From: Bacilli bacterium
GTDB taxonomy: Bacteria > Bacillota_I > Bacilli_A > RF39 > UBA660
Direction of reading: 5' to 3'
Assembly (NCBI GenBank): GCA_017416535.1
Contig: JAFQCG010000003.1
Coordinates: 62,001-126,000, forward strand
Length of the DNA: 64,000 nt
Shown: positions 1 through 64,000 of the stretch, piece by piece
How positions within the stretch are numbered: position 1 is the stretch's first letter
How the letters are laid out: each line of letters begins with the position of its first letter
The notes under the pieces: model-generated
What the model was told of the DNA's origin: nothing
Seen by the model: only the letters and a program-made list of their open reading frames with translations
Database searches by the model: none
Program-made: the position numbers and the translations under genes

Positions 1-1
1 A

Positions 2-1000
2 AGAACAACAGAGACTGGTGGAACAAAGTTAATTTATAATGGGAACCCAACAAGTGGAAGATACTGCTATGCATCAGGAACAAACAGTGAAATAGGAACA
101 GAACAGTTTAATAGATATTATTATTCTCCTGCAAATGTTGGATATATGTATGGAAAAGTTTATGAATCAATAAAATTAGATGCTTCAGAACAACAAGGAA
201 CTTTTGTGTACGCAAATGATGTGGAATGGGATGGAGCAAAGTACACATTAAAAAATACAAAAGATAGTAGTAATTGGGCTGAAGATAGAATTGAACTTGA
301 TAAAGGATATCACTATACATGTTTGAATAATCAAAAAGAATGTGAGAATGTATATTATGTTAACTACTTCGGTGATGAAACAGCAATGTACTATTTAACA
401 TTCACAAATGGAACAAAAATAGAAAATGTTATTGAAGAATCATTTAAGAATACTAGAAATTCAACAATAAAAACATTGATTGATAACTGGTATAAATCAT
501 ATATGACATCATATACATCAAAATTAGAAGATACTGTATGGTGTAATGACAGAACAATTACAAAAGGAGCAATTTTAGGAAAAGATAGCTCAAGTCTTGA
601 TGGAACATATTTTGCAGGAAATGACAGAATGGAAGTTAGTTTCAAACCAACAGTAAAGTGTTCTTCAAAAAATGATAGTTTTACAGTAGATAGCAAAAAT
701 GGAAATGGAGCACTAACATATCCTGTAGGATTGTTGACTGCGGATGAATTTACATTAGCCGGAAACGGAAGACTAGGTTATATTAATTATACATATTTAG
801 ATAATGGAACAGACCAATGGACTTTAACTCCTTCAAAAATGCAAAAAAGAAATGTAATAAATTACAATAGACGTTCTTCAAGAGTTAGTGGTAATGGAGT
901 ACAAACTGAAAAAGGTGTTCGTCCAGTAATTTCAATAAAACAAGGAAATTATGTTATAAAAGGTTCTGGAACAACCTCAGACCCATATGTAATAGAATAA
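2..1000 (+). CDS. Surface protein C-terminal part (DUF6273-like), 5' truncated by window
   Basis: The reading frame is open from base 2, upstream of the first ATG at 146, so this is the 3' part of a longer gene. The visible part ends with GVRPVISIKQGNYVIKGSG followed by TTSDPYVIE, preceded by VGLLTADEF and WTLTPS. I recognise this layout (aspartate/tryptophan-rich body, then RPVISIK and a GSGT..DPY tail) from Firmicutes surface or pilin-like proteins annotated DUF6273-like; this is memory-based. The GSGTTSDPYVIE tail resembles GNGTSSDPYIIS near the N-terminus of the 40614-44222 surface protein, suggesting a shared surface module. Binding partner unknown; localisation cannot be shown because the N-terminus is missing. 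Confidence 0.6.
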   Translation, partial: RTTETGGTKLIYNGNPTSGRYCYASGTNSEIGTEQFNRYYYSPANVGYMYGKVYESIKLDASEQQGTFVYANDVEWDGAKYTLKNTKDSSNWAEDRIELDKGYHYTCLNNQKECENVYYVNYFGDETAMYYLTFTNGTKIENVIEESFKNTRNSTIKTLIDNWYKSYMTSYTSKLEDTVWCNDRTITKGAILGKDSSSLDGTYFAGNDRMEVSFKPTVKCSSKNDSFTVDSKNGNGALTYPVGLLTADEFTLAGNGRLGYINYTYLDNGTDQWTLTPSKMQKRNVINYNRRSSRVSGNGVQTEKGVRPVISIKQGNYVIKGSGTTSDPYVIE

Positions 1001-1030
1001 AAAGAACTAAGAAATTAGTTCTTTTCTTTT
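1001..1030 (+). terminator. Intrinsic terminator
   Basis: Inverted repeat AAGAACTAA / TTAGTTCTT around a GAAA-type loop, followed by a T-rich run, immediately after the stop of the first gene. Confidence 0.85.
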
Positions 1031-1078
1031 TCTATTTATTAAACTATAATAATTAATTAGAAAAAGAGGATGACATAT

Positions 1079-2599
1079 ATGTTACAAACAACAGTACTTC
1101 CAATAGAATATGATGAAGAACATAAACAGGAAGCAGAACAACTAAAAGAACTACTAGAAAGAAATCAAATGTTATTTCAAATGTTTTTGACTGGTCAAAA
1201 AAAGATTTCATTTCTAGACATTAAAGAAGAAGATACTATTTATATTGAATCAATTGAAGCTTTAAAAAAATTACTAAGTAATATAATTCCTACATACATG
1301 GAAATACTACATAAACAAGTTTATAGTAATGGGAATAATATGGACACTGATTTATTAAGAATGCTTCTAGTAGATATTATTTCTTCAAAAGAAGAAAGTG
1401 GAATTGATAAAACCATATCAAAAGATATTAATTTAAATATAAATACAATATATGCATTAGTCGCAATGTCTCATTATAATGATGAAGAACTAATTGATTT
1501 TATTTTTAATCCGACTGGTTTGGAAAAAGAAAAAATATTCAAATTACTAAATGCAAAAGAAAGATATAATCTAATGAATATGTTATTAGAAGAAGAATAT
1601 CAAAAAATACTAGAACTAGAAAAATTAGAAAATGATGACTATTTAAGAACTCATTTGGAAGAATTATTAGAATTATCAGAACTTGATATAGAAGAGAGAT
1701 TTAAACTATCAAAAGGAAAAGAAAGTAATTTTCCAAAACTAACTAAAGAAGAATTAGATAAACTTTGCGTAGAGTTTTTAATTAAAATAGACCCATCATT
1801 AAAATGGTTAAAAATTTATAATAAATTAAAAGAAAATAATAATATATTGTATGGTGAAGAATTTCCTGATTCATGTAGTAAATGGGGATGTGTAGAAACA
1901 ACAGAAGAAGTATACATATATGCACCATTAGAAGGAAATATCAGTGACTTTATGTACTTTATTCATGAATTTACTCATTGTATAACTTTAATGCATAAAG
2001 AAAAAGGAGAATGTATACCATCATCAATTCAAGAATTTCCATCAATTTTCTTTGAAAAATGTGCAAATTCTTTTTTAAGAGAAAAAGGTTATAGCGATGA
2101 AACTGTTGCTGCTTTAGAAGAACAAAGAGTAATTGCTACACTAGGAAATAAATCAGATATATCTCCATCACTTAGATATTTGATAGATTATCTAACAAAA
2201 GGACCTATTACATTTGAACAGGAAAAAGAGAAGATGGATAGAATTAGAAATGCTATCCCAGACGACTTACCAAAAGAAATGCAAGGGTTATTAAATAATA
2301 TAATGTCTACACATGACGAAGAAAATGTTCATAAAAAGGTTGATGTAGAAAATTCATTTTTAATAGAACATCCTGATTGTATTTTTGAAGAATATCCATA
2401 TATAGTTGGATATGAGTTGGCAGATGCAACAATGTATAAAGTAAGTGAAAATCCAATGTTAATATATACAATGCTTTTAATAACAGAAAATCTTACAAAA
2501 GAAAACTATGCTAGTGTTATGCAAAAACTAAATAGTTCATCAAAAGAAAATAAAAATAAATATCCAATACAGTATGTCAAAAAAAAGAACAACAAATAA
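1079..2599 (+). CDS. M3-like (gluzincin) zinc metalloprotease-like protein
   Basis: The protein (506 aa) carries FIHEFTHCI near residue 296, an HExxH zinc site. About 23 residues later comes QEFPSIFFEK, which resembles the second-Glu segment of oligoendopeptidase F/M3 proteins (HExxH plus E downstream). The rest is helical and acidic, with no signal peptide, so a cytoplasmic peptidase is likely. The start is placed at 1079 because the AGAGGA ribosome site at 1065-1070 overlaps the alternative ATG at 1070. A TATAAT box at 1045-1050 lies just upstream. The family match is weak outside the active site; an inactive or specialised relative is possible. A second, unrelated HExxH protein lies at 5849-6814. 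Confidence 0.65.
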   Translation: MLQTTVLPIEYDEEHKQEAEQLKELLERNQMLFQMFLTGQKKISFLDIKEEDTIYIESIEALKKLLSNIIPTYMEILHKQVYSNGNNMDTDLLRMLLVDIISSKEESGIDKTISKDINLNINTIYALVAMSHYNDEELIDFIFNPTGLEKEKIFKLLNAKERYNLMNMLLEEEYQKILELEKLENDDYLRTHLEELLELSELDIEERFKLSKGKESNFPKLTKEELDKLCVEFLIKIDPSLKWLKIYNKLKENNNILYGEEFPDSCSKWGCVETTEEVYIYAPLEGNISDFMYFIHEFTHCITLMHKEKGECIPSSIQEFPSIFFEKCANSFLREKGYSDETVAALEEQRVIATLGNKSDISPSLRYLIDYLTKGPITFEQEKEKMDRIRNAIPDDLPKEMQGLLNNIMSTHDEENVHKKVDVENSFLIEHPDCIFEEYPYIVGYELADATMYKVSENPMLIYTMLLITENLTKENYASVMQKLNSSSKENKNKYPIQYVKKKNNK

Positions 2600-2632
2600 A
2601 AACTAGATGTCAAAATCTAGTTTTTAATTTTT
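2598..2632 (+). terminator. Intrinsic terminator
   Basis: Stem AAAACTAGA / TCTAGTTTT with a short loop and following T-rich tract directly after the metalloprotease gene. Confidence 0.85.
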
Positions 2633-2670
2633 AAATATGCTATTCTAATATTAGAGTAGGATGTGAAAAA

Positions 2671-5232
2671 ATGACAAGAGAAGATGTATTAAATTTATAT
2701 GCTGGAACATCGATATCTGAAGATGAATTAGCAGGTCTATTAGATTCAGTAGAGAAATATAGTATGTGGGAAATTTTTAATGGTGCAACAAAACTAGCAA
2801 CTATTGAAGAAAGAGATAATTATTTATTAACAACAGTAAAAAATGCGGTTGCAACTACAACACTTAAAAGAGTTGAAGTTGAAAATAAAAAATATAATAT
2901 TGGTTTGCAAAAAATAGATAACTATATCAAGACAGAAATATTGCCACATGTGGACAGTATTAGAGAAGATTCAAATAGACCAATAAGGAACTATAACGAA
3001 TATGCATCAAAATGTATGTTAAAAGCATTCGCAATTGAATATATGTTAAAAACAATCTGTATTATGTCAGATATTCCTAGAGATGAAGTGAAAAACTTTT
3101 CTCCGGAAAGTTACAATACAGAACAAAAAATGAGAAGTTTAATGAAAGATACAAAAACAAAATTAGAGGTTCAAATTCAAAAAGACGATCCTAGTGATAC
3201 GCGAAGAAGAACTGGACACGAGATTAATGAAATCTTAAATAAAATAATTCCACCTCATATAAGAACGTTAATTAAGTATCGTTCAATTGCCAATTATGCT
3301 AATGCTGACATATTGCAAAAAGGAATTCTTCCAAGAAAAACAGATAAATCATTAGATAGTTTTGTAGCAGATTATATGTTGATGACACGAGATTTTTCAA
3401 CATCAAAAAATTCTTCGCAATCATCTATGGCAGAAACGGCTGCACAACATAATAAAATATATCATGAAAACAACAAAGCTTTTGAACAATATAGATATCA
3501 AGATAAAATAGCTGGATTCCAAGACTATAATATGTTAAATAGTCTTATGGTAGCAACAGAAATGACTCTAGAATATTTATTAAATAATAGGGAATTGGCA
3601 ATAAAACTAAAACCAGGAGAAATAATAGGGTTTGAAAGTGTTTCCAAACATCTAACTAAAGATGAATATGACCATTTAATAGAATTGTCTAATACCAATG
3701 GATATGATTCAAATGACTTAATATACTATCATACATTCTTAAAAGAATATTTAGAAGAAAGAACACCAAGACTTACTGATGAAAGATATCAAAGAATTAA
3801 TCAATTGTTTGAAGAAATAAAAAATGCCGGTATATCGTCAACAGGAGAAAAGTTTGCAGAATGGTTTAAATCTTTTAATATAAATGACCTAACAAAAGAA
3901 GAATTAGAAGAGTTAAATGTAATTGCTCCAGAGTTTATTTATAACTCATTATCATATACAGATAAATTAATTTATGAGAAGTGTAAGGCCAATAATATAG
4001 AGTTTCAGTTTCATTATAAACTTAATCCAGAAAATTTAGATAAAATAATAAAATTATATGGAAAAGAGTTCTCTGGAAAATCATTTGGAGAAAACTTTAT
4101 AAGTTGTAATATTGGTGAACTTCAAGAAATACAATCAATCTTTTCTGAGTATAATTTAAAAATGTCTGATATACCAGACTATTATTTTAGATATGATAGT
4201 GAAATTCTTAGAAGATGCTGTGCTAGGACAAATGGTAGTATTCTTACTAAAGAAGATTTAATGCAAACATTTGAAGATGCTGTTTTAGAGTCGTATTCGG
4301 CAGCAGGACAAGGAAGAAATGCTCAAGCATTACCGCTTAGTATTAGTGGTGCAAGATTGATGTTTTCATACAACCAAATGTTTTATCAAAAACAAGAAGA
4401 AATAATTGGTAAAACAATTGATATATTAACATCTCAAGGAATAAAAACATATGAAGAAATGAAAGAGCATATCGATATAACATCAGAGCAATACTATAAA
4501 GCAAAATATATTGCTGATATAAAAAGACTTGCAAAAGTAGAAGATATTTCACAATATACAAGAATGTCAATTCCAAGACTAAGTGAAAAAGTATTTAAAC
4601 TACGAAGACAAGAAAATAGTAATAGTAAAGATAAATTAATTATTGATAGTATGATTCCTGGTAAAAATAGCGCAGCTGTTACTATTGTAGAAAATACAGA
4701 AGAATATAAACAAGTTCAAACTCTACTTAATGAGATAAAAGTAAATCCAAATATGAAATTTTTAAGAGATGTAGAAGTATTACATTCATATTTTAAATGT
4801 AGAGATTATCTTAATACACATTTACCTTTAGAAGAACCTATTCAAATAGGAGAACCATTCCTATATAGGACTACTAATGAAGTAACAGAAATTATTGAAA
4901 TATGTAAAAAATATAAGTTAGATACATTTAAAAGAGAATATTTATTTTTCTCTCCAACAGAATTTGAAAGTAATATAGGATTATTGCCTGGTTACGTAGA
5001 TAGTGCTATAGAAGATGCTAAAGAAAATAATACAGAAATGTCTTATAAATCCGCTAGAAGAAAATTAGACGAATGTAAAAAACAAGAAGAATTTGTAAAA
5101 AAATTCTATATGCAACAGCAATATAGACCTCAACCATATGAACAAGAAACAACTTCGAATGAACTAGGAGAAATGCTTTCTGAAACTTCTAAAAAAGAAG
5201 GAGAAATTTCTCAAACATCGCAAAAAAAATGA
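2671..5232 (+). CDS. Large helical cytoplasmic protein of unknown function (853 aa)
   Basis: I do not recognise this protein. It is 853 residues, almost entirely charged and helical in character, with no signal peptide or membrane segment. It has a polar, Gln/Ser/Thr-rich C-terminal tail (QQQYRPQPYEQETTSNELG). It has its own ribosome site (GTAGGATG upstream of ATG 2671), is flanked by terminators and is therefore probably monocistronic. The TGA stop shows that TGA is not read as tryptophan here. A structural or scaffolding protein is possible but not shown. Confidence 0.75.
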   Translation: MTREDVLNLYAGTSISEDELAGLLDSVEKYSMWEIFNGATKLATIEERDNYLLTTVKNAVATTTLKRVEVENKKYNIGLQKIDNYIKTEILPHVDSIREDSNRPIRNYNEYASKCMLKAFAIEYMLKTICIMSDIPRDEVKNFSPESYNTEQKMRSLMKDTKTKLEVQIQKDDPSDTRRRTGHEINEILNKIIPPHIRTLIKYRSIANYANADILQKGILPRKTDKSLDSFVADYMLMTRDFSTSKNSSQSSMAETAAQHNKIYHENNKAFEQYRYQDKIAGFQDYNMLNSLMVATEMTLEYLLNNRELAIKLKPGEIIGFESVSKHLTKDEYDHLIELSNTNGYDSNDLIYYHTFLKEYLEERTPRLTDERYQRINQLFEEIKNAGISSTGEKFAEWFKSFNINDLTKEELEELNVIAPEFIYNSLSYTDKLIYEKCKANNIEFQFHYKLNPENLDKIIKLYGKEFSGKSFGENFISCNIGELQEIQSIFSEYNLKMSDIPDYYFRYDSEILRRCCARTNGSILTKEDLMQTFEDAVLESYSAAGQGRNAQALPLSISGARLMFSYNQMFYQKQEEIIGKTIDILTSQGIKTYEEMKEHIDITSEQYYKAKYIADIKRLAKVEDISQYTRMSIPRLSEKVFKLRRQENSNSKDKLIIDSMIPGKNSAAVTIVENTEEYKQVQTLLNEIKVNPNMKFLRDVEVLHSYFKCRDYLNTHLPLEEPIQIGEPFLYRTTNEVTEIIEICKKYKLDTFKREYLFFSPTEFESNIGLLPGYVDSAIEDAKENNTEMSYKSARRKLDECKKQEEFVKKFYMQQQYRPQPYEQETTSNELGEMLSETSKKEGEISQTSQKK

Positions 5233-5255
5233 GAACTAAATAGCTCTCATTTTTT
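5224..5255. terminator. Bidirectional terminator between convergent genes
   Basis: AAAAAATGAG ... CTCATTTTTT forms a symmetric A-stem-T hairpin between the rightward 2671-5232 gene and leftward def, overlapping both gene ends. It can terminate in both directions. Confidence 0.85.
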
Positions 5256-5784
5256 CTTGGTCTTTAAAAGGATTCTTTGGATCAATATGGTCTGTAAATA
5301 TCATACCATTCAAATGATCTAATTCATGTTGAAAAGCAACAGCAACTTCTTCTCTTGCTCTTACATTAATCTTTCTACCTTCTATATCATATGCTTCAAA
5401 TGTAACTCTAGCATATCTTGGAATAATACCTTCAACTGCACGATTAACACTTAAACAACCTTCACCTTGATCAACATAAATCTTTTCAACTGAATTACTA
5501 ATCATTCTTGGATTAATCATTACATAAGTTTCAAATTGCCCTTCATCATATTCATTAACTACAACGAAATATCTTTTAGGAATACCAAGTTGTATAGCAG
5601 CAAGTCCCATACCAGGTCTTAAATTATACTTTTCTGCCATTTCTTCAATTTGACTATTTGTAAGATATTCAATCATTTCTTCAATGGTTTCTTTATCTTT
5701 CTTTGATAAAGGAAATTCTACTTCTTTACTAACTTGTCTTAAACGTTTATCTTTTTCATCTAAGATATCTCTCATTTTTATCAC
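5236..5784 (-). CDS. def: Peptide deformylase
   Basis: Removes the formyl group from N-terminal formyl-methionine of nascent proteins in the cytoplasm. All three family motifs are present: GMGLAAIQLG (GxGLAAxQ), EGCLSV with the metal-binding Cys, and QHELDHLNG (HExDH). Start choice: GAGGTGG lies at about 5790-5796 on the minus strand, giving good spacing to GTG at 5784; ATG at 5775 is the alternative. It converges on the 2671-5232 gene through a shared terminator. Confidence 0.95.
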   Translation of the reverse strand: MIKMRDILDEKDKRLRQVSKEVEFPLSKKDKETIEEMIEYLTNSQIEEMAEKYNLRPGMGLAAIQLGIPKRYFVVVNEYDEGQFETYVMINPRMISNSVEKIYVDQGEGCLSVNRAVEGIIPRYARVTFEAYDIEGRKINVRAREEVAVAFQHELDHLNGMIFTDHIDPKNPFKDQEKMRAI

Positions 5785-5848
5785 TATAACCACCTCGTTA
5801 CTGCATATATAAGTTTATCAAAAAAATAATAAAATTAAAAGGTTTACA

Positions 5849-6814
5849 TTACTTTTTATTTCTATTTGCCATTTGTAGTACTCTAGTTCTCATAGCATAA
5901 GTTCTATTCATTCTATCATACCATTCTTTCATATTTCCAATAAGTTTCTCATCATCGTAATTACCATCAATATAATCTAAATAAGTAGAGTAGTAATGAA
6001 AACTATTATGTCCCATAATACTATCAAAATCATTTCTAATTCTATCGATTTTACCAATTACAATGTTGTCTTCGATAGAACTTCTAAAGTAATCATTACT
6101 CCATAGTGGTAATACAAAACTAGTAAGTTCATCATATCCATATAATAAATCAATCCTATCTAAATCTAATTCTTTATAAAAATCTTCAACTTCTTTTTTC
6201 ATAGGGCATCCATTTAATTCTTTAACTGCCTTCATCATATCAGAAGTTTGTAATACATTAATAACTTCATCTAACATAGAGTTATCACTTGGTTCAAAAG
6301 AAGACCCTTTTTCAAATGAATAACCAAATACATTAAGACCATTTCTAATTAAGAAATGAGTAGGTGAATCAGAGTAAACAACATTTACTGTTGATTTAAC
6401 TAAATGACTAGCTTCATGTACAAATGCATTTAATACTGTTGTTGCATCTTCATCTATAGTTGTACAAAATATTGCTGGTGTTTCTCTTTCAAATAAAATA
6501 GTACCAACTTCACTTATTGATAAATAAACACCAGGAGAAGAAATTGCGGTAACAGTAAGTTCATTATCGTAATACTCGTCACCTCTAAAAGCATCTTCAG
6601 CCTCGATTCCACCTTCTTCTAATAATAAAGATAAAGGCTTTTTACCAATATAAAAATCAGTATTTAACATTACTTTTTCAACAATAGGTGAATATAATTC
6701 ACCAAACTTACTAAGTAATGCATAACACCCAATTACTAGTAATCCATAATTTTCATCAGATTCATCAAACCTCTTATTGATTATGTATTCTGATTGTCTC
6801 AATAATTTATTCAT
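5849..6814 (-). CDS. HExxH metalloprotease-like protein, unknown family
   Basis: A 321-residue soluble protein with AFVHEASHLVK at about residues 130-140, a zinc-metallopeptidase-type HExxH. No signal peptide or membrane helix is apparent. The third metal ligand cannot be assigned by eye. The start is supported by AAGGGGA seven bases upstream of ATG 6814. It lies upstream of def on the same strand with about 55 bases between them, so co-transcription is possible but no link in function is evident. The motif is the only evidence of activity. Confidence 0.6.
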   Translation of the reverse strand: MNKLLRQSEYIINKRFDESDENYGLLVIGCYALLSKFGELYSPIVEKVMLNTDFYIGKKPLSLLLEEGGIEAEDAFRGDEYYDNELTVTAISSPGVYLSISEVGTILFERETPAIFCTTIDEDATTVLNAFVHEASHLVKSTVNVVYSDSPTHFLIRNGLNVFGYSFEKGSSFEPSDNSMLDEVINVLQTSDMMKAVKELNGCPMKKEVEDFYKELDLDRIDLLYGYDELTSFVLPLWSNDYFRSSIEDNIVIGKIDRIRNDFDSIMGHNSFHYYSTYLDYIDGNYDDEKLIGNMKEWYDRMNRTYAMRTRVLQMANRNKK

Positions 6815-6866
6815 ATAAAGATCCCCTTAAAACGTCACATATTATATCATAAAACCTATAAAATGT

Positions 6867-6891
6867 CAAAAAACACACGTAATTACGTGTG
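6867..6891 (-). terminator. Intrinsic terminator of the small YjcZ-like gene
   Basis: Perfect inverted repeat CACACGT-AATT-ACGTGTG at 6874-6891, followed on the minus strand by a T run. It ends transcription of the small gene at 6899-7054. Confidence 0.85.
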
Positions 6892-6898
6892 CCATATA

Positions 6899-7054
6899 TT
6901 AATTATTTGTCCATCTAGTACCAAGAACAATTACAAGTAAAATAAATAAAACTAATACAATTGCATAAGATGAACTATTATCATTTCCACAGCCATAGTA
7001 AGGCATTTGGTATGATTGGTTACAACAACCACTTCCTCCACCATAGTAATACAT
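6899..7054 (-). CDS. YjcZ-family small membrane protein (51 aa)
   Basis: A short gene translating as MYYYGGGSGCCNQSYQ..., then a Gly/Tyr/Cys-rich head and a C-terminal hydrophobic segment SSYAIVLVLFILLVIVLG. This is the architecture of the YjcZ/YjcZ_2 family, described in Bacillus as sporulation-related small membrane proteins: Gly/Tyr-rich head and a conserved VLFILLxIVG helix. A perfect AAAGGAGG ribosome site lies about seven bases upstream, and a strong terminator follows. The head contains three cysteines (CC and C), which could form disulfides or bind metal. Whether the organism sporulates cannot be judged from this window. Confidence 0.85.
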   Translation of the reverse strand: MYYYGGGSGCCNQSYQMPYYGCGNDNSSSYAIVLVLFILLVIVLGTRWTNN

Positions 7055-7192
7055 AACATAGCCTCCTTTACATAATCTACTATAAATTATGTAAATTTAC
7101 AAAAATTGTTAATAAATAAAATGTCTACTTTAAACTAAAAAACAAAAATTTAAAAAAATATGTTATATTAGATATTAGAAGGGAGAGTAGTT

Positions 7193-8341
7193 ATGAAGAA
7201 AATAATGAAACATCTAGATAAACCTTTACTAATAGTATCTTTTTTATTATTTGTCTTAGGACTAATTATGGTCTTTTCTGCATCTAATGTAACTGCATAT
7301 ATGTCACATGCCGTAAGTCCATATAACTATTTCTTCAAACAAGCATTCTTCCTAATAGGTGGATTAATAGTTGCTTGTGTAATGGTTTGTATTCCAATGA
7401 AAATTTATGAAAAATATTCAAACCTTGCTATGATAGTAGGCATTATTTCACTGGCATTATTACCATTTCTCGGAGTAGAAATAAACGATGCGAAGAGTTG
7501 GTACGATTTAAAAATATTTAATTTACAACCAAGTGAATTTATGAAAATAATAACAATTCTTTGGATGGCTTGTTATTATGAAAGAAAAAGAAAAAATTTA
7601 GATAATTATGTTCCAAGTCTTTTTCCTATAGCAATATCAGGAATAGCAGCATATTTTATATTTGATCAACCTGACCTTGGTACATTTATTATATATGGTG
7701 TAATTATTGCAAGTATTTTCTGGATATCTCCAGTTAAATTTAATTTAAAAATTAAAACAATTTTTATTGGAGTTGGAATCCTTTTATTAGGTGCAGTAAT
7801 TCTTTTTGGAACTGGAGGAACTTTACTTAGAGATAGACAAGTAGAGCGTTTAACTGATTATAAGAATCCATGTGATAAGTTATTATCATCAGGAAACCAA
7901 GTATGTAATAGTTATATTGCTATAAATAATGGTGGTTTAACTGGAGAAGGATTAGGAAATTCTACTCAAAAATATTTATACCTTCCAGAACCATACACAG
8001 ATTTTATTTATGCAATTATAGTTGAAGAATTAGGCCTTGTAGTTGGAATAGGATTAATTCTTGCATATATATTTATTCTTTATAGAATACTAAAAATAGG
8101 TAGAGAGAGTTACACAGATAAAGGTGCAATGATATGTTTTGGAATTGCGGTATATATATTTATTCATATAGCTGTTAATTTACTAGGACTATTTGGATTG
8201 ATTCCAATGACTGGTGTACCATTACCATTCATGAGTTATGGAGGAAGTTTTACAGTCTGCTTAATTATAGCTTTGGCCCTAGTACAAAGAATAAGCATAG
8301 AAAACGGAATAACAAAAGAAAAAGAACTAAAAAGAAAATAA
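7193..8341 (+). CDS. ftsW: FtsW/RodA/SpoVE-family SEDS glycosyltransferase, FtsW type
   Basis: A multi-pass membrane protein (382 aa) that polymerises lipid II into glycan strands with a class B PBP. SEDS signatures visible are NLQPSEFMKI, FDQPDLGT, the loop GLGNSTQKYLYLPEPYTDF, EELGLVVG and the C-terminal PMTGVPLPFMSYGGS. The GNSxQKYLYLPEPxTDF form favours FtsW over RodA, whose loop normally reads GQGTQ...LPExHTDF. It lies away from the division cluster at 19-23 kb, and its probable partner is the PBP at 21040-23196. Ribosome site GAAGGGAGAG precedes ATG 7193. Confidence 0.9.
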   Translation: MKKIMKHLDKPLLIVSFLLFVLGLIMVFSASNVTAYMSHAVSPYNYFFKQAFFLIGGLIVACVMVCIPMKIYEKYSNLAMIVGIISLALLPFLGVEINDAKSWYDLKIFNLQPSEFMKIITILWMACYYERKRKNLDNYVPSLFPIAISGIAAYFIFDQPDLGTFIIYGVIIASIFWISPVKFNLKIKTIFIGVGILLLGAVILFGTGGTLLRDRQVERLTDYKNPCDKLLSSGNQVCNSYIAINNGGLTGEGLGNSTQKYLYLPEPYTDFIYAIIVEELGLVVGIGLILAYIFILYRILKIGRESYTDKGAMICFGIAVYIFIHIAVNLLGLFGLIPMTGVPLPFMSYGGSFTVCLIIALALVQRISIENGITKEKELKRK

Positions 8342-8362
8342 AAAGACATATTTGTCTTTTTT
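8341..8362 (+). terminator. Intrinsic terminator
   Basis: AAAAGACA-TATT-TGTCTTTT hairpin with T run directly after ftsW. Confidence 0.85.
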
Positions 8363-8410
8363 ATTTTGTTGTGATATGATAATTCTACTTTGTATAAGGA
8401 GAGAAGTAAA

Positions 8411-9502
8411 TTGAACGAGGAAATAAAAAATATAAGAGATCTTTATGAAAAGATTAATTCTATTAATTCATCTAGAATATTTATAACAGGTCACCTAGAA
8501 CCAGATTTTGACTCAATTGCCTCAGCTATTGGTATTCAAACCTTATGCACACACTTAGGAAAAGAGGCATACATTGTTGTCTCAGATCCGGATATTAGTT
8601 TAGACCCTGGTGTTAAAAGAATAAAAGATATAAATAGAACTGCTCACAAAATAATAACAATGGAAGAGTATGAAGCACTAAAAGGTCCAAATCAAACTTT
8701 AATAACAGTAGATACAAACAAAGAAAACCTAGTACCTTTTGAAAAAACACTTTCTGATTTTGAAAGTATAATAATTATAGATCATCATCAACAAGATTCA
8801 AGAACTATTAAAAATGCTAAAGAGTATATTGATCCAAAAATATCAAGTGCCTCTGAAATAGTATCCCAATTATTATTAAATAATAAAGTTAAATGTGAAA
8901 AGAATATTTATACATATTTACTAGCAGGTATAATTTTAGATACTGGTCGTTTTAAAAAAAATACAACATCAAGAACTCATGATGTTGCAAAAAGGTTAAT
9001 TGATAAAGGGGCAGACTCTGAATATATAAATGAACTATTCTTAACAGATTTTAATGATGATAAAAAAATAAATGATTTAGTATTTAATGGAACCGTATTT
9101 GAAACATATGCATACTCATTACTACAAACTCACAACATATCATTTACACTTAATAGAGAATGTCCAACATGTATATATCGCCGTGATCAAATTGCTAAAG
9201 CAGCAGATAGAATGTTAAAGTATCGTGTTGATGCAGCTTTTGTTATGGGATTTACCGATGAAAGAAATATTCAAGTAAGTGCTAGAAGTAAAGGAATAAT
9301 TGATGTAGGTAAAATTATGAGTCACTTAGGTGGTGGAGGTAATGCTCAAAACGCCGGTCTAAAAATAAATAGTTTATCTATTGAATTACTAGAAGAAACA
9401 ATAAAAGCATGTATTGACCATGGTATTGAAGTATATGCAGATGTACCACCTGAACTTACAGATAATAAACCATTTGTATTACAAAAAAAGATAGATATTT
9501 AA
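8411..9502 (+). CDS. DHH/DHHA1 phosphoesterase resembling the catalytic half of GdpP
   Basis: Predicted cytoplasmic phosphodiesterase acting on cyclic dinucleotides (c-di-AMP or pApA) or nanoRNA. Motifs: HLEPDFDSIASAIG (motif I), TVDTN, IIIIDHHQQDS (the DHH motif) and the C-terminal DHHA1 glycine motif LGGGGNAQNAG. The sequence around SARSKGIIDVGKIMSHLGGGG resembles the C-terminal domain of GdpP rather than NrnA. The membrane helices, PAS and degenerate GGDEF domains of full GdpP are absent, and no upstream reading frame supplies them. The TTG start at 8411 is chosen because AAGGAGAG lies seven bases upstream; TTG 8390 is the alternative. Confidence 0.8.
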   Translation: MNEEIKNIRDLYEKINSINSSRIFITGHLEPDFDSIASAIGIQTLCTHLGKEAYIVVSDPDISLDPGVKRIKDINRTAHKIITMEEYEALKGPNQTLITVDTNKENLVPFEKTLSDFESIIIIDHHQQDSRTIKNAKEYIDPKISSASEIVSQLLLNNKVKCEKNIYTYLLAGIILDTGRFKKNTTSRTHDVAKRLIDKGADSEYINELFLTDFNDDKKINDLVFNGTVFETYAYSLLQTHNISFTLNRECPTCIYRRDQIAKAADRMLKYRVDAAFVMGFTDERNIQVSARSKGIIDVGKIMSHLGGGGNAQNAGLKINSLSIELLEETIKACIDHGIEVYADVPPELTDNKPFVLQKKIDI

Positions 9503-9530
9503 AGAAAAGTGAAAAACTTTTCTTTTTTTT
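9503..9530 (+). terminator. Intrinsic terminator
   Basis: AGAAAAGT-GAAAA-ACTTTTCT stem followed by eight or more T after the DHH gene. Confidence 0.85.
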
Positions 9531-9558
9531 TCGAATAATTATAGTAGGAGGTGATTTC

Positions 9559-10224
9559 ATAACATTTAAATATCGTTATCGAAAACAAATTATATTAGGG
9601 ATTATATGTTTATTTATTGTAGTTACAATAATATCTTTAGTAGTAATTAATTATGAACCATCAACAAAAGAAGAATTAGAACCAATTCTTTCTAAAAAGG
9701 AAGATAAAAAAGAAGAACAAACAAACAATATAGTAAAAGTTGATATAAAAGGAGAAATAAATAAACCAGGAATCTATTCTTTATCTTCTGAATCAAGAGT
9801 TATTGACGTTATTGAAAAAGCAGGGGGTCTCACAAAAAATGCTAATACAACAGTAATAAACCTTAGTAAAAAAATAACTGATGAAATGGTCATAATTATT
9901 TATAGTAATTCTGAAGTAAAAAACTTTGAAAAGACAAAAGAAAAAGAACAACAAGTTCAAGAACATTGTATTCAAAAAGATCAAAACGCTCTAAAAAATG
10001 ATGCTTGTATAACAGAGAATACTTCTACTTCATCTAAAATATCTATCAATAAAGCAACCTTAGAGCAACTTCAAACTTTACCAGGAATTGGTGAATCTAA
10101 AGCAAAAGATATTATTTCTTATCGTGAACAAAATGGTCCATTTACAAAAATAGAAGATATTACAAAGGTCTCTGGAATAGGAGAAAGTGTCTTTGCTAAA
10201 ATTAAGGACTACATTACTTTATAA
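9559..10224 (+). CDS. comEA: ComEA, DNA-binding competence protein (apparent ATA start)
   Basis: Membrane-anchored DNA receptor for transformation, handing DNA to ComEC. Translation gives a TM segment (QIILGIICLFIVVTIISLVV), an SLBB-like domain with VDIKGEINKPGIY and VIDVIEKAGGL, a polar linker, then paired helix-hairpin-helix motifs INKATLEQLQTLPGIGESKA and ITKVSGIGES. No ATG, GTG or TTG exists at the right place in frame. A perfect AGGAGGTGAT ribosome site at 9546-9555 sits seven bases (from GGAGG) before ATA 9559, so a rare ATA initiation codon is inferred. Starting at ATG 9886 would remove the TM and most of SLBB. It overlaps comEC by 38 bases. Confidence 0.88.
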   Translation: MTFKYRYRKQIILGIICLFIVVTIISLVVINYEPSTKEELEPILSKKEDKKEEQTNNIVKVDIKGEINKPGIYSLSSESRVIDVIEKAGGLTKNANTTVINLSKKITDEMVIIIYSNSEVKNFEKTKEKEQQVQEHCIQKDQNALKNDACITENTSTSSKISINKATLEQLQTLPGIGESKAKDIISYREQNGPFTKIEDITKVSGIGESVFAKIKDYITL

Positions 10225-12244
10225 TTATCCATATTATTTAATATTAATATTGGTATTATTAATATCTATTCCAAGACTAATAATTCCAAAACAAAGTAAT
10301 TATAAAACTACATCAAAAGAAGCAATTGGTATAGTAGAAGAATATTCATATTCCAAAGACTTATTAAAAATAACAATTTCAAACAAAGAAAAACTAATAG
10401 TATATTATTATTCAAAAAATAATAAAAAATTAGATATTCAACTTGGTGATAAAATTAAAGTTCTTGGTGAATTTAAAAAACCACAATCAAATACAACTAA
10501 AAACTTATTTAATTATCAAAAAAGCTTATACAATAAAAATATATTTTATACTATTAATGCATCAAATATATATAAACTGTCACCTACAAAAAATATATAT
10601 TTTAAATTTAAACAAATTATTATAAAACTAACAGACAATTCTCCATATTTAAAAGCTTTCATATTAGGAGATAAAAGTAATATTTCTAAATCAGCAACCA
10701 CTTCATATCAAGAAAATGGAATAAGTCATTTACTCGCAATAAGCGGTATGCATATAACATTACTGTCATCAATTGTTTTAAAAGTACTAAAAAAACTCAA
10801 AATAGTTGAAGAAAAAAGATATTTTTTTACCTCACTCTTATTAATAATATATTTAATGATAATAGGTCTTTCTCCTTCTGCATTAAGGGGAGTGTTATTC
10901 TTTATATTATTTTCTATTAATAAAATATATTATTTTTATATAAAACCACAAAATATATTTATAGTTGTCTTATCTATTTCATTATTAATTAATCCATATT
11001 ACATATATGAAGTTGGTTTTCAGTATTCATTTTTAATAAGTCTAATTTTACTTTTAACATCATCTTCGATAACAGGAAATTACCTCCAAAAACTGTTAAA
11101 AACTTCAATTCTTTCATTCTTGATAAGTATCCCTATATCTTTATATAACTATTATCAAATTAATTTACTTAGTATTATTTATAATTTGTTTTATGTACCA
11201 TTAGTAAGTGTAATAATATTTCCGTTATCTATTGTTTGTCTTTTTATAAAACCATTACTACCAATTTATAATATATTTATTTATATTTTAGAAAAATCTG
11301 CTATCTTATTAAATAAAATTTCTTTTGGAAAACTAATTTTTCCAAAACTTCCATCAATAATCTATTTTATATATTTAGTAATAATAATCATAATAATAAA
11401 AAAATTAACATTAAAAGAAAATAAATATTTACTTATATTAATTGTATTATTATTTCTTCATTACACATATCCAACCTTAACAAGAACTACTTATATAAAA
11501 ATGATTGATGTAGGGCAAGGAGATTCTATTCTAATTCATTCGAACAATGAAAGTATCTTAATTGATACAGGTGGTAAATCTAACAATCAAGAAGATGAAT
11601 CTAAAATAGTTTTAAATACAACTATACCATTGCTAAAGAGTTTAGGTATAAAAAAATTAAAATATTTAATATTAACACATGGTGATGCCGATCATATGGG
11701 AGAAGCAAAATATTTAATTGAAAATTTTAAAGTAAAAAACATTCTTATTAATAATGGTGAATTTAATTATTTGGAAAAAGAATTAATTAAGCAAACAAAT
11801 AATATTAAAGTTGCGAAAGAAGGTATAGTTATTAAATGTGGTGATATAACCATGGTTCAACTTAATACTGATTTGCAAGATGAAAATGACAGTAGTCAAA
11901 TTTATTATGCTACCTATAAAAATTATTCATTATTATTTACAGGAGATGCTTCCGTTAAAAGTGAAGAATATATTTTGAATAAATATAATATTGGTGAAAT
12001 AGATATTTTAAAAGTTGGTCATCATGGTAGTAAAACGAGTACAGGAGAATGTTTAATCAATAGAACTAATCCAAAAATATCTTTAATATCTGCAGGAGAA
12101 GATAATAAGTTCAATCATCCCCACAAAATAGTGTTAGATAGTCTAAATAATTCCAAGATTTATAGAACTGATATGAACGGAACAGTTACTATACTTTTTA
12201 ATACTAATTTAAAAGTAGAAACTGATTTCTTTAGAAAGGGGTAA
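10187..12244 (+). CDS. comEC: ComEC, DNA uptake channel with metallo-beta-lactamase domain
   Basis: A polytopic inner-membrane protein (685 aa) that forms the channel for single-stranded DNA during transformation. The competence domain carries HLLAISGMHITLL and LSPSALRGVLFF. The C-terminal metallo-beta-lactamase-fold domain has IDVGQGDSILI, LTHGDADHMG and VGHHGSKTS, so the putative nuclease/metal site is intact. The GTG start at 10187 overlaps comEA, implying translational coupling; TTG 10193 is an alternative because AGGAG lies at about 10179-10183. Type IV pilus genes needed for transformation are not in the window. Confidence 0.93.
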   Translation: MSLLKLRTTLLYNYPYYLILILVLLISIPRLIIPKQSNYKTTSKEAIGIVEEYSYSKDLLKITISNKEKLIVYYYSKNNKKLDIQLGDKIKVLGEFKKPQSNTTKNLFNYQKSLYNKNIFYTINASNIYKLSPTKNIYFKFKQIIIKLTDNSPYLKAFILGDKSNISKSATTSYQENGISHLLAISGMHITLLSSIVLKVLKKLKIVEEKRYFFTSLLLIIYLMIIGLSPSALRGVLFFILFSINKIYYFYIKPQNIFIVVLSISLLINPYYIYEVGFQYSFLISLILLLTSSSITGNYLQKLLKTSILSFLISIPISLYNYYQINLLSIIYNLFYVPLVSVIIFPLSIVCLFIKPLLPIYNIFIYILEKSAILLNKISFGKLIFPKLPSIIYFIYLVIIIIIIKKLTLKENKYLLILIVLLFLHYTYPTLTRTTYIKMIDVGQGDSILIHSNNESILIDTGGKSNNQEDESKIVLNTTIPLLKSLGIKKLKYLILTHGDADHMGEAKYLIENFKVKNILINNGEFNYLEKELIKQTNNIKVAKEGIVIKCGDITMVQLNTDLQDENDSSQIYYATYKNYSLLFTGDASVKSEEYILNKYNIGEIDILKVGHHGSKTSTGECLINRTNPKISLISAGEDNKFNHPHKIVLDSLNNSKIYRTDMNGTVTILFNTNLKVETDFFRKG

Positions 12245-12444
12245 TATGAATTATATTGATTAAAATGTAAAAATAGTAAGCTAAGATAAAATAATTGGAA
12301 TTATAGTATGTAAGCAAGAAAAAACAATATATTATAAAATATTGTTCTAATAAAGAATTGTTTATAGAACATACCAACTTATCTAATATAACTAGACTTT
12401 TAAAAATATATTCGATAAAATAAATGTAGTGGTGGTGATAATGT

Positions 12445-13350
12445 ATGCAAAAGGTTAATGACTTAATTAATGAAGTTGATGAAATTTCTTTAAAACATTC
12501 TTTTCAAGATGCTTGCAGTAATAATGACTTCAAAGCTTATGTATATAATTTAAATATTCCAGAAGAAATTTTAATTAAATATACATCTCGTTTAGAAGAA
12601 GCATTTGAGGAATGTAAGAATTGCGCAACATGTAAAGGACTTGATACTTGTAAGAACAAAGTACCGGGATATGCATATACACCATATGGTAAAGATAAAA
12701 TAATTGAGTTTTCTTATGATATATGTAAAAAGCAAGCCGAAGAAGATAAGAAGAATGCCTATCAAAAAAATTTAGAATTATTGGAAATGCCAAAAGATAT
12801 CAAAAATGCAACATTCAAAGATATGTATAAAGATGATAAAGCAAGAATTCCAATTGTAAAATATTTTAAAGAATTTATAGATAATTATGATAACGAAGAA
12901 AAACCAAAAGGTATATATTTGAATGGTTCATTTGGTTCAGGGAAAACTTATTTAGTTGCTGCTTTATTTAATGAAATGGCAAAAAAGGGAGTAAGAAGTG
13001 TTTTGATTTATTATCCCGAATTTCTAAGAAGTCTAAAAGCCTCATTCCAAACAAACTATGATGAACAATTTAACTATATTAAAAAAGTTCCATTGTTACT
13101 TTTAGATGATATTGGAGCCGAAAATTGCAGTAACTGGTCTAGAGATGAAGTACTTGGACCAATACTTCAATATAGAATGGAAAATCATTTGCCAACGTTC
13201 TTCACTTCAAATCTAACGCTGGAAGAATTAGAAAATTCTCTAGCAATGACATCAAATGGAGTAGATAAAGTAAAAGCAAGAAGAATCGTTGAAAGAATTA
13301 AACAATTAACAGTTTCATTAGAATTAATTAGTAAAAACAGAAGAAATTAA
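12445..13350 (+). CDS. dnaI: Primosomal helicase loader DnaI
   Basis: AAA+ ATPase (301 aa) that loads the replicative helicase DnaB/DnaC at origins and restart sites. The N-terminal half has a Cys cluster, CKNCATCKGLDTC, matching the zinc-binding helicase-interaction domain of DnaI. The C-terminal half has Walker A GSFGSGKTYL, Walker B LLLDDIGAE and sensor-1 FFTSNLT. GGTGGTGAT lies upstream of ATG 12445. The 200 bases before it contain only an 8-bp hairpin (AACAATAT / ATATTGTT, 12323-12346) without a T run. dnaB is not adjacent. Confidence 0.9.
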   Translation: MQKVNDLINEVDEISLKHSFQDACSNNDFKAYVYNLNIPEEILIKYTSRLEEAFEECKNCATCKGLDTCKNKVPGYAYTPYGKDKIIEFSYDICKKQAEEDKKNAYQKNLELLEMPKDIKNATFKDMYKDDKARIPIVKYFKEFIDNYDNEEKPKGIYLNGSFGSGKTYLVAALFNEMAKKGVRSVLIYYPEFLRSLKASFQTNYDEQFNYIKKVPLLLLDDIGAENCSNWSRDEVLGPILQYRMENHLPTFFTSNLTLEELENSLAMTSNGVDKVKARRIVERIKQLTVSLELISKNRRN

Positions 13351-13351
13351 T

Positions 13352-13379
13352 AAAAGAATGCTAAAAAGCATTCTTTTAT
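13352..13379 (+). terminator. Intrinsic terminator
   Basis: AAAAGAATGCT-AAAA-AGCATTCTTTT hairpin with T-rich tail after dnaI. Confidence 0.9.
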
Positions 13380-13389
13380 TGTCTATAAT

Positions 13390-13417
13390 TTGACAAATCA
13401 GGAAAAATCGTTATAAT
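13390..13417 (+). promoter_or_regulatory. Sigma-A type promoter for the M23 peptidase gene
   Basis: Consensus -35 TTGACA (13390-13395) and -10 TATAAT (13412-13417) separated by 16 bases, 26 bases upstream of the gene. Confidence 0.8.
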
Positions 13418-13443
13418 AAGTAGCACTTGAAGGAGTGATTATA

Positions 13444-14253
13444 ATGAATCCTGATGATAAATACATCATAAGGGGTAAAATTATATTATCAATTTCTTTT
13501 GTTTTCTTAATTACAGCAATCGGCCTATTTGTATTAAGAAATATCAATCTAACAACAAAAGAAGACTATACTTTAGCTTATAAAACAATAAATATAAAAA
13601 CAATGGGAGTGGCTAAAGTATCTGAAAAAAAACAAAGCAAAGATAATATTTTTAGTACAATTGTATCGAAGTTAGAAAAAAATAGTAATGTAACAGAAAT
13701 TACATTAGTTAATGATAAAGAAGAAACAAAAAAAGATGGAAACAAAGTTGTACAAACAGTATCAAAACCTAATAAACCAACTTGGCGTTTACCAACTGAA
13801 CGAGGTTATATTACACAATATGCTCATAGTAATCATGTGGCATTAGATATTACAAGTTCAAGAGGAACAAATGAAAGAATATATCCAGTAGCAGACGGTA
13901 AAGTAACATCAATATTCCACGATAACTATGGAGCAAAAATTGTAACAGTTAATCATTATATTAATGGTAAATACTATACATCACAATACGTACACTTATC
14001 TTGGTTTGCTAAAGGGCTACATGTTGGTCAAAAAGTAACAACGGATACAGTACTTGGAGGAATGGGTGCAACAGGTATTGCAACAGGTATCCATCTTCAC
14101 CTAACTGTAATGGATTGTAACTTATATAGTCCTAATGATCCTAATTGTTCAACTCTAGGTAAATTCTATAATTATGCTAGAGTAAGAGTAGGACAAGGAT
14201 TTAAAGGATTAGACAGTTTAAGAAAAGTTCCATATAGTTGGTATTCAAGATAA
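13444..14253 (+). CDS. Membrane-anchored M23 (LytM-type) peptidase
   Basis: Cell-wall endopeptidase or envelope factor. An N-terminal TM helix (IILSISFVFLITAIGLFVL) anchors a linker and a C-terminal M23 domain. HVALDI provides the His and Asp zinc ligands (HxxxD) and IHLHLTV the HxH motif, so catalytic ligands look complete. The start is ATG 13444, eight bases after AAGGAG; GTG 13435 lies within the ribosome site. It has its own consensus promoter, so it is probably expressed alone. Likely cleaves peptide cross-links in growth or division; the substrate is not shown. Confidence 0.88.
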   Translation: MNPDDKYIIRGKIILSISFVFLITAIGLFVLRNINLTTKEDYTLAYKTINIKTMGVAKVSEKKQSKDNIFSTIVSKLEKNSNVTEITLVNDKEETKKDGNKVVQTVSKPNKPTWRLPTERGYITQYAHSNHVALDITSSRGTNERIYPVADGKVTSIFHDNYGAKIVTVNHYINGKYYTSQYVHLSWFAKGLHVGQKVTTDTVLGGMGATGIATGIHLHLTVMDCNLYSPNDPNCSTLGKFYNYARVRVGQGFKGLDSLRKVPYSWYSR

Positions 14254-14256
14254 AAG

Positions 14257-14285
14257 TTGCAAAAAAAATTAATTAGTGGTATATT
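14257..14285 (+). promoter_or_regulatory. Promoter of the T-box/thrS transcription unit
   Basis: TTGCAA (14257-14262) and TATATT (14280-14285) with 17-base spacing, just upstream of the T-box leader. Confidence 0.65.
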
Positions 14286-14309
14286 TAATCCATACATGAA
14301 ATAAATACA

Positions 14310-14501
14310 AAGACAAAGGACACGATAAATTATCTAAGTCTTAAAGAGAGTTCGTGGTAGGTGAAAACGAATAGACATTTAATTTATTACTACCTTTCGA
14401 GTAGAATTATGCAAAGTAGTTCCGGCTGATAAAGTCGTTATTTGATTAAGATAAACAAAGGATGGTACCGTGCAAAAGCACTCCTGTACTGTCCTTTTTT
14501 T
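14310..14501 (+). promoter_or_regulatory. T-box riboswitch (threonine), with terminator
   Basis: The leader has the T-box layout. Stem I includes AAGAGAG...; a probable threonine specifier (ACT or ACC, within ACTACC at 14389-14394) comes next. The conserved T-box bulge GGATGGTACCGTG follows at 14461-14473, and then a terminator ending CTGTCCTTTTTTT by 14501. When uncharged tRNA-Thr binds, the antiterminator forms and the downstream MBL hydrolase and thrS are expressed. Stem I boundaries are approximate. The downstream thrS confirms the amino acid. Confidence 0.93.
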
Positions 14502-14520
14502 ATTTATATAAGGAGGAAAC

Positions 14521-15138
14521 ATGAATATACAAGTGTTTAATCAAGCATCAATCAAATTGACTGGGAGTAAAACCATTTATTTTGATTCATATCTATTAGA
14601 GGAAGAAAAACATGATGCAGACATAATTTTCATAACCCATGATCATTATGACCATTATGATATACCTTCTCTTAAAAAGGCAATGAATGAAAATACAATA
14701 GTAGTGGTTCCAACAATTCTAAAAGAAGAAGCAAGTAAATTAACGAATAATCTTTTGGTTGTAGAACCAAATAATACATACACGGTAGATGGAATAACCT
14801 TTGAAACAATTCCTTCATATAACCATGTAGCACCTTATCATCCAAAAGATAAAGAATATGTTGGATATAATGTCACAATAGATGGAATAAAATACTACAT
14901 CATGGGAGATACCGATAGAACTCCAGAGACAGACAAAGTAAAAACAGATATTTGCTTTGTTCCGATTGGCGGAACGTATACAATGAACGTTGATGAAGCA
15001 ATCGACTATATTAATGAATTAAAACCTAAAAAAGCAATTCCAATTCATTATGGAAGTATAGTTGGAGATATTATTTTGGGAAATGAATTTAAAAATAGAA
15101 TTAACAAAGAAATAGAAGTAGAAATACTTATAAAATAG
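14521..15138 (+). CDS. Metallo-beta-lactamase-fold hydrolase (UlaG-like)
   Basis: A 205-residue soluble MBL-fold protein. THDHYDHYD gives the HxHxDH metal motif; YNHVAPY, GDTDRT and PIHYGS supply later ligands. It resembles UlaG-like/YtkL-type metal-dependent hydrolases. Its position is unusual: it sits directly behind the threonine T-box and 12 bases before thrS, so it is co-induced when threonine tRNA is uncharged. That may hint at a role in tRNA or amino-acid stress, but the substrate is unknown. AAGGAGG precedes ATG 14521. Confidence 0.85.
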   Translation: MNIQVFNQASIKLTGSKTIYFDSYLLEEEKHDADIIFITHDHYDHYDIPSLKKAMNENTIVVVPTILKEEASKLTNNLLVVEPNNTYTVDGITFETIPSYNHVAPYHPKDKEYVGYNVTIDGIKYYIMGDTDRTPETDKVKTDICFVPIGGTYTMNVDEAIDYINELKPKKAIPIHYGSIVGDIILGNEFKNRINKEIEVEILIK

Positions 15139-15150
15139 GAGGAAAATAAA

Positions 15151-16914
15151 ATGATAAATATTAAAGAAAATGAACACTTAAGCATAATGAATCACTCTTG
15201 TGCACACTTACTTGCACAAGCAGTTAAACATATCTATCCAAATGCATTATTTTGGGTAGGACCAGTAATTGAAGAAGGATTCTACTATGATATCGATTTA
15301 GGAGATGAAACTTTAACAGAAGAAGCTCTTGAAAGAATCGAAAAAGAAATGAAAAAAATTGCTAAAGATGGAAAAAGAATTGTTCGTGAAGAAATTTCAA
15401 AAGTTGATGCTTTAGAAAAATTCAAAGATGATCCATACAAAGTAGATTTGATTAGTAGAATGGATGAAGAAGAACAAGTTATTAGTTGCTACACTCAAGG
15501 TGATTTCACAGACCTTTGCCGTGGACCACATCTAGAATCAGTTAAAGAATTAAAATTCTTCAAACTTATTAAGTTTAGTGGTGCTTACTGGAAGGGAGAC
15601 GCTAAGAATAAAATGCTTCAACGTATTTATGGAATTTGTTTCGAAAACGAAGAAGATTTAAATGCACACTTAGCAGAACTTGAAGAAGCAAAAGAAAGAG
15701 ACCATAGAAAAATTGGTAAAGAACAAGAACTATACATGAATCACGAACTTGTTGGAGCAGGAATGCCATTATGGTTACCAAATGGTTCGATCATTAGAAA
15801 ACAATTAGAAAACTACATCTATGAAAAAGAACAAAAATTAGGATATGATCATGTTTACACACCTTGTGTAGGAACAGTTGATTTATATAAAACATCAGGA
15901 CACTGGGATCACTATAAAGAAAATATGTTCCCAATGATGAAAGTTGATGAAGAAGAATTTGTACTTCGTCCAATGAACTGTCCACATCATATGTTAATCT
16001 TTAAAAATAAAATGCATTCATATAGAGACCTACCAGTAAGAATTGGAGAGTTTGCAACAGATTTCCGTTATGAAGCAAGTGGAGCAGTTAAAGGTCTTGA
16101 AAGAGTTAGATGTATGTGTCAAAATGATGCCCATCTATTCGTAACTCCAGAACAAATTGGAGAAGAATTCAAAAAGGTAGTTAGCTTAATCTTAGATGTA
16201 TATCGTGACTTTGGACTAGAAAATTACAAATTCCGTTTATCATTAAGAGACCCTGAAGATAAAGAAAAATATTTTGATGACGATCAAATGTGGGATGAAG
16301 CAGAAGCAAAATTAAGAGAAGTTTTAAATGAATTAGGTGTTGAATATTTTGAAGCAGTCGGAGAAGCTGCATTCTATGGACCAAAATTAGATGTTGAAGT
16401 AAAACCAGCTGTTGGACCAGAAGTAACATTATCAACATGTCAATTAGACTTCTTATTACCAAGAAGATTTGAACTATCATATATTAATAGTAAGGGTGAA
16501 AAAGAAACTCCAGTAGTACTTCATAGAGCAATCTTTGGAACATTTGATAGATTTACTGCCTTTATTATTGAAGAAACAAAAGGTCGTTTCCCAACTTGGT
16601 TATCTCCAGTACAAGTAAAAGTAATTCCAGTTAATGCAGAATTCCAAGGAGACTATGGAAAAGAAATTAAGGACTACTTAGCTGAAAATGGTATCCGTGT
16701 AGAATTAGATGACCGTAATGAAAAATTAGGATATCGTTTACGTGAAGCACAAACTGAAAAAGTTCCATACACATTAATCTTAGGTGATGCTGAAAAAGAA
16801 AATAACACAATTTCTTATAGATTACATGGAGAAAAAGAAACAACAACACTTCCAAAAGAAGAATTCTTAGCTATGTTAAAAGAAGAAATAGATACAAAAG
16901 CATTAAGAAAGTAG
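15151..16914 (+). CDS. thrS: Threonyl-tRNA synthetase lacking the N-terminal TGS domain
   Basis: Charges tRNA-Thr. The protein begins almost at once with the editing (N2) domain motif HSCAHLLAQAV and continues with a class II catalytic core (RPMNCPHHMLIF) and the anticodon-binding domain at the C-terminus. At 587 residues it is about 55-60 shorter than the usual bacterial enzyme (~640), which fits absence of the N-terminal TGS domain. AGGAGG is placed correctly before ATG 15151, and the MBL gene ends 12 bases upstream, so the short form is not a mis-called start. Regulated by the upstream T-box. Confidence 0.96.
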   Translation: MINIKENEHLSIMNHSCAHLLAQAVKHIYPNALFWVGPVIEEGFYYDIDLGDETLTEEALERIEKEMKKIAKDGKRIVREEISKVDALEKFKDDPYKVDLISRMDEEEQVISCYTQGDFTDLCRGPHLESVKELKFFKLIKFSGAYWKGDAKNKMLQRIYGICFENEEDLNAHLAELEEAKERDHRKIGKEQELYMNHELVGAGMPLWLPNGSIIRKQLENYIYEKEQKLGYDHVYTPCVGTVDLYKTSGHWDHYKENMFPMMKVDEEEFVLRPMNCPHHMLIFKNKMHSYRDLPVRIGEFATDFRYEASGAVKGLERVRCMCQNDAHLFVTPEQIGEEFKKVVSLILDVYRDFGLENYKFRLSLRDPEDKEKYFDDDQMWDEAEAKLREVLNELGVEYFEAVGEAAFYGPKLDVEVKPAVGPEVTLSTCQLDFLLPRRFELSYINSKGEKETPVVLHRAIFGTFDRFTAFIIEETKGRFPTWLSPVQVKVIPVNAEFQGDYGKEIKDYLAENGIRVELDDRNEKLGYRLREAQTEKVPYTLILGDAEKENNTISYRLHGEKETTTLPKEEFLAMLKEEIDTKALRK

Positions 16915-16932
16915 AAATACTTTCTTTTTTCT
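16905..16932 (+). terminator. Intrinsic terminator overlapping the thrS stop
   Basis: AAGAAAGTA-GAAA-TACTTTCTT stem including the TAG stop, followed by T-rich sequence. Confidence 0.8.
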
Positions 16933-16982
16933 TTACAAATTAGCGAATAAAAAGATATAGTAAATATATAAGGAGTGACATT

Positions 16983-17618
16983 ATGAATAAAGCACGAAAA
17001 GTAATAGAATTTTATACTCTAACTAATGTATTAAAAAATACAATAAGAAAAGGCTGGCTAAATTGGCATGTTAAAGCAGAAAGAATAGAAACAGTAGCAG
17101 AACATGTATATGCAACACAAATGCTAGCTTTAGCTATGTATTCAGAATATAAATATGATATTGATATTAAAAAAGTTATTTATATGTTAGCGATACATGA
17201 ATTAGAAGAAACTATAATTGGAGACTTAACTTTTAAAGATATAGATAAAAAAGAAAAAGAAAAAATAGGTCATGAGGCAGTAGAAAAAATATTAAATGGA
17301 CTTATTCTAGGTGAAGAAATAAAACAAATAATATATGAATTTGATGAAAGAAAAACAAAAGAGGCATTGTTTGCATATCACTGTGATAAATTAGAGTGTG
17401 ACTTACAATGCAAACTTTATGATGAAGCACATTACGTAGACCCAAAAGATCAACTTGAAAGTGACAAACATAATCCAGAAGCTTTTAGAAAAATTTTAAA
17501 TGGTGAGATAACTTGGTCATATTCTTGGATGAATCACGATAGACCTTTATTTAAAGAAGATAAAAATTTTGAAGAAGTATTAGATTATGCTATAGAAAAT
17601 GAAATAACAAACAACTAA
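16983..17618 (+). CDS. HD-domain hydrolase (YfbR/HDDC2-like)
   Basis: Soluble 211-residue protein similar to 5'-deoxynucleotidase-type HD hydrolases. VAEHVYATQM supplies the first His, and AIHELEETIIGDLT is in the place where the family normally has HD..E...GD; CDKLECD supplies the distal Asp. The diagnostic HD doublet therefore reads HE, a conservative D-to-E change at a metal ligand. AAGGAGTG precedes ATG 16983. The TPR gene follows 15 bases after its stop, so the two are probably co-transcribed. Substrate unproven. Confidence 0.8.
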   Translation: MNKARKVIEFYTLTNVLKNTIRKGWLNWHVKAERIETVAEHVYATQMLALAMYSEYKYDIDIKKVIYMLAIHELEETIIGDLTFKDIDKKEKEKIGHEAVEKILNGLILGEEIKQIIYEFDERKTKEALFAYHCDKLECDLQCKLYDEAHYVDPKDQLESDKHNPEAFRKILNGEITWSYSWMNHDRPLFKEDKNFEEVLDYAIENEITNN

Positions 17619-17633
17619 AATTGAGGTGTAATG

Positions 17634-19166
17634 ATGAGCAAGAAAAAATCAAATGGTATAAAGAAAAGACAAAATAAACTTAATCATATTAGGAATCTTA
17701 TTGAAGAACAAAATTATAAAAGAGCCTTATATGAAGTTGTTAATTATGTAAATACATATCCAGATGATACATTAGGGCATTACCTATATGGAAAATTATT
17801 ACTAAGAAAAAACGAGTTACAAGAAGCTCGTAAGCAATTTCAACTAGTAATAGAATATCAAGATGAAAATGAAGTTAAGTCCTTAATGAATCTTGCTACA
17901 ATAGCTCGCCGTGAAGGTGATCCTGAAGAAGCGATAAAATATTATAAAAAAGTAATTGAAGATAGTAATTATTCAGATATATATGCGATAAATGTTCTTG
18001 CTCACTTATATAGATATGAAAAAAAGTCACAAGAAGCAGTTGATTTACTATTCAATTGTGAAGAATACCCAGAACTAGCTAAAGAACTAGCTAAAAATTT
18101 ATCAATAATAGGTAGAAATAAAGAAGCGCTTATTGTTCTAGAGAGATATCCAACTGCAACTAGAATTGAAGAAAGAGATATGTCTTTAAATAAAGGAAGA
18201 ATTGCTTTTGCTAATGATGAATATGAAAAAGCAATGTTTTATTACGAAGATGCAAAAGATGGTGATGAAAAAGATTCTATTTATTATAAAGCTATATATG
18301 AAGAAATAAAACTATCAATTGCTTATGATAAATATCCCGAAGCAATATCTATGTGTGAAGAATTATTATCAATTAATAATCACTTCAATGGAGAGATATA
18401 TTTATTACTTGGAATTGCTAAACAGCAAGTAAAAAAATATCAAGAAGCATATGATTGTTATTTAAAAGCAGCCGAACTAGCAACAGATAGAGATATACGT
18501 GCTCAAAGTTATTATTCTGCAGGAAGTCTAGACTTTGCTAGAGGTAAATTATCATTAGCAGAAACACATTTCAAAAGAAGTATTACTAATTCCCGTGAAA
18601 TATCAGAATTAACATATACTAAATTGATTGGTGTTTTACTTAGACAAGAAAAGTATAGTGAAGTTTTGAAATACATTTCTAGATTGAAAAAAGCCATTCC
18701 ACATAAATGGTCTGATTCACCAGTTGAATATGTAGAAATGATAGTCAATAAGAGATTAGGAAAAAAACTTCCACAAAGAGATACTTGCTCGTATACTGAA
18801 AGACAAATAATCAGGTATAAAGAAAAAGAAGCAATTGCTCATATCGAATCTCATCATAAGGGTGAAAGTAAAACAAGAGGTAACTTTGCTAAAGATATTA
18901 ATATAGAAGTATTATATTATGACATAAGAAGCAGACTAAATGAAAATGATTTAGTTAATGAAGATGCAATGGATATATATGAAATAGACTATCGCAATGC
19001 TGGTTATGATTTGGAAAATAATCTAGTACATACAATAAGAGTTGTAGTATTTCCAAGTACTAGAAATATTTTAACAATGTATCCAGGATGCCGAGCAACA
19101 GTTCCAAAGAAGGGTGAATTCAAAAAAGAAACTCAAAAAGTTATGAAAAAATCCCCACAAAAATAA
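17634..19166 (+). CDS. Tetratricopeptide-repeat protein
   Basis: About 510 residues with successive TPR-like helical pairs through most of the length, e.g. LGHYLYGKLLLRKNELQEAR, PEEAIKYYKKVIED, YQEAYDCYLKAAELA and GKLSLAETHFKRSI. The N-terminus is very basic (KKKSNGIKKRQNK), so nucleic-acid or ribosome contact is possible. The C-terminal ~130 residues leave the TPR pattern and end with a basic tail. No signal peptide. ATG 17634 fits GAGGTG better than ATG 17631. Specific role unknown; a protein-interaction scaffold. Confidence 0.85.
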   Translation: MSKKKSNGIKKRQNKLNHIRNLIEEQNYKRALYEVVNYVNTYPDDTLGHYLYGKLLLRKNELQEARKQFQLVIEYQDENEVKSLMNLATIARREGDPEEAIKYYKKVIEDSNYSDIYAINVLAHLYRYEKKSQEAVDLLFNCEEYPELAKELAKNLSIIGRNKEALIVLERYPTATRIEERDMSLNKGRIAFANDEYEKAMFYYEDAKDGDEKDSIYYKAIYEEIKLSIAYDKYPEAISMCEELLSINNHFNGEIYLLLGIAKQQVKKYQEAYDCYLKAAELATDRDIRAQSYYSAGSLDFARGKLSLAETHFKRSITNSREISELTYTKLIGVLLRQEKYSEVLKYISRLKKAIPHKWSDSPVEYVEMIVNKRLGKKLPQRDTCSYTERQIIRYKEKEAIAHIESHHKGESKTRGNFAKDINIEVLYYDIRSRLNENDLVNEDAMDIYEIDYRNAGYDLENNLVHTIRVVVFPSTRNILTMYPGCRATVPKKGEFKKETQKVMKKSPQK

Positions 19167-19195
19167 AATGTGTAAAGTAAAAAATATTAAAACAT

Positions 19196-19228
19196 AAATA
19201 AGTCAACACTTTTGACTTATTTTTTTTT
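19196..19228 (+). terminator. Intrinsic terminator before the division cluster
   Basis: AAATAAGTCAA-CACTT-TTGACTTATTT 11-bp stem followed by T run. Confidence 0.9.
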
Positions 19229-19269
19229 GTAAACGACTGTAAAATTATAAATAAAAATTATTTTCTTTC

Positions 19270-19298
19270 TTTACTTTTTTATTCCATTTATGTAATAT
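19270..19298 (+). promoter_or_regulatory. Probable promoter of the division (mraZ) operon
   Basis: TTTACT (19270-19275) and TAATAT (19293-19298) with 17-base spacing, immediately upstream of the repeated GTGG boxes. Confidence 0.5.
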
Positions 19299-19310
19299 TA
19301 TAGTTAAGTA

Positions 19311-19334
19311 GTGGTTGATAGTGGTGAAAAGTGG
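19311..19334 (+). promoter_or_regulatory. MraZ operator: three GTGG boxes at 10-base spacing
   Basis: GTGG occurs at 19311, 19321 and 19331, each separated by six bases (TTGATA, TGAAAA). Regularly spaced GTGG/TGGGA-type repeats upstream of mraZ are the known binding sites of MraZ, which represses its own operon in E. coli and Mollicutes. The last box runs into the GTGGGGGA ribosome site of mraZ, so bound MraZ could affect both transcription and translation. Confidence 0.8.
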
Positions 19335-19343
19335 GGGATATTT

Positions 19344-19781
19344 ATGTTTATGGGTGAATATCATCATACTATTGATGAAAAAGGAAGAATTATAATTCCT
19401 TCTAAGTTCCGTGAAGACTTAGGAGAAAAGTTTATTATCACAAGAGGAATTGAAAATTGTCTTTTTGTGTATTCTTTGTCTTCTTGGGAAAAAATCACCA
19501 ATAAATTAGAATCCTTACCATTCACTAAAAAAGATGCAAGACAATTTGTTCGTTTCTTTCTATCTGGAGCTACTACAGCAGAATTCGATAAGCAAGGCCG
19601 TGTCAACGTTACCTCCCCATTAATTTCCTATGCCGACCTACAAAAAGATTGTGTGGTTATTGGTACAGGAGACCGGTTAGAGATATGGTCCCAAGAGAAT
19701 TGGAATGCATTCTTCGAATCTGCATCAAGCAACATGTCAGATATAGCCGAAAATTTATTTAACGAGAGCGTGAACATATGA
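19344..19781 (+). CDS. mraZ: Transcriptional regulator MraZ
   Basis: DNA-binding AbrB-fold repressor of the division/cell-wall operon; forms ring oligomers on repeated GTGG boxes. Two SpoVT/AbrB-like repeats are visible: FMGEYHHTIDEKGRIIIPSK and EFDKQGRVNVTSPL, each with the DxxGR signature. The start is ATG 19344 (MFMGEYHH...), the canonical N-terminus; a GTG further upstream at 19311 lies inside the operator and is unlikely. The stop overlaps the rsmH start (ATGA), indicating coupling. Confidence 0.95.
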   Translation: MFMGEYHHTIDEKGRIIIPSKFREDLGEKFIITRGIENCLFVYSLSSWEKITNKLESLPFTKKDARQFVRFFLSGATTAEFDKQGRVNVTSPLISYADLQKDCVVIGTGDRLEIWSQENWNAFFESASSNMSDIAENLFNESVNI

Positions 19782-20710
19782 AAGAAAAACATATAAGTGT
19801 ATTGCTAGAGGAATCTATTTCTTCCCTTAATTTAAAAGACGATAGTATTATAGTAGATTGCACTTTAGGCTATGGAGGACACAGTAGTAACATCTTGGCT
19901 AGAATAAAAAAGGGGTTTTTATTCGCCTTTGACCAAGATAGTGAAGCAATTCGGCATAGTACCGACCGATTAAATGCGGTTGGTACTAACTTCACTATCA
20001 TTAAGAGCAACTTTGTTCATTTAAAGGAAAAACTACAAGAACTTGATGTAGAAAAAGTTGATGGTGTATTATTTGACCTAGGAGTATCATCTCCACAACT
20101 TGATGAGAAAGAAAGAGGTTTTTCTTATCATGAAGATGCAAGACTTGACATGCGAATGGATAGAGAAAATCCATTATCTGCTTACGAAGTAGTTAATAAT
20201 TATTCAAAAGAAGAATTATCCCGTATATTTTATAAATATGGTGAAGATAAATTTTCAAATAACATTGCTAAAAAAATAGTGGAATATCGTGCTACAAAAC
20301 CAATTGAAACAACATTGGAATTGGTTGAAATAATTAAAACAGCAGTTCCAATGAAGTTTAGAATTGATAAACATCCAGCGAGACAAATATTTCAAGCAAT
20401 ACGTATTGAAGTAAATAAAGAGCTAGATGTTATAGAACCTGCTTTAGAACAAGCATTATCAATTTTAAAAGTAGGTGGAAGAGTAGCAGTAATAACATTC
20501 CATTCATTAGAAGATAGACTAGTAAAAAATTTCTTTAAAGAAAAATGTGCTATAGATGAAAGATTAAAAGGAATGCCTAACATTCCAGAAGAATATTTGC
20601 CGGACTTTAAATTAGTAGTAAATAAAGCTATAAGTCCATCAGATGAAGAATTAGAAAATAATCCTAGAGCAAGAAGTGCCAAACTTCGCGTAATAGAAAG
20701 AATAAAATAA
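19778..20710 (+). CDS. rsmH: 16S rRNA (cytosine1402-N4)-methyltransferase
   Basis: Methylates N4 of C1402 in 16S rRNA using SAM. Motifs: HISVLLEES, DCTLGYGGHSSNIL (SAM-binding), VDGVLFDLGVSSPQLDE, GFSYHEDARLDMRMD, and the C-terminal ITFHSLEDRLVK. Length (310 aa) is typical. It overlaps mraZ by four bases, the conserved mraZ-rsmH pairing. Confidence 0.97.
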   Translation: MKEKHISVLLEESISSLNLKDDSIIVDCTLGYGGHSSNILARIKKGFLFAFDQDSEAIRHSTDRLNAVGTNFTIIKSNFVHLKEKLQELDVEKVDGVLFDLGVSSPQLDEKERGFSYHEDARLDMRMDRENPLSAYEVVNNYSKEELSRIFYKYGEDKFSNNIAKKIVEYRATKPIETTLELVEIIKTAVPMKFRIDKHPARQIFQAIRIEVNKELDVIEPALEQALSILKVGGRVAVITFHSLEDRLVKNFFKEKCAIDERLKGMPNIPEEYLPDFKLVVNKAISPSDEELENNPRARSAKLRVIERIK

Positions 20711-20729
20711 GAAGAAAGAGGGTGATACC

Positions 20730-21026
20730 GTGAGAAAAGTAAAAAAGAGATTAAAAATGTCTAAATTTGAAAGATTACTTTATACATTAGCACTTTTCTT
20801 ACTAGTTATCTCCCCAGTTTCAATTGTCTTTTCAAAAGCAACTCTTTCAAAAGTAAACTTCGAAGTTGAAAAACAAAAGAAAGAAATTGAAGAACAAGAG
20901 AAAGTTAATGAAAGTATAGCTATGACAATTGATGAGTTAGCTTCCCTTACAAAAATCCAAGAAGTTGCAGAGAAACAAGGGTTAAGTTATAATAATAATA
21001 ATATTAAGACTGTAACTGAAGACTAG
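20730..21026 (+). CDS. ftsL: Cell division protein FtsL
   Basis: Small bitopic membrane protein (98 aa): basic N-terminus, one TM helix (LLYTLALFLLVISPVSIVFS), then a coiled coil (FEVEKQKKEIEEQEKVNES), which is the FtsL/DivIC layout. Its place between rsmH and the class B PBP is the conserved position of ftsL. The GTG start follows GAAAGAGGGTG. It acts at the septum with DivIB/DivIC, neither of which is in the window. Confidence 0.88.
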   Translation: MRKVKKRLKMSKFERLLYTLALFLLVISPVSIVFSKATLSKVNFEVEKQKKEIEEQEKVNESIAMTIDELASLTKIQEVAEKQGLSYNNNNIKTVTED

Positions 21027-21039
21027 GAAGTGGTTCAAA

Positions 21040-23196
21040 TTGAAAAAAAAGAAGAAGAGAAATAACATACATTATTCAGTAATAATTGTAGTGGGAGCTC
21101 TTCTTCTTTTTGTGTTGATGATAGGAAGAGTAACACAACTTGCATTATCAGAAGAAATAGATGGAATAGACCTACAAGCTCTTGCAAGTAAAAGAACAAC
21201 AAGAACAGAGACTATTCAAGCAAAAAGAGGAAACATCTATTCAAGTGATGGAGACATACTAGCAGAAAATGTTTCATCTTATAAACTAATTGCCTATCTA
21301 GATGAAAAACGTACAACTAAAGAGTCAAATCCTCAACATGTTGTAGATAAAGAAAAAACAGCCAAAGAACTTGCACCAATTCTAGGAATGGATGAAGAAA
21401 AAATATTAAAATACTTAAGTAAAGAAAATGTATATCAAACAGAGTTTGGTTCTAAAGGAAAAGGTTTAACTGAATTAGTTAAAAATAAAATAGAAGATTT
21501 AAATCTACCAGGATTAGACTTCATCGAAACATATAAAAGATATTATCCCAAAGGACAATTTGCATCATATGTTTTAGGTTATGCAAAATCATCATCAGAA
21601 GATGAGGATAACATAGTAGGAGAAATGGGGATTGAAAAACAATTTGATTCTATTTTAAAAGGTACAGATGGTTATATTAAATATCAAAAAGACCTAAAAG
21701 GATATCAAATAGCAGGAACACCTGTAGTAACAGAGCCTGCAATACAAGGAAAAAATATATATTTGACAATAGATAGTAATATCCAATTTTTTGTAGAACA
21801 AGCATTAAATAAAGCAGCATCATCCTATAGTTTTGATTGGTATACATTTACAATAGCTGATGCTAAAACAGGAGCAATCCTTGCAACAGCAAATGCACCA
21901 TCATTTGATCCGAATACAAGAAATATAAAGAATTATTTAGATGTATTAGTATCATCACCATATGAACCAGGTTCAACTATGAAAACATTTACATATATGG
22001 CTGCAATGGAAAATGATGTTTATGATGGAACAGAAAAATATACATCAGGAACATATACGACAAAAGATGGAACAGTAATAGGTGACTGGAATAGAGCAGG
22101 ATGGGGAAAAATTACATTTGATAGAGGATATGCTATGAGTAGTAACGTAGCAATTATTAATATCATAAATCGTCATATGAGTAGTCTTATGTTAAGACAA
22201 TATTACAGAAAATTAGGATTTGGTAAGAAAACTGGTATTGAATTACCAAATGAAAACCCAGGAGTTGTCAACTTTAAATATGAAACAGAAGTGTTAAATG
22301 CTGGATTCGGACAAGGTATTACAACAACACCAATTCAAAATATCCAAGCAATGACAGCATTAACAAATGATGGAATGATGTTAAAACCATATGTTGTTTC
22401 TAAAATAGTAGATCCTGAAACCGGAGAAATAGTTTTAGAAAATACAAGATATGAAAAAGATAGAGTTGCGTCAACAGAAACAGTACAAAAAATGTTATCA
22501 CTAATGAATGATGCCTTAAATTCAACAGCATGGCCAACAGTTCCAGCATCATCATTTAAAATTAAAGGTGGTCAATTAATAGGAAAAACAGGTACAGCCC
22601 AAATTGCTAATACAAATGGAAGAGGATACTTAACTGGAAAGTCAGATATTATCACATCATTCTCTGGAATTTATCCAAAAGATAACCCTCAAATAATAAT
22701 GTATGCCTCAGTAAAAAGACCTCAAGGTGGTAGTCAAAAACCATTATCAAATGCAATTAAAGATGTAGTATCAAATATATCAAAATACTACGGTAATGAT
22801 GATACAAATACATCTTCAATAGAAATTGAAGATTACAAACTACCAAGTTTAATAAATAAAAAAGTAGAATCAGTAAAAACATTACTTGATGCAAATAAAA
22901 TGAAGTATCAAATCATTGGAGAAGGAGATAAAGTAATAAAACAAACTCCATCTAAGGATACAACAATTACAAATAAAGATGTTATATATTTAATCACAAA
23001 TGATGAAAAATTAAGTGTACCAAACTTAAAAGGAACATCATCAAAAGTAGCAAAAGAATTACTAGAAAAATTAGGGATAAAAGTAAAACTAGATGGAGTT
23101 GGATATGTCGAATCACAATCAATTCCACCAAAAACAGAAATTAAAAAAGGAATGGAAATGACTTTAAAATTAAAGCCAAAATTCAAAGCATCTTAA
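21040..23196 (+). CDS. pbpB: Class B penicillin-binding protein (PBP2B/SpoVD/FtsI type) with two PASTA domains
   Basis: Septal transpeptidase cross-linking peptidoglycan, anchored by an N-terminal TM helix (SVIIVVGALLLFVLMIGRV). The catalytic SxxK is in EPGSTMKTF (Ser about residue 312); SxN is in AMSSNVAII and KTG in GKTGTAQIA. Two C-terminal PASTA domains follow: KLPSLINKKVESVKTLL and LSVPNLKGTSSKVAKELL, as in PBP2B/SpoVD of Bacilli. It starts with TTG 21040. The likely SEDS partner is the FtsW at 7193-8341. Confidence 0.95.
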   Translation: MKKKKKRNNIHYSVIIVVGALLLFVLMIGRVTQLALSEEIDGIDLQALASKRTTRTETIQAKRGNIYSSDGDILAENVSSYKLIAYLDEKRTTKESNPQHVVDKEKTAKELAPILGMDEEKILKYLSKENVYQTEFGSKGKGLTELVKNKIEDLNLPGLDFIETYKRYYPKGQFASYVLGYAKSSSEDEDNIVGEMGIEKQFDSILKGTDGYIKYQKDLKGYQIAGTPVVTEPAIQGKNIYLTIDSNIQFFVEQALNKAASSYSFDWYTFTIADAKTGAILATANAPSFDPNTRNIKNYLDVLVSSPYEPGSTMKTFTYMAAMENDVYDGTEKYTSGTYTTKDGTVIGDWNRAGWGKITFDRGYAMSSNVAIINIINRHMSSLMLRQYYRKLGFGKKTGIELPNENPGVVNFKYETEVLNAGFGQGITTTPIQNIQAMTALTNDGMMLKPYVVSKIVDPETGEIVLENTRYEKDRVASTETVQKMLSLMNDALNSTAWPTVPASSFKIKGGQLIGKTGTAQIANTNGRGYLTGKSDIITSFSGIYPKDNPQIIMYASVKRPQGGSQKPLSNAIKDVVSNISKYYGNDDTNTSSIEIEDYKLPSLINKKVESVKTLLDANKMKYQIIGEGDKVIKQTPSKDTTITNKDVIYLITNDEKLSVPNLKGTSSKVAKELLEKLGIKVKLDGVGYVESQSIPPKTEIKKGMEMTLKLKPKFKAS

Positions 23197-23197
23197 A

Positions 23198-24073
23198 ATG
23201 AAAGAAAAACATAAAAATATATTACAAATAATATTAGTTTTTATACTAATAATAGGAACCCTAATATTCAAAGAAATTCCAGAATACAATAAAACAAAAG
23301 GTAGCAGCGACATCTATATTGACGTAGAAAAATATACCGATATTGTTGAAATAACAATTAATAATAAACCAAACTTCGCACTTGTAATAACAGAAAATAA
23401 GATATCAAATATACTGTTTTTTGATGAACAAGCAATGTGTTTATATAACCAAGATATTGAAGGAACATCTATTAATAAAGGAGTAAATAAAGTAATAGAA
23501 ATATTAATAGAACATGATTATTTAAAACAAGATTATTTTCTAATACTTACAAAATATAAAGGTAAATCTTATGATAAAACAAAAGAAAGTATTATTAAAT
23601 CATTAAATAGTTTTAATGCAATAGTTACACTTCAAGAGGAAAATAAAACACTAGAAGAAAAAGGCAAAGATTTAAGTATTACACAAACAGAAGAAAATGA
23701 ACTACTTAAAGAAATTGAAATATATTCAAAAAATGTAATTAGACATTATAAAAATAATGTATCAGGAACAACTCAAGTAAAACCCGAAGTAATAACAGAA
23801 CAAACATCTAGAGAATATGCAGATAATGTTTATAAGAAAATAGAAAACTATGTAAGAACAAATAATATTATTAATCAAACTAAAGAAAATCAAACTTTAG
23901 AAATAACTAAAATACCAGCAAATAATCAGGGAACTATTTTCCCAGATAAAACAAGTTGGTATTACGTCCAAGATAAAAAGGTCTATGCATATATAAGTAT
24001 TAATCATAAGAATAAAAATTATAGTTATTGCTATCAAGCATCAATTGATGATTATAAAAAGGGGAAATGTTAA
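23198..24073 (+). CDS. Anchored protein with RsgI-like extracellular domain
   Basis: A single TM near the N-terminus (NILQIILVFILIIGTLIF) is followed by an extracytoplasmic domain. Its pattern, IYIDVEKYTDIVEITINNK ... ILFFDEQA ... IEGTSINKGVNKVIEILIEH then DYLKQ, resembles the external domain of RsgI anti-sigma factors (DVNPSIEI..., LKG..LEEA...KGYL). The cytoplasmic anti-sigma part of RsgI is missing, as only about 8 residues precede the TM. It starts one base after the PBP stop and overlaps the next gene by one base (TAATG). A possible wall sensor or division accessory; assignment is by pattern only. Confidence 0.6.
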   Translation: MKEKHKNILQIILVFILIIGTLIFKEIPEYNKTKGSSDIYIDVEKYTDIVEITINNKPNFALVITENKISNILFFDEQAMCLYNQDIEGTSINKGVNKVIEILIEHDYLKQDYFLILTKYKGKSYDKTKESIIKSLNSFNAIVTLQEENKTLEEKGKDLSITQTEENELLKEIEIYSKNVIRHYKNNVSGTTQVKPEVITEQTSREYADNVYKKIENYVRTNNIINQTKENQTLEITKIPANNQGTIFPDKTSWYYVQDKKVYAYISINHKNKNYSYCYQASIDDYKKGKC

Positions 24074-24606
24074 TGAAAAAAAGTATTAATATTAGAAATT
24101 TAATAATTACTATGTTATGTATAACTATTATATTTATGGGAGTAGGATTTGCATTTCTTGCAGTTAAACTAGAAGAAAAATGTAGTGTTGAAGAAAATTT
24201 TGATGTAGTAATAACAAAAGTAGAAGCACAAACTTCAATAAAAGGAGGAAACTCCGCACCAATAGCAACTAAAGAGTTAGTTGATGATGGAAAAACAATA
24301 AAGTTTAACTTTACAATGAATAATCCTAATGATGAATTAGCTTATGAAATAACAATTAAAAATACAGGAACACTTCCTGCAAAAATCATAAGATTAGTTT
24401 CAACACCAGACTACATTAGTGATCAAAAAGCAAGTTCATCAATAGAACCGGTAGTAATAACTCATACGAAAATAAAAAATAAGATTTTAAATCCAGATGA
24501 AACAACAACAGTTAAATTAGTCATTAAATACAACATGAGTAATAACCCAAAACAAATATATATTCCATATCAACTTACAGTTCTTGCAACTAGTAAAAAT
24601 AAATGA
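24073..24606 (+). CDS. Secreted SipW/TasA-like domain protein in the division operon
   Basis: The N-terminus has a hydrophobic helix (NLIITMLCITIIFMGVGFAFLAV). A beta-rich domain follows with DDGKTIKFNFTMNNPNDELA and YEITIKNTGTLPAKI, the 'native-like IKNTG' sandwich pattern found in SipW-dependent camelysin/TasA-type proteins. The start is ATG 24073, which overlaps the upstream TAA (TAATG), with AAAGGGG eight bases before it. This links the division operon with the SipW-type surface family of the 33-54 kb region. No wall anchor is visible; probably membrane-tethered or cleaved and released. Confidence 0.65.
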   Translation: MKKSINIRNLIITMLCITIIFMGVGFAFLAVKLEEKCSVEENFDVVITKVEAQTSIKGGNSAPIATKELVDDGKTIKFNFTMNNPNDELAYEITIKNTGTLPAKIIRLVSTPDYISDQKASSSIEPVVITHTKIKNKILNPDETTTVKLVIKYNMSNNPKQIYIPYQLTVLATSKNK

Positions 24607-24645
24607 TAAACTAAAGTTAAAGATAAAGTAAGAAGGGAAAATAAT

Positions 24646-25155
24646 ATGAAAAAAGAAGTTTCAAAAAAGAAAACTACAAAGAAAACAATACAAAAACAAG
24701 ATAAAGCATTAATCATTACATTTGTTGGATTAATAGTATTAGTAATTGCCTTAGCAATAGTTGCTTTAAATATGAAAACAATTACTGACAGAGAAAAAGC
24801 TAATATAGTAATTCCAATTCTTGAAGAAAATTCTGAAAATGTAATTAGTATTGAATTAAATGATATGGTAAAAGAAGATGTTAAAGAATATATCTTCGTT
24901 GTATCAAATTTCAAAGACAAAGAAATTCTAAAAAAATCTATTGAATATGATGTAGATGTAACGCCTACAGAAAACACAACTGTTAAGGTATATAAAAACT
25001 CATCAAATGATAATTTATTAACAGAAGATGATTTATTAATTGAAAATAATAAATTTAAAGCTAAGAACAAAACAGAAGATACATATAAAGTTGTAATAAC
25101 AGCAAAAGAAAAACCTGCAGAAACAGAAAAAATAACAATAAAAATCAATAGTTAG
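24646..25155 (+). CDS. Small membrane-anchored secreted protein, unknown
   Basis: 169 residues: a Lys/Thr-rich cytoplasmic head (KKEVSKKKTTKKTIQKQ), one TM helix (LIITFVGLIVLVIALAIVAL) and an extracytoplasmic beta-rich acidic domain ending in TAKEKPAETEKITIKINS. The domain looks like a single immunoglobulin-like or TasA-like unit, but no family motif is firm. It is the last gene before a terminator, so probably the end of the division transcription unit. Confidence 0.65.
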   Translation: MKKEVSKKKTTKKTIQKQDKALIITFVGLIVLVIALAIVALNMKTITDREKANIVIPILEENSENVISIELNDMVKEDVKEYIFVVSNFKDKEILKKSIEYDVDVTPTENTTVKVYKNSSNDNLLTEDDLLIENNKFKAKNKTEDTYKVVITAKEKPAETEKITIKINS

Positions 25156-25183
25156 AAAAGGTCAAATAAATTGACTTTTTTTT
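25156..25183 (+). terminator. Intrinsic terminator of the division operon
   Basis: GTCAA-ATAAA-TTGAC stem extended by A4/T4 and followed by a run of T. Confidence 0.8.
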
Positions 25184-25233
25184 CTTTAAATGATAATATT
25201 TTACTATATGGTAAAAATAGGAGTGAGGCTACG

Positions 25234-25500
25234 ATGAAAGAAGAAAAAATTGTTATTAATAAAAATGGTAAAGATATAGAATGTGACGTCTTATTCACCT
25301 TTGATTCAGAAGATACAAATAAAGCATATATCGGATATACAGATCATAGTATTGCAGCCAATGGACGTAAAAATATTTATGTTTCAGCATTTGATCCAGT
25401 ATTAGGATACGGTCAATTAGAAGATATAACATCAGAAGAAGAAATTGCAATGGTTCGTGATGTTTTAGCAGAAATTGATAGACAAAGTAGAGAAGATTAG
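25234..25500 (+). CDS. DUF1292 (YrzB-like) protein
   Basis: Small acidic soluble protein (88 aa) matching the DUF1292 family: DVLFTFDSEDTNKAYIGYTD, KNIYVSAF and a C-terminal acidic helix. Family function unknown; in Bacilli yrzB lies with ruvX and yrzL, which are not present here. ATG 25234 is preceded by AGGAGTGAGG; an upstream in-frame ATG at 25171 overlaps the terminator and is unlikely. The next gene starts 18 bases after its stop, suggesting an operon. Confidence 0.85.
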   Translation: MKEEKIVINKNGKDIECDVLFTFDSEDTNKAYIGYTDHSIAANGRKNIYVSAFDPVLGYGQLEDITSEEEIAMVRDVLAEIDRQSRED

Positions 25501-25517
25501 AGATAGAGGTGAGTAGT

Positions 25518-28500
25518 ATGGCAAGTTATTATAGTCAAGTTGAAGAAGCAATTAAGAAAAATCAAAAAGAGTTAGCTCATTTACAAGACGAATTAAGAGG
25601 ACTAAGAACCGTAGAAAGAGATACACCTCGTGAAAGTTATCAAAGACAACATGCTCAAATTTTATATCATATTGACCTAGAACAAAGACAATTAGAAAAA
25701 AATAGAAATCTATTACAAGATTATGAAGAAGCTCATCGTGCAATCACTGAATTAAGAGAATCAAGAGAAAATGCAGAAATAGAACAATTAAGACAATTGC
25801 TAGCAACAGAAAGAGATCCTCATATAAGAAGAGAAATTTCTGAAGAAATAGATGCAAAAACAAAAGAACATGAGTCAAGAATTGAATCTCTTGAAACAAG
25901 AGTTCAAACAAGTATGGGTAGACTTACCGATGAATTGGCAGAAGAATTAAGAAATTCATTCTTAACAGAAGAAGATGATAAAGAAGTATCACTAGAAGAA
26001 AATGCTCCTGAAATTCATCCGTCTGAAGATTCTGAAAGCATCGTAAAAGAAGAAGTAGTAAGAGAAGAAACTCTTGATGAACGTGAAAAGAAATTTGCAG
26101 AAGAATTAGAAACAGCAGAAACAATCTATGGAGAAGCTGAAGCTGACTATAAAACATCAATTGAAAAACTACAAGCAATATTTGAAGAAGAAAGAACAAT
26201 TAGAGAAAACGAAGGACCATTCGCAACAGAAGAAGAATTAGATAACTTTACAAGCGAATATATGAGAAGAAAGATTGAAGAAAATGAAAGATTAGAAGCT
26301 GCTAGAGATAAGATGGCAAGAGCACAAAAGAAAATTACTTCAATCGAAAGAAAAATGGCTGCATATGCTGAACTAAAAGAAGAAGCAAGAAGAGAACAAG
26401 TAGATGTAGTAACATATGAAAAAATTAAAAAGACAGTAGCATCTAAAGAAGTTCTAGATGCAGTATATGAAATAAAAGGTTTAGGAGAAGTTTCAAGAAG
26501 AAGTAAAAAAGGAAAAGAAACAGCAAATGAAGTATCACAAGAAGTAGTAAGAAGAGTAATTGAACAATTACGTGCTGATGGAATTATTTCTGGACAAAAT
26601 GTTTCACAACAAGGATTAATTAATCAAAATGGTGCAGTTAATATAATTGATACAATAAATATAATTTATGGAACGGATATTCCTGTAAAAGCAGGAGATT
26701 CAAGAACAATAACTATTACTACAGAAGAAAAAGAAAGAGTAAAAGAAACTCAAAAAGTAAAAGTAAAAGTAAGAAAAGTTCCACATAATGGTAATGAACA
26801 AGAAGGAAAAACTCCTGGTAAAGCACCAACAGATATGGAAGGTGCTAAAGTAACAGTAACAGAAACATCTACTGAAGAAACAACAACAGAAACAACTACT
26901 GAAGAAACTGCTGTTGAAACAGAAACAACTACAACTGAAACAACAACAGGAACTGAAACTAATACAGGAACAGAAACAGATAGTGAAACTGGAACTGATA
27001 CAGGAACAACAGGAACTGAAGAACCAGTATCTGATGATAAAAAAGGAATTGTTGATGGCTTTAACCCAGATGGAACATATAGATTAAGAAAAGATCAAAT
27101 TATTCAAGATGATTTAGCTAGAAAACCTGAAGAAAAGAAACCGGAAACACCTGTAAAGACAGATAAACCAGTTGAATCAGCAAAAACAGATGAAGGAAAG
27201 AATCCAGGAACAGGAATGGTTCCATATGAACCAAAACCAACAGGAATGGTACCTTATAAACCACCAGTAACTGATTTAGTACCTGCAGGAACAAAAGAAC
27301 CTACAAAAGTACAAGTACATGAACCAGTTCAAGTATTATATGGACCTCCTCCAGTACAAAAACCAATTGAAGTTAAAGTTACTGAAAAACCAACTGAAAA
27401 ACCAGTTGTTCCAGTAAAACCAACAGAAAAACCACAACCAACAAAAGAACCAGTAAAACCAACTGATGCACCAAAGAAAACAACACCAAAACGTGGTTTA
27501 ATCACAATATTAGATGAAATAACAGAAGGCCTTGACTTAAAAGCAAAAGATGGTAAACGTTATAAAGCTTCTAATATTAAATGTTTTAAAGGATTTAAAG
27601 AAGAATTAAAATCAGGAAACTATTTATATAATATAGTTCATTTAGTACCTGCGATAGTAAAATTACCATTTAGCTTAATTAGAAAAGCATCAGGAAAAAT
27701 AATGTTACGTGCAGAATCTAAAAAGAACATTAAAACATTAAAAGAAAGAATTTCTAAATTATCTGAAGAAGACTTAATGACTATCTACAAAGAATATAGA
27801 GGTTCAAGAGTTATTCAAGAAGGATTCCCTTCAATCTTAAATACATTACTTGAAGAAAGAATTCAACAATTTGCAATGAGCAAAGTTTCACAAATAAATA
27901 GTGAACTTGAACAAAGATATGCAAGAGCATTCGCATCAATTAGAGAATTAGAAGGATTAGAAAGATTAATTCGCGATCCGAAAACATCTGCCGAAGATAA
28001 AAAGAAATATGAACAAGCTAAAAAAGATTTACTAAAAGGACAAGCGCAAAATATAGCTGCAATAAGAAAAGGTTATATAGCTGCCAATGAATGGATGTCT
28101 GGTGGTTCTCACGGATTTAGTGAAGATATGAAAGCTGCTACAACAAAATTATCAGTAGTAGGAAAACGTTTTGCTAAAGACCATGACCTAGATAGAGAAT
28201 TACTTCATAGACAAGCTCAACTAGAACAAGCAGAAATGCGTGCAATAGCTGATGGAAATGATGAAATGGCATTAAGAACATTTATCCAAGCAGAAACATT
28301 ATTAAGTCAAAATACAGAAATAAATGGAAGTATATTTGGAAAACGTTCAACAGGAAAGAAATATTATTCTCCACTTGCTGAACAACTAGACTATCGTGAT
28401 GATCCATTTGTTAGAGATTTATTTACAACAATTGCTGTTACATCAGCTGCAATCTCAACAGTTCAATCAATTAAAGCTGCAAAAGATCAAGCAGATATAA

Positions 28501-29273
28501 TTGCTGAAAATCAAAGAAGAATGGATAGAAATAACCAAACTATGGACCAAGTTAACCAAATGGGAGCAGATATTGCTGGTAAACGTGGTACTATGATGGA
28601 AGGTATGGAAGCTCAAGGTATGCAAGATACACTTGCTGGTGCAAATGAAATTGAAAGAGCTGTATTAGATAAAACTGATTGGGGACTTGGAACTAGAGCA
28701 TATAGAACTGCAGATAATGCAGGACATGCATACTATACAAGTTTCTACGATGGAACAAAAGCAGCATATGAAAACATTGCTCAACAATACGCAGCTGGAC
28801 AAATAAATCAAGCTCAAGCAATGCAAATGATGGCAGACCTTACAACAAAGACACATCAAACATTTGGTAACATCAACGATGCATGCCTAGATATCTTAAG
28901 ACCATATGCTCAAACACATCCACAATTTGATTTAACTGGAGTACAAGGAGCAATGGAATATCTACAAGCTAATCCAGATGCATTCTCTGCAATGAATCAA
29001 GCAATGGTAGATGTAACTAATGCAGGAGATGTACTTGCATCAATGCAATTAGAACAATTAATACCACTTACAACATTACCAAGTACAATTAGAACTACAA
29101 TTATTAATGGAGCAGCAACAGCAGCTCTAGCATCAAATATTAATAATACAATGGGAGCTAAAAAACATACTTATGGAAATGATGTAACAGAAATGGTAGA
29201 AGAGTATGCAGAAGAACAAGCTGAAAGAAAAGCACAAAGAGAGCAAGCAAACTCAAGAGGAAATTCTAAATAA
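25518..29273 (+). CDS. Giant coiled-coil, Thr/Glu- and Pro/Lys-rich protein, no signal peptide
   Basis: I do not recognise this 1251-residue protein. Residues ~1-310 are charged coiled coil (ELAHLQDELRGLRTVERD, RKIEENERLEAARDKMARAQ). About 440-510 is a Thr/Glu/Gly low-complexity stretch of ETTTETTTE type. About 535-660 is Pro/Lys/Thr-rich (PVKPTEKPQPTKEPVKPT). The C-terminal half is helical, with a possible membrane-associated segment (LVPAIVKLPFSLIRK) and a Met/Gln/Ala-rich region (MDRNNQTMDQVNQMGADIAG). There is no signal peptide, so the low-complexity spacer is probably cytoplasmic. ATG 25518 fits AGAGGTGAG. It could be a cytoskeletal or scaffold protein; this is inference. Confidence 0.75.
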   Translation: MASYYSQVEEAIKKNQKELAHLQDELRGLRTVERDTPRESYQRQHAQILYHIDLEQRQLEKNRNLLQDYEEAHRAITELRESRENAEIEQLRQLLATERDPHIRREISEEIDAKTKEHESRIESLETRVQTSMGRLTDELAEELRNSFLTEEDDKEVSLEENAPEIHPSEDSESIVKEEVVREETLDEREKKFAEELETAETIYGEAEADYKTSIEKLQAIFEEERTIRENEGPFATEEELDNFTSEYMRRKIEENERLEAARDKMARAQKKITSIERKMAAYAELKEEARREQVDVVTYEKIKKTVASKEVLDAVYEIKGLGEVSRRSKKGKETANEVSQEVVRRVIEQLRADGIISGQNVSQQGLINQNGAVNIIDTINIIYGTDIPVKAGDSRTITITTEEKERVKETQKVKVKVRKVPHNGNEQEGKTPGKAPTDMEGAKVTVTETSTEETTTETTTEETAVETETTTTETTTGTETNTGTETDSETGTDTGTTGTEEPVSDDKKGIVDGFNPDGTYRLRKDQIIQDDLARKPEEKKPETPVKTDKPVESAKTDEGKNPGTGMVPYEPKPTGMVPYKPPVTDLVPAGTKEPTKVQVHEPVQVLYGPPPVQKPIEVKVTEKPTEKPVVPVKPTEKPQPTKEPVKPTDAPKKTTPKRGLITILDEITEGLDLKAKDGKRYKASNIKCFKGFKEELKSGNYLYNIVHLVPAIVKLPFSLIRKASGKIMLRAESKKNIKTLKERISKLSEEDLMTIYKEYRGSRVIQEGFPSILNTLLEERIQQFAMSKVSQINSELEQRYARAFASIRELEGLERLIRDPKTSAEDKKKYEQAKKDLLKGQAQNIAAIRKGYIAANEWMSGGSHGFSEDMKAATTKLSVVGKRFAKDHDLDRELLHRQAQLEQAEMRAIADGNDEMALRTFIQAETLLSQNTEINGSIFGKRSTGKKYYSPLAEQLDYRDDPFVRDLFTTIAVTSAAISTVQSIKAAKDQADIIAENQRRMDRNNQTMDQVNQMGADIAGKRGTMMEGMEAQGMQDTLAGANEIERAVLDKTDWGLGTRAYRTADNAGHAYYTSFYDGTKAAYENIAQQYAAGQINQAQAMQMMADLTTKTHQTFGNINDACLDILRPYAQTHPQFDLTGVQGAMEYLQANPDAFSAMNQAMVDVTNAGDVLASMQLEQLIPLTTLPSTIRTTIINGAATAALASNINNTMGAKKHTYGNDVTEMVEEYAEEQAERKAQREQANSRGNSK

Positions 29274-29278
29274 AAAAT

Positions 29279-29304
29279 AAAGAGTATCACTTGATACTCT
29301 TTTT
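29279..29304 (+). terminator. Intrinsic terminator
   Basis: AAAGAGTATC-ACTT-GATACTCTTTTT hairpin after the giant coiled-coil gene. Confidence 0.9.
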
Positions 29305-29344
29305 AATTTAATATAAAATTAAAGTATAGAAAGGAAAAATTAAT

Positions 29345-29989
29345 ATGATAGAAAACAATGTATTTAGAGATATAAATTATGGGATGTATTTAGTTACAAC
29401 GAAAAATGATAATTTTTCTAGTGGCTGTATAATAAATACACTAATCCAAATAACATCAGATAATCCATTAATTGCAATTAGTTTGAATAAAAATAATGCC
29501 ACTAATTCTGAAATAAGAAAATCAAAAAGATTTTCTGTATCAGTACTAAGTGAAGAAACTAATCAAGAAGTAATTAAAACATTCGGATACTTTACATCAA
29601 CAGAAATAAATAAATTTGAAAATATAAATTATGAAGAAATATCTAATCTTCCAGTAGTATTAGAAGATACATCTTCGTATCTTATTTGTAATGTAGAACA
29701 AATAATAGATTGTGAAACACATGACCTTTTCATAGGCCGAGTAGAACTAACTAACAAAGTTTCAAATAAAATCCCAATGACTTACAAGTATTATCATGAG
29801 AATAGAAAAGGTTCTTCTCCAAAGAATGCACCAACATTCATTGAAGAGAAAAAAGATGATGCATATCGTTGTACAGTATGTGGTTATATATATGATAACG
29901 CAAAAGAAGAAATTAAATTTGAAGACCTACCAGAAGATTGGAAATGTCCAATGTGTGGAGTAGGTAAAGATATGTTTGAAAAAATATAA
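29345..29989 (+). CDS. Flavin reductase-like domain fused to rubredoxin (Hrb-like)
   Basis: Electron-transfer protein of anaerobes. Residues ~1-155 resemble the FMN-binding flavin reductase-like fold ([31 protein letters not shown]). Residues ~168-214 are a rubredoxin: [11 protein letters not shown] and [12 protein letters not shown] give the four Cys ligands of an Fe(SCys)4 site. This matches high-molecular-weight rubredoxin (Hrb) and similar flavoprotein-rubredoxins, which pass electrons to flavodiiron or peroxide-reducing enzymes. It has its own ribosome site (GAAAGGA) and flanking terminators. Confidence 0.9.
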
Positions 29990-30013
29990 AATAGGATTTA
30001 TTCCTATTTTTTT
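29988..30013 (+). terminator. Intrinsic terminator
   Basis: AATAGGA-TTTAT-TCCTATT stem and T run overlapping the end of the rubredoxin gene. Confidence 0.85.
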
Positions 30014-30023
30014 ATTTTTTCTC

Positions 30024-30052
30024 TTGCAAAAAATATAGACTTGTTGTATATT
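30024..30052 (+). promoter_or_regulatory. Promoter of the ABC exporter operon
   Basis: TTGCAA (30024-30029) and TATATT (30047-30052) with 17-base spacing. The same two hexamers and spacing occur in front of the thrS T-box. Confidence 0.65.
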
Positions 30053-30079
30053 GATTTTGACGTTTTTGCAAATTTAGTT

Positions 30080-30118
30080 ACATATGACCCCTACTACATA
30101 GGAATATGTGGCTTTTTT
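30080..30118 (+). promoter_or_regulatory. Leader hairpin with T run: putative attenuator before the ABC exporter
   Basis: Between promoter and gene the leader forms ACATAT (30080-30085) / ATATGT (30104-30109), with an inner CCTA / TAGG pairing. It is followed after GGC by TTTTTT (30113-30118): an intrinsic-terminator shape inside a 5' leader. I do not recognise a known riboswitch class. Could be antitermination-controlled or simply structured. Confidence 0.5.
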
Positions 30119-30141
30119 GCGTTGAAAGGAGAGTGAGAAAA

Positions 30142-31122
30142 ATGTCGTACATCGAGGTTAATCACATAACTAAATCTTTCAAGGTAGCCAAGAAGAAAAG
30201 TGGTTTAAAAGAAGCTTTTAAATCATTCTTCAAAAGAGACTATAAAATAGTCGAAGCTGTCAAAGATATCTCTTTTTCAATCGAAAAAGGAGAGATAGTT
30301 GGATACATTGGTCCAAATGGAGCTGGTAAGTCTACTACGATTAAAATTCTTAGTGGAATACTTACTCCAAACTCAGGCAAATGTAAAGTAGGCAAAATGA
30401 CACCTTGGTTAGATCGAAAAGAATACGTTAGAAAAATAGGCGTAGTTTTCGGTCAAAGAAGTCAGTTATGGTGGGACATCCCTGCAGAAGATACTTTTGA
30501 TTTACTAAAGGATATCTATGATATACCAGAAGAAAGGTATCTTAAAACCAAAGAAGAATTAGTTGAAAAACTAAATCTAAAAGACATCATTAACGTACCT
30601 GTTAGACAATTAAGTCTAGGGCAACGAATGCGCTGCGAAATTGCTGCATCACTTCTACATGAACCAGATATTCTGTTCTTAGATGAGCCAACAATCGGCT
30701 TAGATGCTATCTCCAAACAACTAGTAAGAGACTTCATAAAAAGAATCAACAAAGAGAAAAAAACAACAATAATCCTTACAACACACGATATGAGTGATAT
30801 AGATGCACTAGCAAAAAGAATCATTCTTATCGGTAAAGGTCAAGTGTTATATGATGGTTCTCTACAAAAATTAAAAAACAACTACGCAAATAAAAAATAC
30901 ATCAAAGTAAATACAAAAGATGCCATTAACATCAAGATGAAAGGTGTCCTAAAGAAAGTAAAAGAAAAAGATGGATATGCCTTCATAATTGATTCAAAAC
31001 AATTAAACATCTCGGATTTTCTAAATGTAATATCAAAACAAGTCCAAATTGAAGATGTAGAAATCGATAATGAAAACTTAGATAACATGATTGTTAATCT
31101 ATATGAGGATTTAAAAATATGA
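30142..31122 (+). CDS. ABC-2 exporter ATP-binding protein
   Basis: ATPase of a three-gene ABC exporter. Walker A GPNGAGKSTTIKIL, signature LSLGQRMR, Walker B ILFLDEPTIGLD and the H-loop TTHDM are all intact. The N-terminal FKVAKKKSGLKEAFKSFFKR insertion after the first strand matches the DUF990/PF06182-linked exporter ATPases. The start is ATG 30142 behind AAAGGAGAG; an in-frame ATG at 30106 lies within the leader T run and is unlikely. It overlaps the first permease gene (ATGA). Substrate unknown; family members are linked to drug or polysaccharide export. Confidence 0.92.
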   Translation: MSYIEVNHITKSFKVAKKKSGLKEAFKSFFKRDYKIVEAVKDISFSIEKGEIVGYIGPNGAGKSTTIKILSGILTPNSGKCKVGKMTPWLDRKEYVRKIGVVFGQRSQLWWDIPAEDTFDLLKDIYDIPEERYLKTKEELVEKLNLKDIINVPVRQLSLGQRMRCEIAASLLHEPDILFLDEPTIGLDAISKQLVRDFIKRINKEKKTTIILTTHDMSDIDALAKRIILIGKGQVLYDGSLQKLKNNYANKKYIKVNTKDAINIKMKGVLKKVKEKDGYAFIIDSKQLNISDFLNVISKQVQIEDVEIDNENLDNMIVNLYEDLKI

Positions 31123-31922
31123 GAGCCTACCTTTCATATTTTCGTCTTCGTTTCATAACATGTCTTCAATATCGAGCAGCAGCCTGGGCAGGGATTGCTA
31201 CTCAATTATTCTTCGGATTTGTCTACATTATGGTATACATGGCTTTCTACGAATCAGGAAGTGCAGAATTACCAATGGAATTACCACAATTAATTACATA
31301 TATTTGGTTAATGCAATCACTTTTATCATTAGTTAGTATGTTCTATAAAGATGAAGATATCTTTAGCTTAGTTAGAACAGGTAACATTGCTTATGAACTA
31401 GCAAGACCAAAAAACTTATACTTCATGTGGTACTTCAAAATAATTGGAGATCGTCTAGCAAAAGTGCTACTACGATTCGTTCCATTTATAATCTTCTTAC
31501 TAATACTACCAGTTCCTTATAGGATAAGTCTTCCTGCATCACTACCGCACTTCTTAATTTTTATCGCAACCATGACCGCAGGTTCACTTCTTATGACAAC
31601 AATTATTACACTGTATCCTATAATCACAATGCACACACTAAGTGAAAAAGGAATAGTTGGAATAATTATTGCTTTTGCTGAAATCTTGTCTGGAATAGTA
31701 GTACCAATTCCATTCTTTCCAAAGTTCTTACAAGTAATTTCAAAATGCTTACCGTTTCAATATGTAAGTGATCTTCCGTTTAGAATTTATGTAGGAAATA
31801 TCGGAATAAATGATGGACTATATGGATTATTAATCCAAATAATTTGGATATTTATAATGGGAACATTAGGATACATTTTAATGCACAAATCATTAAAGAA
31901 AGTAGTTGTCCAAGGAGGTTAA
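31119..31922 (+). CDS. ABC-2 family permease subunit 1 (PF06182-like)
   Basis: 267-residue polytopic membrane protein with about six helices, e.g. FIIFLLILPVPYRISL and IVGIIIAFAEILSGIVVP. The R-P-K-N motif after the second helix (YELARPKNLYF) and IVVPIPFFPKFLQ are typical of the ABC-2 family of paired permeases. Its GTG/ATG region overlaps the ATPase gene by four bases, and the second permease starts just after its stop. Confidence 0.85.
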   Translation: MRAYLSYFRLRFITCLQYRAAAWAGIATQLFFGFVYIMVYMAFYESGSAELPMELPQLITYIWLMQSLLSLVSMFYKDEDIFSLVRTGNIAYELARPKNLYFMWYFKIIGDRLAKVLLRFVPFIIFLLILPVPYRISLPASLPHFLIFIATMTAGSLLMTTIITLYPIITMHTLSEKGIVGIIIAFAEILSGIVVPIPFFPKFLQVISKCLPFQYVSDLPFRIYVGNIGINDGLYGLLIQIIWIFIMGTLGYILMHKSLKKVVVQGG

Positions 31923-31923
31923 A

Positions 31924-32700
31924 ATGAAAGTCTACTTTAAATCGTTAGGCCTTCACTTAAAATCTCTATTAGAATATAAAGCATCATTTATAACAACATT
32001 CTTATCACAAATACTAGTATTTTTCTCTTATTATTTTACAATTCTAGCTCTATTTACTCGTTTCGATAATATCAAAGGATTTACACTATACGAAGTATTA
32101 TTATGTTTTGGTGTAATTCAATTTGGTTTTGCATTTAATGAAAGTTTTGCTAGAGGAATAGATAGATTTGATAAATTAATAATTCATGGAGAATTTGATA
32201 GAATTCTTTTAAGACCAAAAAATATAATTTTACAAGCAGCTGGATATGATGAAGACTTTGCTAAAGTATCAAGATTACTTCAAGCAATAATTGTAATAGT
32301 AATTGCTTTAGTTAATTTAGATATAGCTTGGTCACCATTAAAATTAATAACACTATTATTAATGATGGTAGCAGCTGTAATAGTTTTCTTCTCAATCTTT
32401 CTTCTAGCAGCATCTTACTGTTTCATAACAGTACAAGGACTAGAAGTAACCAATGTCTTTACAGACGGAGGAAAACATATGGCACAATATCCAATAGGAA
32501 TATTTAAAAAAGGTTTTGTTTGGTTCTTTACCTTCATAATTCCATATGCTTTTGTAAATTATTATCCATTACTATATTTTATAGGAAAGATAAATAATCC
32601 AATCTATGCATTTTCTCCATTACTAGTATTCTTATACTTAATACCATGCATATTAATATTCTATAGAGGAATAAAAAAATACACAGGTGCAGGTTCCTAA
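31924..32700 (+). CDS. ABC-2 family permease subunit 2 (PF06182-like)
   Basis: About 258 residues, six predicted TM helices, homologous in layout to the upstream permease: FDRILLRPKNIILQ is the same conserved loop, and the C-terminal half has FTFIIPYAFVNYYPLLYF. ATG 31924 follows AAGGAGG closely; the upstream in-frame GTG would bury the ribosome site in the gene. The last gene of the exporter operon, closed by a strong terminator. Confidence 0.88.
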   Translation: MKVYFKSLGLHLKSLLEYKASFITTFLSQILVFFSYYFTILALFTRFDNIKGFTLYEVLLCFGVIQFGFAFNESFARGIDRFDKLIIHGEFDRILLRPKNIILQAAGYDEDFAKVSRLLQAIIVIVIALVNLDIAWSPLKLITLLLMMVAAVIVFFSIFLLAASYCFITVQGLEVTNVFTDGGKHMAQYPIGIFKKGFVWFFTFIIPYAFVNYYPLLYFIGKINNPIYAFSPLLVFLYLIPCILIFYRGIKKYTGAGS

Positions 32701-32703
32701 AAC

Positions 32704-32740
32704 AAAAGACAATATACGAAAAAGTATATTGTCTTTTTTT
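32704..32740 (+). terminator. Intrinsic terminator
   Basis: AAAAGACAATATAC-GAAAAA-GTATATTGTCTTTT, a 14-bp stem followed by T run after the exporter operon. Confidence 0.93.
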
Positions 32741-32805
32741 GTACAATTTATTTATTTTAATGAATTCTTTTGCTATAATAAAAACTGATGTTAGGAGGAA
32801 TTTCT

Positions 32806-33663
32806 ATGTTAAAAGCAAAACCATTTGTAAAATGGGCTGGAGGAAAAAGACAAATTATTGATAAATTATTAAAACTAGTTCCAGTAGAATACAATACATA
32901 CTATGAACCATTTGTAGGTGGAGGAGCATTACTATTTGAATTATCTCCTAAATGCGCAGTAATTAATGATTCTAATAAAGAACTTATGAATGTATATAAA
33001 ACAATTTCAACAGATAAAGGATATGAAGAAACATTAAAAATTCTTAATAATTATGAGAAGAAACATGACGAAGCATTCTACTATAAGATTAGAAACATAG
33101 ATAAAGATAAAGTTAAATTTTCTAAATTAAATGACTATGAAAGAGCGGCAAGAACTATTTATTTAAATAAAGCTTGTTTCAATGGATTATATAGAGTAAA
33201 TAGTAAAGGTGAATTTAATGTTCCGTTTAATAAGAAATTAAAAATAAATACATATGATGGACAAAATATGACTTTAGCATATGTATATTTTCAAACAAAC
33301 AAAATAACTATGTTATCTACTGATTTTGAAGAAGCGGTAAAAGATGCAAAAAAAGGAGACTTCATATATTTTGATCCTCCATACGATTCAGAAAACGATA
33401 ATACATTTAACAGTTATACAGAAGATGGATTTGGTAAAGAAGAACAAAGAAGACTAGCTAAAGTATATAAAGAGTTATCTGATAGAGGATGTTATGTTAT
33501 GTTATCCAACCATAATACAACTCTAATTAATGAATTATATAAAGATTATAATATCCATGTGATTAATGCTAAACGTAACATTAACTCTAAAGGAGAAAAA
33601 AGAGGTAATGTAGAAGAAGTAATAATTACAAACTACGAAGTAGACATAGAATTTGAAGACTAG
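32806..33663 (+). CDS. dam: Dam-family DNA N6-adenine methyltransferase (orphan)
   Basis: Class D12 adenine methyltransferase, 285 residues. FVKWAGGKRQI and YYEPFVGGGALLFEL form the SAM-binding N-terminal motif, and GDFIYFDPPYDS carries the catalytic DPPY. The sequence is of the Dam/DpnM type, so GATC is the likely target, though this is inferred. No restriction endonuclease gene is adjacent: upstream is the ABC exporter, downstream the fibre cluster. ATG 32806 follows AGGAGG; an upstream in-frame ATG at 32788 is less well placed. A TATAAT lies at 32774-32779. Confidence 0.88.
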   Translation: MLKAKPFVKWAGGKRQIIDKLLKLVPVEYNTYYEPFVGGGALLFELSPKCAVINDSNKELMNVYKTISTDKGYEETLKILNNYEKKHDEAFYYKIRNIDKDKVKFSKLNDYERAARTIYLNKACFNGLYRVNSKGEFNVPFNKKLKINTYDGQNMTLAYVYFQTNKITMLSTDFEEAVKDAKKGDFIYFDPPYDSENDNTFNSYTEDGFGKEEQRRLAKVYKELSDRGCYVMLSNHNTTLINELYKDYNIHVINAKRNINSKGEKRGNVEEVIITNYEVDIEFED

Positions 33664-33679
33664 GAAACTAGTCTTTTTT
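33656..33679 (+). terminator. Intrinsic terminator
   Basis: AAGACTAG-GAAA-CTAGTCTT stem spanning the dam stop, with T run. Confidence 0.88.
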
Positions 33680-33693
33680 ATTTTTAAATCAAC

Positions 33694-33740
33694 GTGTCTA
33701 TTCTTGTAAAGAAAAAATAAATTAAAAAAATGTGTCTATT
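33694..33740 (+). repeat. Direct repeat GTGTCTATT upstream of the fibre operon promoter
   Basis: GTGTCTATT occurs at 33694-33702 and 33732-33740, 38 bases apart, upstream of the TTGACA promoter. A related GTGTCTAAT is at 53926-53934 in the divergent region at the other end of the cluster. Possible operator, unproven. Confidence 0.4.
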
Positions 33741-33755
33741 AATGTCTTGAGAATA

Positions 33756-33783
33756 TTGACAAAAAATGTCGAAATGTTATAAT
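33756..33783 (+). promoter_or_regulatory. Consensus promoter of the fibre operon
   Basis: TTGACA (33756-33761) and TATAAT (33778-33783), 16-base spacing, 70 bases upstream of the first gene: a strong sigma-A-type promoter. Confidence 0.8.
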
Positions 33784-33853
33784 TATATTGTATTATAAAG
33801 AATATGGTAGTGTAGTGTATAGTACAAGAGGATAAAGGTAAGGTTGATGAGTT

Positions 33854-34549
33854 ATGCAGAATAAAAAAGACGTGAAAAAATTTATACTCGAAAAAAGAAT
33901 AAAGAAAATATTATTCTTGGTTCTCTTATTTATTTTCCTTGTTCTTCTAATTTTGTATTACACAATCGGTATTATTTATAGTAGAGGAAATTTTAGCATT
34001 ACGCTAGATAAGAATTTGTACTTCGATGACGGATTAATCATTTACGATGATCCTACATACAAAGTATACAGAAATGAGTTGTTTGCTGAGGCTCCTGCAA
34101 CATTTGATAACGTTTCACACAAATGGTTGCCAGAAGATATCGACAAACAAGGTGGTGGTTCTCATAATGGGGAAAACTACCTAGCGTATACTTTTTATGT
34201 GGAAAACACCGGAACTGATGTATCTGATTATTGGAACGAAGTCATTATCACCGACGTTATAAAAGACGTTGATGAAGCAGTGAGAGTTAGAATTTACAAA
34301 GATGGAAAGTATGTGACATATGCTAAGTTAGGAGCAAATGGCAAGGCAGAAACTAATACAATTCCTTTTAAGGATGATGAAACGGTTGTGTTAGAACATA
34401 CTGAAAACTTTAAACCAGGAGAAGTCCATGAATACACATTGGTATTATGGGTTGAAGGTGCAGATCCTGAATGCACTGATAATATTCTTGGTGGAGAGTT
34501 TAAAGTCGAAATGCAATTCTACTCAGAACACGTAGAAGAAGAAAAATAG
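33854..34549 (+). CDS. Membrane-anchored TasA/camelysin-like surface protein
   Basis: Basic N-terminus, one TM (ILFLVLLFIFLVLLILYY), then an extracytoplasmic domain. NYLAYTFYVENTGTDVSDYW followed by a conserved DxV.DxDEAVRVRIYKDGK segment and FKPGEVHEYTLVLWVEG resembles the beta-sandwich of SipW-processed TasA-like proteins (xxVENTG..., PGExxxYTLxLWVEG). The TY[AS]WF cleavage motif of its neighbours is absent, so it may remain anchored as the base of a fibre. First gene behind the strong promoter at 33756; the next gene follows after 16 bases. Function inferred from context. Confidence 0.7.
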   Translation: MQNKKDVKKFILEKRIKKILFLVLLFIFLVLLILYYTIGIIYSRGNFSITLDKNLYFDDGLIIYDDPTYKVYRNELFAEAPATFDNVSHKWLPEDIDKQGGGSHNGENYLAYTFYVENTGTDVSDYWNEVIITDVIKDVDEAVRVRIYKDGKYVTYAKLGANGKAETNTIPFKDDETVVLEHTENFKPGEVHEYTLVLWVEGADPECTDNILGGEFKVEMQFYSEHVEEEK

Positions 34550-34565
34550 AAGGAGAAAAGACATT

Positions 34566-36038
34566 ATGGCAAAAAGAAATAAAAAACATGAAAAACGCGT
34601 TAAAAAGCTTATTGTAATTTGTTTACTTAGTGCAATCATCTTAACAGTATCAACTTATGCATGGTTCATTGGTATGCAAACAGTTAGTGTTAACGCATTC
34701 GAAGTTGAAATCGCTGGTGCTGACGGATTATTATTATCAGTAGATGGTAAAACATTCACAGAAACAGTTACAATCAACAAAGATACTGAAACATACTCAG
34801 GGAATACAAACAAATGGACTTCTCTAGAACCAATCTCAACTATCGGAGCAATGGATAATGCAACAAATGGTAGTAGAATGATTGTTTATGAAAAGAGTAG
34901 TTTAACATCTTCAGGAGGAGGATACAGATTATTATCTGAACAATTAGTTAATAAAGATGATCCATCAACAACTGATAAAGTTGAAGCAGAAGCAAACGGA
35001 TATGTGGTATTCGACTTATTCGTTAAGAATATGTCAGGAGAAAAATATTATTCAGGAAATAATACAGCTAATGAAGAAGCAGTATACTTAACATTAGATT
35101 CATCTGTATTAGTTGGAAATTCAGGTGTAGAAAATACAGGAATTGAAAACTCAGTTCGTGTAGCATTTGCTCAAATTGGACGTGTACAAGCACCTACAAC
35201 TAATGAATTAGATGACGAAGATGATGCTACAACAATAGCAAATATTCGTGGAATTACTTGTGCAGATGACTCAAGTAAAAAAATTACAGGAATTTGTAGA
35301 AAAGCTACAATTTGGGAACCAAACGATACTAAACACGTAGATAACGCAATTAGTTGGTATACTAAATCATGTTTAAAAAGAACAATTGATACAGAAGCAG
35401 GAAAAGATGAATTTAATGGAGCTTGTAATACAATCGCAGATGGAACATTCTATGAAACATATGCAGTTGCAAAAGCAATTCCAGAATCATTAACATATCC
35501 AGTAGATGTATATGATGGTGCTAAATACAATACATCAACTAATTCAATTACTGCAGGATACTTAAATGCAGTAGATACATTCACAGATAGTGAAAAAATC
35601 TTATCTGGAACATCTCGTAAAGAATTTATGACATTAGCTCCAAATAGTGTAACTAAAGTAAGAGTTTATGTATATATTGAAGGACAAGATGTTGATAACT
35701 ATGATTTCGCATCATTAGGAAAACAAATTTCAGTTAACTTTGGATTTACTAAAGAAAGATTTACTGCTGAAGACATCGAATATGTTGAAAATGATGATGT
35801 AGATTTAAATGATGATTTATATAGAAACTTCTATATAACATATGAAAATTCTGGAACAGTAACAATTCCTGAAGAATATAAAGATATCGTAACATTTAAA
35901 GATGATACAAATACTTTAGCAATCTTAAAATCAATTAAAAAATCATTTACAATTAAAGATGGTGAAACAGTTGTTAATGTTACAAGAACAATTACAGCTG
36001 ATGGCCATGTAAATTGGGAAGCAAAAGCTGCCGCATAA
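34566..36038 (+). CDS. SipW-signal surface/fibre protein, paralogue 1
   Basis: 490 residues. The N-terminal hydrophobic segment IVICLLSAIILTVSTYAWF has the SipW-dependent signature TYAWF, followed by a beta-rich body. Four cysteines at about residues 232, 244, 274 and 292 surround IWEPNDTKHVDNAISWY and could form disulfides. The segment NSVTKVRVYVYIEGQDVDNYD near residues 355-385 is shared almost exactly with the next gene. The sequence is acidic with codons typical of the window. A candidate major subunit secreted by the SipW-type peptidases downstream. It is followed by a GGCAC..GTGC hairpin at 36042-36062 without T run. Confidence 0.8.
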   Translation: MAKRNKKHEKRVKKLIVICLLSAIILTVSTYAWFIGMQTVSVNAFEVEIAGADGLLLSVDGKTFTETVTINKDTETYSGNTNKWTSLEPISTIGAMDNATNGSRMIVYEKSSLTSSGGGYRLLSEQLVNKDDPSTTDKVEAEANGYVVFDLFVKNMSGEKYYSGNNTANEEAVYLTLDSSVLVGNSGVENTGIENSVRVAFAQIGRVQAPTTNELDDEDDATTIANIRGITCADDSSKKITGICRKATIWEPNDTKHVDNAISWYTKSCLKRTIDTEAGKDEFNGACNTIADGTFYETYAVAKAIPESLTYPVDVYDGAKYNTSTNSITAGYLNAVDTFTDSEKILSGTSRKEFMTLAPNSVTKVRVYVYIEGQDVDNYDFASLGKQISVNFGFTKERFTAEDIEYVENDDVDLNDDLYRNFYITYENSGTVTIPEEYKDIVTFKDDTNTLAILKSIKKSFTIKDGETVVNVTRTITADGHVNWEAKAAA

Positions 36039-36092
36039 TAAGGCACAACGATAAAATCGTGCAAATAAGTAAAAAAATAGTGGAGGAAAATT

Positions 36093-37484
36093 ATGAAAAA
36101 TAAGCGTGCTAAGAAAATAAGAAATCTAGTATTTATTTGTGTTCTATCAGCAATCTTATTAACAGTATCAACTTATGCGTGGTTCGTTGGATTACAAACA
36201 GTTAGAGTTAATCCATTCGACGTTGAAATCGCTGTTACTGATGGTTTAGCATTATCAGTTGATGGTGTAGATTTCTACGACACTGTTACAATTAACGGTG
36301 AAAAAGAAAGTGTTGATGCTATTAAAAGTGCTTACGCAAGTAACACAAATAGCTGGACAAAATTAAAACCAGTTTCAACAATTGGTACAATGAGTTCAGA
36401 TACAAGCCGTATGGTTTTATTTGAAAAGAGTAGTTTAACTGCTTCAGATAAAGGATATAGATTATTATCTGAACAATTAGTTAATACTGAAAAAGAAGCT
36501 GAAGGATATGTTGCATTCGATTTATTCATCAAAAACTTATCTGGTGAAAAATACTATGCAAAAAACAATGAAGCTAATGAAGAAGCAATTTACCTAACAT
36601 ATGATTCTGCTGTATCAGTAGGAAGTACAGGTAAAAACGGTACAGGAATTGAAAACTCAGTTCGTGTAGCATTTGCTCAAATCGGACGTGCTAAAGCTGA
36701 TAAAGCAGCTTCAGTATTCCAAGAAATGTCTTGTGCAAATGCTGAAAATGCTGACGAAAGCGTTGCAACAGGAATTTGTAGAACAGCAAAAATCTGGGAA
36801 CCAAATGATACTAAACACGTTGCAAATGCAATTAGTTGGTATAATAAATCTTGTAAAGTAAGAGCTGGAGAAGGAGAAGCTTGTACAGCAGTAACAGATG
36901 GATCTCAAACTGCTACATATGCAGTTGCAAAAGCAATTACTGAAAATGCTGCAGATGACGCTAGAGATTACGAAGTAGATATTTATGATGGTCTTAACGG
37001 ATATGAACAATCAATTACTGATGGATATCTAAATAAAGTTGATACATTTACTGCAACAGAACAAGCTGAAAAAGCTGAAAAACGTAATGTATTCATGACA
37101 TTAGCTCCAAATAGTGTAACTAAAGTAAGAGTTTATGTATATATCGAAGGACAAGACGTTGATAACTATGATTTTGCTCAATTAGGACATGCAATCAAAG
37201 TTAACTTCGGATTCACTAAAGAAAGATATACTACTGATGATTTCGAAGATGAGCCAGTAACATTCATTCCAGGAGCAGAAAATACTAAAAGAGTAGGATA
37301 TACAGCTACAGGAGAAATTTCAGCAATTTCTGATAGTGAAATCGTTTATGATTCTGCAAGTAAAGCATTCTATTACTTAGATTCATTAACAAAAACATCA
37401 TTCACTTTCAAAGATGGTGAAACAGAAAAAACTGCTACATACGCAGAAGCAACTGGATGGACAATTGCAGACAAAACTGCTTAA
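36093..37484 (+). CDS. SipW-signal surface/fibre protein, paralogue 2
   Basis: 463 residues, clearly homologous to the preceding gene throughout: ILLTVSTYAWFVGLQTVRVN signal segment, RLLSEQLVN, GIENSVRVAFAQIGR, IWEPNDTKHVANAISWY with four matching cysteines, and NSVTKVRVYVYIEGQDVDNYD. Some stretches are almost identical at DNA level (35628-35705 versus 37095-37172), pointing to recent duplication or gene conversion. Ribosome site GGAGG precedes ATG 36093. Followed by a strong hairpin, so it is likely the most abundant product of the unit. Confidence 0.8.
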   Translation: MKNKRAKKIRNLVFICVLSAILLTVSTYAWFVGLQTVRVNPFDVEIAVTDGLALSVDGVDFYDTVTINGEKESVDAIKSAYASNTNSWTKLKPVSTIGTMSSDTSRMVLFEKSSLTASDKGYRLLSEQLVNTEKEAEGYVAFDLFIKNLSGEKYYAKNNEANEEAIYLTYDSAVSVGSTGKNGTGIENSVRVAFAQIGRAKADKAASVFQEMSCANAENADESVATGICRTAKIWEPNDTKHVANAISWYNKSCKVRAGEGEACTAVTDGSQTATYAVAKAITENAADDARDYEVDIYDGLNGYEQSITDGYLNKVDTFTATEQAEKAEKRNVFMTLAPNSVTKVRVYVYIEGQDVDNYDFAQLGHAIKVNFGFTKERYTTDDFEDEPVTFIPGAENTKRVGYTATGEISAISDSEIVYDSASKAFYYLDSLTKTSFTFKDGETEKTATYAEATGWTIADKTA

Positions 37485-37514
37485 TAATGTCAAAATAAAC
37501 TTATTATAATAAAT

Positions 37515-37570
37515 AAATAAAGGTAACATTTCCCACACCAACTAGTGTTGGGGTGTTACCCTTTATTTGT
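37515..37570 (+). terminator. Strong GC-rich hairpin, probable leaky terminator within the fibre operon
   Basis: AATAAAGGTAACA ... TGTTACCCTTTATT forms a long outer stem, and CCAAC-TAGT-GTTGG an inner stem; it is the most GC-rich hairpin seen here. It ends in a T-poor CTTTATTTG, so termination may be partial, lowering expression of the third paralogue and downstream genes. Confidence 0.65.
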
Positions 37571-37587
37571 ATAAAGGTGGTGTCTAA

Positions 37588-38733
37588 GTGACAAAACAAA
37601 CAACAAAAAAGACAACCAAGACAACAAGAACTAGCACACAAAAGCACCCCAAAACAACAGTAAAATCAGCAAAAAGTACAAGAAAAAGAAAAGTATCAAC
37701 ACCAAGAAAAATAAATAAAAAACTTACAATCATAGTAATTTTATTATTGGCAATTTTACTTATTTTCTCAACTTATGCCTGGTTTTCAACCAACTTAAAT
37801 GTAAAAATTAAAACATTTAGAATGGTTATTCAAAAAAATAGTGACTTATCAATTTCTTTTGATGGAATTAATTTTGAACATAGTTTAGAAATTAATAAAG
37901 AAACAATAATAGATGAATTAAATACATTATATCCAAACCATACAAATCAATGGGCTGCAAATGGATTTATTCCAGTATCTTCAGCTGGTATACCAAATAG
38001 CAATACACCCAAATTTAATGTTTATGAAACAAGTGGTGTAATGTATGCACGAAGAGATCGTGAAAAGTTAAATGGATTCTTAAGGACTCGTTTAGCAAAA
38101 GAAACTGAACCAAGAGAATATAACTCATATTTAGCATTTGATGTATTTATAAAGAATGAAACAGGTTCACCTGTAGCAGATAACTTATATTTACAAGATT
38201 CAACAATTATTCAAGCTGTTGATGAAAATATTACTGAAGAAATGTTAGGTTTAGTCAATTCATTTAGAATCGGATTTGTAAGAATAGGTAGTGTAGGTTT
38301 AAAAGCATCAGTTGATGAAATACAAAATATTTCATGTAATAGTCAATGTGAAGAATTAATATTTGAACCTAATAGTAAGAATCATACGGCTTTATCAATA
38401 GAAAGAGCTGCAAAACACAATGTTCAATTAGTAGATGGTATAAAATATCCAACATATGCTTATAAAGCGGCAGGAGGACCTATCTACGTTAAAGATTCAA
38501 TACCAGGATCAAAACTAGATCCACAATTCTTTGAATTCCAAGAAACAAGAGATGAAAATGATTTTGATAATCCTATTTTCCAAATACCAAATGGTGTTAC
38601 AAAAGCAAGAATCTATATCTGGATCGAAGGACAAGACGTAGACAGTATCGAAACTGACTCTGAAGGAGCAGAAGTAGAAATTGGAATCGACTTTACTAAA
38701 GATACAGCTGGTTGGGATGCTTTTGATGAATAA
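37588..38733 (+). CDS. SipW-signal surface/fibre protein, divergent paralogue 3
   Basis: 381 residues with a GTG start behind AGGTGGTG. A Lys/Thr/Ser-rich cytoplasmic head of ~45 residues precedes the TM/SipW segment ILLLAILLIFSTYAWFSTNL. The body is shorter and more diverged than the two upstream paralogues but keeps FDGINF, YLAFDVFIKNETG, FEPNSKNH and the shared ARIYIWIEGQDVDS. Only two cysteines remain near residue 250. A minor or tip subunit is plausible. A 47-codon gene follows closely. Confidence 0.75.
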   Translation: MTKQTTKKTTKTTRTSTQKHPKTTVKSAKSTRKRKVSTPRKINKKLTIIVILLLAILLIFSTYAWFSTNLNVKIKTFRMVIQKNSDLSISFDGINFEHSLEINKETIIDELNTLYPNHTNQWAANGFIPVSSAGIPNSNTPKFNVYETSGVMYARRDREKLNGFLRTRLAKETEPREYNSYLAFDVFIKNETGSPVADNLYLQDSTIIQAVDENITEEMLGLVNSFRIGFVRIGSVGLKASVDEIQNISCNSQCEELIFEPNSKNHTALSIERAAKHNVQLVDGIKYPTYAYKAAGGPIYVKDSIPGSKLDPQFFEFQETRDENDFDNPIFQIPNGVTKARIYIWIEGQDVDSIETDSEGAEVEIGIDFTKDTAGWDAFDE

Positions 38734-38754
38734 AATGAGGGGAATGGTGATGCT

Positions 38755-38898
38755 ATGACAGAAGAAAATAAAATTAATTTCGATCTATCAACATTAACAT
38801 TAGAAGAATTAGTAGAAGTATATGAAAATATTGAAATATTTTTAGATTATTTAGAGGAAAGCAAAATAGAAGAAGAAAAGGGCAAAGAAGATGAATAA
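38755..38898 (+). CDS. Small acidic protein (47 aa)
   Basis: A short gene in the gap between two larger ones: MTEENKINFDLSTLTLEELV..., ending EEEKGKEDE. Very acidic, predicted helical, no TM. GGTGATG lies five bases upstream of ATG 38755, and its end overlaps the next start (38891) by eight bases, as expected for translational coupling. It could be an adaptor to the following protein. No family recognised. Confidence 0.65.
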   Translation: MTEENKINFDLSTLTLEELVEVYENIEIFLDYLEESKIEEEKGKEDE

Positions 38899-40522
38899 TT
38901 TTTTAGAATTCATAAATAAAGATATAGAAGGCAAAAAAGAAAATCTTGAAGCAATGCCTACTAAAACAAAAACTAACAAGAAAAAAGTCAATGAAACAAT
39001 AAATACATATATTAAAAAGTATCAAGATTATAAAGAAAAAACTTATAAATATATGACAGTAAAAGCAGCATCTCTATCAAAAGTAGAATCTGCATCAAAC
39101 ATTGATAAAATAAAAGAAAAAGTTGTTAGTTTAGAACATGTTAAATTTCTTCTAAATCCCTCAAATACCTATCTTGAAAAGATGGGATTTGATACATTAT
39201 TGTATCAAATAAATAATTACTATACATTAAATTTTAAGTCACTAAATGTTATTATAAATGGATTTTTAGATAAGTTCGATCAAGCAGGTATTCGTCTAAA
39301 AAGTGATGATTTTAACTATACTTGTTATGTACATGAATATATGACTGCATTTTTAGAAGTAAGAACTAAAAAAACATCATCATATGCACATGTTTCTGAA
39401 ATATTTGAACAAATCTACTGGATGAATCCTGAAATTATTCAACATATTGAATTAAATTTCAGAAAACTAATTAGAATAAATCAAAAGAAATTAAATTCTT
39501 ATATTGCATCTCTTCAAAGAGAAGCTATGTCTAAGAATAATATAAGAAACTATGCAGATTGTTTAGAAAAACTTCAAGCAGCATATGTTGAACTAAATAT
39601 GAACCAAAAAGAAACAATAGGCGACATTTTAGAATTATCTAAAACAGGTGCCATTGATATTGAACAATATTTAGAATCAAGTAAAGTTAGAAAACAAGCT
39701 TATCAATCATTAATTGCTGATTCAATTAATTTTAATGATAAAGATAAGATGAATAATATTTGTGAAGCACTTGAAAAATTAAAATTAAATATTAATGAAT
39801 TAAGTAGTTATTTTGAATTTTCTGCTTTATTTAGAGAATTTAAGAATAAATACGAAAAATATTTAGGAAATGTTAATATAAAAAATAACGGTAAAAATCT
39901 TAAAGATATCGAAGTACAAATTGATAAAAAAGAAGACGAATTAGCGAAAATTAATAAAAAAATATATGGTGGAAGACCAGGTATATTTGAATTTAAAAGT
40001 GATCATGAATTAAAACATTTAAAGATGGAATCTGTTCTAAAAGCAAAAGAACTTTATGAATTATATAAGAAATATGATGAAGAATACTTCAATTTTGAAG
40101 TAATGCAAGTATTATCAAATACTATGTCTATTTCAGATTTACTAAATTTATATTATAGTTTTGACTATTTCAAAAAGTTAGAACTTCAAAAAATATATAA
40201 GTTAACCACTTATGATGAAGTAATTGAATATAGTGAAAACTTTGATTTATTTGCAATGAATCCAACAAATGTAATTATTAATGGAGTAACAGTATTTACC
40301 CAATGTAATTTACCAAGAATCGTTGCTAATAAATATAGATTAAGTAATATTCATATAGAAGAAGAAGACTTAGCTGAGGATAATTTAAAACCTCTACTAA
40401 ACAAAGTTTCAATTATATTAAGAACACATGCAATTGAAAATAGTTCTACTTCTATAGATAAAATTTGGTTTGTTACTAAAGTAAACAAATTCAAACTAAA
40501 AGAAGAAAAAACTAATGAGTAA
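38891..40522 (+). CDS. Cytoplasmic helical protein of unknown function in the fibre cluster
   Basis: 543 residues with no signal peptide or TM. N-terminal 60 residues are Lys-rich; the remainder is charged helix, with a coiled-coil portion near DIEVQIDKKEDELAKINKKI. I recognise no family. It shares context with the membrane-bound McrB-like ATPase and fused SipW protein, so it could be a cytoplasmic part of an assembly or regulatory complex. Its start overlaps the small acidic gene by eight bases. Closed by a terminator. Confidence 0.7.
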   Translation: MNNFLEFINKDIEGKKENLEAMPTKTKTNKKKVNETINTYIKKYQDYKEKTYKYMTVKAASLSKVESASNIDKIKEKVVSLEHVKFLLNPSNTYLEKMGFDTLLYQINNYYTLNFKSLNVIINGFLDKFDQAGIRLKSDDFNYTCYVHEYMTAFLEVRTKKTSSYAHVSEIFEQIYWMNPEIIQHIELNFRKLIRINQKKLNSYIASLQREAMSKNNIRNYADCLEKLQAAYVELNMNQKETIGDILELSKTGAIDIEQYLESSKVRKQAYQSLIADSINFNDKDKMNNICEALEKLKLNINELSSYFEFSALFREFKNKYEKYLGNVNIKNNGKNLKDIEVQIDKKEDELAKINKKIYGGRPGIFEFKSDHELKHLKMESVLKAKELYELYKKYDEEYFNFEVMQVLSNTMSISDLLNLYYSFDYFKKLELQKIYKLTTYDEVIEYSENFDLFAMNPTNVIINGVTVFTQCNLPRIVANKYRLSNIHIEEEDLAEDNLKPLLNKVSIILRTHAIENSSTSIDKIWFVTKVNKFKLKEEKTNE

Positions 40523-40537
40523 AATCATTAGTTTTTT
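40507..40537 (+). terminator. Intrinsic terminator
   Basis: AAAACTAATGA-GTAAAA-TCATTAGTTTT with T run overlapping the end of the 38891 gene. Confidence 0.92.
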
Positions 40538-40613
40538 ATTTGTTTTTTAGTGCAAAAAATATCTAATTATGTTAAAATAAATAATATAGGATAGAAGTAA
40601 AGGATGAGATGTT

Positions 40614-43600
40614 ATGTCAAAATTTAAAAAGTTACTTTTAAAACTTAAAAAGATTCCTAAAACTAGATATATTGCAATACTTGCAGTTATTGTTTTAGCA
40701 GTAGCAATAGCTATTCCAACACTATCTAGATATAAAAATAGAATTGACATTAATGCACTCCTAAGTGATGAAAATAACTGGGATGGAACAGTTGCTTCAT
40801 CATATAGAAGTGGTAACGGAACATCTTCAGATCCTTATATAATTTCAAATGCTAAAGAACTAGCTTATTTTGAAAAAATGTTAAATGAAACAAATTATGA
40901 AAATACATACTTTGAATTAAGTAATGACATTATTATTAATAATGGTTTATTTGATTATGATGAAGAAAATATTACTTATACATTAAATAAAACAAAACTA
41001 TATGTTAAAGAATACACAACAGATATTTATAATAGTAAAGACTTTACTCAAGATAAATTATCATCAATTAATAGTTTTAATACACTAGATAATTTTAAAG
41101 GTCATTTTAATGGTAATTACTATTCAATCTATGGTTTGTATATAACAAGTAATACTCAAAGTGAATTAGCATTATTCAATAATTTAAAAGGTACAGTAAA
41201 AAACTTATATTTAGAGAATATTCTAATTTATGGAGGATCAACTACTTCATCTTTAGCAACAAATATAACAAATTCTAAAGTAGAAGATATATTTGTAGAT
41301 GGAGATATCGTAGGAACAACAAACAAAAAATATGTAAATGAAATAAATTCATTAGAAGATGTTGAAGTAAAAGACAAATTAACAACAATTACTCTTCCTG
41401 AAACTACAAAAGTTCCATCATCCATAAAATTATTTGGAACATATACATCATCAAAAGAAGATAAAAAAATAACAATTAATGATAAAGAATTATCTATAGG
41501 AGATTTTGAACTTGATTTAGGAACAACTCCTCTAACATCAATAAACGTTGTAGTAGAAGAATTAGACGATACAGAACTAAAATTATCTAATTTAAAATAC
41601 ACTATTACTTATGAAGAAGATACATATGCAATAAGTGCCGGTGTTGTTGCAAAAACATCAAGTTCAACATTAACAAATATTATAAATAAAGCAAAAGTAT
41701 ATGGTACAAATGAATCAGCAGGTATTATTGGTCAATCCTCAAATACAGATTTATTAAGAGCCTATAATACAGCAAGCATTAAAGGAGAAAATATTGCTTC
41801 AGGGTTAATTGGTACAATAGATAGTTCACTATCAGAAACAAAAATATCAAATGTATACAATACTGGAACTTTATCAGCAATAGCAACATCAGCATTTGTA
41901 AATAAGATTTCAAATAATGAAAAAATCACCTTAGAAAATGCATTTAATACAAAAGAAGCTTTTTATAGTATCAATAAAGTAGAAAATACAGAAGTAAATA
42001 TTAATAATGTATCTGATGTAAACTTAATTTCTGTATCAACAGGAACACTTAAAGGAGAAATAACATCTGGTATAAAAACAGATACACTAACTCATACAGT
42101 ATTAAAAGAAACATATTCATTTAGTGAATATATTGATTCACAAGATTTAAATAATAACAAAGATAATGCTTGGGTTTATGAAGAAGGATATTATCCAATT
42201 CTATACTTCGACGATTTAAATAACCCAATCGCAACATTATATGTAGGAACATATTCATGGAACGATCTAGGATATAACTTAAGAGATTTATATATTAAAA
42301 ATGAAGTAGGATTAAGAATAGTATCAAATGATGAACTTAATCCATATAAAGAAGCATATTATCACATTCATAAAGGTACAGGTCTTAAAACAAGAGAAGA
42401 AGTAGGGCAAATAACAGACTGGTCATTATATGAAGAAATGGTAAAAATAACAGAAGAAGGTTACTATACAATATATGTTAAAGTCGTAGATAAAAACGAT
42501 ACAATTACTTATCTAAATAGTGAACGACTTGTTGTAGACTTAAAAGAACCAACAGCAACACTTACAATGAATGATAAAAATTGGAACGATTTAGCTAGTG
42601 ATTTAGATAATATCAACATCCTAGAAAAAACAAATTTAACAGTAACTTCAACTGGTGGTTATGCCGATATAACTTCGACAAAATACCATATTTCAACAAA
42701 AATACTTACAGAAGAAGAACTTAAAACAGTTGAATGGAAAGAATATAAAGAAAACATTCAATTAACTGAATGCGGTAACTATGTTGTATATGTACAAGTA
42801 ACAGATGCAGCAGATCGTGTTAAATATATCAACTCAGACAATATTGTTTTTGGAGGATATAAAGAAGAAATATCATTAGGAAGAGACACTAAAATAGACA
42901 CTGATAAAGTAAATATTACATCAAAGTCAAGTGTTACATACAACTTCAAATACGATGAAGAAAGAACATATCAAGAAAATGATACAAATACTTTTATAAC
43001 AAGTGTTGATTTACCAAAAAGTACAATAATGACATTAATTGATAATACAACAAAAGAAGTTTATAAATACAAAACTACTGGTGAAGAAAACAAAAAATAT
43101 CAATTAAATAAATTTGTAAAAGTAGGTCAAACTGACAAAACAAATATCTTTAGTGATGAATCATATACAAATAAAAAGAATAAAGATATATCAATTACAT
43201 TAGACTTTAGTCAAACAGAAATATCAGAAAAATTAACATTTGAAGCACATCTAGAACTAATCAACTTTAATAAAGAAGCAGTTGTTTCAACACTAAAAGA
43301 TACAATTAAAGAAATAACTGTTTATAATGATAAAGACATGAATTTAGTTATAAATAAATTAAATTCAATTGAAACAATTAAATATAATAGTGATTCAGAA
43401 ACAGAAATAAAATTAGAAAATTATATTGCAAATAAAGAAGAAAATAACAATGTAATTTACGACACAACAACAGAAAATAAAAAATTAGGAATTGCAATTA
43501 AACTACTTGACGAAGAAGATAAAATAGTTGAGAAAAAACATCTAAAGAATATCCAATTTAAAGTAGGAGATAACATTTACTCTCCAGATAATGATGGAAT

Positions 43601-44222
43601 TGTAAGAATTCAAGTTGCAAATAATCTTGATAAAACAGAGACTACATTAAAAATAATTACTTATTTATCAACAACAAAATTAGAATTAGGAGATTACAAT
43701 TTTATAATTACACCATATGTTGCAAACGATGGAAAATATACTAGTGATTTATCTGCTAAATCAATTAATATACCAGTAAAAGTAACAAATAAACTTGAAT
43801 CTGGATATGGATTTAATGCAATTATTACAACATTAGATGAAGAAAATAAAGAAACTGAATTTAGAAGTGTTATATCAAAAACAAAAGAGGAAGCTGAAGA
43901 AATTATTCAAATTCCAACAACAAAAATAAAAATCAAAATACTTGATACAACAACAGTAAAAGAAAAGCAAATAAGAGTTTCATTATATAAACGAGCAACA
44001 AACGTAGCTACTGATCAAACATACGAACTTGTTGATTTAAAAGATTATATTAAAGGAAATCTTAATAGTGTCGAAGACAAAGTATATAGTCTAGATAATT
44101 ATTCAACTATATTAGAATTTGATAATAATAAATTTGAAAATAATGGATATGAATTAAGATTTGAATTATATGATGGAACTAGAAAAATCACATCAATAAA
44201 GAAAAAATTTATTGTTATATAA
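40614..44222 (+). CDS. Very large secreted surface protein with GLUG-like and repeat domains
   Basis: 1202 residues. Basic head and TM/signal segment (YIAILAVIVLAVAIAIPTLS), then WDGTVASSYRSGNGTSSDPY with YIISNAKELAYFEKML, a surface module seen in GLUG/adhesin-like proteins. Around residues 330-450 a GLUG-like stretch has KVYGTNESAGIIGQSS and NTASIKGENIASGLIG. Two or three repeats of ~90 residues, such as ATLYVGTYSWNDLGYNLRDL and ATLTMNDKNWNDLASDLDNI, follow. The tail is Lys/Glu/Ile-rich. No LPXTG or other wall anchor is seen; retention may be through the N-terminal TM. Probable adhesin or scaffold for fibres. Confidence 0.75.
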   Translation: MSKFKKLLLKLKKIPKTRYIAILAVIVLAVAIAIPTLSRYKNRIDINALLSDENNWDGTVASSYRSGNGTSSDPYIISNAKELAYFEKMLNETNYENTYFELSNDIIINNGLFDYDEENITYTLNKTKLYVKEYTTDIYNSKDFTQDKLSSINSFNTLDNFKGHFNGNYYSIYGLYITSNTQSELALFNNLKGTVKNLYLENILIYGGSTTSSLATNITNSKVEDIFVDGDIVGTTNKKYVNEINSLEDVEVKDKLTTITLPETTKVPSSIKLFGTYTSSKEDKKITINDKELSIGDFELDLGTTPLTSINVVVEELDDTELKLSNLKYTITYEEDTYAISAGVVAKTSSSTLTNIINKAKVYGTNESAGIIGQSSNTDLLRAYNTASIKGENIASGLIGTIDSSLSETKISNVYNTGTLSAIATSAFVNKISNNEKITLENAFNTKEAFYSINKVENTEVNINNVSDVNLISVSTGTLKGEITSGIKTDTLTHTVLKETYSFSEYIDSQDLNNNKDNAWVYEEGYYPILYFDDLNNPIATLYVGTYSWNDLGYNLRDLYIKNEVGLRIVSNDELNPYKEAYYHIHKGTGLKTREEVGQITDWSLYEEMVKITEEGYYTIYVKVVDKNDTITYLNSERLVVDLKEPTATLTMNDKNWNDLASDLDNINILEKTNLTVTSTGGYADITSTKYHISTKILTEEELKTVEWKEYKENIQLTECGNYVVYVQVTDAADRVKYINSDNIVFGGYKEEISLGRDTKIDTDKVNITSKSSVTYNFKYDEERTYQENDTNTFITSVDLPKSTIMTLIDNTTKEVYKYKTTGEENKKYQLNKFVKVGQTDKTNIFSDESYTNKKNKDISITLDFSQTEISEKLTFEAHLELINFNKEAVVSTLKDTIKEITVYNDKDMNLVINKLNSIETIKYNSDSETEIKLENYIANKEENNNVIYDTTTENKKLGIAIKLLDEEDKIVEKKHLKNIQFKVGDNIYSPDNDGIVRIQVANNLDKTETTLKIITYLSTTKLELGDYNFIITPYVANDGKYTSDLSAKSINIPVKVTNKLESGYGFNAIITTLDEENKETEFRSVISKTKEEAEEIIQIPTTKIKIKILDTTTVKEKQIRVSLYKRATNVATDQTYELVDLKDYIKGNLNSVEDKVYSLDNYSTILEFDNNKFENNGYELRFELYDGTRKITSIKKKFIVI

Positions 44223-44241
44223 TTAGAAAGAAGGGAATATG

Positions 44242-44787
44242 ATGGTAAAGAAAAAAATTATGATTATAGTAGTTTGTTTATTTATCTTAATTTGTGGAAC
44301 CGGAATAACATATTCCCTTTTTACATCTAATTCCAATTTAATTGCAAATCAAAAAATTGCTCAATTTATATTTGATGCATCAAGAACTGATTCAATTGAA
44401 TTGCCAATTACTGATATTAATCCTGGAGATGAACCAGTAAAATATTCATTTCAAGTTGCCAATAATTTAGAACAAAAAAAGAGTGATGTTACAATTAATT
44501 ATCAAGTAATAATTAAAACATATCATTTTATGCCTTTAGAAATAAAACTTTTAAAAGAAGGTATTGAAGAACCAATACTAATCTGTGATGAAACATTTAG
44601 TAGAGATGAAGTTACAAATCAATTAATATGTAATTCTGGAGTACAAAAGATGGTTCATAATGATGAAGTAACTGACAAATATACACTAGAATTAACATTC
44701 CCATCTAAATATAATAGTGATGTTTATGCTGATTTAGTAGATTATATAGATATAGATATAAATAGTTGGCAATCAACAGGGAAGTAG
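44242..44787 (+). CDS. SipW-substrate TasA/camelysin-like protein
   Basis: 181 residues with the SipW-type signal segment IIVVCLFILICGTGITYSLF; cleavage is expected after TYS or similar. The body INPGDEPVKYSFQVANNLEQ and EVTDKYTLELTFPSKY is the TasA/camelysin beta-sandwich pattern (DINPGD...YSFxVxN). Two cysteine residues (LICDE, LICNS) could pair. ATG 44242 gives better spacing to GAAGGG than ATG 44239. Followed eight bases later by another SipW-signal gene. Confidence 0.82.
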   Translation: MVKKKIMIIVVCLFILICGTGITYSLFTSNSNLIANQKIAQFIFDASRTDSIELPITDINPGDEPVKYSFQVANNLEQKKSDVTINYQVIIKTYHFMPLEIKLLKEGIEEPILICDETFSRDEVTNQLICNSGVQKMVHNDEVTDKYTLELTFPSKYNSDVYADLVDYIDIDINSWQSTGK

Positions 44788-44794
44788 GTGAAGT

Positions 44795-45694
44795 ATGAAA
44801 AACGAAAAAGTAACAAAACATTTATTTTACTCATTAATTGGTGTAATTCTTTTAGTATTATTAACAAGAGGAATTACATATGCAAAGTATGTATCAGATG
44901 CAGCTTTTAATTATTATTTAAGTTCAAAAGGATTCTATTTTGAAAGTGAAGAATTAGATACAAAAGAAAATAAAATAACTGATACATCGTGGGATGGAGA
45001 AAAAATTTCCTTCTCAATAACTAATAGTAAAAATAAGTTTATAGCATCAGAATCAGACATTAAATATGAAATATCTTGTACAATAGATGAAGAAGATACA
45101 ACAAAAAAATGTTATTTAAATGGCACTGAAGAAAGTAAAATAACTGGACAATTATCAGCAGCATTTGGATGTTTAAATGAAACTGATGATAAAGTTGACA
45201 CATCAAGTTATACAGAAAATCAATGTGAAAATTATACGTGGACATATGTACCGACAAAAGCAGAACACTACTTTGAAGTTGTTGATACAAAAGGAAATCC
45301 TGTTGATACAGCAACAGTAATCGTGACAGCAAAGTCAAAAGAACCATATGAAAAAACAATTAGTGCAAAATACATATTAACAAAAGACAGCAGTGACATT
45401 GGAACATTAAGTTTAAAATATGAGTCAAAAGATAATTATGAAAATGTTATAATTACAAATTCATATAATGAAGATAAATGTTTAAAATTAACATGGAATG
45501 CTGATGATCTAAATATTGATGAATATAACTCTAATATTATTTCATCAAAAACAAACTCTAATAATTATATAAATGAAATTATATTTAAGGTATCAAAAAA
45601 AGATAGTTTAAATTATACATTTTATAAGAAAAATACTGAAAAAACTTTCTCAGAAGCAGATTTTACTTTAGTTGAAACAACTGAATGTCAATAA
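44795..45694 (+). CDS. SipW-signal secreted protein with Cys-rich domain
   Basis: 299 residues. Signal segment FYSLIGVILLVLLTRGITYA followed by KYVSD has the TYA-xYVS form seen in SipW-dependent proteins. The body contains DGEKISFSITNSKNKF and pairs of cysteines (SCTIDEE, KKCYLNG, GCLNETD, QCENYTW, KCLKLTW), suggesting disulfides outside the cell. The C-terminal FYKKNTEKTFSEADFTLVE ends with ECQ and no wall anchor. Probable fibre component exported with its neighbours. Confidence 0.75.
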   Translation: MKNEKVTKHLFYSLIGVILLVLLTRGITYAKYVSDAAFNYYLSSKGFYFESEELDTKENKITDTSWDGEKISFSITNSKNKFIASESDIKYEISCTIDEEDTTKKCYLNGTEESKITGQLSAAFGCLNETDDKVDTSSYTENQCENYTWTYVPTKAEHYFEVVDTKGNPVDTATVIVTAKSKEPYEKTISAKYILTKDSSDIGTLSLKYESKDNYENVIITNSYNEDKCLKLTWNADDLNIDEYNSNIISSKTNSNNYINEIIFKVSKKDSLNYTFYKKNTEKTFSEADFTLVETTECQ

Positions 45695-45696
45695 TG

Positions 45697-45725
45697 TTGC
45701 GAGAAATTTATATATATGATAGGAT
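45697..45725 (+). promoter_or_regulatory. Possible promoter before the SipW-like pseudoenzyme
   Basis: TTGCGA (45697-45702) and TAGGAT (45720-45725) with 17-base spacing, just downstream of the preceding stop. Weak -10. Confidence 0.35.
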
Positions 45726-45746
45726 TAAATTGTAGGAGGTAGTAAG

Positions 45747-46277
45747 ATGAAAAAAGTATTTGAAACTATCAAAAAAATTCTTATAGGAGTTGTAGGAACT
45801 GCATACTTCTTATTTGCATTAGCAATGACAATATTATTATTAAATTACAATGATTACGGAGTTACACAATTTGGTAATAAGAGTTTAATAATTATGACAG
45901 ATAACGTTGCTAGTGAAAGTTATAAAAAAGGTGACCTAGTAATTGTTGAAGCAAAAAAAGCAGAACAATTAGAAAAAGGACAAGAGGTATTTACATATCG
46001 AATTGACAGTAAAGGTATTCCGATGATTCAAATTGGAAAAGTTGGAGAAGTGTATGTTGAAGATGATGCCATTGCTTTTGAAAACGGAGAAACATATTCA
46101 ATGGAATTTGTAGCAGGAGTTGGTACAAAATCATATGAAAGCTTAGGTACAGCACTATCAATCATTGAATCACAATGGGGATTCTTATTTATAGTATTAG
46201 TACCATGTTTCTTAATATTTATTTATGAAGTTTATTCATTAATCGTAGAGATAAAATATGGAGGAGAAGAAGACTAA
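45747..46277 (+). CDS. SipW-like signal peptidase homologue, catalytic Ser and His replaced
   Basis: 176 residues with the SipW layout: N-terminal TM, external region, C-terminal TM (WGFLFIVLVPCFLIFIYEVY). In SipW-type peptidases the site reads SGSMEP.....GDLVIV with a THR(I/V) base. Here the aligned region is DNVASESYKKGDLVIV, with Val (about residue 54) where the catalytic Ser belongs, and FTYRIDS with Tyr 84 where the His belongs. It is therefore predicted inactive. Possible roles are as a chaperone, adaptor or regulator of active SipW-type enzymes nearby. AGGAGG precedes ATG 45747. Confidence 0.78.
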   Translation: MKKVFETIKKILIGVVGTAYFLFALAMTILLLNYNDYGVTQFGNKSLIIMTDNVASESYKKGDLVIVEAKKAEQLEKGQEVFTYRIDSKGIPMIQIGKVGEVYVEDDAIAFENGETYSMEFVAGVGTKSYESLGTALSIIESQWGFLFIVLVPCFLIFIYEVYSLIVEIKYGGEED

Positions 46278-46295
46278 AAATTAGTCTTTTTTTTT
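46270..46295 (+). terminator. Intrinsic terminator
   Basis: AAGACTAA-AAA-TTAGTCTT stem overlapping the end of the SipW-like gene, followed by a long T run. Confidence 0.9.
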
Positions 46296-46317
46296 GACAA
46301 AAACCTCCTCAATTTTG

Positions 46318-46346
46318 TTGTCAAAAATAGTCGATTATGCTACAAT
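46318..46346 (+). promoter_or_regulatory. Promoter of the SipW-fusion / McrB-like operon
   Basis: TTGTCA (46318-46323) and TACAAT (46341-46346), 17-base spacing, 40 bases before the operon, right after a terminator. Confidence 0.65.
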
Positions 46347-46385
46347 TAAATAAGGTAGAATACGAATAAAATGGGAGTGACTTTA

Positions 46386-48395
46386 ATGAAAGAAAAGAAT
46401 AAAGGTATTGTCAAGAAGATTATAAACATCACACTTGATGTATTCATTGTTATGCTAGGAGTTATTCTTTTAATAACAGTTTATAATAACGTTCAAGTAA
46501 AAATATTAGGTCATGATTATGCAAGTTTCTTTGGACATTCAGTATTTGAAGTTCAAACAGGAAGTATGGGAGAAATCATAGAACCCGGAGATTGGATAGT
46601 AGTTAAATATGAAAAAAATATTAAGCTAAATGATATTGTTACTTTTGAACATAAAGGAGAATATATAACACACCGTGTAATTGAAGCATATAACGGAACA
46701 TATGTAACAAAAGGTGATGCTAATACAGCAAAAGATGCTCCAATAAGTAAAGAACAAATAGTTGGTAAAGTAGTTAAAGTAATACCAAACTTTGGAATAC
46801 TAAGAAAAACAATCTTTAATCCAATTGTACTAGTCGCAATAATAATTACATTGTTCTTTCTAAATCAAGTATTTAAGAAAACAACAAAAGAAGATATTGA
46901 AAAAGAAAAAGCTCTAAAAGCAAAATTAAGAAGAGCATTAAAACTTGATACACCAGAGGAATCAAAAGAAAAAATTGAAAAAGTACAACTTGAAAAAGAA
47001 GAAACTAAGAAAGAAGAACCAAAAGAAGAAATAAGAGAAGTAAAAGAAGAAAAAGTTGAATTAACTAAAGAACAAAAAGAAAAAGTTAAAGCAGAACTTG
47101 AAAATACTTCTGATATTGAAAAGACATTATTCTTCAGAATGGTTTCAGTAGATAAAGATGAACTTTCAAATGTTTATGAAGAAATTCCAAAAGAAATAGA
47201 AGAGCAAAGTGAAAAAGCTAAAGAAAACATTAAAGAAGGCGAAAAAGAAGAAGTTGAAGTTTCAGAAGATAAAATAAAAAGTAAATTAGAATTAATTCAA
47301 AGAAAGAAAAAGAAATGTAAAAACATCATTGAAAAAGCAATGTTAATTAAAAAAGAAGAAATCATTGAATTAATGACACTACTAAATAAAGGTGAAGAAT
47401 TAAAAACAAATGAGCCAACAATCAGAGAAAAATTAGTAACAGCATATATTGATGCTAAATACTATAATAACTGTGGTAATATCAACCTAGCATACAATGG
47501 TAAAAATATGCTAACAAAAGTTGATTCACTAATTGAAAAAGTTGGAGAAAACTTAACAAATTCTTATAAAGAATCAGATACAAAGTATGCAGAAAAAGTA
47601 GAAAAGAATGTTAAGTTCATGCTTTTAATAAATCACTTAGAAGAAGACTTCAAACTAGAAGATTTACAAAAGAAAAAAGAAACATATAATAAAAGAATTT
47701 TAAAATATATCAAGTTTAATGATTTATCACAACAAGATATCAAAAAATTAATTACAAATATTATGAAAACTCAAAAAACATATAGTGGAATGATTAAGTT
47801 CATTCAATCAAAAATAAATACAAATATGTTTGAACTTAAGTTTAATAAACTTACAAGAAAAGATATGTATGCAGTTGAACTTACTCATAATATTCAATTT
47901 AGTAAAGTATATAGTGATTACATAGTAGATAAGACTTACTCAGAAGGAATAATTGCAGAAGACAAAGTAAAAGTTTTAGGAAATTTATTATTATCACAAA
48001 TGGTAAATGATATGTTAAATGGAGAATTTAATAAAAAATACTTTGTCTATATTCCAGAAAGTATTTACGCAAAAGATAATAAACTTGATCAAGTATTTGA
48101 TATGTTAGATGATGATTTTGCTAAAAAGAATATAAATATTATACTAGCTTACAATGGTCTATCTGATAATAAAAAAGTTATCAAACAATTAATTAAACAA
48201 GGATTTAACTTCTCATTAGATATGAATGATGTAGAACTATTAAAGAAGAGTGATATAAAAGAACTATATGTTTTAGAACATATCTTCATTAGTAGAAAGA
48301 AAGTTGCAAAAACAAACATCATTGATGTTCTACCAGAAGAAGTAAAACCAAAAATACTATATGAGGAAATTTCAAGTAAAATTGGAAATTTCTAG
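46386..48395 (+). CDS. SipW-type signal peptidase fused to a large cytoplasmic domain
   Basis: 669 residues. The first ~165 form a complete SipW-type peptidase: TM helix, FEVQTGSMGEIIEPGDWIVV (catalytic Ser about 60), EYITHRVIEAY (His about 96), TKGDANTAKDAP and a second TM (NPIVLVAIIITLFFLNQVF). About 500 cytoplasmic residues follow: acidic/Lys coiled coil, then an alpha/beta-looking C-terminal domain (KKYFVYIPESIYAKDNKLDQ ... NINIILAYNGLSDNKKV ... FNFSLDMNDVELLKKSD) that I cannot assign. Known SipW proteins end after the second TM, so the tail is unusual. It lies immediately before the McrB-like ATPase. ATG 46386 fits GGGAGTGA. Confidence 0.82.
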   Translation: MKEKNKGIVKKIINITLDVFIVMLGVILLITVYNNVQVKILGHDYASFFGHSVFEVQTGSMGEIIEPGDWIVVKYEKNIKLNDIVTFEHKGEYITHRVIEAYNGTYVTKGDANTAKDAPISKEQIVGKVVKVIPNFGILRKTIFNPIVLVAIIITLFFLNQVFKKTTKEDIEKEKALKAKLRRALKLDTPEESKEKIEKVQLEKEETKKEEPKEEIREVKEEKVELTKEQKEKVKAELENTSDIEKTLFFRMVSVDKDELSNVYEEIPKEIEEQSEKAKENIKEGEKEEVEVSEDKIKSKLELIQRKKKKCKNIIEKAMLIKKEEIIELMTLLNKGEELKTNEPTIREKLVTAYIDAKYYNNCGNINLAYNGKNMLTKVDSLIEKVGENLTNSYKESDTKYAEKVEKNVKFMLLINHLEEDFKLEDLQKKKETYNKRILKYIKFNDLSQQDIKKLITNIMKTQKTYSGMIKFIQSKINTNMFELKFNKLTRKDMYAVELTHNIQFSKVYSDYIVDKTYSEGIIAEDKVKVLGNLLLSQMVNDMLNGEFNKKYFVYIPESIYAKDNKLDQVFDMLDDDFAKKNINIILAYNGLSDNKKVIKQLIKQGFNFSLDMNDVELLKKSDIKELYVLEHIFISRKKVAKTNIIDVLPEEVKPKILYEEISSKIGNF

Positions 48396-48408
48396 AGGGG
48401 AGTAGGAA

Positions 48409-49947
48409 ATGAATACATTTATAAGATTCTTTTATGAATTCATCTCAATCTTCTTTGATGGATTCATCTCAATATTTAAAGGATTATTTTCAGGACTTGG
48501 AAAGATGTTTAACATACCAGAATATGCTAAATTAATTTCAAGTTATGAAGGTAACTTCAATACATTTGAAAAGGTACTAGTAGTATTGTCAATAATACTA
48601 CTAGTCGTAATTGTTTTAGTAATACTATTACTAATAATTATGTTAATAAGAAAATTAATAAGAAGATATGATAAAGATATTAATAAAGATTCACTTCTGT
48701 CAGAAATTGCAGATTTAAATAAAGAAGTTGCAAGACTTATGAAAGAACGTGATGAAATCATGGCAATGAAAGTTTCTCAATTAGGAGTTAATCCAGAAGG
48801 TGAAGAAGAACCAACTGGTGAAGATACTGAAGAAGGAGAAGAGCAAGATGAAGAAAAAGGAGATCCAACTATCAGATTCCCTAAACTTGCCGCTATTGAT
48901 GCTGAACTTGGTGATTCAAAACCTAAAAACTATGATAATAACTTTACACTTGCAGAGTTAATTGATAACTTCAGATGTTTCTCAGCATCACAATTAAGAC
49001 TATATTATAACTACGAAATACTAAGACCATTCTTCGCAGGTCTTGCTTGTGGTAAGTTAATTATCCTACAAGGTATCTCTGGAACAGGTAAAACTTCCTT
49101 AGCATATGCTTGGGGTAAATTCGTAAAACAAGATTCCTGTGTTTCATCGGTAGAACCTTCTTGGAAAGACAAATCGGATTTCCTTGGATATTTCAATGAG
49201 TTTACTAAAAAGTTCAATGAAACAAGAGCTCTTGGAGAAATCTATGAAGCAGGATTTGATGATGATGTTCATACAATTATCCTAGATGAAATGAACCTTG
49301 CACGTGTAGAATATTACTTCGCAGATTTATTATCAATTCTAGAAATGCCAAGTCGTGATGAATGGTTAGTTGATATTGTATCAAGTGCTTGGCCAACAGA
49401 TCCAAAGAGATTAGTAAAAGGTAAATTAAGATTACCTGGAAACTTATGGTATATCGGAACAATCAATAATGATGACTCAACATTCATGGTAACAGATAAA
49501 GTTTACGACCGTGCTATGCCACTAGATATCAACTCTAAGGTTGCACCATTCAAATGTCGTGAACAAGAAGCAATGGATATTAACTCAAGTTACTTAGAAA
49601 GCTTATTTGCTGATGCAATTGAAAAATTCCCATTGACAGAAAAAGGATATCAATCAGTAGTAGAAATAGACGATTATGTTATTGAACATTTCCGTATTGC
49701 TTTCGGTAACCGTATTATGAAACAATTAAATACTTTCTCTCCAGTATATGTTGCATGTGGAGGAAAAGAACTAGAAGCAATTGATTACTTCATTGCTAAG
49801 AAAATCTTAAGAAAATTTGACCAATTAAGTGTAGCACTTATCAGAGACGAAATTGATCCTTTCATCGCATGGTTAAATAAGAAATTTGGTAAAGGTACAA
49901 TGAAAGAATGTATCGCATACCTAACAAATCTTAAGAAGTCTATTTAG
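48409..49947 (+). CDS. Membrane-anchored McrB-like AAA+ ATPase
   Basis: 512 residues. The N-terminus has an amphipathic region and a strong TM (VLVVLSIILLVVIVLVILLL) followed by a charged linker and acidic stretch (~residues 125-165). The AAA+ domain has Walker A GISGTGKTSLAYAW (about 222-230), VEPSWKDKSDFLGYFN, Walker B TIILDEMNLARVEYYFADLL and sensor GTINNDDSTFMVTDKVYDRA. These are McrB hallmarks. No DNA-recognition domain such as DUF3578 is apparent. McrB proteins are normally soluble GTPase/ATPase motors of restriction systems; a membrane tether beside a signal peptidase and a DUF2357 partner points to an envelope role. GGGGAGTAGG precedes ATG 48409. Confidence 0.88.
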   Translation: MNTFIRFFYEFISIFFDGFISIFKGLFSGLGKMFNIPEYAKLISSYEGNFNTFEKVLVVLSIILLVVIVLVILLLIIMLIRKLIRRYDKDINKDSLLSEIADLNKEVARLMKERDEIMAMKVSQLGVNPEGEEEPTGEDTEEGEEQDEEKGDPTIRFPKLAAIDAELGDSKPKNYDNNFTLAELIDNFRCFSASQLRLYYNYEILRPFFAGLACGKLIILQGISGTGKTSLAYAWGKFVKQDSCVSSVEPSWKDKSDFLGYFNEFTKKFNETRALGEIYEAGFDDDVHTIILDEMNLARVEYYFADLLSILEMPSRDEWLVDIVSSAWPTDPKRLVKGKLRLPGNLWYIGTINNDDSTFMVTDKVYDRAMPLDINSKVAPFKCREQEAMDINSSYLESLFADAIEKFPLTEKGYQSVVEIDDYVIEHFRIAFGNRIMKQLNTFSPVYVACGGKELEAIDYFIAKKILRKFDQLSVALIRDEIDPFIAWLNKKFGKGTMKECIAYLTNLKKSI

Positions 49948-49962
49948 ATAGGGTGGTAAAGA

Positions 49963-51099
49963 ATGAATAATAATTTATTTGATAAAGAATATACAGAAGA
50001 AGCAAGAACTTCGACCAAAAAGTTTTTAAAGAAAATAGAATCAGAAATGGCTTTCCAATCAAAATACAACGGAGACTTGCTTTCTTTTGAGTGGTTGGAT
50101 GAGATAGAAGAAGCATGTCCAAGAATTGATAAAATTGTACGTGTTGCTAAAGTGGCACTAGTTCAAGAAGCAAATGTAGAACTAATTGAAAAAGCAAAAA
50201 GAATTACAGTAGAAAGCGTAAAAGACTTATCTCGCCATACAAACTATATCAATAAATACGATGCAGAAACTGATATGGTAGAACCTGGTAAAATCTTAGA
50301 TATTAGAAATGAAGAAACATTTAATATTTATGAAAATAGATTCTTACATACATTAGTTAATACAATGGAAAGATTCGTTCTTGAAAGAGAAGATGAACTT
50401 AAAGCACTAGATATTACTGATGAAAAATTACTAGAATACAAAGGTAAAACTGATACTGGTAAAGAAAAATTACATATCGAAATAAAAGTTACATCTGAAA
50501 CAAATGCCACAGGCGAAATGAATAAAGAATTAAAAAATAAATTAGATGAATTAAAAGTAAGAATTAAAAGAATTAAAGAATACATAGGTAGCTGGCACAA
50601 AAGTGAAATGATGAAAGCTTTAGATAAAGCTCATATAACTCCAGTAAGATCACCAATTAAAAAGACAAACGTATTCTTAAAAAATCCAAATTTCCGTGTA
50701 GCATCAGCTCTATGGGAATACTTAAATAAGTATGGATTTAATGACAATGAAAATTCAAAAGATAATGTTAATTCTGACGGAAACGATGTTATAAAAGGAT
50801 TCTTAGATCATTCATTCCTAATAAACTACTATGTATTAGATTCGGTTTCAAACTCTAAAAGAGAACAAAAGAAACAACTTTCTAAATATGCAGTAGTAAT
50901 GCTAAAAGAAGAAATAAAAAGAATTGTTGATTTACTACTAAGTTGCGGTTTAAAAATATCAGAAGAAGATATTATGAAACTTGTAGCTGAAGAGTTAAAA
51001 CATGATAAAAGTGATCGTCTAGTAGGAGCAGATGATGTTAAAAAGAAATTTAAAAATGCTATGGACGAATACTTAGAAAGGACACAAGAGTACTTGTAG
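49963..51099 (+). CDS. DUF2357-like partner of the McrB-like ATPase, no nuclease domain seen
   Basis: 378 residues, soluble and helical. It contains ILDIRNEETFNIYENRFLHT, the E-T-x-x-x-Y-E-N-R-F signature of DUF2357 proteins, which pair with McrB-like ATPases and usually carry a PD-(D/E)XK nuclease. Here the C-terminal half is helical (KGFLDHSFLINYYVLDS, VVMLKEEIKRIVDLLL) with no evident D...ExK nuclease core. It begins 15 bases after the ATPase, implying co-expression and complex formation. A non-nuclease role, coupling the AAA+ ring to another envelope component, is inferred. Confidence 0.75.
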   Translation: MNNNLFDKEYTEEARTSTKKFLKKIESEMAFQSKYNGDLLSFEWLDEIEEACPRIDKIVRVAKVALVQEANVELIEKAKRITVESVKDLSRHTNYINKYDAETDMVEPGKILDIRNEETFNIYENRFLHTLVNTMERFVLEREDELKALDITDEKLLEYKGKTDTGKEKLHIEIKVTSETNATGEMNKELKNKLDELKVRIKRIKEYIGSWHKSEMMKALDKAHITPVRSPIKKTNVFLKNPNFRVASALWEYLNKYGFNDNENSKDNVNSDGNDVIKGFLDHSFLINYYVLDSVSNSKREQKKQLSKYAVVMLKEEIKRIVDLLLSCGLKISEEDIMKLVAEELKHDKSDRLVGADDVKKKFKNAMDEYLERTQEYL

Positions 51100-51106
51100 A
51101 GATAGT

Positions 51107-51784
51107 ATGAAAAAAACAGGAAAAGTAATAAAAACAATATTTAATATATTTATTACAGTCTTTGTACTACTATTTTTACTAATGGTGTGTCTACAAAGAT
51201 TTAGTAATAATCAAATAACATTCTTAGGATATAGAATGTTCTCAGTAGCATCTTCATCAATGGCTCCTGACTACCAAGTAGGAGATGTCTTAATCGTAAA
51301 GATTACAGACCCTGATGATATTAAAGTGGGAGACTCAGTAACATATTATGGTAAAGTTGGAAGCTTTGCTAATAAAGTAATTACTCACCAAGTTATAAAG
51401 ATTGATAAAGATGTAGATGGAAATAGAATCTTTCATACAAAAGGTATTTCAAACTTAGTAGAAGACCCTATAGTATATGAAGAACAAATCTATGGAGTAG
51501 TTCAATTTAAATCAGAAATACTTTCATTTATTTATAAACTAATTAATACAAAATATGGAATGTTCTTACTAATAATAGTCCCAATATTCTATATAATAGG
51601 TTCTGAAATGTTAACATTTATGTTAGAAAACGAAGAAAAACGTCGTGGTATAAATAACGACGACGAAGAAAAGGAAGAACCAAATAAAAAAGAAAAATCT
51701 GAAGAACAAGAAGAAATAAAAGAAGAAAAGAAAAAGACAACTAAGAAAAAGAAATCAACTAAAAAGAAAAAAGAAAAAGACTAA
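51107..51784 (+). CDS. sipW: SipW-type signal peptidase with Lys/Glu-rich tail
   Basis: 225 residues with two TMs and catalytic site SVASSSMAPDYQVGDVLIV (Ser about 51) and KVITHQVIKID (His about 94). HTKGISNLVEDPIVYEEQ takes the place of the usual TKGDAN segment, with the Asp after TKG replaced by Ile-Ser but an ED nearby. After the second TM (MFLLIIVPIFYIIGSEMLTF) comes a cytoplasmic tail of charged residues (KKEKSEEQEEIKEEKKK). It starts eight bases after the DUF2357 gene. Likely processes the surrounding SipW-signal substrates. Confidence 0.82.
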   Translation: MKKTGKVIKTIFNIFITVFVLLFLLMVCLQRFSNNQITFLGYRMFSVASSSMAPDYQVGDVLIVKITDPDDIKVGDSVTYYGKVGSFANKVITHQVIKIDKDVDGNRIFHTKGISNLVEDPIVYEEQIYGVVQFKSEILSFIYKLINTKYGMFLLIIVPIFYIIGSEMLTFMLENEEKRRGINNDDEEKEEPNKKEKSEEQEEIKEEKKKTTKKKKSTKKKKEKD

Positions 51785-51812
51785 AATAACAAACTAGAAA
51801 AGAGGTGATAAG

Positions 51813-53012
51813 ATGGAAAAAAGACATAAAGCATATATGAAATTAAATATAATGACATTATTCTTTATAGCTGTATCATTCATCTCTATCACTCTTGCAT
51901 GGTTTGCATATAGTGGTTTAATAACTGCAAGAACCGAAATTAATGTTAAAGCATGGCATATTGAATTTAACAAAGATGGTGAAGCAGTATCAAATAAACT
52001 TACAATAAGATTAAATGATATATCTCCAGGAATGGAAACAATGAAAGAAGTAATTGATATTAAAAACTTAGGAGATACAGCAGCTGCAGTATCATATGAA
52101 ATATCATCAGCAAGAATACTTGATGATGAACTAGATGTAGAAGAACAAGATAAAGTAAAAGATAAATTATCTCATGATTATCCATTTCATATAAATATGA
52201 GTTTATCAGATAACTTTATAAGAGCACATGATGGAACTGGAATATTTAATATATCAGTATCATGGCCATTTGAATCAGACAATGATAAAGCTGATAGTGA
52301 GTGGGGAAATAAGGCATATGACTTCCAACTTGCTGAATCCAAAAAAGAAGAATCTGAAAGAAGATATTCATTAAAGATAGAAATAAATTTAAAAGCAGTT
52401 CAATATATAGATGAAATTGATGCAATAGACCATAACTATCGACCAGGAACAATAGTATTATATGATGTAGTTAATAATACAAAATGTTCATCAATTAGTA
52501 ATACATGCTTAAAAACATATGTAATTGATAAAGATAATAGATTATCAAATACATCAGTAAGATTATTACCTGACTTATTTAGTGAATATACAAAAGGTAC
52601 TGCTACAGAATATAATGAAAAACTAAATGAGTTAACATCAACTTGGACAGTAACAAAAGAAGGTTTAAAAGCAGAAGATATATTACCAATTATTTCAAAT
52701 GATATAGATGATTCGATAATAATGCGACCAAAGCTATCAAATGAAGCAATAGGATATTTAAATTATGGTACTAGACTAACTGATCAGATGTCCAAAGTAA
52801 TTAGTTATGAAGGAAGTTACAGATTTGTAAATAGTGAATATCCATACTTCTCAACAACAAAATGTTACTGGTTAAATACACCATATAATGAATCTAAACA
52901 ATTTGTAATAAAGAAAATTGATGAAACATATTCAAAGATATATGGAGAAGATAAAACAACAGAATGTAGTATAGTTCCAGTAATAGAGGTTGCTAAAAAG
53001 AATTTAAAATAG
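51813..53012 (+). CDS. SipW-signal surface protein with TasA-like and C-terminal module
   Basis: 399 residues. Signal segment IMTLFFIAVSFISITLAWFA (LAWFAYSG motif). TasA-like sandwich next: AWHIEFNKDGEAV, INDISPGMETMKEVIDIKNL with GDTAAAVSYE. The C-terminal ~180 residues are different and end with YWLNTPYNESKQFVI and TECSIVPVIEVAKKN, resembling the ...RPVIS... module of the first gene of this window (2-1000). Cysteines (TKCSSISNTC) suggest an external disulfide. No wall anchor. Last gene of the 46-53 kb operon. Confidence 0.78.
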   Translation: MEKRHKAYMKLNIMTLFFIAVSFISITLAWFAYSGLITARTEINVKAWHIEFNKDGEAVSNKLTIRLNDISPGMETMKEVIDIKNLGDTAAAVSYEISSARILDDELDVEEQDKVKDKLSHDYPFHINMSLSDNFIRAHDGTGIFNISVSWPFESDNDKADSEWGNKAYDFQLAESKKEESERRYSLKIEINLKAVQYIDEIDAIDHNYRPGTIVLYDVVNNTKCSSISNTCLKTYVIDKDNRLSNTSVRLLPDLFSEYTKGTATEYNEKLNELTSTWTVTKEGLKAEDILPIISNDIDDSIIMRPKLSNEAIGYLNYGTRLTDQMSKVISYEGSYRFVNSEYPYFSTTKCYWLNTPYNESKQFVIKKIDETYSKIYGEDKTTECSIVPVIEVAKKNLK

Positions 53013-53035
53013 AACCAATCGGTTCTATTTTTTTT
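53008..53035 (+). terminator. Intrinsic terminator of the McrB/SipW operon
   Basis: ATAGAACC-AATC-GGTTCTAT stem and run of T after the 51813 gene. Confidence 0.92.
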
Positions 53036-53045
53036 GAATAAATTA

Positions 53046-53076
53046 ATAAAAGAAAAGAACTACTCAGTAGTAGTTC
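53046..53076 (-). terminator. Intrinsic terminator of the leftward SipW-signal gene
   Basis: GAACTACT (53057-53064) / AGTAGTTC (53069-53076) around the 53060 stop, with a T-rich run on the minus strand. Confidence 0.75.
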
Positions 53077-53818
53077 CTTCATTATTTTCTTCTTTTTCAA
53101 TTTCTGATTCAAGTAATTGTTTAAAACTAATTGTTGCTTTAATTTTAAGTTTTCCAACTTCAACTTCTTCATTTTCAGTTTCAGTTTCTTCAGTTTCAAC
53201 TTCTTCAGTATTGTTTACTTGTTCTACTTTGGCTTGTGCAGCATTTAAACCAATTACTGTATCAGCTGCATCATCTTGTTTTTCACCTTCACCCTCAAAC
53301 CATTCAAAGTAAATTCTAATAGTAAATGGTTCAAATGGTTTTTCTTTATTATATAAAACTTGTTCATTAATTGCGTTTTCAATTAATCCATCAACATTAT
53401 TTGTATTATCAATGTCATTTTTATCACCCTCAACACCAGTCTTATCCAAGAATGAATATTGAGTAATCATTAAGTCTGGCATATCCTTATTTAATACTTC
53501 TAATGAAATATTATATCCAAATGATACATTAACATTAGTTGGGTCAACTGCTATATCAAAGTATCCCTTAGAAGAAGGAGCAAAAGTATTAGCCGCAATA
53601 TGCTCATTTTCTATAACTACTGGTTGCAAGTCAATAGACTTAGCTTCACCAGAAGTAATATCTTGAGTATTTACTAATATTTGCCATTTTGCAAATTGTA
53701 CTTCAATATCACCAGTTGTATCTGCAACATATCTAGAATATGTATCACTCATAAAAGCCATTGTTAATGAGAGTGACAGTAATAACAAGATGATTTTAAT
53801 CTTCTTAGATATTGTCAT
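53060..53818 (-). CDS. SipW-signal TasA-like protein, opposite orientation
   Basis: 252 residues, the only leftward gene of the fibre cluster. The signal segment IIMLLLSLSLTMAF-like stretch ends with FMSDTYSRYVADTTGDIEV; TYSRYV and AKWQILVNTQDIT are highly characteristic of SipW-dependent TasA-type proteins (TYARYVS..., VAKWxxxVNG). The body includes KGYFDIAVDPTNVNVSFGYN. The C-terminus is Glu/Thr-rich (NNTEEVETEETETENEEVEV) followed by KLKIKATISF. GGAGG lies eight bases upstream of ATG 53818 on the minus strand. It converges with the 51813 gene and diverges from the transporter at 53998. Confidence 0.83.
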   Translation of the reverse strand: MTISKKIKIILLLLSLSLTMAFMSDTYSRYVADTTGDIEVQFAKWQILVNTQDITSGEAKSIDLQPVVIENEHIAANTFAPSSKGYFDIAVDPTNVNVSFGYNISLEVLNKDMPDLMITQYSFLDKTGVEGDKNDIDNTNNVDGLIENAINEQVLYNKEKPFEPFTIRIYFEWFEGEGEKQDDAADTVIGLNAAQAKVEQVNNTEEVETEETETENEEVEVGKLKIKATISFKQLLESEIEKEENNEGTTTE

Positions 53819-53997
53819 TCGACTTGCCTCCTATCTAATTTTATTATATATTCCTTTACATATATATACAATGACAAATTGTGTAAAAGTATATGTAAAA
53901 TTGTAAAGTGCTGTCAAGATAAAATGTGTCTAATAAGTAATATCAACAAATACAAAGATTTATGGTATAATGAATGTAAAGTAGAGGTGTAAATAAT

Positions 53998-54864
53998 ATG
54001 AAACTAGAAAACACAATATTAATATATAGTATGTTCAACAATTTGGTTATTTCAACAATGAAAATAATAGGAGGAATTATACTAGGCTTAAGTTCCTTAT
54101 TAGCAGATGGTCTTCATACGTTTGTAGACTTTGTAACTGATGTTATTAGTATGATTGGAATAAAATTTTCTAAGAAAAAACCAACAAAACATCATCCGTT
54201 TGGATATGGAAAAATTGAGTACTTAACAAACCTATATATTGGAGTAATTCTACTACTATTAGGTATATTTATTATAGTACATAGTTTTACTACAAAAACA
54301 GTAATACCACCAATTAACTTACTAGGACTATTACTAATAGCTTTAGGCTTAAAACTCGCAGCAATACTAACAATGCACATAGTTGGAGAAAAAATTCATA
54401 GTCAACTATTAATAACATCAGTCGAAGAATCAAAAACAGATTTATATTCAAGTATTGGAGTATTCTTTATCACAATAATATTACAGTTCGCAGATAAACT
54501 TCCAATATTAAAATATATTAATACAATAGGTACAATTTTAATTGGATTATATGTAGTTAAAACAGCAATTGAAATTATGGCACACAATTCAATGTCTCTA
54601 ATAGGAGAAACAACAGAAGATGAAGAAACAACAAATAAAATTAATAAATATTTAAAAGAATTTAAAGATATTGAAGAAACAAAAATTAGGTTAATTAAAT
54701 ATGGTTCATATTATAAATTAGAATTAGGTTTAGATGTAAAGTCAAACATGAGTTTACGTAGAATTACAAACCTAGAAAATAGGGTTAGAAAAGGTATAAT
54801 TAGACACAGATCACTAAATGTAAAGTATGTATCGATTTATGTGACAAATAATTTAGAAAAATAG
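53998..54864 (+). CDS. Cation diffusion facilitator (CDF) family transporter
   Basis: Metal/proton antiporter exporting Zn2+, Mn2+ or similar. 288 residues: six TM helices, with SSLLADGLHTFVDFVTDVIS containing the D...H...D metal site of TM2, KKPTKHHPFGYGKIEYLTNL, the conserved loop, and a cytoplasmic C-terminal domain (~200-288). GAGGTG precedes ATG 53998. A GTGTCTAAT box (53926-53934) lies upstream in the 180-base divergent region. Confidence 0.93.
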   Translation: MKLENTILIYSMFNNLVISTMKIIGGIILGLSSLLADGLHTFVDFVTDVISMIGIKFSKKKPTKHHPFGYGKIEYLTNLYIGVILLLLGIFIIVHSFTTKTVIPPINLLGLLLIALGLKLAAILTMHIVGEKIHSQLLITSVEESKTDLYSSIGVFFITIILQFADKLPILKYINTIGTILIGLYVVKTAIEIMAHNSMSLIGETTEDEETTNKINKYLKEFKDIEETKIRLIKYGSYYKLELGLDVKSNMSLRRITNLENRVRKGIIRHRSLNVKYVSIYVTNNLEK

Positions 54865-54888
54865 ACAAATAAATTTGTCTTTTTTTTA
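54863..54888 (+). terminator. Intrinsic terminator
   Basis: AGACAAAT-AA-ATTTGTCT stem and T run after the transporter. Confidence 0.88.
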
Positions 54889-54953
54889 TTTAAAATAAAC
54901 AATATTTATGATAATATATATTTATAGAATAGAAAGTAGGAAGAGGTAATAAT

Positions 54954-55466
54954 ATGGACTTAAGAGAAGTTAGAGAATTTATTATTGATTCATCAAAATT
55001 AATAATTACCGTTGTTGCTGTAATAATTTTTATTATGTATATCGCAACACTTCAACAAATAGTAGGTTCATCCATGTCTCCAACATATGAAAGTAGAGAT
55101 ATAGTTATACTAAATAAGTTTAAGTATCATTTCTTTGATATAAAACGATTTGATGTTATTTCCTTTGAATATGATAGTACTAAATACTTAATAAAAAGAG
55201 TAATTGGTCTACCAGGAGATAAGATTGAATATAAAGATAATGTATTATACGTCAATGGCGAGAAAATAAAAGAAGATTTCTTGAATAAGAATATCAAGAC
55301 AGAAAACTTCTCACTAGCAAGCCTAGGGTATCAAAAAATACCAAAAGATATGTATTTAGTGCTAGGAGATAATAGAGAAGATTCCCTTGATAGTAGAGAA
55401 ATAGGACTAGTAAAGAAAAAGGACATTTTAGGAAAAGTAAGCCTAAAAATATGGCCAATTTTATAA
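54954..55466 (+). CDS. lepB: Signal peptidase I (Ser-Lys type)
   Basis: 170 residues, one N-terminal TM (IITVVAVIIFIMYIATL) and an external catalytic domain. QIVGSSMSPTYESRDIVIL has the catalytic Ser (residue 40), KYLIKRVIGLPGDKIE the Lys (residue 81), and LVLGDNREDSLDSREIG the conserved GDN..S.DSR box. This is the prokaryotic Ser/Lys type, in contrast to the Ser/His SipW-type enzymes upstream. It can process ordinary secretory signals such as those of the large proteins at 55.6 and 60.7 kb. AGAGGT precedes ATG 54954. Confidence 0.95.
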   Translation: MDLREVREFIIDSSKLIITVVAVIIFIMYIATLQQIVGSSMSPTYESRDIVILNKFKYHFFDIKRFDVISFEYDSTKYLIKRVIGLPGDKIEYKDNVLYVNGEKIKEDFLNKNIKTENFSLASLGYQKIPKDMYLVLGDNREDSLDSREIGLVKKKDILGKVSLKIWPIL

Positions 55467-55469
55467 AAT

Positions 55470-55493
55470 CGTTACGTAAAGTAGCGCTTTTTT
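55470..55493 (+). terminator. Intrinsic terminator
   Basis: CGTTAC-GTAAA-GTAGCG stem (one G-T pair) and CTTTTTT after lepB. Confidence 0.75.
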
Positions 55494-55535
55494 AAACTTT
55501 TAGTACAAATATTCGAGTAAAATCGACAAAAATGA

Positions 55536-55564
55536 TTGAATTTTTTCGCACTTTGATCTATAAT
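55536..55564 (+). promoter_or_regulatory. Promoter of the 1456-residue surface protein gene
   Basis: TTGAAT (55536-55541) and TATAAT (55559-55564), 17-base spacing. Confidence 0.7.
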
Positions 55565-55571
55565 ATAAACC

Positions 55572-55598
55572 AATTCCAAGTCTATTGTGTTTGGAATT
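55572..55598 (+). other. Leader hairpin AATTCCAA / TTGGAATT
   Basis: Eight-base perfect inverted repeat just after the expected transcription start, 60 bases upstream of the gene. No T run follows, so it may stabilise the mRNA rather than terminate. Confidence 0.5.
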
Positions 55599-55657
55599 AA
55601 ATATGTGTTGTTTCGTCAATAACAAAGATAATTGACAAAAAAATAGGAGGGTCGAAT

Positions 55658-58600
55658 ATGGAAGGAAAGAAAAGATACGTTGCCATAGTTCTATTTTTAT
55701 TAATAGGATTAACGTTATTTACCTTCGCGAATCCAGTGGAAGAGGAAAAGGGTTCAAAAGGGAATGGTTCAAATAAACCAGAAGTTTCTGATAAAGACAC
55801 AACTGATGGAACTTTAGGTTCATTAGAGAACCAACAACAAAATCCAACTCAAGTACTTAACCAAGTTGCTGAAGATACTTCATATGAAGATGCATTAGCT
55901 GCAGTAGAAAGAGCTGAAGCATCACTTGAAGAACTTGATGTTGAAGAAGCACGTGACTTAATAGAACAAGTTACAAATCAAAATCAAAAAGACGAATTAA
56001 CAGAAAGAGTAGATATCGTTGAAGAAGCAATCGAAGCTATCAAACTAGTTGAAGAATTAGAAAAGATGGTAGAAGATGCTGAAGAAAGAGAAGATATCTT
56101 ATCATCTGTTGATTATCGTACAGATAAAGAAATAATTGAAAAGGTAGAAGCTTTAAGAAATGAAGAAGTTCAAGAAAGTTTACAAGATCGTCTACAAATC
56201 TTAAGCAGAATACTTGATGACAACACAGCACCAACTTACGAAGGTGTAGAAGATGGCGAAACAACTAAGGAAGACGTTTCAATTACATATAGTGATACTG
56301 ATGAAGAAACAAATACAGAAAATGAAGTAACTGTTAAAGTAACACTAAATGGAGAAGAAATTGAATTCCAAGATAAGTTTACTGAAGAAGGTGACTATGT
56401 AGTAACACTTACAGATGAAGCTTTCAATGAAACAAAAATCACATTCACAATAGATAAAACAGCTGCTAAGTATCATGCAGTTAATGCAAACGTTAATGGA
56501 TATAAGAATAATGTAAAAACACAATATGCTAAAAATGGAAATACAATTACAGCATATATTTCAATGAATGAAGAATTAGATCATAATCCAACATTCAAAT
56601 TCTACATTAATGGTAAAAAAGTACAAGAAGTAGCTAAAGAAGATGTAATTGCATCAATTGGAAGCAATACAGAATACCCATATGTATATACTGCTAAATT
56701 AAAAATTGATGAAAACGTAGAAGCAGAAGATGGTTTAATTACATTTAAAGTTGTAGACATAGTTGATAAAGCTGGAAACAAATCAGACGATATCACAAAA
56801 ATGACTCCAACAGGAAAAACACTTAACTTAGATAGAACTGCTGCAAAAGCAAAATATGTAGCTATTCTTTCAAAAGGAAACAACTATCTTTATGCTAAAA
56901 ACGGAGATACAATCAGATTCTTAGTTGCATTTAACGAAGAAGTACAAATTCCAAGTAACTACAAGGATGGTTCATTCATTTTAGAAATCAATGGACAAAA
57001 AGTTCACTTTATGAGATCTCAAGGTGCTGGATATGAATATATCGCAGAATACAAGATTCCAGAAAATGAAGCAAACCTAGCTGAAGGTGAACTAACATTT
57101 GCAATCAGTGGATACACAGATATAAATGGAAATGTAGGAGAAGTTCTAACAGAAGCTACACATGGAACTTACAATAAAGTTATTTATGATAGAACTAAAA
57201 ATATGGTAACATTTACGACATTATCAACAGATAATAGTTATGTAGATGGAAATGTATACTATGTTAAAAATGGTAATACAATTACATTCAGAATGGGTGT
57301 AAGAGAAAAATTTGCAACTGCTCCAGTTGTAACAATTGGTGGTATGAATGTTGAATTAGAATATGTTAAATATTTCTCACAACCAAACCATCATGAATAC
57401 AAAGGAACAGTTACAATTCCAACTGATGAAAAAGATTTAGCAGAAGGAACATTACCAATTGCAATTTCTAATATTACAGACTTAGCTGGAAACCAAGGAT
57501 TTATATACAATTATCCAAAAAGTGCTCCAGTTGAATCAGTTAATAAGAAAGAAACAACAAATCATAAATCAGTAGTATATGACAAAACTGAAAACTTTGT
57601 TGTATCTACATCATTCTCTACTTCAAGAAAATTAGTAGATAATAATGTATACTATGTAACATACGGAGATACAGTTACATTAACAATTGGAACAAAAGAA
57701 AAATTCTCTGCAAAACCAAATGTATTAATTGGTGGTAAAGAAGTAACATTATCTAATCCAAAATACTTTGTTGCAGAAGACAGATATCAATATACTGCAA
57801 CACTAAAAGTTGATGAAACAACTGAATTAGTTGATGGAAAAGTTCCATTTGAAATTTCAAATGTAACTGATATGGTAGGAAATGAAGGTTTCCGTTATCA
57901 ATATCCAAAGAGTAAACCAGTAACAAATGTTAAAAAGAATGTTACAACAAATGGTAGAAGTGTATATGTTGATGTTGTTGGACCAGAAGTAACTCCAAAT
58001 TACAGTGAAAAAACAGTTGAAGAAGATTCAGCTGATGAATTCACTGATTACCCAACATTTACAGTTACTGATAACTCTGGATTAACAGTTTCACAAGAAC
58101 TTATATCTGGAGAAGTTAATATTCATAAAGTAGGAACTTATAGATTAGTATATAGATTTACTGATCAATTAGGAAACTACACTGATGTTAAAGTAAAAGT
58201 TAATGTAGTTGATACAACAGCACCAGTAATAAGTGGAATAACAAACGGAGCATACTATAATACTCACGATACTCATGCTATTCCAACAGCAACAGATAAA
58301 AATGGAGCAGTAATGTTCATAAGAACTGAATTAGGCGATTTAAAACTTACTTCTTTCTTAAAGAAAGAAAAAGAAATTAAATTAGTTGGTACATATAAAA
58401 TATGGGCAGTAGATAAATATGGTAATAAATCAGAAGAAGTTACTATTCATGTAGACCCATATGCACCAAAAGTATTAGTACTTGATAGATTAGAAAATGT
58501 ATCAGGAGCATACTTACCAATTAAGCCAGTTATCTTAGAACATAACTTAGATAAAATTGTTCTTAAACTAAATGGACAAGAAATTCCATATGAAAAAGGA

Positions 58601-60028
58601 CAACAATTAACTAAAGATGGTAACTATGAAATGTTAGTTACTGATAAAGCTGGAAATGAAACAAAAGTAACATTCACAATGGATAGTGTTGCACCAACAA
58701 TGATGATTAGCCCATTATCACTAGGAGTGGTAGATGAACTAGACATCAACAAAATAAACAGCATTGGTGGAGATATTATCTTAAGTGAAGATGCTGAATT
58801 CCAATTATTAAAAGCTAACAAGAATGTAACAATTCTAGACAAAAATATTCCTATCTACGAATATGTAAAACTTCCAGAAGACGGAATCGTTGATGAAGAA
58901 GGACAATACATTTTAGTAGCATATGATAAAGCATATAATGTAACAGCAGCTAAATTTACAGTTGATAGAACAGCTCCAGTAGTAACTGGTGTTGAAGATG
59001 GTAAATACTACAATACTGATGTAACAATCAATATTGAAGAAGCTAACTTAAATGAAGTAATGATTTTAGGAACTACATTATATAAAAATAATTTACCAGT
59101 AGAATTCAAAAACGGTGATACAATCACTGCTGATGGAAACTATAAATTAGTAGCAAAAGATACAGCTGGAAATGAAGCTGACCCAGTAACATTCGTTATT
59201 GATAAGACAGCACCAGTTATCGAAGTTCCAGTAGAAAAAGAAGTTCTACAAGGAACAACACCAGTATCTGTAGTTGCTAAAGTAACAGATAAAAACGTTG
59301 ATTCTAAAAATTTAGTTCCAAACGTTACAAAAATTGTTGACGGAGTAGAAACAGATTTAGGATTACAAGAAACAATTGATGTTACAACTAACGGAGTAAC
59401 ATACAAATTATTCTATACAGTTACAGATAAAGCTGGAAATACAACTTCAGTAGAATTAACAACAACAGTAGTTAATATTACATACGAAGTAAGATTCAAT
59501 CAAACAACATATGAAGTATCATATAATGGACAAGTTCATAACGTTCCAAAAGATGCTAAATTCATCATGATTAAAGATGGTGTTGAATCAGAAGTAACAG
59601 ATGCAGTAATTAATTATTCATCTGAAACAGAAATGAAAAACGCTGGAGAATATACAATTAAAGCTGAATTAAACGGATATAGCACAACTGCTACATACAA
59701 AATTAAGAAAGCTAAAATTGATGTTGTATTCCCATCAAAAAAACTTACTAAAGGTACAACTTTAGCAAGTTTAATCGATGAACTTTCAGTAACTGGAAAC
59801 TACGAACAAGAAAATATTTTAAACTATACATTATTCAATAATAATAAATTAAAAAATGTTGACATAGTAGAAGAAGTAACATACGTAAAAAAAGTACCAT
59901 TCCTTGGTAATATTACTGTACCAGTTACATATACTATGACAGTAACATTAAAGGATGAATATAAAAATAATTATGAATTAAATGGTTTAAATGATTTCGT
60001 AAAAATATTTGATACTGAACAAGAATAA
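55658..60028 (+). CDS. Giant secreted protein with helical stalk and Ig-like/MBG repeats
   Basis: 1456 residues. Signal peptide KKRYVAIVLFLLIGLTLFTFA. Residues ~65-190 are helical (ALAAVERAEASLEELDVEEA), like the paired-helix modules of Firmicutes surface proteins. Then follow bacterial Ig-like units: three repeats of ~115 residues with VYYVKNGNTITFRMGVREKF and VTIGG, and VDTTAPVISGITNGAYYNT-type units (DUF5011/Ig-like). An MBG-like domain (EVRFNQTTYEVSYNGQVHNV) closes it. The C-terminus (LNDFVKIFDTEQE) carries no LPXTG, SLH or TM anchor, so retention is unexplained. AGGAGGGTC precedes ATG 55658, as in the paralogue at 60693. Probable adhesin or matrix protein. Confidence 0.85.
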   Translation: MEGKKRYVAIVLFLLIGLTLFTFANPVEEEKGSKGNGSNKPEVSDKDTTDGTLGSLENQQQNPTQVLNQVAEDTSYEDALAAVERAEASLEELDVEEARDLIEQVTNQNQKDELTERVDIVEEAIEAIKLVEELEKMVEDAEEREDILSSVDYRTDKEIIEKVEALRNEEVQESLQDRLQILSRILDDNTAPTYEGVEDGETTKEDVSITYSDTDEETNTENEVTVKVTLNGEEIEFQDKFTEEGDYVVTLTDEAFNETKITFTIDKTAAKYHAVNANVNGYKNNVKTQYAKNGNTITAYISMNEELDHNPTFKFYINGKKVQEVAKEDVIASIGSNTEYPYVYTAKLKIDENVEAEDGLITFKVVDIVDKAGNKSDDITKMTPTGKTLNLDRTAAKAKYVAILSKGNNYLYAKNGDTIRFLVAFNEEVQIPSNYKDGSFILEINGQKVHFMRSQGAGYEYIAEYKIPENEANLAEGELTFAISGYTDINGNVGEVLTEATHGTYNKVIYDRTKNMVTFTTLSTDNSYVDGNVYYVKNGNTITFRMGVREKFATAPVVTIGGMNVELEYVKYFSQPNHHEYKGTVTIPTDEKDLAEGTLPIAISNITDLAGNQGFIYNYPKSAPVESVNKKETTNHKSVVYDKTENFVVSTSFSTSRKLVDNNVYYVTYGDTVTLTIGTKEKFSAKPNVLIGGKEVTLSNPKYFVAEDRYQYTATLKVDETTELVDGKVPFEISNVTDMVGNEGFRYQYPKSKPVTNVKKNVTTNGRSVYVDVVGPEVTPNYSEKTVEEDSADEFTDYPTFTVTDNSGLTVSQELISGEVNIHKVGTYRLVYRFTDQLGNYTDVKVKVNVVDTTAPVISGITNGAYYNTHDTHAIPTATDKNGAVMFIRTELGDLKLTSFLKKEKEIKLVGTYKIWAVDKYGNKSEEVTIHVDPYAPKVLVLDRLENVSGAYLPIKPVILEHNLDKIVLKLNGQEIPYEKGQQLTKDGNYEMLVTDKAGNETKVTFTMDSVAPTMMISPLSLGVVDELDINKINSIGGDIILSEDAEFQLLKANKNVTILDKNIPIYEYVKLPEDGIVDEEGQYILVAYDKAYNVTAAKFTVDRTAPVVTGVEDGKYYNTDVTINIEEANLNEVMILGTTLYKNNLPVEFKNGDTITADGNYKLVAKDTAGNEADPVTFVIDKTAPVIEVPVEKEVLQGTTPVSVVAKVTDKNVDSKNLVPNVTKIVDGVETDLGLQETIDVTTNGVTYKLFYTVTDKAGNTTSVELTTTVVNITYEVRFNQTTYEVSYNGQVHNVPKDAKFIMIKDGVESEVTDAVINYSSETEMKNAGEYTIKAELNGYSTTATYKIKKAKIDVVFPSKKLTKGTTLASLIDELSVTGNYEQENILNYTLFNNNKLKNVDIVEEVTYVKKVPFLGNITVPVTYTMTVTLKDEYKNNYELNGLNDFVKIFDTEQE

Positions 60029-60032
60029 TAAA

Positions 60033-60060
60033 AAAAGAAGAGAGAAATCTCTTCTTTTCT
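60033..60060 (+). terminator. Intrinsic terminator
   Basis: AGAAGAGA-GAAA-TCTCTTCT stem followed by T-rich sequence. Confidence 0.88.
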
Positions 60061-60113
60061 TTTATATAAATATATGCTAAAATGTTTATGTAAGATAAAG
60101 GAGTGTGGCGCCT

Positions 60114-60509
60114 GTGGCATACATGAAATTAAAAGAACTAACAAAATACTTTGATTTTAAACATGAAATGGATGTAAGAGATTTACCATTCTATGCAATG
60201 GAATATATTAATCAAGGAGAAAAAATATTATTAGCATATAAAACTGCAAGAGATCACGCTGTATTTACTGACCAGACAATGATTCTTTTTGATAGAGATA
60301 TAATGGGAACATACAAAAAAATTCATATAGTTCCATATCCATCAATTTCAACAAGTGCAATTTGTTTTAAACCAGGAAAAGCAGAATTATTATTATCATT
60401 AGATAGTGGATATCAAATAAGATTAGTATTCGTAAATATGAATCATGAAAAGAAAGAACATTTAAAAGTAGCATATAAAGCTATGATGAAAAAATCAGTA
60501 AAAGCCTAA
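60114..60509 (+). CDS. PH-like domain protein (YvbH/bPH-like)
   Basis: About 131 residues, soluble. EYINQGEKILLAYKTARDHA followed by VFTDQTMILFDRD and YKKIHIVPYPSISTSAICF matches the bacterial PH-like (YvbH/PF08000) pattern of beta strands and a C-terminal helix. The role is probably protein or lipid contact; function unknown in Bacteria. Start: GTG 60114 is ten bases after AAAGGAG; GTG 60105 and ATG 60123 are alternatives. Sits between two related giant surface genes without obvious functional link. Confidence 0.75.
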   Translation: MAYMKLKELTKYFDFKHEMDVRDLPFYAMEYINQGEKILLAYKTARDHAVFTDQTMILFDRDIMGTYKKIHIVPYPSISTSAICFKPGKAELLLSLDSGYQIRLVFVNMNHEKKEHLKVAYKAMMKKSVKA

Positions 60510-60522
60510 GTATAGGCTTTTT
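60499..60522 (+). terminator. Intrinsic terminator
   Basis: AAAGCCTA-AGTA-TAGGCTTT stem overlapping the stop of the PH-like gene, with T run. Confidence 0.85.
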
Positions 60523-60582
60523 ATTTTGCGTTTTTTACATAAAAAGTGTCAAAAAAAGTAAATTTTTTGCATAAATTAACTA

Positions 60583-60611
60583 TTGAAAGCAAAAAATACT
60601 TGCGCTATAAT
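60583..60611 (+). promoter_or_regulatory. Promoter of the second giant surface protein gene
   Basis: TTGAAA (60583-60588) and TATAAT (60606-60611), 17-base spacing, 81 bases before the gene; the leader contains ATACA/TGTAT inverted repeat. Confidence 0.75.
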
Positions 60612-60692
60612 ATATATAGAATCATAGAGTGGTTCGGTAGGTAGTATACATTGTTTGTATGGCAAAAAAACATAATATAGGAGGGTCAGAAA

Positions 60693-63600
60693 ATGCAAAT
60701 AAAGAAAAGATATTTTGTTATTGCCCTAGTATTATTACTAGGACTAACAACATTCTCTTTTGCGAATCCTAAAGAAGAAATGGGTTCAAGAAAGACTGCC
60801 AAAGGTATCTCTGAAACAGTTACCAATGACATAAAAGAAAATAATAGTTATTCTGAAGCATTAGAAGCGGTAGAAGAGGCAGAAGAAAATCCAACTGAAG
60901 AAACAGTTGAAACTGCAAGAAATGAAATAAGAAATGCAAATGATGCAACAGAAGAACAAGTACAAAATCTACAACAAAGAGTGGATGTTGTTGAAGAAAC
61001 AATTGATGTTGCTGCATTAGTTAAAGAAGTAGAAGTGTTAGCTGAAGTAAAAGAAACAAGAGAACAAGCTAAATCTAAATATCCAAATGCAGAAACAGAA
61101 GTAAATAAGTTAGATGAAGGAGAAGTAAAAAACAATTTAGAAAATCGTCTAGCAAAAGTATCAAGATTACTAAATGATACAAATGCTCCTGAAGTTACAG
61201 GTATAGATGAAAATGTGCCAACAAACAAAAATGAAATAATTTATGTAAAAGATGAATTCTTAGCATCAGTAATAATTGATGAAACTGAATATACAGACTT
61301 TATTGTAGAAGGTGATATTCTAAAATTTGAAAAGAAAGTTACAACAGAGGGAACTCATACTGTAACAGCAAAAGATAAATTAGGAAACACAACTACTAAG
61401 ACATTTATGATTGATAAAACAGAAGCTAAGAAAAATGCAGTAAATGCAAATGTTAATGGATATGATAATAAGGTAAATGAGCAATATGCAACTAACGGAA
61501 AAAAAGTAACAGCATATATTACTCTTACTGAAGAACTAAGAGAAAATCCAACATTTACATTTTATGCAAATGGAAAAGAAATAAAAAAGGTTAAAGACGA
61601 AGTAGTTGCAAGTGCTTCAACAAATGCTAAATATCCATATAAATATACTGCAGTACTAGAAATCAACGAAGAACTAGCAGCAGAAGATGGAGAATTAACA
61701 TATACAGTAACTAATATGTATGATGTAGCAGGAAATCAAACACCTGATATTACAAAACTATCAGTAACAGGAAAAGTTCTTAAATTAGATAGAACTCCAA
61801 ACAGAGTAACATTCACAACTATTTCAACTGATAATAAAAACGTAGAAGGAAAAGTATATTATGTAACTGAAGGAGATACTATAACATTCAGAATGGGTGT
61901 AAGAGAGAAATTCTCAGTTAATCCAACAATTACAATTGGTGGTAAAGAAGTAACATTAGAATATGTTAAATACTTCCCATCACCAAATCATCATGAATAT
62001 AGAGGAACTATAAAACTTGATGATACATTTAAAGATGGAAATCTAAATATAATAATTACTGGTTCAAAAGACATAGCAGGTAATACTGGTTTCTACTACC
62101 AAACAAATGGTAAGAAAGTATTAGAAACAATTACAACAAAAGAAACAACTAATGGAAAATCATTAGTATATGATAATACAGCACCATCAACTACATACGT
62201 TATGATATTATCAAAAGGTGCTAATCATAAATATGCGACTAATGGAGATACAATTAGATTTTTAGTTAGATTTACTGAAGAAGTAGTATTATCTGACGAA
62301 TTCGCAGTAACATTCAATAACGTGACTAAACCACTGGTTCGTTCTGGTGATAAAGCTCAAATCGAATATATTGCAGAGTTCAAAATTTCTAAAGAAGAAA
62401 AGAACCTAGCTGAAGGACCATTAACTTTTGAAGTTAAAGGATTCAAAGATAAATTAGGAAACGCATCAAATCAAGTAGTAACAACTACAAATCACTATAA
62501 ATATAATGAAGTAACATATGACAGAACTGCTCCAGTATTTGTAGAAGAAACTGGATATAACGAAAATGGAATTAATCCATATATTAAATTAGCTGATAAA
62601 AATGATATTTCATTTAAAGTATACAGAAAAGGTACAGAAAAACCAATTCATGAATTTGATAGTACAACAGTAGGTAAATCATTCAAAATAGGATGGCATG
62701 GTGGTGGATTCTACACTATCGTAGCAACAGATGCTGCAGGGAATACAACTTCAAAAGAATTTGAAGTATATCATGTAATTGATTCTATAGATGATTTAAA
62801 GAATGTATTTAAAAATGGCGGTAAGGCTATTTTAACAAAAAATATAACATTAGATACTGCAGTAGAAGTTGCAGAAGGTAAAAAATTAGAAATTGACCTT
62901 AATGGATATGAATTAAAAATTTCTAATCCTGAAAAATCATCAACACGATTAATCAATAATAAAGGAGATTTATCAATTAAAAATGGTAGTTTAATTAACG
63001 AAAAAATCCATGCATATGGAATTGTTGATAACTATGGAACATTAACTATTGATAATGTTGAATTTCGCGACAATGGTTCATTTGATGGATCAACAATTAA
63101 AAATCGTAATGGTAAAGTTAAAATTACAAATTCAAAATTTAATATTATATCATCAGTAGGATATAAGACAGATGAGAAAGAAAAAAATGTTAAATTTGGA
63201 AATGCAGCAGTATGGAGTGACGGAGAATTAGTAATTAAAAACACTAATATCAATAGTGACTCAGAACGTGCATATTCATTAATAGTTAATAGTGGTAAAT
63301 CAACAATTGAAAATGTAAATGCAAAAGGAAAACACGGAGGTTTAGCTGTCACTGGTGGAACAGTCACAATAAATGACATGAAGTATGAAAGTGATGTTCA
63401 CTATGGAATCTATGTTTCTAATAAATCTGAAGCAAACGTTACAATTAATGGCGGAAAATTTATTGGACAACTTCAAGGATTATTAGTTTATAACGAATAT
63501 GATAAAGCAGATGTTAAAGTAACAGTTAATGGAGGAACTTTCTCAAGTAAAACTGGTAAAGAAGCTGCTAAAGTTTCTAAAGGAAATAAAGAATTAACTC

Positions 63601-64000
63601 ATAAAATGGAATTGATTATTAAAGGTGGTACATTTGTTAATACTGAACTTCCAGAAGAATATATTGCTGATGGATATAGACAAAATGCTGAAGGAAGAGT
63701 AGTCAAAGAAAACGCAATTTCAACTCAAGCAGAAATGGTTAGTGCCATTTCTGAAGGTGGTAAGTTCGAATTAGATACAGATTTAACACTAACAGACGCT
63801 TCATTAAAAGTAGCTAAAAACAAAGATGTTGAAATTAATCTTAATGGTAAAACAATTACTGCAAGATCAACAACTTCATCAGCATCAAATGCAATTGAAG
63901 TATTAGCCGGTGGAAACTTAAAGTTAACTGGAAATGGAAAAATTGAGTTTACTGCAGGTTCTCCAGATACAGACTGGGGAGAAGGTGGTTCTAAGCCATA
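60693..64000 (+). CDS. Giant secreted protein with Ig-like and beta-helix repeats, 3' truncated by window
   Basis: Open from ATG 60693 to the end of the window (>1100 residues). Signal peptide RYFVIALVLLLGLTTFSFA, then helical stalk (NSYSEALEAVEEAEENPTEE) and KTEAKKNAVNANVNGYDNK..., the same order as the 55658 protein, so the two are paralogues. After several Ig-like units, residues ~690 on change to a right-handed beta-helix style: ILTKNITLDTAVEVAEGKKL, IDLNGYELKISN, GTLTIDNVEF, VTINGGKFIGQ, VNGGTFSS. This repeats at VEINLNGKTITARS. AGGAGGGTC precedes the ATG. Probable adhesin or carbohydrate-interacting surface protein; C-terminal anchor is outside the window. Confidence 0.85.
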   Translation, partial: MQIKKRYFVIALVLLLGLTTFSFANPKEEMGSRKTAKGISETVTNDIKENNSYSEALEAVEEAEENPTEETVETARNEIRNANDATEEQVQNLQQRVDVVEETIDVAALVKEVEVLAEVKETREQAKSKYPNAETEVNKLDEGEVKNNLENRLAKVSRLLNDTNAPEVTGIDENVPTNKNEIIYVKDEFLASVIIDETEYTDFIVEGDILKFEKKVTTEGTHTVTAKDKLGNTTTKTFMIDKTEAKKNAVNANVNGYDNKVNEQYATNGKKVTAYITLTEELRENPTFTFYANGKEIKKVKDEVVASASTNAKYPYKYTAVLEINEELAAEDGELTYTVTNMYDVAGNQTPDITKLSVTGKVLKLDRTPNRVTFTTISTDNKNVEGKVYYVTEGDTITFRMGVREKFSVNPTITIGGKEVTLEYVKYFPSPNHHEYRGTIKLDDTFKDGNLNIIITGSKDIAGNTGFYYQTNGKKVLETITTKETTNGKSLVYDNTAPSTTYVMILSKGANHKYATNGDTIRFLVRFTEEVVLSDEFAVTFNNVTKPLVRSGDKAQIEYIAEFKISKEEKNLAEGPLTFEVKGFKDKLGNASNQVVTTTNHYKYNEVTYDRTAPVFVEETGYNENGINPYIKLADKNDISFKVYRKGTEKPIHEFDSTTVGKSFKIGWHGGGFYTIVATDAAGNTTSKEFEVYHVIDSIDDLKNVFKNGGKAILTKNITLDTAVEVAEGKKLEIDLNGYELKISNPEKSSTRLINNKGDLSIKNGSLINEKIHAYGIVDNYGTLTIDNVEFRDNGSFDGSTIKNRNGKVKITNSKFNIISSVGYKTDEKEKNVKFGNAAVWSDGELVIKNTNINSDSERAYSLIVNSGKSTIENVNAKGKHGGLAVTGGTVTINDMKYESDVHYGIYVSNKSEANVTINGGKFIGQLQGLLVYNEYDKADVKVTVNGGTFSSKTGKEAAKVSKGNKELTHKMELIIKGGTFVNTELPEEYIADGYRQNAEGRVVKENAISTQAEMVSAISEGGKFELDTDLTLTDASLKVAKNKDVEINLNGKTITARSTTSSASNAIEVLAGGNLKLTGNGKIEFTAGSPDTDWGEGGSKP

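Follow-up and report, generated by a model that had tools for sequence, protein, structure and literature searches.

A nuclease-free, membrane-anchored McrBC offshoot of the CoCoPALM type probably serves SipW-type surface-protein processing in Bacilli

The neighbouring genes F and G are best read as encoding the core NTPase of a CoCoPALM-type system, an offshoot of McrBC that has no recognisable nuclease, is tied to the membrane and probably serves the SipW-type processing of surface proteins and their assembly; we assign this reading a probability of about 0.65. The loss of the nuclease, the membrane anchor and the neighbouring genes for processing and export argue for surface-protein assembly over DNA destruction. 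The window analysed here is a 64,000-nucleotide stretch of contig JAFQCG010000003.1 from a Bacilli bacterium. Its features are listed in Table 1, and the coordinates of the F and G open reading frames were confirmed to be exact.

Table 1. Features of the F-G locus and its surroundings, with positions in the window.
Feature	Position	Strand	Remark
B, secreted protein, SipW-type cleavage motif	44239..44787	+	
C, secreted protein, SipW-type cleavage motif	44795..45694	+	
D, signal-peptidase homologue, catalytically dead as judged by its residues, 176 aa	45747..46277	+	
E, signal peptidase of the SipW type (Ser65, His101) with a fused cytosolic region, helical and degenerate EAL-like, 674 aa	46371..48395	+	
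EAL-like half of E, about aa 487-664, without EAL motif	47829..48362	+	Model and fold matches
F, McrB-type AAA+ NTPase of the NxD clade, membrane-anchored, 512 aa	48409..49947	+	
F, N-terminal amphipathic helix (about aa 1-33)	48409..48507	+	Hydrophobic moment 0.4-0.58
F, transmembrane helix aa 56-75	48574..48633	+	
F, coiled coil, about aa 90-117	48676..48759	+	Heptad score versus own shuffle
F, Walker A GISGTGKT	49072..49095	+	Invariant in homologues
F, Walker B ILDEMN	49279..49296	+	DEMN in 98/100
F, NxD motif N353-N354-D355, followed by D	49465..49473	+	
F, R368, candidate arginine finger	49510..49512	+	Invariant in alignment
G, DUF2357 protein (McrC N-domain homologue) without recognisable nuclease, 378 aa	49963..51099	+	DUF2357 match aa 21-150
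H, SipW-type signal peptidase, Ser/His intact, 225 aa	51107..51784	+	
I, secreted or anchored protein, conserved beside H	51813..53012	+	TasA-like by eye only
Stem-loop and T run, ending the operon after I	53006..53031	+	Pattern readable on the - strand too
J, secreted protein, SipW-type cleavage motif, convergent, related to I	53060..53818	-	

F combines a McrB-type AAA+ module with a membrane anchor, in agreement with the original prediction on both points. A profile built from 14 F homologues matches the Escherichia coli McrB structures 6hz4 and 6ut6 with E-values of 5e-6 to 1e-5, which bears out the McrB-type identity; in Pfam, the AAA+ domain does not rise above the cut-off. The Walker A motif is found in 100/100 homologues, and the NxD motif reads NNDD in 97 of these sequences and NNDE in the other 3. 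Judging from the sequence, the NTPase of F looks functional, and R368 is a candidate for the role of arginine finger. Comparison of F with two close relatives gives a dN/dS of about 0.09-0.11.

The transmembrane (TM) helix of F was followed across 81 loci, the window plus 80 from a homologue search, which come from Bacilli and Clostridia of gut and environmental origin. It is present in all 81, and a hydrophobic 19-mer starting at aa 55-94, with a peak Kyte-Doolittle value of at least 2.55, occurs in each of the 100 F homologues longer than 480 aa. A misprediction of this helix, the risk attached to the earlier claim of a clear TM ahead of the AAA+ domain, is thereby ruled out. Its flanks carry a mean net charge of -0.9 before and +3.3 after the helix, with a positive-inside sense in 99/100 homologues, and this bias places the C-terminal AAA+ module in the cytosol. 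The N-terminal amphipathic helix of about 30 residues probably rests on the membrane surface, and the coiled coil that follows the TM helix scores above its own shuffles in 98/100 homologues. The TM/coiled-coil segment gives weak matches to the FtsL family (E 0.1-0.2), and a specific homology to FtsB is not seen. The parts ahead of the AAA+ module consist of just the amphipathic helix, the TM helix and the coiled coil, with no evident DNA-recognition domain, as had been noticed before. In one relative (L036, G037:C72) an in-frame TGA interrupts F, and the same genome has a further F, uninterrupted, at another site (G037:C34).

G matches the Pfam family DUF2357 with an E-value of 8e-7, which passes the curated cut-off and bears out the earlier description of the protein as DUF2357-like. 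A PD-(D/E)XK motif was looked for in G and is absent, and Pfam detects no nuclease domain in G or in its larger clostridial homologues, which carry a long coiled coil in place of the nuclease (clear in L118 and L121). The window's G is short and lacks this extension, its model showing just long helices. In the AF2 model of G, generated from 58 sequences and of moderate confidence (pLDDT of 73.6, pTM of 0.46), residues 181-378 are helical except for one short strand, with no sign of the hidden PD-(D/E)XK fold that would have counted against the original prediction. A PDB fold search with this model returns no nuclease among the 50 matches listed, and a PDB sequence search with G gives nothing significant. 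Motif, Pfam, model and fold search thus all speak against a hidden nuclease, a verdict whose strength is limited by the moderate confidence of the model; a very unusual nuclease within G is unlikely. Purifying selection acts on both F and G, with dN/dS values of 0.09-0.13.

Directly beside the pair, and overlooked in the original prediction, are the signal peptidases E and H. Both exceed the 51.85-bit cut-off of TIGR02228, with 61.3 bits (E-value 9e-17) for E and 77.7 bits (9e-22) for H, and H also matches the SipW family NF046067 with an E-value of 2e-18. All 15 fused homologues of the E type retain the catalytic Ser and His, as do 65 of the 67 homologues at the position of H. By family score and these two residues, E and H are classed as SipW-type (archaeal/ER-type) signal peptidase I. 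A third homologue, D, is matched by an HMM built from catalytic homologues only (E 4e-11), and its profile-profile comparison with the active peptidases reaches a probability of 99.8%. The catalytic Ser and His are missing from D and likewise from its counterparts elsewhere, and D evolves under purifying selection (dN/dS 0.14-0.20). A conserved and seemingly dead peptidase stands beside two predicted active ones.

I, the secreted or anchored protein beside H, has no match in Pfam, NCBIfam or PDB sequence searches, and J is related to it by profile-profile comparison (probability 87.6%, E 3.5e-6). Neither protein matches Peptidase_M73 or the TasA structures, and a search of the genome with PF12389 was also negative, so these searches lend no support to a TasA/camelysin identity of I and J, and a surface filament is at most plausible. 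Among proteins encoded nearby that have one N-terminal TM helix, 192/360 carry the SipW-type cleavage motif, against 17/97 such proteins farther off on the same contigs and 9/360 after shuffling. The figure of 17/97 is an imperfect baseline, given that the window carries more such genes at 34566-38733, and the enrichment as a whole is only suggestive, since we wrote the cleavage-motif pattern after inspecting the window sequences. The genes at 34566-38733, upstream of the operon, encode three more single-TM secreted proteins with SipW-type cleavage motifs, showing that the surface-protein locus extends beyond the operon. Downstream, a very large surface protein with weak matches to Ig-like domains is encoded at 55658-60028, and a second very large one, at 60693-64000, runs past the end of the window.

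F and G travel together. G lies directly downstream of F in 80/81 loci, the contig ending at that point in the remaining one, and a SipW-type signal peptidase is found near F in 78/81. Relatives in the window's family have the same arrangement, E-F-G-H-I and a convergent J. The scan that gave the stem-loop after I yielded 6 terminator-like sites against 1.5 expected. All nine genes tested are under purifying selection (dN/dS 0.09-0.33). Almost all sequences in this analysis come from metagenome assemblies. Distances correlate at 0.91 for F-G, 0.74 for G-X, 0.77 for G-I and 0.79 for G-J, values to which shared genome ancestry contributes. In two loci (L098 and L099) one protein of about 2,760 aa follows F and G, replacing the peptidase and secreted-protein genes. 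Within the window's family, F occurs in 27/98 sampled genera whereas SipW-type peptidases occur in 93/98 genomes, so F is not required for SipW-type processing as such; the F-G pair has a dedicated role rather than a part in all such processing. With the peptidases this widespread, comparing their presence or absence with that of F carries no information.

The main rival to the surface-protein reading is a membrane-tethered anti-phage defence, in which F and G would form an NTP-driven sensor or switch like their CoCoNuT kin, and the secreted proteins and peptidases would provide a surface barrier or a membrane-acting effector. The pair descends from within a defence family, according to the account of this lineage in PMC11090510, and the PADLOC defence candidate PDC-M26A matches F across its AAA+ part with an E-value of 1.7e-39. 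Our literature search found no publication on PDC-M26. The patchy occurrence in 27/98 genera, with up to three copies of F per genome, would also suit a defence gene. These points, the excess of SipW-type peptidases over F in the family and the missing TasA/camelysin match of I and J all count against our preferred explanation. However, the constant partners of the pair are processing and secreted proteins, and the neighbour families listed contain neither a recurring nuclease nor a recurring known toxin, which leaves defence rather unlikely.

The surface-protein reading also draws on a cytosolic module that the window's clade carries fused to a SipW-type peptidase, as the C-terminal part of E, and that most relatives encode as a gene of its own directly upstream of F. 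Through this fusion the peptidase is linked, from the cytosol, to F and G. The model of E residues 301-674 has a pLDDT of 90.8, and the best fold matches of the C-terminal part are EAL domains such as that of FimX (probability 1.00, E 9e-4), at a TM-score of just 0.49 by target length. While the fold is alike, the EAL motif is absent at its expected place, Pfam EAL does not match the module and a PDB sequence search with it gives nothing significant; an identity as EAL phosphodiesterase was rejected, the resemblance being one of fold only. A second alternative would give this module the leading part, the F-G ring and the EAL-like domain sensing a cytosolic signal, for instance a cyclic dinucleotide, and switching the peptidases without mechanical work. 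Such a regulatory role would fit the EAL domain of FimX, a regulator domain, as the closest fold, and the genome does encode one GGDEF protein. This protein (L159:1495-3120, minus strand) reads DGNEF at its signature, though, and no true EAL protein was found in the genome, making a working c-di-GMP circuit doubtful, as is a c-di-GMP receptor role for a module that itself lacks the EAL motif. We consider the regulatory alternative improbable.

Compared with described systems, the F-G pair matches best as a variant of CoCoPALM, a system already named by Bell et al. (eLife 2024), which the original prediction had not recognised. In the description given there, CoCoPALM consists of an NxD McrB homologue with an FtsB-like TM/coiled coil, a DUF2357 partner and signal peptidase genes (PMC11090510). 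The McrC homologue 'usually' has a coiled coil as well, and the authors, who propose a link to pilus assembly, put the system off to later work (PMC11090510). Our literature search found no follow-up work on CoCoPALM and no publication that functionally connects SipW with McrB. We assign the window pair by the features described rather than by placement in a tree: F has the NxD motif and carries a TM helix and coiled coil on its McrB domain, the DUF2357 partner is in the operon and signal peptidases adjoin the pair. The dead signal peptidase, the EAL-like module and the SipW-type substrates of the window, in contrast, do not figure in the CoCoPALM description of PMC11090510. What is newly recognised here is the EAL-like cytosolic protein, the conserved dead peptidase and the secreted proteins with SipW-type motifs.

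The CoCoNuT systems are similar in that their McrB homologue combines the NxD motif with a coiled coil and their McrC homologue may be nuclease-free, but in the latter case, as their description states, a nuclease is always encoded nearby (PMC11090510). Window-type loci show no recurrent nuclease among the 25 commonest neighbour families listed (103 neighbour representatives), and within this scope membership in CoCoNuT, which calls for an operon-encoded nuclease in McrC or of the HEPN or another type, was rejected. The window has in common with SipW-TasA(-TapA) of Bacillus subtilis and TasA-CalY-CapP of B. cereus (PMC13082335) its SipW-type peptidases, as well as several secreted proteins in which an aromatic residue follows the predicted site of cleavage. 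It departs from both in secreted proteins that have no TasA/camelysin match. To our knowledge, no McrB or DUF2357 gene has been described in either of these systems.

McrBC of Escherichia coli shares with the window pair the AAA+ module (E 5e-6 to the McrB structures) and the DUF2357 partner. The window pair differs in having no DNA-recognition domain or recognisable nuclease, in its NxD instead of NxxD motif, in its membrane anchor and in its secretion neighbours. Both features that define McrBC type IV restriction, the McrC nuclease and the McrB DNA-recognition domain, are thus missing, the first as judged in part from the moderate-confidence model of G, and the candidate was rejected. An ordinary type IV restriction system, its very divergent nuclease hidden in G or supplied in trans, would accord with the McrB and DUF2357 homology, the no more than moderate confidence of the G model and a D12 class N6-adenine DNA methyltransferase encoded 15 kb from F-G (32788-33663), but it is highly improbable given a helical C-terminal half of G that gives no sign of a nuclease by motif, domain or fold match, an F without DNA-recognition domain, a membrane anchor kept in every homologue and the absence of a recurring nuclease family nearby among those listed.

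More distant NxD relatives of F vary widely in their membrane part. In 14 regions from the same phylum, which are hand-picked examples and not a count, the McrB-type proteins have 1-2 TM helices when flanking G, 4-5 when beside a signal peptidase, or 11-12 when beside G. Those with 11-12 TM helices ahead of the AAA+ module, NxD proteins some 900 aa long, lie beside a DUF2357-type partner at L165:5752-8460 and L172:5901-8567, both on the minus strand. Seven other loci (L163, L167, L168, L169, L173, L175 and L176) encode two TM-bearing McrB-type proteins around one DUF2357-type protein, together with large secreted or anchored proteins. At one distant locus of this kind two of the neighbours are a transglutaminase-like protein and a leucine-rich-repeat protein. 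The neighbourhood of peptidases and secreted proteins, many of the latter with SipW-type motifs, the lack of a recurring nuclease among the families listed and the TM-rich relatives make restriction unlikely and a membrane function likely, which is the direction that the original prediction had suggested.

In McrBC, McrB forms a ring, and the N-domain of McrC binds this ring and stimulates NTP hydrolysis. By analogy, F would assemble into a ring beneath the membrane, on its cytosolic side, and G would bind it and boost NTP hydrolysis in the manner of the McrC N-domain. The EAL-like module and the coiled coil would link this ring with the SipW-type peptidases, and these in turn would cut the secreted proteins of the operon. 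More speculatively, NTP hydrolysis could drive or gate the step in which secreted subunits are released, handed over or polymerised into a surface filament or layer, and D may hold precursors uncut. As a whole, the specific picture of a restriction-derived hexameric NTPase acting as the cytosolic motor of SipW-peptidase-based filament or layer assembly, with EAL-like coupling and a dead peptidase holding the substrate, is tentative, and so is its extension to related machines with 1 to 12 TM helices across the phylum.

These results give concrete form to the proposed link between CoCoPALM and pilus assembly, in the shape of an NTPase pair, two predicted active peptidases and a dead one, an EAL-like module and candidate substrates, a gene set that is conserved across gut Bacilli and Clostridia. 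They also caution that a McrB and DUF2357 pair is not automatically a restriction or defence system. If the proposed function is true, McrBC machinery, known just for cutting nucleic acids, would also power work at the membrane, and AAA+ motors would be added to the sortase-independent ways in which Gram-positive bacteria construct their surface.
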